Source of the DNA: Apostichopus japonicus
Lineage: Eukaryota > Echinodermata > Holothuroidea > Aspidochirotida > Stichopodidae
Assembly: GCF_037975245.1 (NCBI RefSeq)
Contig: NC_092574.1
Coordinates: forward strand, 5,820,713-5,884,712
DNA: 64,000 nt
Direction of reading: 5' to 3'
Numbering within the stretch: position 1 is the stretch's first letter; each line of letters starts with the position of its first letter. The position numbers and the translations under genes are program-made. Positions 1-64,000 of the stretch are shown piece after piece. The notes under the pieces are model-generated. The model worked only from the letters and a program-made list of their open reading frames with translations, was not told the DNA's origin and searched no databases.

Positions 1-2115
1 AAGAGGTATACAATGGAATGAAATTCCACTAAGAGCAAGAGAGGTAGAGACTTAAAATTCCTTGCTATGTTCTTAACACAAGACTGGGAAAGAAAAAATA
101 AAATATTTGAGACATTACTATCAAATTTGGTTTTCTTCTTGTGTTAAGATGACAGAACTCATTGTTAGGACTGCATTGTGGTTCTTTTTTGAATTTTTTT
201 GAATTAGCATTTCACAAATATTTTGATCTATTTCTAACTAATGAACATATAAATTCCATACACAGTGGCTCCAACTATGTGACATTTTCTGATGTCCCTG
301 CTATTAAAGGGTGTGAAGACTCGCGCACAAAGAAATGTCTCATGCCAGTAATCTGACCTAGTTTCGAATGAGGTGTAACAGAAGTGTTAGACACCACCAT
401 CGATCCCAGAGAATACACACACAGCTTGCTAAGGTCGGTAATTAGACACTAGTGTACAGTTAATACATAAAGCTATGGTCAATACCCACAACACAGTGTA
501 CATAGCAGGCTAGCAGCGATGGGCATCTCAGGTCTAGATAAAAGATAACAAGGTATCACGTTTCATTGCTGTCTGCATTTTGTAGCGACAAGAAGGAAAC
601 TTCACTTGCAAGCAACGGAAAGTTAACTTTTTCAGAGCGCGGCACGCGGTTTGGGGTGAGTCTTCAAGGATTTGTTCTCCATAGCACTGAGATGTGGTCG
701 TGTCAACTTTTTGTCACCGAAGATGAAGATAATGTTATTCCACAGAAAATATTGAAAAGATTAATTTTAAATGGGATATGGATAATAACCTGATGTTACA
801 TACATTATTTCTGGAATAACCTGTGAGGATATGTAAAAACTAACTTGAAGTTAAAATTACTATCAAAATCTACTGGAATGATTTGTAGGATTTAAAAGAG
901 GACAGTAATTGTCAGAAAAGGGCCTCGATGTTTTGTGATTCGATTAATTTTTATGACAAAAAGTGAAAAGAAAACAACCAGATTGTGTTCACAATGACAG
1001 CTCTCATTTATTGACAAACAACTGCAAAAACTTCACACTTTTATACAATTACACTCCTACATTTTATATTTGAATTTTTATGGAAGACATTATATTACAA
1101 TGTCTGGTAAAATGTAAGTCCTTACTAATAAATAACACTTCAAACAAATTATGAAAACTTAACTTGGGAATGTGATATACTTCTTTCTACAAAGGTGTTA
1201 TCATTTATGAAAACATTATTACAAACAAGGGAATCTTGGACTAATTTATTACAAAATGAGCTGAGTAGCATTATCTTTATGTTCATTATTTTCCAAGCAT
1301 AATTAATGATCCTCAAATTGGCAGGATATGCTGAAGAGCTTCCAAAGACTAGCAAATCATTTCAAGCAGTAGCTTCATTGATAAACATTCAATCACAACA
1401 TCCAGGGCATTTTCAGTCCCTGGTTTTTTGCAAAGAGTAAAGCCTATGGAACTGAAGTAGCCGTTTATTGGTTGTCCTGATCAATATAAAGCTATGTTTA
1501 TTTGTATTTATAGTCCCTTTCGCCTACAGTAAAACTTTGATAATGCACACTGAACGAGTTTAAGTGAACCAGGAATGTTACCAAAACTGCATCTGATTAG
1601 CATATTTTTACCTTACAATAGGTGATTACAATAACTATAAACCTGGGTGCTTACCTTAACGAATAGTGATTGGGGAGGTCCTAAGTTTACAACTAACTGG
1701 AAGCAGTGAAATCCCTCTTTTGGATTGTAGTATATCAATGGTTGTTGATTTTATTACTACTTCAGACAAAATCATTCTTCCAATTTATTTCTTTATATGG
1801 ATCTGTCCACTGCTTGATTTTCCACATCAATTAATTTCAAAGACACCACACATTAATTGAGTCACGGAACTTCAGTCACAGAACCAAGACTAGGGTACAA
1901 ACATGGGTGGTTCACCAGTCCCTCCTGAGAGAGAGAGAGAAGGTAATGGAATTGCAATAAACATTAACCATCACTATTTGCTTCAGAAGATAACACTATC
2001 GCTGAGTGCTGAACTAGCCAGCTCATCCCTTCCCATACTCATCTTACTCTGCTCACAAAGCATTGCATGGCACGCATGTTGTAGTACCATCTTCATGCCT
2101 CGTGGAAAGTAAAAT
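1..2115. other. Gene-free left flank with one MITE
   Basis: I recognise no coding exon here. The stretch lies downstream of the minus-strand TXNDC9 stop codon, so the part nearest 2115 is probably its 3' UTR. It holds one TTAA-flanked MITE copy (304 to about 677, listed separately) and a short GA run near 1929. The short open frames are isolated and unlike any protein family I know. Confidence 0.5.
304..677 (+). mobile_element. MITE, TTAA-type family, copy 1
   Basis: This is about 370 bp that recurs at 13879-14243 (inverted) and 44001-44373. It begins TTAAAGGG then TGTGAAGACTCGC and ends with the inverted counterpart GAGTCTTCAAGGATTT, so the right terminal inverted repeat is slightly decayed. 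It has no coding capacity. The shared interior includes the word TTAGACACCACCATCGAT. TTAA at the left edge matches the clean ends of copy 3 and points to a TTAA-targeting superfamily (piggyBac or Kolobok-like); the superfamily is inferred. Confidence 0.75.
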
Positions 2116-2932
2116 TCAGTCCAAATCTGAGTCTGAATCCTCGTCATAATCCCTCCCTCGGATGATTTTCTTGCTTTTCGGTCCTAGCAGATTAGCTTTG
2201 GGCTTGCCTGCCACCGGCGGTTCAGAGAGATTGCCACTGTAATCTATAACTCCACCACATCCCAACCGCCACTCCAGCATCTCCGTAGGAAAATCATCAG
2301 TCCCACCAAGATCACCAAATCTGTAGTAAAACGGGAAATGATTTGAACTTTGAAAATATTGAATTTTGAGAATCAAAAAAATTAGCTCATTTTTGTCAGT
2401 AAGAGAAAGTCATAGCTTAGATAGAGAGAGAGTAATTTACAATGTCATATCGTATGAGCACTCACCCTACGACATAATCCTTAGTTTTCCCTTCGAGGAT
2501 CAATGCTAAAGTTGGAAGTACAGTGATCTTCAGTTTCTCGGTGAGGAATGGCGACTTCTCTGCATCGATTTTCAAAAACCTTGTCTCGATGTGCTTATTC
2601 GCTAAAATGTTCATATGTTTGTCCACAATCTTGCATCTGAATGTGCTTTCTCTATAGAAATGACAGACAACTTTTTTGCTTTTTTTACATTCCTGGAAGA
2701 ATTCCTTTTCCCCAGGAACCTCTGTGTAGGTGCCGTGGCCTATTGCTAGCCACTCCCGCTTCTGTTCTTGGCCCTTTTTAAGAGCATCTAACCGCTTCTG
2801 TCGTAGTATGTCCATCTCGTCACGGTCCATGTGGTCTAACTTTGCAATCTCAGCATCCAGCTGGTTCTCTATCACCTCGGTGGCCTTCAAGACCTGCTGT
2901 TGTACAGCATTTTCCATTGCACCTTGGTTCAT
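2116..2932 (-). CDS. TXNDC9: Thioredoxin domain-containing protein 9
   Basis: Two coding exons on the minus strand, 2932-2466 and 2320-2116, join in phase (GG|A, glycine) through a GT-AG intron to give 223 residues, close to the 226 of the human protein. Residues 1-60 are a charged helical region, probably coiled coil. Residues about 65-160 form a thioredoxin-like fold with the family motif FYRESTFRC; only one cysteine (C100) stands where classical thioredoxins have CXXC, as is normal for this family, and P140 is the cis-proline (VLPTL). The tail is acidic (DYDEDSDSDLD), as in relatives. The family is cytosolic, phosducin-like, and binds the CCT/TRiC chaperonin, modulating actin and tubulin folding (known for the family). 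The start is the first ATG, 2932; an in-frame M6 is an alternative. A possible 5' UTR acceptor (TTTCCTAG in the minus sense) lies near 2975. The gene is divergent from PPME1. Confidence 0.93.
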
Positions 2933-4128
2933 ATTGTACTCTAAACTATCCTTTTCTTTCTTTTAACTGTTCTAGGAAATAAGGAAAGAAACAATGATTA
3001 TTTTCAGTGAACGGTGAAATAGCCTACTATAGCCAAGCCGGGTGCCGTTCTTCTCCGCTAACGGTACTTTCCGCTGACAAAAAAAAACGGTGCTTTCCGC
3101 ACACCAAATTTGTCAGCGGAAAACAAAAGTTTTGCCAGCTGTGTGTTTTGAGGCACAGAATTGGTTACCGAACTGATTAGGTACATTGAAATGATTAGGA
3201 TGATGGAGACGGATAGAATTTGGCTGGAGCAGGAAAGAATTTGGCATTGTCTTCAGTTATACAAACCTTAGATGACAAAATTACAGTTCTTTACAAAACA
3301 TTTGTAGTTCATACAATAAGAAGCTTTGGCTTTGCATTACCTGAGCATAGTGATATTTGTGACAATGACAGGCATTTCGCAAAAGTAGTACTAGTAGTGA
3401 TAAGTTAACGTAGTCGACCGCTACAGAAAGGAACACATCAACTTTACGAGCCAAAATTAAGGCCCTTTCTTCTTAATTTAATTTCATACTATAAGCTATA
3501 TACAACTAAGAGCTTAAAAAGAAACAAATAACGTTATTATAAGGAATATTCATACTTGAATATCTTAAAATCAACTCGAGCGTTTTGAAAAACACTTCAG
3601 CCTCAGGATTATCGGTATCCAACTGATGGAGTGCGGAGTGTTTCACTAAAGGAAACACAATTTTTTATTACCTGTAATATATTTAGAAGAGTCCATAAGT
3701 TACGGTTAGTTCTTCTTTCATAACATGTTATTGTTTATATTCAGAGAAAAATGTTTTCATAATTTTATATAATGATATTAAGTCCGTAAGATGACCTGAA
3801 TTAAATTTGGTTAGATATTCGTTGGCAAATGTCTGCCTTATTTGTCAGTTCCCAAACAAAATGGGGAAACACCATTCCGTGCTCACTAGCACTAAAATTT
3901 GATTACAGTGCTGTAATGTACAATACTGTTGCTAACCAGTGACAGGTGTAGTTGAATGTTGTTAACTCGAATAGCCTAGGCCTAACCCCACTTAGACGTT
4001 AGAGAGTTGCTGTAGATTGAATAAGCCACAATATGAATTAAAACTGGGGGTTTTAGGTGCAAAGCAATATAGTTTTACAGTTTATAGTATAACTTAGGCA
4101 ATGTTGAGAGTTAGACTTCATATTCATA
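2933..4128. promoter_or_regulatory. Shared intergenic region of TXNDC9 and PPME1
   Basis: About 1.2 kb separates the divergent start codons of TXNDC9 (2932) and PPME1 (4129), an arrangement typical of bidirectional promoters. No TATA box stands out. Near 3045-3125 the word TTTCCGC recurs together with its reverse complement GCGGAAA, and AGCCTAGGCCTAACC occurs near 3972. The regulatory role is inferred from geometry alone; 5' UTR exons may also lie here. Confidence 0.4.
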
Positions 4129-7100
4129 ATGTCATCTTTGGAGAGAAAGTTACTGATGAAATCGTTGGGAAGTACACTGCCTCCGATGCCACCTCCTGGA
4201 GTACCTGGAAGGTATGCTAGGCATTTAAGGCCATATTCAACCTAACCTAAGTTCTGCTTTCATTGAAAATTGGCAACTTAGGCCTATCCTTTAAATTGAA
4301 ATGCATCGGAAATTTGCTAGGCTAACCACATACTGTACAAATTAACAGTTGGTAGCCTAGAGGCTAGACTCTAAGCTTGTGTTAGTATGAGTTTTAGCAA
4401 ACACCAACACCATCTGACTCATGCAGTATCACTACTGTAACGTACATTTACAATACATGTACCGTAGGCCTAGAAATATTAAAAATGTTAAATGTTATGC
4501 AACCTAATGGTATTGATGGGATGTGGACCTGAATAACTGTATCTTACTTAACATAGCCTGAGTTTGTTTTCCATCATAATGTACTAACCCCAAGATTTAA
4601 TGCGAACTCAATACTGTGTCTGCAGTAAGTGTTTTCCTGAGTAATTTAGTTTGAAGTTAAAAAGATTAAAGTTAATTTTTGTATCCCCTTTTCAGTGGCA
4701 TAGCATAAGGGTAGAAGGGTATGGGCAGAGCCCTCCTTATTTTCAGTAAATTTGTGACACATTGTTATACTTCGGTATTCCTTTTTTAGTTAGTAGTTGA
4801 GTGATTATGCTTTGTTTGAAAGTTGTCCCTTTGACCAATTATCATTTTTGTCTTATGTTACTGTTTGCTTTCATTTTCACAGAAAGAAACGAAAAGGACC
4901 GCAAAGTAGAAGAAAGGACTATAGCCTGCTCCCTTGGAGTGACTATTTCTCCTCAGCCAAAGACTTAAAAGTTGATGATGATGACATATCCATACTTTTA
5001 CTATTTAAAGAAGGGTCATCTGTATTTTCCTAAGTATTTGTTAGAATGTTTCAAACTACTTGCATGTAGGCTCCAAGCATCCCAGGATGAAAAAGGACCA
5101 TTAGCAAAATAGTTAACATCTTTCCTCTTTTTAAATTTGTTTATAACTTTCCTGTCACTGGTATACATTTAACAGATTCAAGTACTACTGGCTATCGTTA
5201 ACAGCATCTTTCTTGTTCGTATTATGAGGTTAACTGTTAGTAATAAAATTGGTCCTAGATGCATATTGGTTCTAACTTGAAAGGTAGTCCACCTGCATGT
5301 CCTTTTCAAGGTACTTGTGTATAGAACCTTTATATCTTAAATTTTGGCTAAGTAATAGTAAGGAAAAAACCTGAATGACTTTTAAACACACCCCCTCCCC
5401 TCTCCCCCCCAAAAAACATAAGAAGATAAGTGATCATGCCAGAAAATGATTTGTTAAATTTTCAATAATAACTTTGACATTTTCCTGTTTCAATTTCACT
5501 CAAATTTATGTTTCTATTGTCCTTAATGGATTAACACATCTTCCATATATATGAGTGTGGCAGTGAAGGTCCTGTGGTTTTCATGATTCATGGTGGTGGT
5601 TTCTCTGGTCTGACCTGGGCAGTCTTGTCTGTAAGTACCTTTTGTGTACATTTATATTAAATTTTTATTTGTACATGTGAGCACTTTATCAATAGTTTTT
5701 CATAATTATTCTTCGTTCATTAAAACAAAAGTTCAATTGATGAAATGAAATTCTACACCACCAGATGTTTCAGCCAGTCATTGAATGTTATCTGTTGCAA
5801 CAATGAGCGATTTCCTCCAGCTCATGAAAACATTTAGGTTGCCAGCTTCACCAACTGAATTACTCTATAGAATTCAGGTGACACAAGTCAAAATGAACTG
5901 ATGATATGTGGATCATCCAGTACACTATGGCTCAAGTTTAATTTCTTCAAATTTACAGGCTACTTTGACTAAATTGGTGAAATGCAGAACATTAGCTGTT
6001 GATGTCAGAGGTCATGGAAACACAAAAACAAGTGAGGAAGATGATATATCAGCAGATAGACTAGCCAGGTAAGAGGAAGACTGCAGTAGATATTCATCCT
6101 AAATATGTCAGCAGGCGAGTAGCCAAGGGGGGGGAGGGGCGAAGGGGGCGACCGCCCCCACCCCCTTGAGCATATTTTTTTTGTGTACGTTTTCATGATA
6201 TTGCTAGTAATTTCAAAATAGAAAATGCTTAGATGCAACTTGCTATGCCTGGGAAGTGCCATTTCCAGCGATCTGGGAGGCATTTTCGGCCAAAATTTTC
6301 TTGGCCAGATTCCCAAACAAGTTGCGTTTCATGTCTTGGAGTATCAGAAAGTTCATCTGGTAAAAGAGAGTTAATGCCTTCAAAACAACCTTGTATAGAA
6401 TAATGAGCAAGCTATTGATTGAGCAGTTTCACCTGGTAATGTGGAATGCTGCTTTTTTATTAAGGTTCTGCTGCCCCTTGTTAGTCGCCCACACTATACA
6501 ACTGGAACATTCATTCAAGTATCATTCCATGAATCACAGTTTGGAAAAGTATTTTATTGACTTTCTGCCTAATTTTATCGCAGGGACATTGGAAAGATCG
6601 TCTCCACACGTTACAAGGATGAAACAGCTCCGCCTATCATACTAGTAGGGCACAGTATGGGAGGTGCGATCGCAATCCACAGTGCAGTTAAAAACCTGGT
6701 ACCCTCATTAGCCGGTATGGTGGTAATTGATGTGGTCGAAGGTAAGACTCTATGCCATAGGAATTTACGATAACGACCTTAATAATAGATTTGGAAAAAA
6801 AATTGTGGAGTAAGGATGTGGTTGGTACTGCACAGGGCAGCTAATAACCTGGTACCCTCATTAGCTAGTATGGTGGTAATTGATGTGTTAGAGAAGGTAA
6901 CACACTGTCATAGATATTAACAATAACAATTAAACAATATTTTGGAATAGATTTGAAAAGGGAGTAGGATAATATGGGAAGGAGGTATAGGGGGGGGGGA
7001 GGATATGGGGGGGGTTGCCTGCACAATAGCAACAGAAGTAACCACACCAACGTAACCATGTTTAATCTCTGGGTGATTAAAACCAGTTAATTGAAGTTAC

Positions 7101-10100
7101 CTTAATGCTGCATTTTGTATACTATGCTACAATCTTGTGGTAGTACACTAAGACTGGACCATTAATCGAAAAGATATGGAAAATAAAAACTAAAGGTGTT
7201 ACTCTTGTCCAACAAACTCACACCAGGAAAACTAAATTAGGTTTTAAAATCTCAAGGGTTTTGCAGGTGAAGGGCAGGTGAAGGGCTGGTGAAGGGCTGG
7301 TTGCAATCATATGATATCTTAGGTAGGTTCAGGGCTATACAATTTATATTACACGGTCATGGACAGAGTGACAAAGTTACATCCTAACACACAGTGCAGT
7401 GTGATGTACAATCACATCATATAAAACGCTGTCCTGATTCTTGATTAATGAACATCCTCATAAGCAAACTTGCTGTCCCGGATGTGTAACTTAGCCCTGG
7501 TCATTGGTAACTTGTCACGCCTACACACCAAAGGGTGCACAATTCAAACAATCTCTCCTGGGGCACCACAGTGCACCACAGCCATGTGTCCCCCGGGGGA
7601 CTTCCCATAGGGTGCAGCCGCAAACCGGCGCAAGCAACTATATGTACAAGTCACCTCGCAAGTCCCCATTTATACACCTGGGTGAAGAGAGGCAATGGAG
7701 ATAAAGCACCTTGCCCAAGGACACAACTAAATGATCTGGCCAGGCTTCGAACCTGTAATCCTTAGATCACAAGTCCACTGCCTTAACCAATTCACCACAA
7801 CGCCCTCTAGATTTCATCAAACTTATTGTTGGCATTTTCTTTTTCAGGAAGTGCTCTAGAGGCATTACAGAGCATGCAAAGTTTTCTGAAAGGACGACCA
7901 AAACAATTCCAGTCTATAGAGTATGCCATCGAGTGGGTGTGAGTATACTTCAGTTAAGCAACTAAAACCATGGTACCCCCATTGAGTGGGTGTGGGTATA
8001 CTTCAGATAAGCAACTAAAACCGTGGTACCCCAATTGAGTGGGTGTGGGTATACTTCAGATAAGCAACTAAAACCGTGGTACCCCATTGAGTGGGTGTGG
8101 GTATACTTCAAATAAGCAACTAAAACCGTGGTACCCCATTGAGTGGGTGTGGGTATACTTCAGATAAGCAACTAAAACCATGGTATCCCATTGAGTGTGT
8201 GTGGGTATACTTCAGATAAGCAACTAAAACCATGGTATCCCATTGAGTGTGTATGAATATAATTCAGATATGCAACTAAAACTGTGATACCCCTATTGAG
8301 TGGGTGTGGGTATACTTCAGATATGCAACTAAAACTGTGATACCCCAATTGAATGGGTGTGGATATATACAGTACTTCAGATAAGCAACTAAAACTGTGG
8401 TACCCCATTGAGTGGGTGTGAGTATGCTTCAGATAAGCAACTAAACCTGTGGTGACAACTTAAATAACATAAGCCATAATATTCAATGAACAGTCTTCCC
8501 ACCAGACTAGTGGATGTGGTAGGGTGAGTGAGGGCGCCGTTTGATCTTGTAAATACTAGTATGTTTCTATGATATGTTTCTATGATATGATTTGAAGTTT
8601 ATTCTTATTGTATTCTAGTGTATTCTAAACTATCGTAGTCAGTGAAGTTTGCAGGATTTTTTTTTCTCTCTTGCTTTCAGAACAAGGACAGGTCAAATAA
8701 AAAACCTTGAATCTGCAAGAGTGTCCATGATTGGTCAATTACAACCGTAAGTAAAAGATGCTATTGGCTGATGCTTCAAATCACCCACCCCACTTTTTCT
8801 TACTGTTTTACATAATTAAGGGATGAGATGCACATTGGTACAGCTGATCCCATCTGCTCAGTGCCAGCCCGATTAAAGCCATCTGTGGCCCTGAGGCAGG
8901 ATATCCCTGCCACCACCTCACACACCCCCCCCCCCCAAACTCATCAATTGAAAGTTGCTGTGTTTCTCATGGTAATTGTGTACCTATTCTTGTTTTTCAA
9001 GTCAATCACCATTAAAATATATTTAAATGTCTGAAATGCTTCTTGGGCATCAAGTCAATGATGACGTTGGCTCCTCAGTCCAGTCTTGAGAAAGTTTAAA
9101 TTCCAAAGTCCCTTCCAAGTACCCAATGAGATATATTCCAACATCATCTATTTCACATCAAATTACTTACTTTTTGCACGGCAGATATGTTCTTACATTG
9201 TCCAGTTGAGTTTTGTGTTACCCTTCCCTCACCCCCACCCACCCCCTACCCCCCACCCCAAGTTTAAATATAATTAAGAAACATTCACTCTCCTAGATGT
9301 TCATGCTCTTGTTGTTGATCATACAGAATGGACCAAAACGAAATGGCAGAGGGCAGCAGTCCAGAAGCTGGGACATCAATGGATGGTACAATCACAGAGG
9401 AAGGTGAAGAGGCTGCAGGAGAGACGGAGGTGAGGATGAGGGAAGGAAATGAAAAGTCACCTTATTAAAGAAATCTGTATTTAGTTCACTGTTGTAGATT
9501 GGATGGGGGGGTGTTTCGAAAGTCGTGGATGGCCCCCCCCCCCGCCCCAACATCTTCTTGTCATACCTCTATAAGTATATTGGTCTTCTTTGTGGGCCAA
9601 TCAATATTTTATGTAGAAATTACTGGCAGGGGAAAGAGAGTAATAATACTTTTGACTTGAATTTACTTTGACTGGAATAGAGTTAATGGTACAGATCATA
9701 TTTTTCATCCCCACCTGATAATTGTGATGTGTAACATAGTGGTTTCCTAATAAATTTCATATAAAGTGTAATCCTTGAAGTGGTTGCCAGGACCATTGTA
9801 TTAGGTAACAAATAACCCAGAGGAAAGCTGCTGGTATGAAGACAGTATCATTGGTCTTTACGTTTGAACATGAGCGACCATTCTTATCTCTTAGCATATT
9901 CATATATATTTAATATTATATATTTATATATTATTCTACCACATATGTTCCAGAATAAAACTGCCAATTTTTTTTTGGTTTTATTTTCAGAACCATGCTG
10001 CAGATACCGAGACAGTGCAACAGCCATACACGTGGAGAGTAGATCTCTCTAAAACTGAGCCATACTGGAAAGGTAACTCTGATTTATAGATTGAATGAGA

Positions 10101-13100
10101 AAATGTCAAGTTTTAGACATAAAACTTACCTCATTTTACAGAAATGCTTCATCAAACATGATAGTAACCTCAACTTATTTTAAAAATTGCCAAAAGTTTT
10201 CTTCAGCCTCAATTTCACCATGTAGCCTCCTTTTAGTTGTGGATGATTTTTTTTATCCCTGGTTGCCACCCCCCAACCCAATCCCAGACTATCTGTCTAT
10301 GCTGTTGGAAATATAGAATGGAGGGAGTGGCTGCAAGGCCAAGTTGCCGAGTGGATCGCTTGGAAAAATCTCGGAAGAAAGATCCCTCTTGTCCCATTCA
10401 CAAATTTACCACTATCGAATCTAAAACTGTAAATATTAATCACGGCAAGGAGAAGGCGGCATTTGATCTTTTTTATCCCTGATGGAAAAGCTACTCCTGT
10501 CATTGCTTGTAAGCATGAAGAATCTTCTTCATGGTGTTGTGGATGATGCATCTTAATTGTGGATGATGCCAAGTTGGATATTAATATCAAAATGTTGTTA
10601 ATTAAGTTATTTCATTTCTTTGATTTTGATTTTTTCTTTGATTTTTGATTTTTTTTTATTTCATTTAAGATGATGCATCTTAATTGTGGATGATGCTAAC
10701 TTGGATATTAATATCAAAATGTTGTTAATTAAGTTATTTCATTTCTTTGATTTTGATTTTTTCTTTGATTTTTGATTTTTTTTTATTTCATTTAAGATGA
10801 TGCATCTTAATTGTGGATGATGCTAACTTGAATATTAATATCAAACTGTTGTTAATTAAGTTATTTCATTTCTTTGATTTTGATTTGATTTGATATGATT
10901 TTGATTTGATTTTTTTTTTTATTTAAGATGATGCATTTTAAGTGTGGATGATGCTAACTTGGATATTAATATCAAAATGTTGTTAATTAAGTTATTCCAT
11001 TTCTTTCTCCTTTTCCAGGATGGTTTCAGGGTATGTCTAATCTCTTCCTGTCTGTTCCAGTCCCTAAGATGTTACTACTAGCAGGTAAAAATTTGCCCCT
11101 CTTTTCATATTCTACAAAAGCTAAGGCTAGCTGTCTGTCTGTCTGTCTGTCACTCTGTCTGTCACTGATGTTTTTTTTTCCTCAAAGTTTACTATTCATT
11201 GATTACAATGTATTTGTGAACAGGAAATTGGCATACATTTCGTACCATGCTACTCAAATACAACTGTATCCCTGATTGGATAACTGTCAGGAGTGAATCT
11301 AGGATTTTAACAACCCTCCTTCCCCACCCCCCCCCCCTCCCACCACCCACTGCCCTGTTCCATATTTTTGTCTCTCTACCGCCACCAACATATTCCTATT
11401 TTATACCACAATTTTGGAAGACAAAAACTTAGCTGATGTTACTAGCATTTCTTTTTTGAGGATCTAGGGGTGCATGTATCTTATAAAAGCTCTCTTTCCT
11501 CTCTAGGTGTTGACAGGTTGGATAAAGATCTTGCCATTGGTCATATGCAGGGAAAGTTCCAGATGCAGGTCTTATCTAACTGTGGCCATACCATGCAGGA
11601 AGACCAACCACAAAAGGTGATATTGAGACCTCACCATTGTCATACAGTCTAGCATTTAGCCCAGTTTATACACTCCTGACAAATTTGTTTTCTGGGTCTG
11701 AAATTACTAGCCAGATTATCTGGGTGTTTTTTCTTGATTAATTTATTTTCTTGATTAATTTTCTTGATTTTCTTGATTTTTTTATATATTTTTTTTCTAT
11801 ATTTTCTTTATTAATTATTAATTTCTTTATTGATTTCTTATTAATTTCTTTATTTGTGACAGTGGCTTGCTTATAAACCAAATAAACTGAAGATATATGG
11901 TGCTCATTTTACCTGTAGCGATACTGCCATGAGTGATGGATTTATATATCCATTTGAATAACTTTTATAATATTTATCCATTTAAATAATTTATTTGTTT
12001 CTGTGTGAATTGTGACTACCCCTATTGCAACTACCGATTCTGACAAAACCAACACACGAATTAAACTATAAGTCACTGAACGTTATCAGGTTTATTTTTT
12101 AATAATATATTCATATTTCATATTGATACAGGTAGCCGAGGCTATCGCAACTTTCCTCCTGAGGCACAAGATGACAGAAGCTCTCAGTGGATTTGAAAGG
12201 TAAAGCTGAAATGTTGTATGCTGCATGAAAACCAGGTTGAATTTTTAACTCTGGATCGGGAAAAAACTTGATGTGATGTAAATGTTATGGTCAGAGTGAA
12301 TGTAAGTGCTTGCATCAAAAAAAGGCAAAAACCAAGCATGTGGAGTTGAACCCTGGCTGCCCAAAGTAAAGGTTGGCTTCTCACCTTGGAGCAAACCATA
12401 TTTTAGAAACAGATGTTCCAGATGGAATATTTGTTTAAACTTTTAGTTTGACATCTTGAAAATTTCTAATTTGCTGCTTTGAGATGGGTAGGCATTCATA
12501 TTTTGAATAAAATTTCTGGAAATTTAAGAGTAAAAAGCAAATGTTGCTTTCACGAATGACAGCTTGATGTAAATAAGAAACATTTTAGATGCAACTAATC
12601 TTATAAAAAAATATGACTTCATATCTTCAAGGAGTTGGGCAGCTTATTAATTATTTTGTGCAAATTTGTTGGTTGCTTAATTCTTTTATGTGACATTATC
12701 GATACAAGTAAACACACAGGACACAGTAATCTTATAGCAGCTGAGTGTGCTTGTGTAGAATCACTCTTAATATCTCCTGCTACAGAAATATGCTGAGTTT
12801 GTTGCACCCTACATGGAATCAGAAGTTTAATTTCTTGACAAATTGTGTTCCTTTCAACACCCAATATCGGCGTCACTTTGCACTTTTCATAACATGTATG
12901 AAGCAGCCTGTTGGGACAGTTTCCTAATGCTAATACCACACTATACTGTCTTCTCTTACGATGCTTCAAAGCACTTGTACTGACAGTATAAACAGTTTCT
13001 AATCTTTATCGGATAGGAACATGAATATGGAGACTGCTTTGTACATACTGACATCACAAGTCCTTTTGAAGTAAGACTTCAAAGTTCAGTGTAGGATAGA

Positions 13101-13374
13101 TCGTGGGTGGTATTTGTATTAGAATGTCCGGGTTTAAGTTATTGTGAACCAGTGAAATATATATCCTTAAATTATAACATTTTGGTTGTAAAGAAATGTT
13201 TTGTATCATTCATGTATGCTGGACATGATATTACCTCGAGTAACCAAGTTGACCTGGTTAGATAGGCACTGGGGGTTGTATATAGTACATAACAAAGCAA
13301 ATTCAAGCAGAATTTTGTAGTAATATTGTAACCAATGTTTCCTTGTTTTTAATAGACTATTCCCTTCATGCTGA
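4129..13374 (+). CDS. PPME1: Protein phosphatase methylesterase 1
   Basis: Thirteen coding exons join in frame to 383 residues (human 386): 4129-4211, 4883-4985, 5538-5630, 5959-6068, 6584-6741, 7848-7938, 8681-8746, 9327-9429, 9991-10072, 11019-11084, 11507-11616, 12132-12199, 13356-13374. The enzyme removes the methyl ester from the C-terminal leucine of the PP2A catalytic subunit (known for the family). It has an alpha/beta hydrolase fold: HGGG oxyanion region in exon 3, nucleophile S154 in GHSMGG (exon 5), acid D179 in VIDVVEG, and base H346 in CGHTMQED (exon 11), matching the human S156/D181/H349 triad. Exon 8 is an acidic, poorly conserved insert corresponding to the variable loop. The last exon supplies only LFPSC and a stop, like the conserved C-terminus. 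All introns are GT-AG except intron 2, which appears to be AT-AC. Tandem repeats abut exons 5, 6 and 10. Confidence 0.93.
4986..5537 (+). other. AT-AC (U12-type) intron 2 of PPME1
   Basis: Intron 2 of PPME1 cannot be spliced in frame with GT-AG sites. Exon 3 must begin upstream of 5551 to encode FHIYECGSEG, and no AG lies in the open stretch above it. Using minor-spliceosome signals, the donor reads ATATCCATAC (consensus ATATCCTT), the branch site reads TCCTTAAT at 5520-5527 (consensus TCCTTAAC/T), and the acceptor is CAC. The branch adenosine sits 11 nt from the intron end, in the usual 10-15 nt window. The join is phase 0 and yields VDDDD-IFHIYECGSEGP, collinear with the human protein. Confidence 0.8.
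6112..6330 (+). mobile_element. hAT-type MITE fragment, same family as 52388-52680
   Basis: The left end CAGGCGAGTAGCCAAGG, the C/G-rich block, and the following interior (GAAAATGCTTAGATGCAA, then GCCATTTCCAGCGATCTGGG) match the complete element at 52388. The right end is lost near CTTGGCCAGATTCCC. It lies in PPME1 intron 4. Confidence 0.6.
6836..6990 (+). repeat. Partial tandem duplication of PPME1 exon 5 end
   Basis: A diverged copy of the last ~50 bases of exon 5 plus the start of intron 5 lies 153 bp downstream of the original. It still reads NLVPSLASMVVIDVLE in the same sense and keeps a GTAACA donor after GAGAAG. The following intron sequence (TGTCATAGATATTAACAATAAC) also resembles the start of intron 5. 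It lacks the nucleophile-containing 5' part of the exon, so using it alone would destroy the enzyme. Confidence 0.75.
7480..7806 (-). repeat. tRNA-derived SINE, family A, copy 1
   Basis: Read on the minus strand the element begins with a tRNA-like head: GTGGTGAATTGGTTAAGGC (A-box region) and GGTTCGAAGCC (B box matching GGTTCRANYCC). The body contains the block GCCCAAGGACACAAC in plus orientation, also found at 35.9 kb, and the block CTCCTGGGGCACCACAGTGC, also found at 37.8 kb. It sits in PPME1 intron 5, ending about 40 bp before exon 6. Confidence 0.7.
7931..8456 (+). repeat. Minisatellite built from PPME1 exon 6 donor
   Basis: Ten units of 52-53 bp (one 59 bp) start at 7931, 7984, 8037, 8089, 8141, 8193, 8245, 8298, 8351 and 8410. 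The first unit includes the last eight coding bases of exon 6 (GAGTGGGT) and the real donor GTGAGTATAC. Later units carry the same exon tail with GTGGGTATAC or similar, and the last restores GTGAGTATGC. The array is therefore an expansion of a functional 5' splice site into the intron. Confidence 0.92.
10542..11010 (+). repeat. 127-bp tandem repeat before PPME1 exon 10
   Basis: Four units begin GATGATGCAT at 10542, 10669, 10796 and 10927 (periods 127, 127, 131). Each contains TTGTTAATTAAGTTATTTCA followed by a TTTGATTTT pyrimidine-rich tract. The last unit changes its tract to CTTTCTCCTTTTCCAG, which is the acceptor of exon 10 (11019). The array thus abuts a real 3' splice site. Confidence 0.85.
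11131..11166 (+). repeat. CTGT tetranucleotide microsatellite
   Basis: CTGTCTGTCTGTCTGTCTGT followed by an imperfect continuation, in PPME1 intron 10 shortly after exon 10. Confidence 0.7.
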
Positions 13375-13878
13375 GTTTTTGCATAGCTGGTCTTCTAAAT
13401 TCTACTCGAAGAAATCAGTGATGTGTACGTCTTTGAAAGGAGATAATCTTGTCCTGTTTGCTGCAACTCTGGGAATGCGGTGGAAGGACAATGTAGTCTC
13501 TCCCATCAGGACACAGGAGTACCAGAAGGACAAAGTCATACTTTTACAGGGTTGTCTGTATGTAGTCAAGTACATCAAAAACAGCACAGGATGGCTTCAC
13601 TGCAATATTACTGCATTATATGTGGTGGCCTAAGAGGACATATTGTGACTGGTGTATGGATGTCCTCTTGTTGTCACATAAGACAGGCATGTAAAAGATG
13701 ACACTGAGAGTTAATGGTCCACAGATCATCTGTCAACTCTATCAGCTTTACCAAGAAAGAAAGAAATCATATGTTAAGTGTAGGACCAAATAGAGTCAGT
13801 CAGAGGACCAATAACCAATGCACTGGTGTGTATATTAAACCAGTGGTATGTTCAGACTGTCAACTTCTTTTGTATGCG
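13375..13878 (+). other. Probable PPME1 3' UTR and flank
   Basis: Sequence between the PPME1 stop codon and the TTAA-type MITE at 13879. The open frames here (for example 13343-13633 and 13714-13923) overlap or follow the terminal exon and resemble no family I know. No AATAAA is obvious before the MITE; the nearest AATAAA is at about 14602. UTR status is inferred from position only. Confidence 0.4.
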
Positions 13879-14243
13879 TTAAAGGCATTGAAGACTCACA
13901 CCCAACCGCGTGCCGCGCTCTGAAAAAGTCAACTTTCCATTGCTTGCAAGTGAAGTTTTCTTCATGTCGCTACAAAATGCAGACAGTAATAAAACGTGAT
14001 ACCTTGTTATCTCTTATCTAGTCCTGAGATGTCCATCGCTGCTTATTTACACTGTGTTGTGGGTATTGACCGTAGCTGTATGTACTGACTGTACACTAGT
14101 GTCTAATTACCGACGGTAGCAAGCTGTTCGTGTATTTTCTGGGATTGATGGTGGTGTCTAACGCTTCTGTTACACCTCATTGGAAACTAGGTCAGATTAC
14201 AGGCATCAGACGTTTTTTGGGCGCGAGTCTTCACACCCTTGTA
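13879..14243 (-). mobile_element. MITE, TTAA-type family, copy 2
   Basis: Inverted relative to copies 1 and 3. It starts TTAAAGGCATTGAAGACTC and ends GCGAGTCTTCACACCCTT, giving imperfect terminal inverted repeats of about 20 bp. The interior matches the other copies base for base over long stretches in reverse complement (for example TCTAATTACCGACGGTAGCA). Noncoding. Confidence 0.8.
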
Positions 14244-14767
14244 GGTGGTTGAAGAGATGCAGCAAAACCCTGATCCCAGTGGGGGGAGCGGGGGGTGTAC
14301 ATCCCCCTTTTCAACACCAAATTAAAAAATTGAAAGTAGTTATAAGCACAATTGTGAGTTTAGACCTAATTTGTTGTCTTAAGTATAACACAGAATGCAC
14401 CATTTCTTGCCCAAAATTTTGATAATGACTTTAGGGCCCCACACCCCCTTTATAACAATGTTTGGATCCAGCCTTGTACAGTATAACATCCCACATTCAA
14501 ACACTTTCCTTGTACTGTACATTTAAAATATGGTCATGATTATTGTAGCATAAATGAACTAAATGTTTTTGGTCAGATAAAAAGGCATATACCAATATCT
14601 GAATAAACCACACCCTTAAAACTTATCTTTTTTAAGCATTTGTTTGCAATCCTTCAGCCTCTTCTGACAATTTCACTAGAACCTACAAAGTTTCAAGGAG
14701 GAAAGATCGTGTATCGATATATGTGGTTGCAGGAATAACGTAGGGTCCTATTAGCATACCTAATTTG

Positions 14768-15103
14768 CAGGGATGTGCCCACGCTGGGCGGCCCCGCCCA
14801 GCACTAAAAATTACCGCCCAGCACTGTCTTAAAAATTGTGAATCCTGCCCAGCACTATTTTCAGCTAAAATCCCGAGATTCCTAACAATATATTTCACAC
14901 AAAAAATTTAAAAATGTAAATTGTTAGCAAAACTAGTGTATGTGCTTAAAAAGCTACACAAGTGCCAGCATTTGGCATCTGAGCACCTTCAAAAATAAAA
15001 AAAAATTCTCAAAGGGGGAGGGGGACACCTCCTCCCCCTTAGGCCCTCCCCCATGATGACGATCAGTATACCCAGCTCTCAGGAAATCCTGGGCACATCC
15101 CTG
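14768..15103. mobile_element. MITE with 14-bp terminal inverted repeats
   Basis: The left end CAGGGATGTGCCCA and right end TGGGCACATCCCTG are perfect inverted repeats. AATTTG flanks both sides, so a short target-site duplication is likely but not exact at 8 bp. The interior repeats the word GCCCAGCACT three times near the left end. No coding capacity; CAG...CTG ends suggest a hAT-like origin (inference). Confidence 0.75.
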
Positions 15104-15260
15104 GAATTTGTGATATTGACAGATACTGGCTGAACAAAAGAGTTGGTTGGATTGTTATTGAAGTATCCATCAAATATGAACGGTGAGGGGGAGGGTGAGG
15201 GGGGTAGGTGGGGGTGTGGAGGACTTACTGGCCCCTCTGTATGGGGACGATGTATCTGTA

Positions 15261-15600
15261 TACCAAGTATGAAGTTTATCCAAGCTTTACTTTTGGAGTT
15301 GTGTTTACAAGGTTTTCAGATTTTGACCTCAAGCGAGTTTTGACCTCCACCAATTTCGATAGGATTCTTTCGTCTCGCTACTATGTATGTACATACCAAG
15401 TATGAAGTTCATCCAAGCTTTACTGAAGCATTTATCATGTGTACAAGGTTAGCAAACTTAACCTCAAAAGTAGCTTTGACATCTATCAATTTCGATAATG
15501 TTCTTGCAGTCATTACTCTGGAATCTGCAAACCAAGTATAAATTTTTCAACTGCCAAGTTTTCTGTGTGGTATTTTTGGGGTCAAACTGAAGTATTTAAT
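15261..15600 (+). repeat. Degenerate 133-bp tandem repeat
   Basis: Units begin at the ACCAAGTATGAAGTT word near 15261, 15394 and 15530 (periods about 133 and 136). Shared blocks include ATCCAAGCTTTACT, ACAAGGTT and ATCAATTTCGATA. The third copy is partial. Noncoding. Confidence 0.65.
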
Positions 15601-16304
15601 ACATTTGATAGGAATACTCCATATGACATTGAAGGTATTGAAAAAATTGATTTTAGTGAAAAATCAAACAAGTTTGAATCAAAAGCAGACTTTGTACAAC
15701 TCGGAGCATGAAAATAAAGTGAATATTCAATATTTCCAAGTTTTGTTACACAGTTTTTCATACTTTTTTGTTTTTTTGGTTCCATTGTTAAAATTTGATC
15801 TGTTTATTTTGCTAATAAAAGCAAATAAACCCGGCCATGCCTACCTACACAGCCTAAGTCCTTTACTTGAATATTGTTTACTGAACCAGAATCTTAGCAT
15901 ATCAAATCAAGGTGCATCATTCTTTTCCTAAATTTTAGTGCTTTTGTCCAAAGCAAAATAATCCTTTACATGTAGAATGCAAGGTGTAAGTAACTTTATA
16001 TCTCTCAAAATGCTAATACAAAATGGCTACACAAATAAATTACAAACTTTCAAATTGTTTAAATTTCCAATCTACTGGACCTGTATTGGTTTTCTTACAT
16101 GTTCAAACTGAACTCACTTCGTTAATGAGTTTTTTGAACTTCATCTACACATGATGTTGGTCTAATTGTAACTCCAATTCTCTGCATAATTCTTGCTCCA
16201 ATGGAGTATTTAAGTTTAAGTTGGTAATTTATAACCCTATCAGATGTGATATCAAACAGACATTTCAATAGGTACAGGGTCAAGGTATATGCAAAAAAAA
16301 AAAA

Positions 16305-17515
16305 AAATCGATTTCGCCCAAATGACGTAACAGGGAGTAATCGATGCTCAGGAGCCCAAATCTGCAACTCCCAGGTCCATATCTGCTTCCGTTCGGGAGA
16401 TACGTGGTCCCAAAGTACAAGATAGAAATACGTGTTCTTTATAAGTGCAAAATTTGAAAAAAAACCCTCTTTTCAGCCCCTCTCTTGTCCTCTCTGAAAC
16501 ACCCATCGACATTAAACTTAGACGTGGAGTAAAAGACACCCTTGTCTTTGTTATACACCAATTTCGTGTAACTATCTGACCGGGAAAGGCTTTTTGTCTA
16601 TATGATTTCTATTTGCGCCAAAAATAGGTGTTTTGTCTTGAAAAGTTAAAAAAGTACCTCTTTTTGGTACCCAATTCCAAAATAAACTTCAGATTCGTAA
16701 TCAGCGTGTCGCGAACTACCAGAAAAGATACACATTTATTGCCTTTGCGCCCTCTTATGACACTTTTTTCGCTCAGTTTGCAACTTCACAGGAACAATAG
16801 AAAAGCGAAAATCTTTTAGGGACAACAAAAGATTTTAATCCTTTGTTCGTCGTAAAAGTTCTTCGCTCTTACTTTTTTTGAGGTGAAAAAACTTGTTGTC
16901 GCAAAATCGATAAATGTGGATCTTTTCTGGTAGTTCGCGACACGCTGATTACGAATCTGAACTTTATTTTGGAATTGGGTACCAAAAAGAGGTACTTTTT
17001 TCACTTTTCAGACAAAATACCTATTTTTGGCGCAAATAAAAATTGCCAAAAATTGACCCAAAATCGATTTCGCCCAAAAGACGTAACAGGGAGTAATCGA
17101 TGCTCAGGAGCCCAAATCTGCAACTCCCAGGTCCATATCTGCTTCCGTTCGGGAGATACGTGGTCCCAAAGTACAAGATAGAAATACGTGACTGTTCTTT
17201 ATAAGTGCAAAATTTGGAAAACCCCCTCTTTTCAGCCCCTCTCTTGTCCTCTCTGAAACACCCATCGACTTTAAAATTAGACGTGAAGTAGAAGACGCTC
17301 TTGTCTTTGTTATACACCAATTTCGTGTAATTATCTGACCGGGAAAGGCTTTTTGTCCATATCATGTCTATTTGCCCCAAAAATAGGTGTTTTGTCATGC
17401 AAAGTTAAAAAAGTACCTCAATTTGGTACCCAATTCCAAAATAAAGTTCAGATTCGTAATCAGCGTGTCGCGAAATACCAGAAAAGATATACATTTATCG
17501 CCTTTGCGACAAAAT
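16305..17515. repeat. Composite direct and inverted repeat A-B-B'-A-B
   Basis: Block A (16305-16600) recurs in direct orientation 756 bp downstream (17061-17345), sharing CGATTTCGCCCAA and GGGAGTAATCGATGCTCAGG. Block B (about 16610-16750) recurs inverted at about 16905-17044 and again direct at about 17369-17512, sharing AATCAGCGTGTCGCGAA. The B/B' pair could fold into a stem of about 140 bp around a spacer of about 155 bp. Short open frames on both strands arise from these copies and resemble no known protein. It ends just before the tRNA-like array. Origin unknown; a foldback or nested transposon is possible. Confidence 0.8.
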
Positions 17516-17635
17516 GTTTTTCATTTTTTATGACACATACACGTTTGAGGCACTGAACATGACCCAGAGCAGTAACAACTACATTTGCAATTCAGTTCAT
17601 AAAACTACAGGCAACTTAGATGGAACTTCTATACC

Positions 17636-20330
17636 TCAGTGTTCTTGGTAGTGCTCTGAAACGCAAAGAGTCAGATAAATGCGAAATCTGCGGTTCAATT
17701 CCCAGTTGAGGCTTTTAATTTTCTGATCTTTTCTTCCTTTCTTTCTGAGGTTTAAATATTAGAAACGAGCATTATTTCTCATCAGTTACAGTGGCGCAGT
17801 TGGTAGTGCTCTGAAACGCAAAGAGTCAGATAAATGCGAAATCTGCGGTTCAATTCCCAGTTGAGGCTTTTAATTTTCTGATCTTTTCTTCCTTTCTTTC
17901 TGAGGTTTAAATATTAGAAACGAGCATTATTTCTCATCAGTTACAGTGGCGCAGTTGGTAGTGCTCTGAAACGCAAAGAGTCAGATAAATGCGAAATCTG
18001 CGGTTCAATTCCCAGTTGAGGCTTTTAATTTTCTGATCTTTTCTTCCTTTCTTTCTGAGGTTTAAATATTAGAAACGAGCATAATTTCTCATCAGTTACA
18101 GTGGCGCAGTTGGTAGTGCTCTGAAACGCAAAGAGTCAGATAAATGCGAAATCTGCGGTTCTATTCCCAGTTGAGGCTTTTAATTTTCTGATCTTTTCTT
18201 CCTTTCTTTCTGAGGTTTAAATATTAGAAACGAGCATAATTTCTCATCAGTTACAGTGGCGCAGTTGGTAGTGCTCTGAAACGCAAAGAGTCAGATAAAT
18301 GCGAAATCTGCGGTTCAATTCCCAGTTGAGGCTTTTAATTTTCTGATCTTTTCTTCCTTTCTTTCTGAGGTTTAAATATTAGAAACGAGCATTATTTCTC
18401 ATCAGTTACAGTGGCGCAGTTGGTAGTGCTCTGAAACGCAAAGAGTCAGATAAATGCGAAATCTGCGGTTCTATTCCCAGTTGAGGCTTTTAATTTTCTG
18501 ATCTTTTCTTCCTTTCTTTCTGAGGTTTAAATATTAGAAACGAGCATAATTTCTCATCAGTTACAGTGGCGCAGTTGGTAGTGCTCTGAAACGCAAAGAG
18601 TCAGATAAATGCGAAATCTGCGGTTCAATTCCCAGTTGAGGCTTTTAATTTTCTGATCTTTTCTTCCTTTCTTTCTGAGGTTTAAATATTAGAAACGAGC
18701 ATTATTTCTCATCAGTTACAGTGGCGCAGTTGGTAGTGCTCTGAAACGCAAAGAGTCAGATAAATGCGAAATCTGCGGTTCAATTCCCAGTTGAGGCTTT
18801 TAATTTTCTGATCTTTTCTTCCTTTCTTTCTGAGGTTTAAATATTAGAAACGAGCATTATTTCTCATCAGTCACAGTGGCGCAGTTGGTAGTGCTCTGAA
18901 ACGCAAAGAGTCAGATAAATGCGAAATCTGCGGTTCAATTCCCAGTTGAGGCTTTTAATTTTCTGATCTTTTCTTCCTTTCTTTCTGAGGTTTAAATATT
19001 AGAAACGAGCATTATTTCTCATCAGTTACAGTGGCGCAGTTGGTAGTGCTCTGAAACGCAACGAGTCAGATAAATGCGAAATCTGCGGTTCAATTCCCAG
19101 TTGAGGCTTTTAATTTTCTGATCTTTTCTTCCTTTCTTTCTGAGGTTTAAATATTAGAAACGAGCATTATTTCTCATCAGTTACAGTGGCGCAGTTGGTA
19201 GTGCTCTGAAACGCAACGAGTCAGATAAATGCGAAATCTGCGGTTCAATTCCCAGTTGAGGCTTTTAATTTTCTGATCTTTTCTTCCTTTCTTTCTGAGG
19301 TTTAAATATTAGAAACGAGCATTATTTCTCATCAGTTACAGTGGCGCAGTTGGTAGTGCTCTGAAACGCAACGAGTCAGATAAATGCGAAATCTGCGGTT
19401 CAATTCCCAGTTGAGGCTTTTAATTTTCTGATCTTTTCTTCCTTTCTTTCTGAGGTTTAAATATTAGAAACGAGCATTATTTCTCATCAGTTACAGTGGC
19501 GCAGTTGGTAGTGCTCTGAAACGCAAAGAGTCAGATAAATGCGAAATCTGCGGTTCAATTCCCAGTTGAGGCTTTTAATTTTCTGATCTTTTCTTCCTTT
19601 CTTTCTGAGGTTTAAATATTAGAAACGAGCATTATTTCTCATCAGTTACAGTGGCGCAGTTGGTAGTGCTCTGAAACGCAAAGAGTCAGATAAATGCGAA
19701 ATCTGCGGTTCAATTCCCAGTTGAGGCTTTTAATTTTCTGATCTTTTCTTCCTTTCTTTCTGAGGTTTAAATATTAGAAACGAGCATTATTTCTCATCAG
19801 TTACAGTGGCGCAGTTGGTAGTGCTCTGAAACGCAAAGAGTCAGATAAATGCGAAATCTGCGGTTCAATTCCCAGTTGAGGCTTTTAATTTTCTGATCTT
19901 TTCTTCCTTTCTTTCTGAGGTTTAAATATTAGAAACGAGCATAATTTCTCATCAGTTACAGTGGCGCAGTTGGTAGTGCTCTGAAACGCAAAGAGTCAGA
20001 TAAATGCGAAATCTGCGGTTCTATTCCCAGTTGAGGCTTTTAATTTTCTGATCATTTCTTCCTTTCTTTCTGAGGTTTAAATATTAGAAACGAGCATTAT
20101 TTCTCATCAGTTACAGTGGCGCAGTTGGTAGTGCTCTGAAACGCAAAGAGTCAGATAAATGCGAAATCTACGGTTCAATTCCCAGTTGAGGCTTTTAATT
20201 TTCAGATCTTTTCTTCCTTTCTTTCTGAGGTTTAAATATTAGAAACGAGCATTATTTCTCATCAGTTACAGTGGCGCAGTTGGTAGTGCTCTGAAACGCA
20301 AAGAGTCAGATAAATGCCATATCTGCGGTT
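17636..20330 (+). repeat. 155-bp tandem array of tRNA-like units
   Basis: About 18 head-to-tail units have an exact period of 155 bp; the conserved GTGGCGCAGTTGG starts at 17791, 17946, 18101, 18256 and so on to 20271. Seventeen units carry TGGCGCAGTTGG, a perfect match to the Pol III A box TRGCNNAGYNGG, and GGTTCAATTCC, a perfect match to the B box GGTTCRANYCC, with starts 55 bp apart. T runs (CTTTTAATTTTC) follow each B box and could act as Pol III terminators. The first unit (17636) has lost its A box, and the last degenerates after its B box. D-arm pairing is possible, but the T-stem has mismatches, so these are tRNA-like rather than functional tRNA genes. A few units have CTATTCCC in the B box, and three adjacent units share an AACGAG variant, showing local homogenisation. 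Confidence 0.93.
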
Positions 20331-20404
20331 CAATTCCAGGTTAAGGCTTTTACTTTTCTGATGTTTGGAGAAGGTGGAAGTATAAATATAAGGAACGAAG
20401 TTTT

Positions 20405-20490
20405 TCCATTGGGAACCAAAATGGTGTAATGGGTAGCTCCGCTACCTATGAATCATTTGATCAATCCTGCCAGTGTGGGTTCAAGTCCTA
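20405..20490 (+). repeat. Separate tRNA-like sequence with A and B boxes
   Basis: Immediately after the 155-bp array lies a different tRNA-like segment: AATGGTGTAATGGGTAGC resembles an A box and GGGTTCAAGTCCTAGG contains a perfect GGTTCRANYCC B box. It differs in sequence from the array unit, so it is not a simple decayed copy. Function as a tRNA gene is not supported, because a clean cloverleaf is not visible. Confidence 0.5.
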
Positions 20491-20737
20491 GGTGAGCAAT
20501 CGCTGCAAAAGGACTTCGCTGGATAGGTTGGTCTGGTACCCAACCCCCCCCCCCGGCGGAACAAGGTGAGTTTCGCGGACCCCCTCCCCCTGACAAGGTT
20601 CCAGCGCGGACTAGGTGAGTTGCGCGGACCCCCTCCCCCTGACAAGGTCCCCCTCCCTCCGAAGGGGAAAACTCTTTTAAGGAAAACATACTAAGTACCC
20701 ACAATTGGATGTTTAAATATTTTTATTGAAAGCTAAA

Positions 20738-20815
20738 TCACTAGCCCACCTTATGGTCTGGTGGAAGACAAACATTTTTTGGAACACAAGGTCCCTGGTT
20801 CAATCCCTACTTCTG
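20738..20815 (+). repeat. Third tRNA-like segment with B box
   Basis: CCTGGTTCAATCCCTAC holds a B-box match (GGTTCAATCCC) preceded by CTTATGGTCTGGTGG, a weak A-box candidate. An A-rich and CA-rich tract (20850-20915) follows, as is common behind retroposed tRNA-derived sequences. Probably a tRNA-derived relic. Confidence 0.4.
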
Positions 20816-20949
20816 CTTTGCTTCTTACATTTTACTTTTGCCCCAAACAAACACACACATAAAAAAAAAAACACTCACAAAAAAAAAAAAAACCTCCACA
20901 CACACACAAACACACACGCACTGCTAATTTTTCACATGTTTTAGCAGCT

Positions 20950-23480
20950 CACAGATAAAACATCAATACATGCATAAAAATACATATACTTAGAATCACC
21001 ACAACAAAAAAAAGAACATTCCATAACAGAGTGATGAGTTTTGTATTCTTAACAATTTCTTAGCACAGGCAAAAGATCAAGAAAATTGTCAGAAACACAA
21101 ATCTCAGAACGGAACAACTTAGTTGTTCCTCCTTCAGTTCTCTAGCCACTCTCTAGGATAAGAAAAAGGTAAAACTAAAACAACCCATGGACCATCTGAA
21201 CAAAGCAATTGAGTAGGGATACCGAAGCACCGCATCTTCATTTATATGACCGAATATTAATTAACACTTTAAATAGTACATTTTAAAGGAATACATAACC
21301 TTCATCTTTTTTTTTCATATTTTGAAGAAGAGGTACAATAAATCATTAATGCTATGTTATATCATATACGCAGCATTTTGGATTGAATTATGGCAAATGA
21401 AGAGCTAATATCTATATGAAATTAAAAATGACAAACTTTTCTTAATATCAAATGATGTATAGAAAAGGGAGATAAAACAATCAATTTGTCATTTCTGCCA
21501 TATTATATACTTTCTATGCCTCGGACTTCCTTACACCCTTAATACCAGGTATTATATTATATATCTATAAAGTTTTGATGCTATTTTGATAATAAATATC
21601 TCTTAACCCATACAGTTTGGAAACATGATAGGTCTAAAGTTTTATTTTCAACAGTGAACTGAGAAAACTGAGTCAAAACTGGAAATTTAATCCTATGTGG
21701 AAAAGTGTGTTGGCTAGAAATGTTGTACAACTGAATACACGCATACTTTAATTATGTTCTAATTAATTGTTTTTTTTTAAAGAAATTGTAAAATTTCCAA
21801 AAAACTTAAGTCTATATTCACATCAGTGCTTTATGAGGGGTCTTTCTTTTTTCAATTTTTGTAAGTGAGGTGTGTGGGAGATATATCACATAAATGTTTC
21901 CTTACTGCATAACAGTGTAATTTTCATGAGGTAAAAGCTACCCCTCAATCAAACTTGACAATCAATTCATGCACCCAGAATCCACTTGGTCAAATTTCAA
22001 TGATTCCAAATATATAACCTTGCATGATTGCCATATCTTATAATATTACAAGCACCTTTTTTCATTACAGTTTTAACGACATTCATACAAAAGTAAACAA
22101 ATCATATTTTCAGCAAAAACATTTAATACCTGAATCATTTACCAAGAGATGGAATTTCATACCAAGAGTTTGAGAAAACAGTTTGAGGAAACAGTTTGAG
22201 GAAACAGTTTGAGAAAACAGAAACTGTTTAGAAAGTTAGTCTGAGAAAGTTTGCGAAAACTTGTTGAACAAGCTGTTTGAATGAATATTTAGAGCTTACT
22301 GTATTAGCATAGAATGTCACAGGTTACTGGGACATTAAATTCAATGTGCATAAGGAAGGGCTACAAATGGCAACATTTATCCTCCACAATTACAAGTCTA
22401 GATAACCTTTGAACTCTGTTTCCTAACATCCCAAATGGCTAAGAATCTACTAAATTGGTAAAATAAATGTAAGTTTTTTTGTTGCAATTTTGGAAAGATA
22501 TGCCCTGAAATAGATGCTCGTATCTGCTTCTGTAGACCAAAACTGGCATAATGGACAACAGGTTGTTTAATATTCATATAGAATAAACTAATAATTTTGT
22601 GTATTACCCTAGTAGTGGGATCTCCTGTAAATATTTACCATGTTTAGACAGGTCATACCAACTATACCAATTTACCCTGAAAACCCAAAGAATCTGCACT
22701 GATTTGTTACTTTCAATCCAATTTCTAAGTTGTATGGTTCTCAGCTTGTAACCAAAAACGAACACTTTTACTATCTTGAAAATACCCCTCATTTCATTCT
22801 CACAGAAATATCTAATATTTAACAATTTTAAATGTGAGATATATTTCATGATAGGAAAGGGAACTTCATTACTAATAAAGTCAACTAAATCGTTTTTCAA
22901 ATACTGTTGTGACAAAAAAGAAAATTAAAACAGCAGTAGAAGCAGATTCATATGAAGGGAAAAAGATTAATACGAAAAAATGAAATATAAAAAGGAATTT
23001 CTTTTCTTTGGTATAAGTCGGAAGATTAACAAATTACAATGGCAAATAGGTAGATTTCTGGCATAGATTCTTTAGAAGAGCAAAAGTGACAACCGCTGCA
23101 AAAAGTAAAAAATGATTTAGTTTCAGGAAAAGCAAATCCTCCATTTTTGAAACTAACTGGCATTACGCAACAAAAAAGAAAAAAAAATACTAGCCAGACA
23201 CAATTATCTGAACTGTGAATCACATATTTTTCGTAATGTGACTGTCACCCATTTCTTAATGAATCTGGAAGGTTGCAAGCCTTTCAATAAGCAAATAAAA
23301 ATAATTTGTAAGTAATTCGCAGGCTTGACTGCTAATAATTAAGCAATTAAATAATAAAAACTACATGCTTGACTATCACAATTCCTGAGGTCACACAAGG
23401 GTATTTTCACTTGATCTCTACAAATATTTTTCAATACCATCATAAAAAGGTTGAATCGGTGGTTTCTTTAACTAGTGATG
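20950..23480. other. Gene-free AT-rich intergenic stretch
   Basis: AT-rich sequence between the tRNA-like cluster and the repeats downstream of PGM2. Near 22170-22220 a short GTTTGAGGAAACA word is repeated three to four times. No coding exon, SINE head or terminal inverted repeat was recognised. Confidence 0.5.
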
Positions 23481-23493
23481 TCAGTATAAACTT

Positions 23494-24520
23494 CTTTCAT
23501 TCAAATCTTTTGATTGGCTCATGTCAGGAAAGACCATTTTACATAACAACAACAACAACAACCAAAGATGGTTGATACTTGATCATGCAAAGTATAACAG
23601 ACCAATTAAAAATACAAGAGTATTTTCACTTCATCTCAAGGAATAATACCATCATAAAAAGATTGAATCGGTGGTTTCTTTTAAAAAAGTGTACTTCAGA
23701 GTTACTTCCATCTGGCTCCCTCTGCCTAAATCTAACCAATATAACCACTGACTGAACTCACCAATGTGACTGACTCAACATGGACTAAACTCATGTCCGT
23801 ATAAATGTTTTCATTCAAATCTTTTGATTGGCTCACGTCAGAAAAGGCCATTTTACACAACACCAGCACCAAATAAACACTTGACAATTGATCACGGAAA
23901 GTATAACAGACCAATTAAATACAAAAGAATATTTTCACTTCACATCTACAAATTTTTGTATAAAAAGATTAAATCGTTGGTTTCTTTTAAAATAGTGGCC
24001 GCCTTCAAAGTAACTTGCATCTGGTTACCCTTTACCTAAATCTAACCAATATAACCACTGACTGAACTCACCAATGTGACTGACTCAACACGGACAAAAC
24101 TCAGGTCTGTATGTTTTCATTCAAATGTTTTGACTGGTTCACGTCAGAAAAGACCATTTTACACAACACCAAAAAAACACTTGATAATTGATCACGGAAA
24201 GTATAACAGACCAATTAAAAACAAAAGAGTATTTTCACTTCATCTCTACAAATTTTTGTATAAAAAGATTGAATCGTTGGTTTCTTTTAAAGTAGTGGCC
24301 TTCAAAGTAACTTGCATCTGGCTACCTTTGCCTAAATCAAACCAATATAACCACTGACTGAACTCACCAATGTGACTGACTCAACATGGACTAAACTCAT
24401 GTCGGTATAAAATGTTTCCATTCAAATCTTTTGACTGGTTCTCATCAGAAAAGACCATTTTACACAACAACAAAATACAGTTGATACTTAATCAAGCAAA
24501 GTATAACAGACTAATTAGAC
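23494..24520. repeat. Imperfect ~300-bp tandem repeat
   Basis: Units share TTTTGATTGGCTCA, CAGAAAAGACCATTTTACA, AAAGTATAACAGACCAATTA, GAGTATTTTCACTTCATCTC and ACCACTGACTGAACTCACCA. The landmark GATTGGCTCA (or GACTGGTTC) occurs at about 23512, 23826, 24130 and 24431, giving periods of 314, 304 and 301 bp. It lies downstream of the PGM2 stop codon. Noncoding. Confidence 0.85.
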
Positions 24521-26044
24521 ATTTTAAACAAATTCTCCCAAAACACATGCAAGGCTGAAAAATGCTTTCAAACCCATATTAAAGAGTGTTAGGCAATAGT
24601 ACCGTTAAGTATAAAAATAATAGTCTCAGCAAAAGTGAGAGAGTTTTGAATGAGCATGACGTTTCAGCTGTTTCGGTTTTCAGGTTGTATACATGGAAGT
24701 TGTTAGGTCAGGACTGTTCCAATTAAACTGAAGTTGTGAAACAAGTCTTAAGCCAAATTATCCATTTCTAAACAAATGACAATTCCCCCCCCCCCCTCAC
24801 CCTCCCCCAAAAAAGAAACTTGTGACATTTTGACAAAACAAATATGTGCCGTAACTTAAGTTAGGAAAATCACCGGAAATGGTCATAAAATTAACAACAG
24901 CGACAATTCTACCATTTTGTCGGTGTTGAAGCTAGACGAAGGCACTGTCGGATGAGAATGGAGTTGAACTCGTCTCTCTCAATTGATTTAATCAGTACAC
25001 ACTAACTCACTCTCTGCAGGAAGCAAGATTCAGGCACATTGCAGTTGATTACTCAGTTGAATCTCTGTGTTAGCAAGCACCAGCATCAAACCCAAACAAG
25101 TTGATGCAACATTTTCAATAGTTTGCCTTATATCTCTATCATAAACATTTTGATTTTTCTGATATTTAATATCAACACATAAATTATTAGTCTCTTGTGA
25201 CCGATTCTTACTGTTATCAAATAATAACCAAAATAATCTGTTCCTTGTCCAACAGCTTTAGAAGAAAAAAAATTAAATTTTAAATTTTGAATCAAATTTT
25301 AAATTTAAATTTAAATTTCTGATGTTCCCATGTGCATTTTTTTAACGAGGAAACTGTTTTTGTCCACAATCACTTCATAACCATCTAACTTAATGGAACT
25401 CTATGAACAGGACGGTAAAATGACACTTTTAGAAAGTCAATTTCAGACTTGAAATTTTTTACCTGTTTTAACTGAAGAAATGAGTAATATATGGAACACT
25501 GCCATTGGAAAGGTGTGACATCAATGTTGCTGGTGAATTTGTAACTCTTTCTACTGCTATTGGTTACTTGCCATATCTTTCACTAATATACAATCAACAA
25601 CTTAAACACAGCTGAATTAGGACAATAGAGATTAAGTATATTTGTAGCAGAAAATATACACTTTTGACTTTTCCTCAAGTAAAAATAAGTAACACATGAG
25701 GAAAGCTGCAGTTTAAGAGGAAGTCTGAAGGACAAGGAACTTCTTATTTTGTGTAATTTTGCATTATATTGCCTTATTTTGTGTTAATTCTGCATTATAT
25801 ATAATTTTGCATGTATAAAATTTTACTCTTAATTACAAAATTCATCTTTGTAAAGTAATAATTAAAATAAAGATATAACGCTATACATAGATATTTTTTT
25901 TACTATATTTAGATGGAACATGACAACTATGGAAGAAGTACTCTCCCATCATTCTCCAAGATGCAAAGTTCACCAGCTTGATAACGTGAATATTCATCAT
26001 CGTAGAACTCTATGCAAGAGGTTGTTATGCAACGGTAGGATTGG
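24521..26044 (-). other. Probable PGM2 3' UTR and flank
   Basis: Downstream of the PGM2 stop codon in gene sense, with no other gene in view. It contains a poly-C run at 24785, an AAATTT-rich low-complexity tract at 25265-25320, and no recognised exon. How much is transcribed cannot be told from sequence alone. Confidence 0.4.
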
Positions 26045-29000
26045 TTAGTCCTCCTTGCCTACGAGGCCGTTCAGCTCGGGTTGGAGCAGCTCCTTCACAA
26101 AGGTCTTCACAAATGACTTGAGTTTTACTTCCAAGCTGGATTTACCACTGCAAGAAAGGGCAAGAGATGGGCTTGATAAAACATTTGAGATTCCTGTTAG
26201 CCTTGAGTTATGCAAATTACTTTTCTAGTTTATATTGTTCACACTTCTGAAGATCTCACAATTCCACACAATTCTGCACACAATACAGATCCATTATAAG
26301 ACATTTCACTTCAGATTTAAAGAGTTGCGTATCCTCCTTTTCCCCAGAAAAAAACAAAAACAAAGTGTTTTACAGTTTACTAAGTTAGGCACTACCACTC
26401 GAGAGGAGCGCCTTAACTTTTTTGGTCTTTTCCAACAGATTACATCGAACATATTGCATCTAAACATTAAGAGGAAAGTTTAAAGAAGTATCCAATCATT
26501 TATACTCTTGATACTACTACACACCACATAGAGTGATCGCTACAGTAACAGTTGTTGGAGTACAATACTGTAGTTTTCCTATCCTATTAGGCCATTGGTG
26601 TGTATTCCTTGCAAAGATACATACAACCTAGCCAGGTAGGGAGGGGTTGTAACTTTCTATTCTTAATATTTCTTAGGAAAGTTAGAAAATAAAAAATTCC
26701 CAGGACATACCTGACTGACATGTCACCAAAGATTTCGGAATAGTATTTAATCTTGGGCTCTGTGCCGCTGGTACGCAACGTCGCGATGCATCCATTCTCA
26801 AAGTTGAAGGTGATCATGTGACTAGATTTACTGGTAGGAAGAATCTAAAAACGGAAAAACGAAACAGACGAAGACAAACCTCAAATGAGAACTGGTCTCG
26901 ATTAAACGGTTCTGCAACCGTGCATGACTAGCAGAAATTTTTTATTTTATCATGTCTCCCCCCCCCCCCCCACCCAAGGTCACTGAGATGGCATTTGAAA
27001 TTAATCCATGGGACTTAAAAGTGGGAATTTGGTAAACAGAAGTGTTTTTTCTAACATTTATATCTTTTCATGTTTCTTTCTTCTCTCCATGTTTTGTCTA
27101 CTAATCCTTTTACATCTATCTCATTTGTGTTCACCCTGCTCATTAACCTGTCTGTATTCTGTGCGTGTATTTGTCCCATCTGTTACTGTAAATTGTCGTT
27201 CAGCCTCTGAAGAAGATCCTGCTGGGATCGGAATGTCAGGCCCTCTTACTTTTACACATCTTTTCATATTGGTAAATGAATAATTAGTACTTAATAAATC
27301 ATTAGTAAAATAATGAGTAATTGAATAATGGAAACCAGAACTGGGGAATTAAAGACTTTCTGTGACTCTTATCCATTGTTTATATCTTTTGTGAGGAACA
27401 ATAAAATGAAACGGGGACGCCTACAGTGAATCACAAGAAGCTATAGAAGGATGGGCCTTGGGGTTTTAATATTTCTAGAACCTTTTAGTAACAATCAGTT
27501 GGTTTCAATTCTACTCACTGCTTTATTGTCAGGCTGGTTGTTATCATATCCAGTAGTAAGATCTCTGAGGCCCGTTATCTTGACTCCACCGACCTGCGAT
27601 GGATACTGCAGGGGAAGGGACAAAAAAAACGTTACTAACGTTTGTAGGCTGGCTCGGCAGTGACTCAGTACTTCCACAATAAATGTGTGATCGACATGTC
27701 AGGCTGTCAACTCAGAAAATAGCATAGAGATTGGAAACACACAACGAAAATGTTGCACATGCGATGGCTTGAACTTAATAAGGCTTAATGAAGAATTTAT
27801 ATCGTCAAAAGGAGGTGTATTATGCGCAAGCAAAAGCTACAGCCTGAATTGAACGACCAGGATGCAAATATACTGACTGTGAAGGGCCAGTCTGCCATTC
27901 ATGTTTAAGATAAGGGATGGATTAACTGTGTTCCTGTCAACCTAATTCATCCCCATACCGGGGCCAGGGTCTCTTCACCCCTCCCCCACCACACTTTCAT
28001 AGCGAGTCAGGAAAAATGTCAGTCAGGGGACTTGTTTACATTCAGTCGAGAAGAAAATAAACCACTAACTGCATTTAGACCTAATTCTAGACCGAAATTT
28101 ATAGTCTACAATAAGCCTCAGATGGCACCGATTGACTTTTAACATCCCCCCCACCCCACCCCACATGGGAGTCTGCTTCAATGACCATAGGGCCTCTCAA
28201 TTTTTCAATTCAATTTCTTTATCCCAGTATAAATTACAAAATTTATAAATAGGACACATAATGATAATGATACATAAAAGACGTAAAAATGTACAATCAT
28301 GAAAACATGAACAAATAAGAAATAAGATGGAGGATTAGAAGTTTGAAAGACTAAAAGGATTATAACATAGATTCTAAAAACCCATTTTGAATATAAATGG
28401 CTGCTCTGTAGATAAATGAGTTCTTAAAAAGCATAATTCTAAAAGTTGGCAAGATCATAGGATTACGTAGATTGTACTTGTTGGTTCTATTGCACAGAGA
28501 GGTCAACCCGGAGTGAAGTGGGTGATCTTTAGAACTATGTATAGTCTTAGCTAGTCTTATGAATTCATTTTTAGCAGCAGTGTTTACTTTACCAACCAGG
28601 CTTTCATAGTTGAGATTAAATATATTTGAGCAGTATTTCAAGAAACTTCTAATTCTTTTCTTGTCCTTTTCAAGTAGAAAGTGATACCAGACAGGAACTG
28701 CATACACAATCACTGGCAGAATTGATGAGTTGAAAACCTTATCTCTTACAACTGCCTTTCTCTAATGCTATATCAGATTGACCACTTCTATAGAGATTCC
28801 TGCCACTACCTCAACAAGTGGTGTGGAGATATACAAATTTAACCCTCACCACACCTTTGAATTACTCTGCACACTGTCTTCCCCCCCCCTACTCTTCCTT
28901 CCCCCTGCCCTCACCCTTTCCTGAGCAAAACATAAGAACAAGACGACTCACAGATCCATCCTCCATAGACCTTATTCTTTCGAAGATGGCTTTCGTCGTG

Positions 29001-32000
29001 TCGGGGTTATGACAGAGGTAGTAAGAGTTTGAGCTGAAATGATAGCCGTACCTGGAAAAAGGAATGATCAATCATGTTGATATTATACACACAATGACCG
29101 AGACCGATTCTGAATATTCAGTGACAAGAGGTTCTCAACCCAAGAAACTAGCCACTAATCATAGTCAGGAGTGATCAATTAGGTTGATTATGATCTGCCT
29201 TCGTCTGAACAATTCATACTATTAATCACAGGCGTAGGAGCCTAATTTGATTCGAGGGCTGAAACGACTTGCCCGAAAAAAATAACCAACATTTTCCATG
29301 CGCGTTCAACAAGTTAATGTGCATGTCATACAGGCATTCATCAGTTATTACATCACATGCCAATAACATACCATTATTTTACATACCATTTTTTTCACTA
29401 CCCTTCCATATTGGTTATAATTATTGGGGAAGTCATTACAGTGTTCAAAATAATATAAGTTTAACCATTGAAAAACACATTGCAAATTATTTTTCTTTCA
29501 GTGGGTGCCCGAAAAATTCTCAGCATTTTGCCCGAATTTTCACAAAAAAATTGGTCGGGGGGGCTGCAGCCTCCTACGCCTATGCTATTTATTGAGGTTT
29601 GGCTTTTGTTGAGGTTCGGCTTTACCTGACCTTTAACCTGACTGGAAGGGAAATTGTCAACTGTCTGGAAATTAAACTTCTACATGTACACTTTTTCTAT
29701 GGATCGGTGGTGGAGGGAAGGGGTGGGTGAGGGTGAGGGGGAGGGGAAGGGGAGGGGGATAGCTGTAGTTAATGAGCATGATCCTTGTGATCTTCAGGTT
29801 ATTTCCTCCAAGTAGTGCCTGGCCAAAATATGACTGACAAATGTAATCTTTGTTCAAAACACCACTGAATATTTGTATATAGAGAAATATGTTTCAACTC
29901 ACTTCTGATAAAGCTCATCCAGCTTAGCAACGAGAGTTTTGTTTTCGGTGGCAAGGAAAGCAGCCATCTCACCGATGATAGCACCAGCACTGACTCCATC
30001 TTTATCAAGAACTTGCGTGCAGCACATGAAACCTGGTGGGTGAAATGCAGGCGAAATATTATCATCGTAGATCGTAGATCAATGTAGATAGATGGATAAA
30101 CAAAAGATGGACAAAGGTACAGACGATCATGATCAGAGGTGCAGGCAAGCTTGATCAGTGCTGCAGGCAAACAGGATCAGATATGCAGGCAATCATAAAT
30201 ACGCAGGTAGTCAAACATGGAGATTGGTCGTGAACCAATACAGGCATACACGTAGGAAATGAGTAGAAACGCATTCAATCATGAGCATGGACGAGACAGC
30301 CACTGATGTAGGCATAGCAACAAGGAAGGTGCATGGAACCATAAACATTGTCATGCATGCAAGTAAATACTGCCAAAGATCATCATGGATGCAGGCGAGT
30401 GTAGTCACAAATACAGATAAACACACAGAGCAGCATAGTAGATGTGCAGGCGACAGGAACTTGAATTCATGCAGCGTGATCATTTAACCTGTTGGTTTTT
30501 TTACTTTAATAGTGACAATGTCTTCTGTAGAATTTATTCTACATTTTTCATACTTTGTTATTTCAAACTAAAATAATACCTAGTTTGTATCAAGAAAATC
30601 ACTGCATTTTAAGTTAGAGCATTTTTATGGACCTCTTCAATTGTAATGACATTACTAACCAAATCAGGACATAAAATATGTATGACTTTCCAATGACCGT
30701 ATGATATGTTTCACTTAGAAAATGTACAGTTATCGGCTGGACTGGTTCTATAAATTTGAGATAGTTGGTTTCTTTATGGTTTACTTTACGATACCGATAT
30801 CGTTGAACGAATTAAATATTTCTTTATTCTTTTTGCACATTTTACCTATTGCCTCTTCATACGCAAACAAGCAGGTCTTTCCTTCTTTCATTAATGCATC
30901 TATTCTGTTGCCCATCCACTTGTGTCCTGTAAGTGTTTCCTGGAACAAGAAAATATAAAATTAAAATTCGAAATGAAATTTAAGTTTCCAAAGCAATTAC
31001 ATGAATAAATGTACTCAACCATAGCAATAGCCCCCCCCCCCCCTTCGACCCCCACGAAGAAAAATGCACTAAACAATTTATCCATCAGACTAATTAATAT
31101 CCAGTGAGTAGTGTCATGTATTTTAGATCATCCTGCAAGCAGGAACTCGCGAAGCCTCATTGGCTTATCAAAGCCGCAAGCTGACCGAAATCAGTCTCTT
31201 GCATTCATATTTAACATCCATAATTATGAATTGTCAACAACTCTGTAACTGGACTACATATACATTAATCTGGGAGTGACTCGAACCGGGGACCTTATGA
31301 TTGAAAGGCATCAGCGTTAACCACTGAGCTAACACTCCTAGCTTCCAAATACACTCCTATGTTTCCAAATACAAATGTACCAGCTGAAACCCCTCTTAGA
31401 TTAGTACAACAAGACAGTTCCTTATATATACGCTGATTAAACTGACAGAAACTGGTGTATCCTGGAGTCGTGCGACTACTGGAATAATCATTGTGGGAAT
31501 CATAATACAGAAATGTTTAAACTTAAAACTAGTGTTGCGCCGATATCACCAATATCGGTTTTGGCCGATATCCGATATTATCATCCCAATATCGGTCCGA
31601 TACCGATACGATACCGATATTTTTTAACAGACAAAATAAACTGGACGCAGTAAATGTGAGCCTTAACATCGTAAAGACTTACAAGTTGCTTACAGTGTTA
31701 ACGTATGCTTGCAAAATTGCATCTTAATTAGGTTACGAACTGTCAATCACAATGTAAAAGTTATAATTTATTGAGTTTATACTCAATGTGCAACTTATTC
31801 ACTGGACCGTATAGAAAAAAAAAACTGAAAATCAGTAGAGAAATGACCAATTGTGTACGGAAAGTAAGGTGGTACACCTTTCAAATATTACGAAAGATCG
31901 AGCAATTTTACTCTCGAAAAATTCACGCAAAACTGGCATATCGTACTAAATGCAACTAATGTCATGTAAACAAGGCTCTAGTGCATCCATTTATGAATAT

Positions 32001-34697
32001 ACCGTAAGAACACATCTGTTGTTAAGCGGGGGAAAAGAAAGTATTTTCTAAAATTCCCCAAAAAATGGAAAAAATAATATCCTACTATAGTTAAGTGTAT
32101 AGCAAATAGCCTAACCACCTCGGCGGTTACGGATCTCACGTAACTAAAAAGTTCCCTGGCAACGTGCCAAAAAATGTTAACAAGCAGGTGTTACACAGGG
32201 GATAAGCTCACAGTTACTTTGGGAAGGTACCTGGGAAAATTTGCAGCACATGTACCGTGGTAGTTGGGTACAGGGTTAAACACTGCAGTTGTAAAAATGT
32301 ACGCATAGTGCACGCTATTTATTGTTAGGCAGTCTAGAAACAGGGCTTTGCTGAACGTTGTTTGTTTCATGATATCGGAAGTTTTGTAAGTTGCACTTTT
32401 TAAAGATTGAAAGACAGATTAAATCTCTTTTCGTTTTATATAATTATATAGGTACTCTAACTTGTCATTTTAAAATTTATCAGTTTCGTGAAAATTTAAA
32501 TAAAAAAGTTTTCAGTATTTTGTGTTCGTGGGAAATTGAACAAGGTTTTCCAACACTGCTGAACTGTGCAGTTATACATCATGTTCAAGGTTTTCACGGA
32601 GGCCTTTGAGAAAATGAATGGTTAGTACTGTGTATATGCTGCACTAAAGCTGTGTGTAGGCCAAGGTTCACGAAGGTCATTGGTTATATTCGCTCGTCGT
32701 AGACATGTTTTTAGAGGTTACGGAGGGTCAGGTTTCCATGGATATTAATCGAAAATGAATCTGAGTTTAACTGACGCTAAAGAAATGAATCGTCTTGGGC
32801 AGATTAACAGATCATTGCAAGTATAAAGAAGTAGCTCTGCTGTTAAAAAGAAAAGTTCAATATTGGTTTGCTGTTATCGGCAATTAGGCAAAATTTTACC
32901 GATACGGATATGCTGCCGATATTGCAAATATCGGCCGATACCGATATTGAAAACGATTATCGTAGCAACACTACTTAAAACCCTTTGTTTGACAAGTATT
33001 AAACTTTAATATAGACCAATACATCAAAAACAGCTGATATCAGAGATAAATAACCTAGATCATGGAATAGAATTTCCAATAAACCACAAATGATGCAAAT
33101 AATTGTATGACATCCACAACTATTTTCAGTGAGTTTCGTCTTTGTGTCACAATGAAATTCTCTGCGCTCTGGTTCATAAATAAAAAACTGATACCTCTTA
33201 GAAGAAGTTTGAAAAAAAAGAAAAACCAATGTCCAAGGAAGGAGTTAAAGGGAAAAGTTTCTACAGCCAAATAGAGAGAAAAAAATACTTAAATGAAAAT
33301 AATACTAATTAACATCACTTTAACACTCTTTTACTCTTCAAAGCTTATTCACAACAGACAAATGTTTGAGGATTATAAAAGAATGATTTTTTACCTCAAA
33401 TATGAATCCCTCTTTCTCCGCAATGTGTTTCAGCATCTTAGAAGAAACAGCACTGGCAAACATATGGACATCTGCATGAAAAAGAAAAAGAAAAACAAAA
33501 ATGAACAAGCAACGATACAAAAAAGAAAACAAAAGAAATATACACAGAACAAAAAACAAAATAGAAAAAAAAACAATTCACAATAATACTGAAACAATAC
33601 ATTATCCTCAGACAAAATGCAGTTTAACCGCGCTTGTTGTCCATTCATGGAGTGTTAGCTCAGTGGTTAACGCCGGTGCCTTTCAATCATAAGGTCCCTG
33701 GTTCAAGTTAATCCCAGATTAATGTATGTCGTCCAGTTACAGAGTTGTTGACAATTAACAATTCATAATCATGGACGTTAAATATGAATGTAAGAGACGA
33801 ATTCGGTCAGCTTGCGGCTTTGATAAGCCAATGAGGCTCCTTCACAAGTTCCTGCTTGCAGGAGGATCTAAAATACATACGTACATACAAATACATACAT
33901 TCAGATATGCAGTGTCACTTACCGTTCCAATGGCTCTGTTGTTTCTTCTTGTAACATTCCAGTATCCACCACCCTAGCAGGGCACCTAGCTCGTTTCCGT
34001 TAAACACTTTCCAGGAGCCGTCTTCCAGTTTCTCCGCCACGGCTAACCTATCGGCATCTGGATCGTTGGCGAGAATCACCCGGCTTCCGTTTTCATCCGC
34101 TGTTTTGAATGAGATATTGAGGGCGCTCTTGCCCTCCTCTGGATTTGGGTTCTTGACGGTCGTGAATTCGGGATCCTCTTCAACCTAAAGAGAGATGGCG
34201 AGAGAAGCGGTTAAAATAAGTGAAATCTCACTGTATCGAATCTTTCATCAAATATCGCGTTGCAAATCGGTATGCAGAATGTGTCAAATTGCTGTACAAG
34301 TCCTACGATGTATGGCAGGTTCTAGGAATCATGGTATCTTATATGAGACAAAATTTCAGAGTCTTCCAAAACTGGTTAAACAAACTTTTGAACACAAAAT
34401 TATTTTAGGATCCAAATAAGTAGTGCAGAACACAAGTTTATGTGCAACAGCAAAAACGCACAAGGTCCCAAGTACACTAAGGGAGTTTGGGTTTGCACTA
34501 TGTATTGATCCCAAACTATGCATTTCTCTGGAAATGTGGCTTAAAATTGAATCCCTAAATAGATGGCAATGATTAAATTAGAGAAATGAGCTACTCACTA
34601 ATATTTAACAGTTAGGTCACAATGTAGTTGAATTCTTCATGCTCATGAAAAGTCATACTATCAGGTCATCAAATCCCCCCTCCAACCCCCACCCCCA

Positions 34698-34742
<45 letters not shown>

Positions 34743-37700
34743 CAGCTTTTTGTGTGTGAAGTTTCCTTGTTTCTGCATAATTTGAGAAACTATTGCCCCC
34801 AAAGTGGGAAACATGTTAATAAAAAATGAACAGATAATTATTATTTTCCATTTCCTTTGTAAGGACATAATCCTGCCACCATCGATTCTCCTAAAAAAAA
34901 ATATCCTCACTTGTTCCTTGACCAGAATCAATTCCTTGAATCCAAAATTTTGAAACATGGCTTTGAAGGCTGGCGTTCCCACACCGTGCATGGCTGTGTA
35001 GGTGAATTTCAATTTAGTTTCGGCGTTAATTTCTCTGAAAAAAAGATTTAATGTTACTTCGATAAACAGCCATAGAGACATGATTTTTGTACATGTTAGA
35101 GCATAGCTTGCCTGTGCAGTTGAATCTTTTCGCAGTTATTACAGTTGGAGTAAGAAAACTATGAATGTGACAGAACTTTGGTACTTGATTTACAAGTTAA
35201 CTAGGTTGCTAACAACATAATGAATTAAAGGAAACTCACTAATGTCTAGAATTCATTGTTTCTCTTCCCACACCGAACCCACTCCCCCACTTCGTTCTCT
35301 TCCCACACCCAACCCACTCCCTCCCACTTCGTTCTCTTCCCACACCCAACCCACTCCCGCACTTTGTTCTTTCCACACCCAACCCACTCCCCCACTTCGT
35401 TTTTGTAACACTCTTGATAGAGAACTTTCTCACATAGGCACAAGTACTCTCTCTTGCATGGCAAAGTATATAATAATAACATTTCCCTTTATATTAAATA
35501 TGCTTGTTAATTCTTTTATACAAAATTAAATGCAGCAAGTGTGAGTTTAGGAACAAGGATGCTGAACAAACAGAGAGTAAATTATTAAAACGTGTTTGGT
35601 ACCAGGTCATTATTATGCTGGTGATTGCATAATAATATAATAATATTTACTTTCTTTTAGGAACAAGGTTGCTGAACAAACAGAGAGTACATTTTTAAAA
35701 CGTGTTTGGTACCAGGTCATGATTATGCTGGTGATTGCATAATAATATTTACTTTCTATATAGCGCTTTATACCAGCGATAGGTCTCAAAGCGCTTTACA
35801 GGCGTTATATTATCCCTGGTCAATGATAACCTGTCCCAGAGACAATCCCTCCAGTGCCCAATGACAAGTTACATCACAGGTACCCATTTAACCCCTGGGT
35901 GAAGAGAGGCAAGTAAGATAAAGCATCTTGCCCAAGGACACAACGTAATGAAATAGGCAGGAATCGAACCAGATATCCTTGGATCACGAGTCCGACGCCT
36001 TAGCCAATTGGCCACCACGCTCTCACAACCCAACTGAGATATATCAGAGAATATATACATACCTGTGTAGGCACATAGCAGATGTAATATCCTTCATGTA
36101 AGAATCAAAGACTTCTTGGTAAGGATCTGTTACCAGGGCATTATCTGTGAGGATAGAGGTATCCCAAGAATGTTGCCAGGGTTCCAAATTAGCATGGATA
36201 GCTGCAGCAATACCCTTATCGACAGGTGGAATGATCTACAGAGATACATTAAACACCAGACAAGATATTAGTGCAATTCATGAGCATCTATTCATCAATG
36301 GACATACCTAATAACTGTTAGCATGGATAGCTGCACCGATACCGTTATCAACATGTGGAATGAACTACAGAGATTATAAAAACTAGACAGGAAAGTACTG
36401 AAATTCATCAGTATCACTTCATCAACAGACATACCTAATAAATGTTACTTGTTAGCTTGGAAAAATGCAGCATACCCTTATTAACAGGTGGAATGACCAA
36501 CAAAGATATGTTCATACCATGTAGGAAAGTAATGACAATTAACAGGAATCCTTATGTGCTTGAATCGTCCCAGAAACGACAACCAAAGCAATACCCTACG
36601 AAGGAGGTGGAATGGCCGACACAGAAAACTTCACACCAGCTTAGAAGGAAAAGCAAAGGAACTTACACATATCCCAACATCAATCAATCATTTTTTAAAC
36701 AAGCTACATGCTAGCATGGACAACTGCAGCTAATACCCTTAGCAATAGGTGAAATGATTTACTGTCTAAAGATAAATACACGCCAGATCAGAAAGTGAAG
36801 GCATTCGCAGGACTATAAATGTCAATTTATCAACAAATCAAATGGCAACAAAGTTGACATGAATAGCTGATTTAGTACCATCACCAACACCTTTATGAAA
36901 CATATTTAGTAGAATATGAAAATATTTGTCTTCCATAAATATGAATATTTTATTTTACATACACAGGACAGTCCATTATTATGGATCTTTTCATTTTAGA
37001 AACTACACAAATTAACGTCCAGTAATGGAAACAGGATGACGAAATATTAATCTTATCGAAACGCGATATATTCTTGGACAAATAAGACTCCTCACCTGTG
37101 CACCGTTTCCCCAGTAGACTTTATAGCCGTTGTCTCCTTTGGGGTTATGAGAGGGCGTTACCATGACACCGGCCGCCAGATTCTTCTTCCTGATGACATA
37201 AGCCTGTCAATTTAAGGGAAAACTAATAATCAATTTAAGAACTTAACAAAAATTGATGATAAACCGGTTTGGATGTGTAGACGTCAGAATTTACGAGTGT
37301 GAACCGTTCATGACAACTTAGCATGCAGTGCTTGTGCAGCCTTCTTTATCATTCAAGTTTCAGAAACTTGAGGCTAATCATCAATTTGGCATAATTATTG
37401 GAACATTGCTATTAATGTAATAAAACTCACCACAAATGGAGTTGGCGATGTGTGTGAGAATAGATAGACAGGTACACCTGCCCTGACCATGATAGCTGCC
37501 GACAGATCTGCATATCTGTGGAAGAAATCACGGCAGAAACGATGTCGACAAAAAGATCTCCAGGGTTAAATTAAGCAAGATTAGACTAGGGTTGGTTAAA
37601 AAGGAGGTCTACAAAGTTTGTATCTCCTTTAAACCAATTACAAATCATCATAATAATTAATGATTAGCAGTTTTTATATAGTGCAACTTACAATAAAGTT

Positions 37701-40700
37701 TCGCCGCGCTGAGCTTAACCCTGGTCATTGGTAACTTGTCACACCTGCACACCAAAGTGTGCACAATTCAAACAATCTCTCCTGGGGTACCACAGTGCAC
37801 CACAGCCACGTGTCCCCTGGGGGACTTCCCATAGGGTGCAGCCACAAACTGGCGCATGCAACTATATTTACAAGTCACCTCGCAAGTCCCCATTTATACA
37901 CCATCTTTATGGTTATAAGTGACAGAGATGTTTGCAATGAACAACTTCCCAAAACATCTAAGACAAAATCTGATTTCAAATAATGGGGAGATGTAATAGT
38001 TTCAATGTTACAAATGAGACTGGAGACTTGATCAAGTCTAAATATGACATCATCCAGCCACATACGCTTCAATTTCTTATGTGTTTCTTGATTTATTGCA
38101 ATCTTTCCTGTAATGGACATTGGTTTTGAAAATGCTGAATCTAATTGTTCTGGAGTCATCGAAATGATCTCGCATACTGGCGTACTTTGTTTCCATGCCA
38201 ACACAGTCTATGTAAAAGCCTCGAAAATTTAGATGAAAATAAAGAAAAAGTAAAAGGCCTCATGTGTCACTACGACAGCACAGACTATCAAACAAAATGG
38301 CCGCTCCTTGTCGTGACTTTTGAACGACGATGTCCAGTCAATGTGCTCGCAAGATCATGTTTTATCTGCCAATAAGGAGACTCGTTAGAGGATTGTGTAG
38401 TTGAGAAGAAACAGATTTAGTAAAGGGAAGTCATTTGATGTTAACACTGCAAATATCCTCTCGGCGGACGTAGACATTTTTTTAATTTTTTTTTATTTTT
38501 ATTGGTGGACGTAGAAATAATTTTTGGAGTGAAATTTTTGACAGAGAGAAACTTGTACATTTCTGTACTTACCTTTTGCTGTTGTGCCGGTGATCATATC
38601 CAATCGCGATACCGGTATTCTTGCAGTCTTTGTTCTCTGCTAGCAAATGGGTGAGGATACCCTGAAATAAAGGAAATTCAGATCTATTAAATATAAAACA
38701 AAACAAAACAAAACATAATCACTGCAAATGTGATACAAATAATATCATGTACAGGGGTGACACTTTAACTGACATGTAAGAGCGTTGACAATATCGATAG
38801 TCAATCAAATTGTAAACAACCAACATCAGGAAGGAACTATTTGAAATAAACACTAATTCAGCAGGAAGTAGTAGGAACAAGGATTACTACTGAATACTGT
38901 AGGTACACATGTTGAATCTTTGTTACAGTTTACCGAGGGGAAATATCTGACGTCCTATCGCTGATGATATTAATCCAGCCCTGTGTTCTCCTGTAGGAAT
39001 AGTGGCAAGAAGCAACGGCGCTGTGGGTATTTTAGTTTAAGATATATGTAGACCTGCCAACCCCCCCCCCCCCGCCCCCCCAAATGTAACAACCTGGAGC
39101 TTAATTTCAAAGGCAAAGTTCAAAGGCATGTACTTTAAGTACTTAAACAGACCACCTGAAATCTGCATTATCAATTCAGTTATTTGATGGACATGTCTAC
39201 AATAACATGACACTATCACATATTATATTTATGGTTCTTGTCAATCTGTTGACTCTTGAAATATCAATCAATGTTCAGTACTTCAGTGAATAATAAAATT
39301 CACAACAAAGTTGTTAATTACATTAATGTGTATGCTTTTGTTTGAAAACAGTTTGAATAAGGTTTGAGTCAGTGCTCCTGAGAAGTCACTGTGATCGTCA
39401 GTCTGTTTGTTAGTATGTCTGTCTGTCTGTCTTCCTGTCCCTCTGTGTATGTACTGAGCCCATAAATTAATTCTGAATTACTAACCGTTGGTTCACGGGC
39501 CTAATCGTGTACTTTATTTAATTGCATCTTCAATCACTACCGTCAATCGTTGTCGTAGAATTAAAATAGCAAAGTGTTCATTCTGTAGTATTTTCTAGTA
39601 TTACTTTTTTGTGTTTTAAGTGTCGTACCTGTAAGTACTGAATGAACGTTGACCATAATTTGAACTGACACTACTGTACACAAAAACAATGTGTGGAAAG
39701 ATATTTTGGTTTGGTGGACATGTACCCTAATTATCATATTTAATTAATCATATTTAATTATCAAGCGCCATATATCACTCCATCTAGAGTCGTGTGTGTA
39801 CACAGCTGGAAGCCACTTGTGTTGTTAGTGGGTGGAAACCAGCCATATTAATGTTAGTTATATGAATAGTCATTTATTAAATATTATAATAAACTAATCC
39901 ATATTTAATTATCATGTGTCATATATCACTCCATCTAGAACCATGTGTGTATACAGCTGGAAGCCACTTGTGTTGTTAGTGGGTGGAAACCAGCCATATT
40001 AATGTCAGTTATATGAATAGTCATTTATTAATTATCATAATAAACTAGTCCATAAAACCAGCTGGTTAAATCATGAGACAAGTCCTAATGCATGCCTCTT
40101 ATTGTTCATTCCTGCCTCGGGCCATTTCACCAAGACAAAATCATGCATTATTTTTATACAAATGCTATACGGATTAGCTATTTCTTCTCAATCAAACTAC
40201 TTTACAACCATCAATACATAGTCAATAAGCTCACAATAATAACAACTTCAGCCCAATATTTCATATGCAAATTATCAGAAGATAATCGCTCGGTTTCTGC
40301 TATTTAAAGCAATGTAGGCCTGAGCTAATCTTGATTGGATATTGCTTTGCAACAGGGAGAAACTGCCCGTAAATAAGAGAAAAACTGTTGTACTAATATA
40401 ATAAAGCAACCATATGCTTAGACCGCTGACAGGCAGATACTTTAATCCAGATCGTAATGCTGCACATGATCAACATATTGATGACATCTGGCAGAGGGAG
40501 AGGTTGGCTTGGAAGTAAATATTGACAGACGATCTTTATGGCTCATAAGTTGAAAGTTCAAAACAATACAATAAAAGGACATATTACACTATAAAAGCTC
40601 TACTTATTAAAGTATATATGTAGGAAGGTCATGAAGACAACTGTGGTTGGCCGAAATCTTGTTTCGTTTTTCTTTATAAAATGAAAAATAAAATCTGAAC

Positions 40701-43700
40701 TTTGTTTAGGTAGAATAGAAAATAGAAAAGAAAGGGTCTCTGTGTCATGAGTGTAAATTAAAACATCCTTCCCGTGGCTCCTGGAGACCTTTAATGGGGT
40801 TACTTCAGAGATAACCTTTCAAAGCTGCTAGAGTAAGGGTAGCAAACAACAGTCAACCCCTTCATACACAAGACAGATGGTACACATGTATGTATGTAGT
40901 GTAAATCATTCCATCAATCAACCAAATAAACAACATAGACGAAGCAGGAGAGTTGAAAGGGTAAGCAAAGGCCAAAAGCAAAATTTGCAAGTTTGATTTA
41001 AAACGGTTCACAGCATTATATACAGGTATTTGAAAAATTCACAATTTTCACACAATATGGCTTAGTAAATAAGTTTATTTGCAGCTCAGGGATCTCTCCA
41101 GAAAGTGACCAACTTTTCGAGAAAAAAAAAACATGTTTGCGATTGGTTGAAGACCTGCAGTGGACATTTCTTTCCATTCCATCTTAACGAGGGAGGATGG
41201 AGGGTGGAGGGTGTAGGGGGAAGGAGGTAGGGAGCAGGGGAGAGGTTGGGAAAGGAATGAGGAAGAGCATTCCAGATAGTTAGAAAAACCAAAACCTGAC
41301 AGTTTAATTAATGAAACTAAGTATCAGTGGCAGAGTGTGGGAGTATTTGTAGTTTAATACGTTATATAACAGGAGGTTTCTTTCATTCTTTTGTTGCTCT
41401 AGCTGGACATTTAATACTCGAAACACCTAAGTCCATCCCTCTGTACTCATAATATATATATATCATTGTACTGTGTTGTTGTACACATAAAACAAATTGA
41501 CCCAATAAACCATGATTGGGTGAATCTAATTTTGATGGTGATAGGGCATTTCATACAGTACTGTATTTACAAGTGCACCAAAGTCTGTGGAATGCCCTGC
41601 CCATCTGCACGTTGTCTTTTACACATCTTTGCTTGTTTTAAGTCCCAACTTAGAACTCATCTTTCTTTATTATACATAATTTAATGACTCATCTTGTTTT
41701 CTATTGTCTTAACCTTGTTTATATATTTGTCTCATTAATTATTTTATCGATTTAGTATGTGAACTGTGTGTACAGAGTCTCAATACGCTGTAACAACTGT
41801 CATACACACTGTGTATGTACAGTATGTATGTATGTATTTTGATTAATCTAACTTAAAAATAATATCATAAACTGTGTTAAGTATGTGATATATTCGGTAT
41901 TGGATCTTTGCGACAGATGAAATCATTCTTAAAATATGTTTTGCGCCCAAATTGGCTAGAGAGACAAATAATGTCGAAAATTCCACCTAAACTTTTTCCA
42001 GCCACTTTTGAAGGATAACTTTTAGCTCATAAGTAACTTGGATATGTTCTAGACAATAAACCACACTGCTATCATTTCAGGTTGTACTTTTAAGTAAACT
42101 TTAAGGAAGTGAACTTCATCAGTTAAAGTGACTGGACTATTTAGTCTAATACTATGGACTACTCTATTAGGTCATTTCCTCAGATGCAACACAAACCTCA
42201 ACAGGAAAACATAAGCCCTTTATGATCTCGAATGACATGTTTACGATATATACATTACACATTTGTCAAGGATAAATGATAGTGAAAGTCCTCTAAACAT
42301 GTTCCATTGTTTACGTGAAGTTTAAAGAACATCCTCTGTTGAGTTAGTAGAAACAATAGATTAATCATTAACATTTAGGCTAGGCACTGAGGGGATAATG
42401 CTATCACCAATGTAGTCTTAAAGGAGCATGAAACTACAGAGATTTAGAATAACCGAGGTAAATATCTTGAGAACCTTAAAAGTTAATCACAATATTAAAA
42501 GAAACATTTGTTTTCATTTTCTTGGATTATAACATACTGTATCACCACTAAACTTGATGTATGTATGTAGTTTAGATCCTCCTGCAAGCAGGAACTCGCG
42601 AAGAAGCCATCATTGGCTTATCAAAGCCGCAAGCTGACCGAAGTCAGTCTCTCACATTCATATTTAACGTCCATGATTATGAATTGTCAATTGTCAACAA
42701 CTCTGTAACTGGACGACATACATTAATCTTGGAGTGACTCCAACTCGGGACCTTATGATTGAAAGGCACCGGCGTTAACCGCTGAGCTAACACTCAGTGT
42801 TGAGACTACAGCCATCTTTTACAGCTGTGCTGATATATGTAGTTTTGTATGAGTTACTAACTAACCTGGGCTGTTTGAATCACAATAAGGTCATTAATTC
42901 TTGCTGTTCCAGCTTCCATTCGAGCTCTCAGTCCTGAAATAAAAATAAATTGGAGGTTGTTGTTACTTTACTTTAGTTGCATCTTGTTAATGCAGTTAAA
43001 ATTTACAGTAATTCAATTTCTCTAATACTATGAACGCTAGTTGTGGATGTTCGCTTGAAGGTTACTTTATTTTAAGATGGCTCTATGGTCATATCACAGA
43101 AATGATTCTCATGGGAAAGGAGGTGACATCATAATGATATCACTTTTCTGCACATGCCTCATTTTTCCTTTCATAAATTTTGTTACCAAAATTCTTCAGT
43201 ATTATGAAGATGACCACACATTCAATGTTAGTAACTAGACTAAAGTCCTATACCTACACTTTATGTAACAAGGCTGAATACATTCAGTGTTTTTGAGGAT
43301 GACTACACATTTAATATTAGTAAACTGAAATCCTATACTTTCAATTTTATGAGGCTGAATGCACCTTGCAGTGTTGCAATACTGCATATTATGAGGATGA
43401 CCACACATTCAATGTAGGTAACTAGACTTAAGTCCTATACCTTCAGAGTTATGAGGATGACTACACCTTTACAGTATTACAAGACTGAATACATTCAGTG
43501 TTATGAGGATGACCACACTGTCAATGTTAGTAACTAGACTAAGGTCCTATACCTTCAGAGTTATGAGGATGACTACACCTTTACTGTATTACAAGATGGA
43601 ATATTCAGCGTTATGAGTATGACTACACAGTCAATGTTAGTAACTAGACAGAAGTCCTATACCTTCAGTGTTTTATGAATGACTATGTATACTGTATTCA

Positions 43701-45624
43701 GTTTTACAAGACTCCAGTACATACCTTCAGTCTTATGAGACTGACTACAACAATAGTCTTACAAGACTGAATATACCTTCAGTATTATGAGAATGACTAC
43801 ACATATTCAATGTTAGTAACTAGACTGAAGTGCTATACTGTACCTTCAGTGTTATTAGATTGACTGTACCTTCAGTGTTATAAAGCTGACTAAATCTCCA
43901 GCACTAATGATCTTAAATCACCTGAAATTCATATGTATTCTTCTGGAATTCGAGTACAATCTAGAACTTTATTCCTTGGGAAGATACATGGTATGCACAA
44001 TTAAAGGGTGCGAAGACTCGCACAAAAAGAAACGTCCAATGCCGGTAATCTGACCTAGTTTCGAACGAGTTGTAACAGAAGTGTTAGACACCACCATCGA
44101 TCCCAGGAAATACACACACAGCTTGCTACCATCAGTAATTAGACACTAGTGTACAGTCAGTACATACAGCTGCGGTCAATACCCACATCACACTGTACAA
44201 ACAATACAGGGATGGACATCTCAGGTCCAGCTAAATATAACAAGGTATCACGTTTCATTATTGTACTGTCTGCATTTTGTAGCGACACGAACAAAATGTC
44301 ACTTGCAAGCAACGGTGAGTTAACTTTTTCAGATGGCCGCACACGGTTTGAGGCGAGTCTTCAATGCCTTTAAGATGTATCAACCTACCTTTATCACTAG
44401 ATGCATATGCCATACCAGTTGGAGAAAAGAAATTTATTATCTTCAAAACATTTTTCAATAATTTTTAGTATACAAACCTGCAGTTCCAAATGCTATTCTC
44501 GTTCCAAATCTTTTCTTCAGCTCTATCACATCCTTCCTATCCAACAAGTCCACAACCTCTTGGCGTGTTGGTGGATACTAAAAGGGAAAAGACGATTTAA
44601 CCATGAATAATGCATAATGTACTAAACACTTATAAAGTATTGTTTATCTCTATCATAACATACTGTATTCCAGTTTACACTTATAATGTAAAACAAGTTC
44701 CACATTGAATTATTGGGAACCAAAAAAATCAAGGAAGGTCAATTTTTACCTCTGACCTCACTTAGTTACATTCATTAGCCATTCTACAATACTTCTTACA
44801 TGTCTTCTGTTGTTGTTGGGTTTTTTTATGCTTTGACATATATAGTTTCCATGAAATACTGGAACAATGACTACTTGTACTAAAATAATGAAACTTGAAG
44901 AAAAAAGCCTTATGAGATTTAATGTATGATTGAATGCAAACCTAAAACTTTCATTCCCAATCCCATGACCTTCTGTGGTGTAGGCCCTAGGTGAAAGAGC
45001 TTTACGAACAACGAATATCAGTAACCAGTCGAAGAGGGGCGAGATTGGTCAAGAATGAGTACAAACGTAAACCAGGTACAGTTACTCGGATTATGACTGA
45101 CCTCCAGTGGCAACCATTGCATATCAGAAGGAAAAGCAACAGATTATCTGTACTTCATAAAGCAATTAATGGAAAGACTGCTATCTTATCCCATCCTAGT
45201 TCCTACATTAAGAAGCCATCTCGTACAACTAGACAACTCAATCAAGCTAAGTTCATCCAACCTCGCTGCAAAACAGATGATTACAAATATAGATTAGAAC
45301 TCTTTGCCTCCAGAATTGATTTCAATAACGTCTGCTGTCAATTTCGAAGTGGAAACATCTAGGTACTTAGCAGAGATTTAATATGCAACACATGACTTGA
45401 TGATGTCACTAATCATCCTTTGCGAGATGGACACCAGTCTATTGCTGAGTACCGATGTAGATGCAACCTCGTTATTGCTTCTGTGTAAAGGGAAGTCTCT
45501 TTTATGAAGAGGAGATTTATTTTGAAGAAAAAAAGCTACCTGCTGTCCTTACCTTATCCCACTTAAGCCACTGTCTTATAGTTGTGTCCAGGGCTTCATC
45601 CCCTGTATTTACTTTGAATTCCAT
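26045..45624 (-). CDS. PGM2: Phosphoglucomutase 2 (phosphopentomutase family)
   Basis: Sixteen coding exons on the minus strand join in frame to 601 residues (human PGM2 612): 45624-45553, 44577-44478, 42933-42866, 38661-38573, 37515-37431, 37203-37096, 36235-36063, 35034-34911, 34184-33923, 33471-33395, 30939-30846, 30032-29903, 29051-28952, 27605-27519, 26844-26711, 26147-26045. All introns are GT-AG and phases agree. The family interconverts hexose or pentose 1- and 5/6-phosphates; human PGM2 prefers ribose and deoxyribose phosphates and acts in the cytosol (known for the family). Visible motifs: catalytic phosphoserine S156 in [13 protein letters not shown], metal loop DPDADR at 314-319, sugar loop YEEAIG at 413-418, and phosphate loop [12 protein letters not shown] from 547. 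The N-terminus IRQWLKWDK and [11 protein letters not shown] are typical of PGM2 and PGM2L1. PGM2L1, a glucose-1,6-bisphosphate synthase, is the main alternative. Confidence 0.94.
28205..28760 (-). mobile_element. Non-LTR retrotransposon 3' fragment
   Basis: In minus sense the frame reads [19 protein letters not shown], then about 115 residues ending in LRNP...[17 protein letters not shown], typical of the C-terminal tail after the reverse transcriptase domain of jockey/RTE/CR1-like LINEs. A stop lies in frame just upstream (about 28764), so the element is 5'-truncated. The 3' end, TTTATACTGGGATAAAG followed by AAATTGAATTGAA, resembles a LINE 3' terminus. It lies inside PGM2 intron 13. Confidence 0.7.
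29227..29584. mobile_element. hAT-type MITE with near-perfect 8-bp TSD
   Basis: The ends CACAGGCGTAGGAG and CTCCTACGCCTATG are inverted repeats with one mismatch. The flanks are CTATTAAT on the left and CTATTTAT on the right, an 8-bp target-site duplication with one difference, as expected for hAT insertions. The element is 358 bp, noncoding, and sits in PGM2 intron 12. Confidence 0.82.
31115..31340 (-). repeat. tRNA-derived SINE, family B, copy 1
   Basis: In minus sense it starts GGAGTGTTAGCTCAGTGGTT (perfect A box TAGCTCAGTGG) and continues to CCCCGGTTCGAGTC (perfect B box). The body includes TCAGCTTGCGGCTTTGATAA and the end GCAAGCAGG in plus sense. Copies recur at 33649-33902 and 42557-42796, all within PGM2 introns. 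Confidence 0.85.
31530..32973. mobile_element. hAT-type DNA transposon, nonautonomous
   Basis: A 1444-bp element is flanked by a perfect 8-bp target-site duplication CTTAAAAC (31522-31529 and 32974-32981). The terminal inverted repeats are TAGTGTTGC and GCAACACTA. Both subterminal regions are packed with ATATCGG / CCGATA words, a subterminal arrangement typical of hAT transposase-binding regions. The interior has only short frames and no recognisable BED finger or transposase, so it needs an external transposase. Inserted in PGM2 intron 10. Confidence 0.9.
33649..33902 (+). repeat. tRNA-derived SINE, family B, copy 2
   Basis: Plus-oriented copy: GGAGTGTTAGCTCAGTGGTT head, CCTGGTTCAAGTTAATCCC B-box region (decayed), body AGCTTGCGGCTTTGATAAGC, end CTTGCAGGAGGATCTAAAA and a TACATACGTACATAC simple-repeat tail. 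Lies in PGM2 intron 9, antisense to the gene. Confidence 0.85.
34698..34742. repeat. AT dinucleotide microsatellite
   Basis: About 20 uninterrupted AT repeats in PGM2 intron 8, preceded by a C-rich tract. Confidence 0.9.
35262..35404. repeat. 35-38 bp minisatellite
   Basis: Four units of the form CCCACACCCAACCCACTCCC plus a CACTTCGTTCTCTT end. It creates misleading open frames on both strands. PGM2 intron 7. Confidence 0.85.
35551..35757. repeat. 110-bp direct duplication
   Basis: Two copies start GAACAAGG at 35551 and 35661 and share GCTGAACAAACAGAGAGTA and CGTGTTTGGTACCAGGTCAT. Located in PGM2 intron 7 directly before a family A SINE. Confidence 0.85.
35755..36026 (-). repeat. tRNA-derived SINE, family A, copy 2
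   Basis: The minus-sense head is GTGGTGGCCAATTGGCTAAGG with the perfect B box GGTTCGATTCC. The body contains TGGGTGAAGAGAGGCAA and GCCCAAGGACACAAC (plus sense), shared with the 7.7-kb copy, and ends in TATAGCGCTTTATACC with a repeated AGCGCTTTA word. Lies within 40 bp of PGM2 exon 7. Confidence 0.8.
36186..36905 (-). repeat. Tandem repeat containing PGM2 exon 7 acceptor
   Basis: The first ~50 bases of exon 7 together with the acceptor and adjoining intron are repeated upstream (in gene sense) at intervals of about 118-143 bp; the word GCATGGATAGCTGC or its decayed form occurs near 36192 (exon), 36321, 36455, 36573, 36714 and 36857. The nearest copy (36321-36366) keeps a CTGTAG acceptor and would read [16 protein letters not shown] before a stop. 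More distant copies are decayed. Confidence 0.85.
37660..37905 (-). repeat. SINE family A, truncated copy 3
   Basis: Shares CTGGTCATTGGTAACTTGTC, CAATCTCTCCTGGGG, GGGGGACTTCCCATAGGGTG and CAAGTCCCCATTTATACACC with the 7.5-kb copy but lacks the tRNA-like head, stopping at the CACC before ATCTTTATGG. PGM2 intron 4. Confidence 0.75.
39751..40053. repeat. 151-bp direct tandem duplication
   Basis: Two copies, starting at 39751 and 39902, share ATATCACTCCATCTAGA, ACAGCTGGAAGCCACTTGTG and GTGGGTGGAAACCAGCCATA with few differences. PGM2 intron 3, noncoding. Confidence 0.9.
41585..41840 (+). mobile_element. Possible LINE 3' relic
   Basis: The plus-strand translation across frameshifts gives SLWNALPI and then FKSQLRTHL, the usual C-terminal end of LINE ORF2 after the reverse transcriptase. 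It runs into a TATGTATGTATG simple-repeat tail. Heavily decayed and without other support. PGM2 intron 3. Confidence 0.4.
42557..42796 (-). repeat. tRNA-derived SINE, family B, copy 3
   Basis: The minus-sense head GAGTGTTAGCTCAGCGGTT, body AGCTTGCGGCTTTGATAAGC and TACATACATAC-type tail match the copies at 31115 and 33649. The B box is decayed (CCGAGTTGGAGTC). PGM2 intron 3, ending about 70 bp from exon 3. Confidence 0.85.
43190..43910. repeat. Degenerate minisatellite
   Basis: Irregular repeats of TTATGAGGATGACTACAC, TTCAATGTTAGTAACTAGAC and AAGTCCTATACCTTCAG fill about 700 bp of PGM2 intron 2. Unit spacing varies from about 60 to 120 bp, with many internal deletions. Confidence 0.8.
44001..44373 (+). 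mobile_element. MITE, TTAA-type family, copy 3 (best ends)
   Basis: TTAA at both edges (44001-44004 and 44370-44373) encloses AGGGTGCGAAGACTCGC and its inverted partner GCGAGTCTTCAATGCCT. This copy defines the family: about 373 bp, TTAA target duplication, TIR about 17 bp, no coding capacity. Lies in PGM2 intron 2, 105 bp from exon 2. Confidence 0.88.
44988..45400 (+). pseudogene. LINE ORF2 C-terminal fragment, frameshifted
   Basis: The plus-strand frame from 44991 reads [38 protein letters not shown] and [13 protein letters not shown], the conserved tail after the reverse transcriptase of LINE ORF2. After the DYKY word a deletion or frameshift intervenes; the next frame gives NSLPPELI and ends [10 protein letters not shown] with a stop near 45390. 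It is 5'-truncated and lies in PGM2 intron 1, antisense to the gene. Confidence 0.8.
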
Positions 45625-48600
45625 TTCGTGAAAAAGGTACTTCTACTATTAGTTGTACGGCACTTTGGTATAGACAAATCGTTCTTGGAGTTGCATTGAA
45701 GTTTTCCAACTGCAATTACTCCGGGCCAAGCTCCACGTCTCACTGTAAATAAAATGTTGGACCCTTCGAACCACACTTTATATGCAGTGTTGTGTGTGTG
45801 TTACACGTTTGTGCAAACAAAGAATTAATATGGGCCTACTTCACCAGAGATACTACACTAACTTGTTTGCTTATCTTCATTAACACGTTTGTAAAACTGT
45901 ACATAGCGTGCAACGTTGCTGGCCTTTCCATATATCCTACACAGTATGACATCATTTACTATAAACGCATGACCTTACCTCGTACCCTGGCAATCTGGGG
46001 TCATCTGGTATGTAAATATCATAACAAAATATGACATATATATGATACAATGAAAATGATGCAATGTGCGCGCTATCGTGAGCAATTTTGTGACTCTAAT
46101 GCTGTAGGCCTTCCATTTTCCAATATTTCACTAAACTCTGCTAAAAGCTTACCGGTTTTCATGCATACCTGAACGCAATATCATCATGTGAAGATATTGG
46201 CAAGTATATATATCACAGAAAGATGGAACAGGTTTAAAATAATGGATGAAAACTAACTAAAGACTATATTGGTTATTAATTGTCCATGTTGGTTTAATTA
46301 AGTAGCTCAAGAGATATGACTTAAAATATTTTTTTTAGCTTCCCGGCCCTCCAAGTGAACACTACGTACGTACTATTTCATATTAGGCCTAATGTAATCT
46401 TGAAACGTCATCAATATTTGTCCCCCAATGTTTAGCGTTCTGTAGTCTTAAAATACCATGACCACTCCCAAACATCGAGTAGAAAACAAATTATTCAATG
46501 AATGAAGGGAAGGGAAGGAATACAGAAAAGCTTTTGCCTGTGCCTGTGCCTGAATCATTGAAAGGTGAATTTAGGCCCAAAATTATAGCATGCTGTAATT
46601 GCTAGAAGTTTCAACAAGTACTCTCCTGGAGGTTTTTACTCTCCAAATTGTTCTCAGACATTTTTAAGGAACACAAAAAAAAAAGTCCCAGTGAAGAGTA
46701 TTTTCCCAAAGGTTGTAATGAATACAGTTTAAGAATTTTGACCACATGTGACCATATTTGAATACTGTAGCATATTTGGGGCCAATACAGCATATCTTTA
46801 AAAATGTATTTCTAACACAAATTACGGTGCAACACTGATAACTTTAAATGTTAGTTTATTGATCCATAGTTAACGTGCTGTGCTAGTGTTTGTACTTTTC
46901 ATATCAAATTGAAAAATTATTTGTTTATAATTTGCAGAATTCGGTTCAACTCATGAGGCATCGCGTAACCACCGGAGAGGTTAATTAGGGACACGGGGGG
47001 GGGGGGGGGCTGGGATCCGTGCCTTTTGCACGCGGTACATGTCAGACGAACATCAGATCCAATGCCAACAAAGCAATTTGCATGAATTGGGGGTCGCACA
47101 TTTTATTCAGTATAGCTTAATTTAAGGTCCTGGCACGTATAAGCCAGATTGTCATCATGTTATAGGCTGCATGGTCACTGCAGTTTTAGTACCACTATGA
47201 ACAGGTGTGTCCAATCAAATCACGAGAAACTCATAAAGTATTGATTTATCATTCCGATACATCTGTCAATTTATTCCCCAAAGCATAAGTTAAATTTAAC
47301 ACAGGCCAAGTCCAAGGCTTAATTACAGTTTAAACAGCATGTGAATGTCATTAGTCAAATATACGGCGACAACCATTAGTGCTCGAAAACAGTATAATAG
47401 GGTAAAAAAGAAGAAAAAAATAGAAAGGACATCCACTTTACTATTGAGATGAATGGGGTTCAAACTGAGGGCAGGCTTTTGAACACACTCTTCAGGGTCA
47501 GTTTATTATAAATGAGTACGTGTAAAAACCCTGACCGACACTTCTGGAGAAAACTCTCTACGGTAAGGGAAGACATTCAGGCAGATAATCAGTGCTAACC
47601 AAGTCTCTTCGAGTCAGGAATATCATTTGTTGATGCACTACAAAACACAAAATGGTGTAAGTTCATTTTTCCTCCTTACCTGTATTCTAAGCTTTCGCTA
47701 CATTAGTGTAAATAAACATATTGGTAATGTATTTGTTTGGTATTACCATTGAAGAAACTTATCTGACAAATTCAAGTATTTTCAATAACTTTCGATAAAG
47801 AAAGTCCAAACACAGTCACTAGTATCAAAATTGCAGTTCTCATCCACTTGGAAGTTGCTGACATTTTTTCCTCTTACATTTCCTCGACATTTGGTTGAAG
47901 ATATATCAAGTTTTGCAAACATAGGCTAGTTCATCCGGCTGCAAAGTAATTAAGGTAACTTAGTTTAATGAAGGGGAAGGGGTCTCTTTTTCATGGAAAA
48001 TGGTTTAAATCAGTTGTTGTTATGTCGAGGGGAGGGGAGGGGGGGGGAAGTATGCTAAAATTGATGTAATATTGTATTTCCCGTTGGGAGATTGACCCTA
48101 ATCCCAGAAATGAGATGTTAATCAAATTTAAATTTCAACAAATTCCAGGCGCGGATATAGGGCCAGTGGTGGGGTACGTGTTACTTTGAAACATGTTTGG
48201 CTCAAAATGCACCATTTCACGTCTTGAAATATTATTTTATCAAAGAGGATGACCCCCAGACCCCCTATATACCTCGGCTTCAGTGACCTCGGGCCACACC
48301 CGTCTCCCATTCCCACGGGACTTTTTTCGATAATTCTGGATCCGTCCCTAATAACAGTTACTTAGATCCATGCATATGGACACAGCCCAGTTCAGTCGCC
48401 ATACTGCCCTCGATATTTCATTCATTACTGACGGCTGTCAAAGTTTCTTTGCCAAAGTCCGCAAGATTACAATGCGTTGTATGATGCAACGACAACGCGT
48501 GCGTTCAAGTTACATCTAGTTTTATTTGTGTTGCATCAGCAAAGTATAAACGGTTTGGAAACACATGTAAACAAGACGGAATGCGCTTGCAAAGATATAT

Positions 48601-48936
48601 TAATACCTTAGTGTTACATTCGACGAGTGGTAACCAGTGGGTCATACGAAATCGTCAACAGGTGTTACACTAGTATTTTATTAGGAGGGATAAGTGAATC
48701 TGACATTCGCGAGGCAAATGTCAAAACCCCAACGTTGTTTACGAAGTAACGTGAAACACGAGTTGATTCGCCTGACAATTTATTGTGTTAAATACCCTAT
48801 AGGGAAGGGTTGTGAAGTACGCTACGCGGGTTATAGCATTTCCTGTTTTTCGGTTTCTATTATACATGAGGTCTTGTGATGAATGAGGCTTAGCCAGCCG
48901 CGGTTTCAAAATTAAAGATAACTTGATTCAGTAATA
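45625..48936. other. Intergenic region between PGM2 and LamG gene 1
   Basis: Divergent intergenic DNA. The part next to 45625 must hold the PGM2 promoter and 5' UTR, although no TATA box is evident. C/G homopolymers occur at 46996 and 48030. A CAGGCGCGGAT ... ATCCGTCCCTA pair at 48148-48349 may be the decayed ends of another MITE, but no target-site duplication is visible. The first exon of the LamG gene, with its start codon, is probably here or in the next few hundred bases. Confidence 0.4.
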
Positions 48937-49309
48937 CAGTGGCGTAGGAAGGTACTTTTGAGTGGGGGGGGGGGCTAAAGACTGATGGCCGGCATGGGGG
49001 AGTGGTCTAAGGGGAGGGGGTGTCCCCCTCCCCTTTGGATTTGTTTTGCATTTCCAGGTGGCCTCAGATGCAATTTGGTGTAATATAGCACACTTCAACA
49101 CCCACTCCATTTTGTAAATAATTTTGCATTTTCACCTGGCCTTAGATGCAATTTGGTGCTCCAAATTAGATTTTTTTCTCATTTGGAAATGAAAAAGGGG
49201 TTTTCTAATTTGCGAAGCGGAGGGGGGGGGGGCGGAATGATACTTCCGCCCCACCATATTTTTCACTGGGGGGGGCTGGCGCCCCCAGCCCCCGGTTCCT
49301 ACGCCCTTG
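48937..49309. mobile_element. hAT-type MITE with perfect 8-bp TSD
   Basis: It is flanked on both sides by CAGTAATA (48929-48936 and 49310-49317). The ends CAGTGGCGTAGGAAGG and CCGGTTCCTACGCCCTTG are inverted repeats with a few mismatches. The 373-bp interior has poly-G/C blocks and a duplicated GATGCAATTTGGTG word, and no coding capacity. It lies about 150 bp upstream of the first visible LamG exon. Confidence 0.9.
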
Positions 49310-49457
49310 CAGTAATACGTTCAAATACTTCCGATTTACCTTCCCACATATTTTATCGGCGACTGCTACTACTATACAAAGTATTGGCCTCCTAAACATT
49401 TCATGTGATACTTATTTCCTAGTTCCATTTCCACTTCTTTGTCTACATTCACTACAG

Positions 49458-50985
49458 GCGTCCCATAATAACGTTTATCCTCCTTGCCTTGCTGGTGGAT
49501 CTGTCGTATTGCCAGAATCTGAATGGACTGTTATCAGGCGGATCCGATGAAAATTGCGTTTACATCTTTACTATACCTAGAGGAGACGAGGGGAGCTGTC
49601 CTAGTTTAACGGAAGCGGCAGGGAGTCTGACGGAGGCGAGCTCGCCGTTGTCTCTGTTAGGTAGGCCTGAAGGTCAATATGACGTAGCTGGGGTACTATA
49701 TATAGGGAGGGAGAAGGAGGGGGGGGGGGATTGCAGAGGAGCCCATGGCAGATCACCTCCTACCGTGCAATCTTACACCCAAACTGAAATCAAAATAGTA
49801 GTTACGAGCACAAATTTGCGTCTAGAGCTTATGTTATAACTCTTGTTTATTATGTTTCCCTCGTTTATGTAATGTTGAATCCGCCTATGATCCCAACTAT
49901 AGTACTACAGTATCTCCGACCCTGTGTCGACCAACAATGAGTATGAATTTGGCCTTAAGTTTATCCTAAGCCAGCCATGACGATGTAACGTTTGTGAAAA
50001 CTCGTTTCCCTCATGTCCATCACTGACATGAGACTTCCGACTACGTCATTTCGTATAGTAGGGGTATATCCCTTTCCTTCTCGTAATAAGTTTGCAAAAA
50101 GCCTATACATCGAATTTTCAAACGATATATAAAAAAAAGAAGCTTTTACTGTAAATGTAATATCAACTTGTACATTAAACAACCAGCAACTATAACAGTA
50201 ATCATGTTTATCTCAACTGTTATTTGTTGAGAGAAGGTTTCATCCGACGAAAATCGTTTCTTCTGTTGCTATACTTTCCCCTGAGAATTTAAAGACCAAA
50301 ACCATCACTTTATGTTTTCGGTCTCTCTCTTTTTATCTATTATTTTATAGCTTACTATCCATTGGATTGCGATTCCAAGGATCACTCTGACAACGGCAGA
50401 CACGGAGCAAACATTGGCAGTGCATTGTACAGCGAGGACGCGAAATGTGGGAACAGTCGTTTCTTTAATGGTGCCAGTAAAATACAAGTCGATGCCTTTA
50501 ACGGGTTCAATTGGGGTCAGGCCTTTAGCGTGAGCGTATGGATCAAACGCACTGGACAGGCCGGTAACTACCAAGGTGTCGTTAATAACGGGTATTATTC
50601 CACTGGTAGCTGGGAGATCCGCATGGGGAGAGAAGACGGTGGCACCATGATCGGGGGAGGTGTTGTCACCAGCAATAGCCCCAGAACATGGGACTACCAG
50701 ATCACTGGACGTGTGCTCACTCTGGATGAATGGCACCATGTCGTGATGGCCTATGATGGTGCCGATGGAAGCTTGAAATATTACATAGACGGCGTGGAAC
50801 GTAACGGGGACGAAAGTTGTTGTTCCGGTGCTCTCTTAGTGAAGAATACCCCACTGACCATTGGTCAAGCAGGTAGTGGTTCTTCAACTGAATACTTTTA
50901 TGGTTTCATCGACGAGGTGAAGCTGTTTGCCGAGACATTGACTGCCGATGATGTATCGAAACTGTACAACACACCATGTCAATGA
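49458..50985 (+). CDS. Secreted LamG/ConA-like domain protein 1 (5' end missing)
   Basis: Two exons are seen, 49458-49660 and 50351-50985, joined in phase at G|CT. Exon 1 opens after a good acceptor (CTACAG) and encodes RPIITFILLALLVDLSYCQ, a hydrophobic stretch like the end of a signal peptide; no ATG lies in frame before an upstream stop, so the start codon must be in an earlier exon not identified. Next come about 45 residues with a two-cysteine module (ENCVYIFTIPRG...C). Exon 2 encodes a roughly 205-residue laminin-G/concanavalin-A-like jellyroll (LamGL type): FSVSVWIKRTG, WEIRMGRE, EWHHVVMAYDG, a CC pair, NTPLTIGQAG and STEYFYGFIDEVK. The domain family often binds glycans or matrix proteins; the ligand here is unknown. 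It is paralogous to the gene at 54424, about half identical by eye. Confidence 0.8.
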
Positions 50986-52387
50986 ATTAGAACGATTCAC
51001 CCCGATGCATTGTTCAACTCTTTTTCCTTTTTTGCTTACACAATTAAAAAACAGTTATACAACTTTCTGCGTCTCTGCAGTATAAGTCAAGGTCCCCGGA
51101 AGTGGCGTGTGAATTGGCTTTTGGATTGTTACTGTATTTATCAACTTCGTTCCTCAATTATAAGAGATTATCTTACTGTCCTACCCAACTTGAGAACACA
51201 CACCAACCCCTTCCCCAACCCCCCCCCCCCCACCCGGCGCTGACAGAAACTCCGAATTCTCACGTATTTGCTTTATCTTACTGCCATTACAAATGACCTA
51301 CATTCTATTCTAACCTTTTTCTTTGATTACCGGTATCTATTTAATATTAAATAATATAATATTAAATAATAATAAAAACAATTGATAGTAGTTTTACAAG
51401 ATGGATTATTATCTCTCTGCGATGAAATGTATCACTCACGTCTTGGAGACCTTATATATGGTGTAAAATATCAAATCGCTACAGGTTCTAAGCAAAACCG
51501 ATATAGTATTGATAACAAAAATTGTTAATTATTTGACGGAATTTTATGAAATTAGACACGCATTAGCGGGTATAGGATGTAGAAAAGACGGCTACTAACA
51601 GTTATAAAGCTTTCATGTATAAAATGATGACTTTACGTACCAGATTTCATTATTTGATTCAAACTTCTTCAACGAGAGTAATTCACCTTGCAGCCTTGGA
51701 GTCGAATTAACTTACAGAGACAACAACATGGTGATTGCGTTTGTCGATAAAAGGTGTGAGTTTTAAACGTTTATACATTTTAACAAGCATGTAACTTAAA
51801 ATGTTCCACACTTTTGGGTATAGAAAGAATTAACATTTAAGCTATAAATCTCCGTCTTATTTCCTTCTCTTTTTTTTCTCTTTTGCTTTACACTAAAACC
51901 AGCAACCTTGAATGAGTTAAGCGTTCAACTTGTTGTATGATTCGTCAAAGTTATACTATCCGGCCAGTAAATGAAATGATAACTATTCTACAGCACTACC
52001 TTTATACAAAATAGGCTAGGCTATAGCGCCTATGAACAGTATAGTGGGTGCATGGCAGAGGGACATATGCCCCCCCACATACACACACAACACCCCCCCC
52101 CCACACCGCGTCAGTCGGGGAAATGATTCAGTCGGGCGGTTTCTACATTCTGCCGGAGACAAATTTAACGACTGCTACTAGTGTTCAACATCTCCCATAA
52201 TATCGAAAGGATTTTCAAAGCACAACCCTGCATGTTAACCTAATTATAGACATTGGTTTAAATATGCCTCAGAATATACCTTTGACCGTAATCCGCTACA
52301 GTTATCTCAGCAGGGCCTCCCCCTCCTGTATCGAGTCCTTCATTCGCCTCTGGCCTTTCTAATAAAGGTGAAGCTCCCTACCTAAGC
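50986..52387. other. Downstream flank of LamG gene 1
   Basis: Contains the probable 3' UTR of LamG gene 1, a C-rich run at 51218, AATAATATAATATTAAATAAT low-complexity sequence at 51345, and C/CA-rich tracts near 52070-52110. No exon recognised. Confidence 0.4.
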
Positions 52388-52680
52388 CAGGCGCGTAGCC
52401 AAGGGGGCGAAGGGGAATCCGCCCCCCCCCCCCTTAGCATATTTTTTGTACGTTATTTATGATATTGCTGGTAATTTCAAGTAGAAAATGCTTAGATGCA
52501 ATTTGCAAGGCCTGGGAAGTGCCATTTCCAGCGATCTGGGAGGCATTTTCGGCAAAAATGTTCTTGTACGCTTCGCGCCAACCCATGTTGGCGATACGCT
52601 TAGATAGTTTCCAATGCAAAATCTACGACCCTGATAATTTGCCTACATATTCCCTTGGCAAATTCCTCGCTACGCGCCTG
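52388..52680. mobile_element. hAT-type MITE with perfect 8-bp TSD
   Basis: It is flanked by ACCTAAGC on both sides (52380-52387 and 52681-52688). The ends CAGGCGCGTAG and CTACGCGCCTG are perfect 11-bp inverted repeats. The interior matches the truncated copy at 6112-6330, including GCCATTTCCAGCGATCTGGG. 293 bp, noncoding. Confidence 0.93.
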
Positions 52681-52918
52681 ACCTAAGCCAGTCGCGGGGA
52701 ATAAGAACACCCCCCCCCATCCCCTCACGCACCTTTGACATCCTTTGACATTTGCACGTCACTGTCCATGGTCTGTTACTTGTTTCAACATGTGTTGTTG
52801 CTTTTTGAGTAAATGTCTTTTCTCTAAGATGGAAACATTAATTGGTAAACTTAACGTTACAGACCCCACCGTTACAGAAAAATATATAGTTGATATTAAT
52901 ATAATTTACTATTTCAGT

Positions 52919-53031
52919 GCAATCTTGCTAACGTGACAGCTAGTGACAACCGTAATGGATTGTTCACCGATACCGACTTTCAAAGAGATACTGTCTTCTT
53001 TACACTATATAAACGCACCCAATTGATCGTT
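52919..53031 (+). other. Exon-like open segment, unassigned
   Basis: A good acceptor (TTACTATTTCAG) precedes an open frame CNLANVTASDNRNGLF then TDTDFQRDTVFFTLYKRTQ, which could leave through a GTAAAT donor at 53032. No family is recognised. It lies between the two LamG paralogs, so it might be an extra exon or a relic of a third copy, but it shows no LamG signature. Confidence 0.2.
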
Positions 53032-54423
53032 GGTAAATACGTGCCCAATTTAATAGTGTCATTTTAATCAAAAAATTGCTAAGACATGAAACAAAATTGG
53101 TACGGTAACTAATCTTTTCCAAATTTACCGTAAGATTCGTCTTTTTTTCTCGGCGAAATTGATCTGCATAATTAGTATAGGTATAGTCATGAAGGTACCA
53201 TGGAAATAAAGGGAAGGGGCGAAATACACATTGCACGTAAGTTCAATATTCATTAGACTAACCTAAAAGAGAAGTTTGAAGGGTTAACTTGGCTGGCACC
53301 GATATTTTGGGAGGGATACGTGCACAGAGTCCTTGCCTCATGATTTAGCTGAGCTCAACTCAACGGGGAAATCGAAAATTGAGCCATTTCACAGACGCAA
53401 GTTTCAAGCAAATGGTTTCTGTTAAGACCTTATTAAGGTGACGTTATGTTCCTGTGGGTCTATAACATGTTGAATGTGTGTTCATGAACGTAAAGACTGA
53501 GGTCAAGGTGTACGAGGGGAAGGGTGGGGAGGGGGGGGGTCGGAGAGCGCCACACCTCTCCGTATTCCAATTTCTCAGCAATAATTTGCAGGAAATTAGT
53601 ACCCATTGTGGAGATTAATACTAGTACCAGATACTTTTCAGACAATATATCTTCTTTCATCCCAAACAAAATTGACCTTTAATATAAACATATAAATAAA
53701 TATTTATGAATTGATCCACGGTGCATATAACCTTAGCCTCGAATACTGGTATACGGAGTGACGGTGATATTAAACCATTTCCGGGTGGACTCTCTTCTAG
53801 ATCAAGATTGTAGGTATTGTTCTTCCCAAGCTGTATATTGAACAGCCGACTCGGTCACCTAACTATAAACGATGGCGCCCTTCATTTTAATTTCCGTTGA
53901 CTTGCATGCGTCACGCGCCCAACAGATAATCGCGATCGTTTTGTATGTACTGAAAACAGCTGCCCATGGTCTTGAGTAAGACTGGGGAGGGGGGGGGGGG
54001 CTTGGAAGAGTAGCCTGCACTGCCCTAATTAAAAGCACGGTAATAAAGACGAAGTTTTAGGCGAATAAAGTGAAATGTTTTCCTTAAATGTATAGTATTC
54101 AAAATAAGCATAATATGCATGCATAGCGAACCTTTTGGTAAGAATTAGAATACTATATTGCCGGGTACATAAATTAAGGATCGATGATAATTATTAGAAT
54201 TTAAGATTTGAAGCTGAAGACCTTATTCAACTTTCATTGTTGTACTTTTGTAAAAATAATCATTAATCAAGCAAAATTTAAAAGAAAGGGGCCTAATTGG
54301 ATGATCTAGGTAGAATCATATGGATCCAAATCATATCTGATTTTATATCTGCAGAATTTATGATTTATACATCTAGTCATATAGTAGTAATGAATATCCT
54401 CTCACATTTTCACTTTTAGATTT
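53032..54423. other. Upstream region of LamG gene 2
   Basis: AT-rich spacer with G runs at 53531 and 53988. It should hold the promoter or a 5' UTR intron of LamG gene 2: TTTTAG just before 54421 could be an acceptor. No other exon recognised. Confidence 0.35.
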
Positions 54424-55774
54424 ATGCTAGTTTATCTGCTGACTGCTACCCTAGCTATAGCGTTCTCGTCAGGTACCCAATGTCAGCCAAACAACAGAAA
54501 AAGACTGTTAGGTAGGTCGGACACGTAATATTTATATTGTTGTTGTCAGTTTCTTTTCTTTATTTTGCGGGGGAGGGGAAAGGAGGTTGGAAGCGGAGGG
54601 GGGTGGCAGTACGAGAGACTGGCTAATTGGCAATCGAAAGTTTGTGCTACATGTCTGTGTGTGTGTGGGGGGGGGGGCGGAATATGTCTTAATGTAAAAT
54701 TTTATTGTTCAGCCATGTTGCAAAGTTACTTCTAGTGCGTGAACTTATACGTATGATGTATGATGTGTTCTTTGTTGGATTTGGAGCCTCCGCCACCCCG
54801 GTCTCCCCCGGTCTCCCCCGGATCGCCCCGCTCACTCGCTTTCTATAATGCTTCAATAGGAACATCTCATTTACATTGTCTTGGCGACATAAAGCCGGTG
54901 TTTCCTATAGGAAACATATTTATGACACTATAAGTTGTCAAAGTCAATGCGTTTGAATTGTAAAAACCTATCGAACAATGAAACCTAAATGTATATAGGC
55001 GTACGTATCATGAAACACTTTGGTTTTAATCAGGGGAGTTGTTACTCTAATCAGCAACTCCCTCCCTCTCCGGCATGATGTGCAAACAACGCTCCTTCCT
55101 TGACACCAAATATCGCTGCTTTTTGTTCTCGGTTTCTCTCAGCTTGCTACCCATTTGACGGAGACGTAAAAGACCACTGGAAGAACAACACCGGTTTTCT
55201 AACCGGAAACGAAGAATATTCGGACGATAGTATCTGTGGTACATCGCTCCATTTCGATGGAGCTACGAAGATAACAATCGACTCATTCCGAAATTTCACT
55301 TGGGGCGAACGCTTTGGAGTGAGTGTCTGGTTCAAGAGGACGGGTCGACGGATTCCTTACCAAGGTATCGTGAACAGCGGTTATTACGATGCCGGTTGTT
55401 GGGAGATTCGTATGGGACGAGAATACGGTGGCGGTTTTCTCGGTAGCGGTGTTGTGACCGAAGACAGCCTCAGAACATGGGATTACAAGGCAATAAATGC
55501 AGCCATGAATGAATGGCACCATATCGCGATGTCATACAACGGGGAGACAGGTCGGCTGAAAGTTTGGTTGGACGGTGAACGACAAGAAGGTGGTATAAAT
55601 TGTTGCACCGGCCCTATTGTCGTTCGCAATACACCGGTAACCGTAGGACAGGCTGGTCAAGGCAAATCGACAGAATATTTCTATGGATTCATTGACGAAT
55701 TACGAATTTTCAAAAAGATATTAACACAGAGGAACGTCAGGAAACTCTATTTTAGACCTTGTGGAAATCAGTGA
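54424..55774 (+). CDS. Secreted LamG/ConA-like domain protein 2
   Basis: Two exons, 54424-54511 and 55143-55774, join in phase (G|CT) to 239 residues. The ATG at 54424 opens a clear signal peptide, MLVYLLTATLAIAFSS, with cleavage likely near GTQCQ. A short basic linker NNRKRLL precedes the LamG-like jellyroll in exon 2: CYPFDGD at the start, FGVSVWFKRTG, CWEIRMGRE, EWHHIAMSYNG, LKVWLDG, a CC pair, NTPVTVGQAG, STEYFYGFIDELR, and a C-terminal cysteine. Intron position and phase are the same as in the upstream paralog, so the pair arose by tandem duplication. It lacks the two-cysteine N-terminal module of its neighbour. Probably extracellular; ligand unknown. Confidence 0.88.
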
Positions 55775-56808
55775 CTTCATTTGGGGTGAATTGGTTGGGG
55801 TTCACGTATTTTAAGGCTAAATAGAGCCATCCATATAGACGGTTATAGTTAAAGTATAGAAACTGTAAAAGCTTAGAAATGAAATCAATTTTAGGTATAT
55901 ATAATTCTGCAGTGTACAGTTACAACGCTGTGATTATACCGGTATACAGGTATATAGCTGGAAAGATGCCCTTTTTTTCATTAATGAATAAAGTCAAACG
56001 TTTTGTTTTTAATATGAAAAGGGCCCTTATTCCACATTAGATATGTTAAAAAATATTATATTATTTAAAAGGTCTATATTGCTACAAGTTTATTATTTTA
56101 CATAGAAGGGAACGCGCTGGAAAAAAGTAAGGTAGGGCGACAAAAGATGAGTTATTTGTTGGAAAGCGCCCCCAATTTCCCACTAAGGCATGCGCTGCCA
56201 TATTACACCGTGTCAGTGTATATACAATGTCTAGAGATGTGCTTATAAAACTGACAAATTTTGTCACCAATGAATAACTAACCGTCAATTTTCAGATTAT
56301 ATGAAATGACTCTTGGTTCTACCCCTTGAAATAAGATCGTTTTACAATAGGCTATAATACAGACTTAGTGTGATAATCTCCTATCGTTTGGCAGAAACAC
56401 AAAACCACGATACTGGTACAGGGAAAAGAGTGTCTTTATTTTACGTTAGCAAAGTTAATAACTTGTATGCATAATTACAAAGGAAGTTCAGGTCATAGAC
56501 GTTTATATTATATCAAGAATAACTCTTCCATCCATTATGTCAAGGTGAACACAAAATAAGATCATGTTTCATCACGAAATAAATTCGGAAACAGAAAAAG
56601 AGAATATTTTTGTTGTTTGTATTTAATAATATTTTATTGAGGTAGGCCTATGTATAGTGCATTGAGATGAAGCAAGTTGTTGCCAACGGCCCTAAATTGT
56701 CTACGAGTGAGATATTATCAAGCTGGTACGAAAGGGGCTTTACTATATATACGTGAAGAAGTTAAAGACCAGGAAACGAAACATCCTTTGACGGTGACTC
56801 GATTCAGA
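55775..56808. other. Downstream flank of LamG gene 2
   Basis: Probable 3' UTR followed by AT-rich intergenic DNA. AATGAATAAAG at about 55983 contains an AATAAA polyadenylation signal about 210 bases after the stop codon. No further exon recognised. Confidence 0.45.
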
Positions 56809-57465
56809 CAAGGGCGGCGGAAGCACTTTTAATCTGGGGGAGGGGGGGCACCGACATCAAAGGGCACTTTGCAGAAATTCGATTGGACTGATGCAGCCTT
56901 ATATTTAGTACCCTTTATAACTCTTATTGTATTATCTTATTTGCGTATACACATCACTCCATCAACGCCCCCCCCCCCCCTCAGGAAAATATGCATACAA
57001 GCACTGCAATATCCAATGTGCAAATTGGGAAACAAGGAACAAGTTTTCTTTTGAGACAAAATGAGGTGAAATCATGCTAGTTGCTATTGTAGGAATCTTC
57101 CGAATTAGAGATTATTCCTTGTTAATATCTTAACAATTTTTTTCCATTCGAAATAGCTTTGAGATTGACCCACAGAAATTCATTAAAAGTCAGGGGCGTA
57201 GCCAGGATTTGCAAAGTTATATGCACGACTATCTGAGCGGAGCGCCACCATCGGTTGGCGCGGAGCGCACAAGAAAATTGTTGGTTTTACAAACCCCTCA
57301 GATGGCCGGAAACTACCCTTCCCGAGTGTTCATTCTGGTTCCCTGGCCTCTTGCTAACTTGAGACAACTCAATTCTTATGTAGAAAAAGGGCTCATTTTT
57401 AACCTGAGGAAAAGTAGGGGGCACGTGCCCCCTGTGCCCCCCCCTCCCCGGTTCCGCCGCCCTTG
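56809..57465. mobile_element. hAT-type MITE with perfect 8-bp TSD, nested
   Basis: It is flanked by GATTCAGA on both sides (56801-56808 and 57466-57473). The ends CAAGGGCGGCGGAA and TTCCGCCGCCCTTG are perfect 14-bp inverted repeats. Total 657 bp. An internal CAGGGGCGTAGCCAGG at 57192 looks like the left end of a second element inserted inside it. No transposase. Confidence 0.9.
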
Positions 57466-57473
57466 GATTCAGA

Positions 57474-60400
57474 GGAGACTGATGTATCCAGTCTGTCGTG
57501 CACCATGACAACTTGTGTGAGGATATCATAATACAATATTATGACTAGCATGAAGACAGATCTCTTTCCCCCCCCCCCCCCACCTCCCCATCTAATCCCT
57601 ATATAAAAGCTTATACAAATAGTCAATTGCGTTTATGAAACGTTGTGTTTGTCTTATGTGTAGGCGGCCTATCATTGTCATAGCACAGTCCATTTAGGCC
57701 TATATACGTCAATTATTGTGCAATTAGGGAGGCAATTCAAATAGGCTATATGCTGCAATATTTATCATGGACTTTTTCAATACGTTTTACCACTGATCGA
57801 AGACAAAATTCCACATTGTTCATGATTTTATCGAAAATGAAGAAGACAAGGCACGGTATAAATTTGTGAAGATGTTTTTCATTGTGTTTTCTTACTGAAA
57901 TAATATTGTCGTGTAAAATGTGTCCAGGTCACAGACGGCTGTCAGAATCAAATTCAAGGTCAAATACTCGCTATACTGTTGACATTCATATGGTGAAAAC
58001 GCGGAAGGGTGTCTAAATAGGTATTGTTATTCTGACTAATAACCCGGTAGGTCTGGTAAAGTTCCCACAAACGTGAAGGCTAACCGCAAACAGCAGTTAG
58101 TGTTTTTTTTAGCTGCCCTGTATATATATACGCCAAAAGAGGTAATCCCCTTCGCAGTGGAGTTCCCCTTCGAAGGGAAAACCCCCTAAGAACAAACTCG
58201 CTTCCGACAAACGTTTGCTCAGATGGACGCATAAAAAAATATTCATGAACGATTGCAGAACTTGATCAACTGATCACACGGATACATTAAGGTTAGTTAA
58301 GGTCAATCATTATTTGGATAATGTTATATGAAAACATCCTTAAACCATTTTTCAACATACACATGACAATAATTGACTGCGCAAGTATATTGAGTGCATA
58401 TTTTACAAAGTTTGTCGCCCAGACAATTTTATTAATTAATTCATCCATCACATGGTACAGTCTTTAACCATTGGAATCAGAAAAGCGCTTAAACTTATCT
58501 TCCTTTTTTCTTCTTCTTCTTCTTTTTAAGAAACAAGCCTATGATAGTAACGAGTCAATAGAAGTTAGTTGTCTTTATATCAAACACTTGAGCTGGATCA
58601 TTGCAGTATATGAGATTATATGGTACTTTATCTAAATGTCGGACATGAAAAAAAAAAATATCCACAATAATCAGTTTATTCGTTAAGTTAGATAAATATC
58701 TATCTAACACAGAGAGCAAACGTCAGAGATGAAACGATTGTTTTACTTTTTTAACTTACACGAGTGCAGGCTAGTCAATTTGTCTTTCAAATTCTAGCAT
58801 ATATTCGATAAAGAGGGCGCAATACCCGAATGACCCGCCGCCGAAGTCTTCAAATGAAATTCCTTCATTCAAGGTCCTCCACCTATAGTCGTAACAGAAA
58901 AACCAAGTTTAAGGATTACCTATACCAATAATGATTATACGTTACGTTTCTTTCAAATAATAATCCATGACAATGCCGAAAGTCGAAAACAGGACATTTT
59001 GACATTTTCTCACTTACACAAGCAAGTGTCCGGGTCGCGAAACGTTGAGAATCGAATTTAAATCATCAATTACCGTAGTTAACATGTAAAAAACATTCTT
59101 TTGATGAAGAAAAATGAAGGAATGGATATCATACAGTTTAATCCGTTGATAAGACATGTTTTACGACGAAACGCGAACAATTAGCAGGACTTGCTATGAC
59201 CATATCGACTTTGCACTTGAATTTGAAAGTATGACCCATTGTCGAATAAATGTGTTTCGTACTTAAAATAGGTCTATTTTGCCCTGTCACATATGGTACC
59301 TCAAAGGATCCCCTCCCCCACACCCTCCAAATACCCTACTGTCGATGAAACTCTTAATGATTACCGTCGTATACACTTAAAAAGGGTCATGAATCCAAAG
59401 AAGATGATAGTGACAGTTATCTCTATCACATTCACCAATAATGATCGTTGAGTCCACCCGCTCCCCTCCAATTAAGTAAAGCAATATTTTATCTGTTTAA
59501 CGAAGGGTTACATAACTGTTGAGATGGCGCGCTACTAAAATACAAGCTGGAGGCGTTAAATGTGATTAGAAAATAATTTTTGGAGTCTCCTTTTTCGACA
59601 AGAAAGATCCCAAAGAAAAAAAATTAGTCGGGATAAGTTATCTAATAGCTTATGGTCTTTATCTTCTTTTACAAAACACATCCTGTTTGAATCTACCTTC
59701 ATGAATATCACCTAAGGAATTCGCTGGTAACCATGACAGTGGCGTACTAAGCTGGGCGGGGTCCTCCGATCGGTGGGGTCCTCGGTATATACCAGTCAGG
59801 GGCCGGTGCCATATGCCAAAGTCCAACAAAAATGAGTTTATTGAGCAAACAATAGGATAATTGAGAAACATTCAAACAATGAGAATATTCCTAAACGTTA
59901 ATAAGTTCAAAGCTTTGCCAAAGATAGCACCAGTTTGCATGCATCTAAGCCGCCTTTCATAAACCAAAATTTATCAAAAGACCCCTCCCCCAGCACGTTA
60001 GACAAATAAACAATAACGCAACCTTAAATCAGGGATACCAACACAGGTTGAGTTTGGGAGAGGGGCAGCCAGGATATCCAGCCTGACCAATAATTGGTGT
60101 ATACGTTCTGCAGTGGTATAGCCTTGGAAGTATTACCTCTATAGGACTAGCGGCAACTTGGCCACTATGTATACATGCAAACCTTTGCTTTGAATATATA
60201 TACTGAAAATGAACCTGCCTTCTATCCTCTCCATCCCCCACTCCCCGCCTAGTGTCAGGCTCACCACCTCTCCCCCGCCTATACTAGTGCCGGAACCACC
60301 CCCCCCCCCCACCCTTTCCTAGTGTCTGATCCTCCATCCCCGTATGGTTTCGGGAGCTTCCTTAAAACTGATGAGAATGATCCGGCAAATATGGGTTAAA

Positions 60401-61400
60401 CTATGCAAGCTTCTGTTTTATTTCAGGATTAACTTGTTTGTAATATTATTTGCCGAACGTTTTACCAGAATGGTGGGCTTTGTGTTTGCACAGCACAGCA
60501 CACATAGCGCCCTTCCATACTCGGATTAACATATCACTGCACACACATTGGCCGAGAAGACACACACACAAAACCGTACACACATAGAACATTAACAGCA
60601 TACAGATTAAAGTGAGTAGCGGAATCGTAACAAACTTCGCAACGCTAACGAAGTGCATCAAAGCTACCTGTGAGGCTTTTCACATATGGTAAGATAAATC
60701 TACACGATACAGTATTACAATAATTAACGGACAAAATCCAACTCCAATTTTTCAAGTCTTTACTTTGCGTAAGCCACACAATTGCTCTTTTGAAGAAAGT
60801 TTGACTACAATCCTTTATACAACACTACAGTAGGCCAAGTCACAGACCTAGTTAGGCTAGGTCTACGCTAACATTAGGCTAGCCTACATTCATTCAGATT
60901 GCATTACAGGCATAGGCTATGTTGGCTTAACTGTTTCTGTCTTACAAGCTAGGCATCATTAGCAGTAGTCTATACAAGGTTTGTTTGGCTTAATGTCAAC
61001 AGTGCTAAATTGTTGTGTGGTAGAAATCTGTAATGTTGTGATAAATGAATCATGAACAGGAAAACATCATTTACATTCCACACACCATGTCAACTGCAGT
61101 TCAACTTCAATTCACCATGTAAACTGCAACTAAGTAGGCTAAGGCCTTACAAAGTTATGCAAGGCTATCTAGACTAGGCCTAAGTTTTAATGTTAGGAAA
61201 ATCGAGAATAGCAGGATGTTTCTTTTAGCTAGACTATTAGGCCTGATTTGCTTTAATTGAGACAACTGCTCTTGATTGGTAATGCAGTAGCACTTTGTGG
61301 AAGGTTGAAGTTGGTTCACCTAGGCTAGTATGTATAAAGCAACATTGCATCATGGCAATACAATGATCAATGCCAAGAGTTGCTAGTAGATTATGGCATG
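57474..61400. other. Gene-free intergenic stretch
   Basis: No coding exon recognised. C runs occur at 57570 and 60299. A CAGTGGCGTACTAAG at 59740 resembles a MITE left end without a matching right end. Between 60830 and 61270 the words AGGCTA, TAGGCCTA and their relatives are unusually dense. Confidence 0.4.
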
Positions 61401-61424
61401 GTGCAATTACCATATAAAGGTCCG

Positions 61425-61640
61425 AAGAAGGCTGACACTTTGGAGCAATTGCAGAGTACCCCGCAACTCACACAAACGGCTCTTTGAGAAGGACAATTCG
61501 TTGTTTACTAGACTAGGCTATATGACTTCCGGTCAAAATCTGTGAGATTCAACAGTTGCGAGATATTCTGCAATTAAGCACTGATACTTCTTCTTTGAGT
61601 TTGTATTCAAGGTTTGCACACACACACACAGGTTAGTGAT
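61425..61640 (+). promoter_or_regulatory. Possible promoter / 5' UTR of an unseen gene
   Basis: ATGACTTCCGGTC at 61521-61533 contains the ETS-type core ACTTCCGG common in TATA-less promoters of animal housekeeping genes. The CTAGACTAGGCTA context follows the dense GGCTA cluster, and ATTCAAG|GTTTGC at 61612 could be a 5' UTR donor. No coding exon follows within the window. Speculative. Confidence 0.2.
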
Positions 61641-64000
61641 TGCCTGTCTATTTGTGAAGATTGAATCATGGGAATTTTCGTCCATATCATAATATTATTT
61701 CAATGTACAACGGTTAACCTGGTTTATAAGTTTAATTCCAACAAATGTGGTTTGGATGCACAAAGACAAGAAAATAAATTGCATTTGAAAGAGGGAGAGT
61801 TACTCGCTGTCATGGTTATGATCAGGTTATGCTCATTCTAATAGTGCTGTGTGGTTCAGACTTTAGGATTTCCAGAGTGATCAATTCTATGTTTACACTA
61901 CATAGCTATGTACTCAAAAATTTGGGTGACTGATGTTTTGCTCAATGGAATTTACATGTGTTGTTTAATAACATCCGAAAACATTTGAACCAGATATATT
62001 AAGTATATTCTCCTTGAACTTACGGATTACTTTCTTTTATATATATACATGTTTAAACAGCATAATTGGCTGTCAGTGAATTAATGGTTCTGTAGAGCTG
62101 ACTGAGTGCTTTCTTGGTGTCCGTTAGATAACCTTAGGGATATGTTTGTGGTGTCCATTATGTCATCTCAGATGTATAGACCATCCTTAAAACTCAGCCC
62201 TGACTTTACTGTACAATACAGTATTATTTGAATTCCAATCAAATGGTAGCTCTCAAATTTACTGAACATTACATAATAAGTTGAATTTCAATCAAATGGT
62301 TGTGGTAACTAATAATAAAAAATGTAAATCTTTACATGTGAGTAGTGCTGTAGTTGTACCCTTGCTTATATGGAAAAATAAACTAATTATTGCAAATTGA
62401 CCAGTGCAATTGATTGCACATTTCCTCATGCAGGGAATTTATCCGGTATCCCATCGCCAATTTTGTTTGAAAAATGGTCAAATTGCTGTACTTGTAAGTC
62501 CAAATGTGCATAGCATTTCCTTTCCACAGAAACCATACCGTTTTATAAAGAAAGAAAATTCGGAGCCTTAAAAAAGACTGCTACAGGAAATTTGAAACTC
62601 TAAATTATTCCCTGTTATGGTCATGGGCCAAAATTAATTTTTAAAAAGGATTCCATTCTGTGATTCCCTCATGCCAAACTCAAAAGACGGTTGTATTTCT
62701 TTCCTGGGCCATGTCTGAGCCTGCATTCCACATTTTGTACACTGCCAAGAATCTGTGTGTGCCAAAAATCTGCATAGTCTGTTAACTGCTGTTTCCTTCC
62801 TTTTCTTCTGGATGGCAACTCACTCTGCGAAGTCAGATTTATCTGAGATTGGCCTCATATAGTCTTGGGTGCATACAAGACATGTATGTTATTTCCTGTC
62901 TGTCATCAGTTCAAAGAGAATGACCATCTCATGTATTATGGATCTTGCATATGATATAAACTTAAAGAAACGAATACCATCTTAAGTGATGAATTCTAGT
63001 GAAGTATCGTCTGGATAGGTCAAGAAAATTTTCCCTTGAAGTTACTGTAGTTGTACAGCCATTCATTCTATAAGTGGCAAATTGTGATTGTCTGCTAGTA
63101 CCGTTACTTTTTGAACATACTGTACCTTGAGCAGTTGTTTCAAGTTATTTAGGTCAATAATTGAGCTCCTTAGGTTCATATGAGATCAATTGACAACCAA
63201 TGAAAGAGCAATGCCCAGTTTCACCCCCCCCCTCCCTTCCATGCCCCTCCCTGCAAAATAACATTTTACATTTGTATAAAGATGAAGCTAGTCCTCTCTT
63301 CTCCTCTCTCCTACTGCTCTTACCCATCTACTTGGTCTGCAAATTGGTTACACTGCCTCCGTTTTCAACCCACATCTTTATCAACCCCAACTTTCTCCTT
63401 CTGAATCTCTTACACTCAATTGGTAAACAAAAAAAAAGACTTATTATCGGATTATTGCTCGCTGTCAAATTTACTGACTTAGATGACACTTGGTACCCCT
63501 GCAGCTATACAGGACAAAATACAAAATACCTACAGGAACATAATGTTGAATCTATGCATGAAGTGAAATAAATAAAAACAATAAGCATTGGCATAGTTCA
63601 TCAAAGTAATTGTTAGACACTGTGTAACAGGAAAGAGTCTCTAGCTGTGTGGAATGTTAGTTGTACGTTTACTGTATATAGATACCAATATGACACGTCG
63701 ATATCTTTATTCTTTAATTATTTTTTTGGGATTCTGGAGTATGTTGTTACATAAATGCTTTCCACCATCTCACTGAAGTCCTTAAATATATGTGTGTTCA
63801 TATACACAATACTAGGCTAAACTGCATTGTAGATCTTAAACTGATTTGGTGTGTGCGGCCCTATACATGTATGTTTCCTTCTCACCCCCAAAAAACTCAA
63901 AATAGTTTTTCTTCCCCCCCTTTTTTTTTTGACAAGGAGAGAAAGAAGTTGTGAGAATTTGCACCTGCTTCCTTGTTGATTTAATTTTGGTAAATGGAAA
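61641..64000. other. Right flank, no recognised gene
   Basis: AT-rich sequence with short C runs near 63225 and T runs near 63921. The longest open frame (63200-63571) has low-complexity composition and matches nothing I know. It could be a first intron of a gene extending beyond the window. Confidence 0.35.

Follow-up and report, generated by a model that had tools for sequence, protein, structure and literature searches.

A tandem array of tRNA-like, polymerase III cassette-like units between two convergent genes of Apostichopus japonicus

What is a head-to-tail array of tRNA-like promoters doing between two protein-coding genes? It might be a cluster of genes for a small RNA, a chromatin boundary, a satellite seeded by a short interspersed element (SINE), or the product of DNA-level duplication of a single RNA polymerase III (Pol III) cassette. 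We addressed this question in a window of DNA from Apostichopus japonicus, the window being the whole stretch of 64 kb that was analyzed. A first-pass annotation had reported in it, at positions 17636 to 20330, about 18 head-to-tail units of 155 bp, each carrying an A box, a B box, and T runs.

Extent, uniformity, and setting of the array

Tandem Repeats Finder placed the array at 17645 to 20366 (+ strand), with a period of 155, 17.6 copies, 98% matches, and 0% indels. Together with motif counts, this confirmed the reported organization. The array was indeed found at the reported coordinates, although its limits had to be corrected and a diverged relative lies further to the right. Unit-by-unit comparison identified 16 complete units at 17785 to 20264, each of which departs from the consensus by 0 to 2 bases; six of the 16 match it exactly, and the mean pairwise difference among them is 1.55 of 155 bases. 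Some variants are private to one unit, and others are common to separated units. A comparison of neighboring units with distant ones gave no significant excess of likeness among neighbors (P = 0.13), so that exchange between neighboring units found no independent support.

The 5' side of the first copy is missing up to a point within the A box, which is therefore incomplete. The last recognizable unit (20265 to 20409, + strand) is identical to the consensus for 53 bases, after which the unit differences and the alignment reveal growing divergence with alignment gaps. A leftward continuation of the array past 17645 found no support, its alignment score being reached by 95 of 500 shuffles. As a uniform head-to-tail array, the locus is satellite-like; it comprises 17.6 copies over about 2.7 kb and is the sole locus known within the 64-kb window.

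Two genes lie on either side. On the + strand, exons at 6573 to 6770 (E = 2e-17) and 11446 to 11649 (E = 8.4e-14) were matched to protein phosphatase methylesterase 1 (PPME1; PDB). On the − strand, a phosphoglucomutase/phosphomannomutase domain was found above the Pfam cut-off at 33918 to 34184, and further domains of this type were found below the cut-off at 34656 to 35135 (E = 0.00029) and 26590 to 26844 (E = 0.0036). The two genes are therefore convergent. The domain matches agree with the earlier placement of the array between convergent PPME1 and PGM2 genes as far as PPME1, a PGM-type gene, and their orientation are concerned, PGM2 itself being the name given in that annotation. The array occupies a gap of roughly 15 kb and lies about 6 kb from each last detected exon.

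Several other repeats are present in the window. Left of the array, 16304 to 17521 is a composite repeat in which two direct copies, each about 450 bp long and sharing 94% identity, are accompanied by an inverted one of about 460 bp (79%). Further arrays that resemble minisatellites or satellites, with periods from 35 to 300 bp, are located at 7926 to 8453, 10542 to 11006, 23495 to 24517, 35260 to 35401, 39728 to 40054, and 43276 to 43672. Tandem Repeats Finder reported five other arrays with a period of 100 or more in the window, which indicates that tandem duplication is frequent in this DNA. Besides, two open stretches on the + strand (50293 to 50982 and 55079 to 55771) each gave a Laminin_G_3 domain match, the latter with an additional pentraxin match below the cut-off; they may be a pair of duplicated genes. 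When pieces of the unit were used in exact-match scans, nothing was returned from viral contigs or from bacterial or archaeal genomes, which is expected for an animal sequence and has no bearing on animal genomes.

Promoter-like layout of the units and their right-hand neighbors

The first complete unit (17785 to 17939, + strand) is identical to the consensus in the unit-by-unit comparison, and motif distances were used to describe its layout. The tRNA-like part covers unit positions 1 to 84, with the A box at position 8 and the B box at position 63; runs of four T are located at positions 84, 90, and 100, and a TATA-like motif at positions 121 to 130 stands upstream of the next unit. The array has 17 copies of the A box, TGGCGCAGTTGG, and downstream of every one (17 of 17) there are a B box and short T runs. 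The distance from A to B is 55 bp in all 17 units, which is at the long end for tRNA genes, and the start of the first TTTT always lies 21 bases beyond that of the B box (17 of 17). As for the B box itself, 15 of the 18 in the array read GGTTCAATTCC and the other three, at 18157, 18467, and 20017, read GGTTCTATTCC, so that the one-base variant mentioned in the first-pass annotation was borne out. The variant carries a T at B-box position 6, where the consensus has a purine, and the alteration of three of the 18 boxes implies that not every unit is protected by selection.

Judged by the general consensus sequences, the unit has the A and B boxes of a type 2 Pol III promoter at a tRNA-gene-like spacing, with three of the 18 B boxes one base off. 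When the doubled unit was dinucleotide-shuffled 2000 times, such a pair appeared in only one shuffle, which excludes chance as an explanation for the paired A and B boxes. The T runs of the array are just four long, and this weighs against the reading of the unit as a cassette.

The first-pass annotation had overlooked a TATA-like motif, GTTTAAATAT, which is located 42 bp upstream of the A box in all 17 units; an example is found at 17750 to 17759 (+ strand), 42 bp 5' of the A box at 17792. A more general motif, RTWTAAATAT, composed after inspection of the sites, is present 42 or 43 bp upstream at all 19 A-box sites, i.e., 17 exact matches in the array and two flanking sites assigned by hand. 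On the + strand it occurs at only two places elsewhere in the window, and the counts outside the region (60,750 bases) are two on the + strand and three on the − strand. Assuming a start site about 10 bases before the A box, which is our own estimate, the TATA-like motif would lie near −30, the usual place of TATA-like boxes in type 2 Pol III genes (PMC10137851), and the transcript would be about 90 to 105 nt long. With a candidate external promoter, A box, B box, and terminator, the unit resembles a whole gene cassette more than it resembles a SINE.

A strongly diverged further unit, missed by the first-pass annotation, lies beyond its coordinates at 20380 to 20496 (+ strand), and the repeat alignment runs on from the last unit into this stretch. 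Alignment and motif distances define in it a TATA-like GTATAAATAT at 20380, an A box TGGTGTAATGGG 42 bp downstream at 20422, and a B box GGTTCAAGTCC at 20478. The local alignment of 20365 to 20500 with the repeat scored 57, a value that none of 500 shuffles reached (maximum, 36). Taken alone, the upstream part scored 31 against a shuffle maximum of 27, and the body scored 35 against a shuffle maximum of 28. The score of the body could come in part from the general likeness of tRNA-type promoters, an objection from which the score of the upstream part is free. Since the upstream region and the body both align, the duplication appears to have included DNA beyond the predicted transcript. No T run of at least four was present within about 160 bp of the B box of this unit.

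Further to the right, a third element (20711 to 20840, + strand) combines GTTTAAATAT at 20711, an A-box-like TGGTCTGGTGG at 20754 with one departure from the consensus, and a B box GGTTCAATCCC at 20797, and its first T run begins 33 bases after the start of the B box. We rejected this element as a sequence relative of the unit: the alignment of 20690 to 20840 was matched by 137 of 500 shuffles, and with the off-consensus A box this reduces the likeness to one of layout only. Neither flanking element (20380 to 20496 or 20711 to 20840) gave a tRNA match at E up to 10. The DNA between the second and third tRNA-like elements contains C-rich short direct repeats (CCCCCTCCCCCTGACAAGG) at 20543 to 20660.

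Relation to tRNAs, other RNA families, and SINEs

A covariance-model scan of the unit, which had been suggested as a check of its tRNA-like nature, turned out negative with the Rfam tRNA model (RF00005). When 4 kb was scanned, the model listed nine of the 17 units, eight at 19.0 bits and one at 22.2 bits, all under the cut-off of 29 and with E values of 0.29 to 2.1 (for all 4227 Rfam families); the remaining eight units had no tRNA match at E up to 10. When the whole window was scanned, no array unit gave a tRNA match at E up to 10, a result that counts against the cassette reading, and at the Rfam gathering thresholds the 64 kb contained no match to any family. Default ARAGORN likewise reported no tRNA. 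Within the array region, relaxed ARAGORN (-ps80) made 18 calls, of which 13 were Leu; we discounted these calls because the same threshold with introns gives 117 across the window. A partial cloverleaf drawn by hand, which has no anticodon arm, amounted to −3.5 kcal/mol versus −18.6 kcal/mol for the MFE fold, and the MFE fold itself was no better than those of shuffles (z = 0.19; 108 of 200 folded as well). The cloverleaf with an anticodon arm that a functional tRNA has was not obtained.

A functional tRNA array was therefore rejected on the Rfam and ARAGORN scores and on the fold, and the array unit is not a functional tRNA. The earlier term "tRNA-like" holds for the promoter and does not extend to a tRNA score above the Rfam cut-off or to a stable fold. 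Vault RNA was absent among the Rfam matches at E up to 10, both for the array region and for one unit; invertebrate vault RNAs may be too diverged for the Rfam model. Matches to snoR117 over the array, at 16.7 bits versus a cut-off of 42, were taken as chance.

We also compared the unit with SINEs. The doubled unit had no blastn match at E up to 1 in the window with 17630 to 20420 masked; the same search missed the body of the diverged neighbor and thus excludes close copies only. Inspection by eye found no SINE body, LINE-related 3' end, tail, or target-site duplication in the unit. The T runs directly follow the tRNA-like part, and about 70 bp later the following unit begins. This position of the T runs and the location of the TATA-like element outside the predicted transcript do not support the SINE-seeded satellite that had been offered as one option, and the unit is probably not a SINE.

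The window does contain a tRNA-headed SINE-like element, two copies of which (7646 to 7807 and 35864 to 36024, both on the − strand) are 80% identical over 162 bp. Their likeness begins about ten bases before the A box and excludes the upstream DNA. The copy at 35864 to 36024 fell slightly short of the Rfam tRNA cut-off, at 28.6 bits, and the DNA at 37714 to 37902 is 94% identical over 189 bp to DNA that partly overlaps and follows the copy at 7646 to 7807. We considered this element as a source of the unit and rejected it, as no similarity was found. One of the SINE-like copies has an AT-rich TATATATT in its flanking DNA, 43 bp upstream of the A box. Since such a sequence can be there by chance, the position of the TATA-like motif alone is weak evidence, and the argument against a SINE therefore rests on the sequence common to the units and the diverged neighbor.

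Interpretation and comparison with known systems

The locus is probably a small local cluster of tRNA-like Pol III cassettes, whether genes or pseudogenes, one of which was amplified at the DNA level. In each cassette of the array, the A and B boxes would be preceded by a TATA-like element at about −30, and the tRNA-like part is followed immediately by T runs; DNA-level duplication may have amplified one complete cassette head to tail. From the uniformity of the units and the variants common to separated units, we propose that the array has a young core, kept uniform by recent or repeated unequal exchange; an older right-hand cassette, and perhaps a second one, may have decayed. TFIIIC would bind to the A and B boxes and TFIIIB would be positioned over the TATA-like element, and Pol III would then synthesize from each unit a predicted RNA of roughly 90 to 105 nt that ends at the first to third T run. 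We infer from the boxes that the units may be competent promoters, and we propose that the unit probably originated from a tRNA-like gene rather than from a SINE. It is a more doubtful proposition that the locus represents a lineage-specific family of tRNA-like non-tRNA small RNAs, with an external TATA-like and internal A/B promoter, arranged in a nucleosome-sized array of 155 bp and adjoined by older diverged members.

Alternatively, the cluster might be functional, in which case the units would be the copies of a working gene that encodes a vault-like, 4.5S-like, or new small Pol III RNA, and they would be uniform because this RNA is needed. This would fit with the joint presence of a TATA-like motif, both internal boxes, and T runs in 17 units and with the retention of the TATA-like element and both boxes in the strongly diverged 20380 to 20496. 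However, we think it unlikely, given that no Rfam family reached its cut-off anywhere in the window, that vault RNA was not among the matches at E up to 10, that the fold is no better than those of shuffles, and that three of the 18 B boxes are altered. Another possible origin is an inserted tRNA-headed SINE, the head of which was amplified in tandem together with flanking DNA. SINE-seeded satellites are documented in squamate reptiles (PMC10702118), and this genome has tRNA-headed SINE-like elements, with two headed copies in the window. Such an origin is nevertheless improbable. The unit had no blastn match (E up to 1) to the SINE-like element or to the rest of the window outside 17630 to 20420, a search in which strongly diverged copies would be missed, and it has no SINE body or tail discernible by eye. 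Furthermore, an external TATA-like element is common to the units, the external region is also present in the diverged neighbor, and no longer terminal unit ending in a complete SINE was seen, unlike the common pattern in the cases set out in PMC10702118.

Seventeen successive pairs of A and B boxes, located in the roughly 15 kb that separate the last detected exons of the convergent genes, might also suggest a TFIIIC-bound boundary between PPME1 and the PGM-type gene. We consider this very unlikely: no boundary role is visible in the sequence, the B boxes are altered in three of 18, and in our judgment there is no evident reason why two convergent housekeeping genes, each at a distance of about 6 kb, should require one. 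Least credible of all is an assembly artefact, either in the copy number or in the very existence of the array. The exact copy number may be wrong, as the units are nearly identical, but the shared and private variants, the gradual divergence of the last unit, and the joining of both edges to other sequence would not be expected from a simple looped assembly.

At this locus, units with the appearance of complete Pol III cassettes make up a satellite-like array, and the adjoining diverged relative records part of its history. If transcribed, the array would be a compact multicopy small-RNA gene missed by standard tRNA and RNA-family annotation; if silent, it would make it possible to examine in a natural setting whether chromatin between two protein-coding genes is shaped by tandem TFIIIC/TFIIIB sites.

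In subject searches of the literature we recognized no description of this array, although one could have been missed. The first-pass annotation had called tandem tRNA-like promoters unusual. This is too strong, since amphibians are known to have tandem repeats that contain tRNA-like Pol III sequences (PMC10702118), and the array is a variant of already described tandem repeats with Pol III promoters. According to PMC10702118, OAX/satellite I of Xenopus, PolIII/TAN of Cynops, Rana/polIII of green frogs, and Hy/polIII of Hydromantes share with the array a tRNA-like or Pol III-type sequence within a tandem unit, and PolIII/TAN is capable of in vitro transcription. The amphibian units are longer, however, at about 360 nt in PolIII/TAN, 250 in Rana/polIII, and 200 in Hy/polIII versus 155 bp here, and OAX is called too long for a proper satellite (PMC10702118). 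Rana/polIII accounts for up to 10% of some genomes (PMC10702118), whereas the array is known from one locus of about 2.7 kb. Compared by description only, the array unit also differs from the amphibian repeats in being one complete cassette with a TATA-like element, and the authors there consider the amphibian repeats inconclusive as SINE-derived satellites (PMC10702118). The SINE-derived satellites of squamates (sSats) resemble the array in having tandem units with tRNA-related SINE sequence and in being more uniform in longer loci; in contrast, their sequences correspond to known dispersed SINEs, and in most of them a longer terminal unit extends to the end of the SINE (PMC10702118), whereas neither feature was found here in the 64-kb window.

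Tandem Pol III genes are known from other lineages as well. The SYY cluster of Arabidopsis (PMC12308677) and the tRNA gene arrays of Entamoeba (PMC2652664) are tandem like the array but encode tRNAs, whereas the array unit fails the tRNA tests. TATA-like and poly-T motifs are noted for an SYY-derived transgene (PMC12308677), a TATA box is found upstream of about 22 to 32% of plant tRNA genes (PMC11700998), and TATA-like boxes in Pol III promoters are the subject of PMC7279448. The rodent 4.5SH genes are also arranged in tandem repeats, as is the array, although the 4.5SH unit is 4 to 5 kb long with proven RNAs (PMC10137851) and the array unit, at 155 bp, is known from its sequence alone. The genes for 4.5SH RNA and the tRNA-derived 4.5SI RNA have a TATA-like box at −31/−24 in addition to A and B boxes; thus, like the array unit, they combine a TATA-like box near −30, both internal boxes, and a T-run terminator (PMC10137851).
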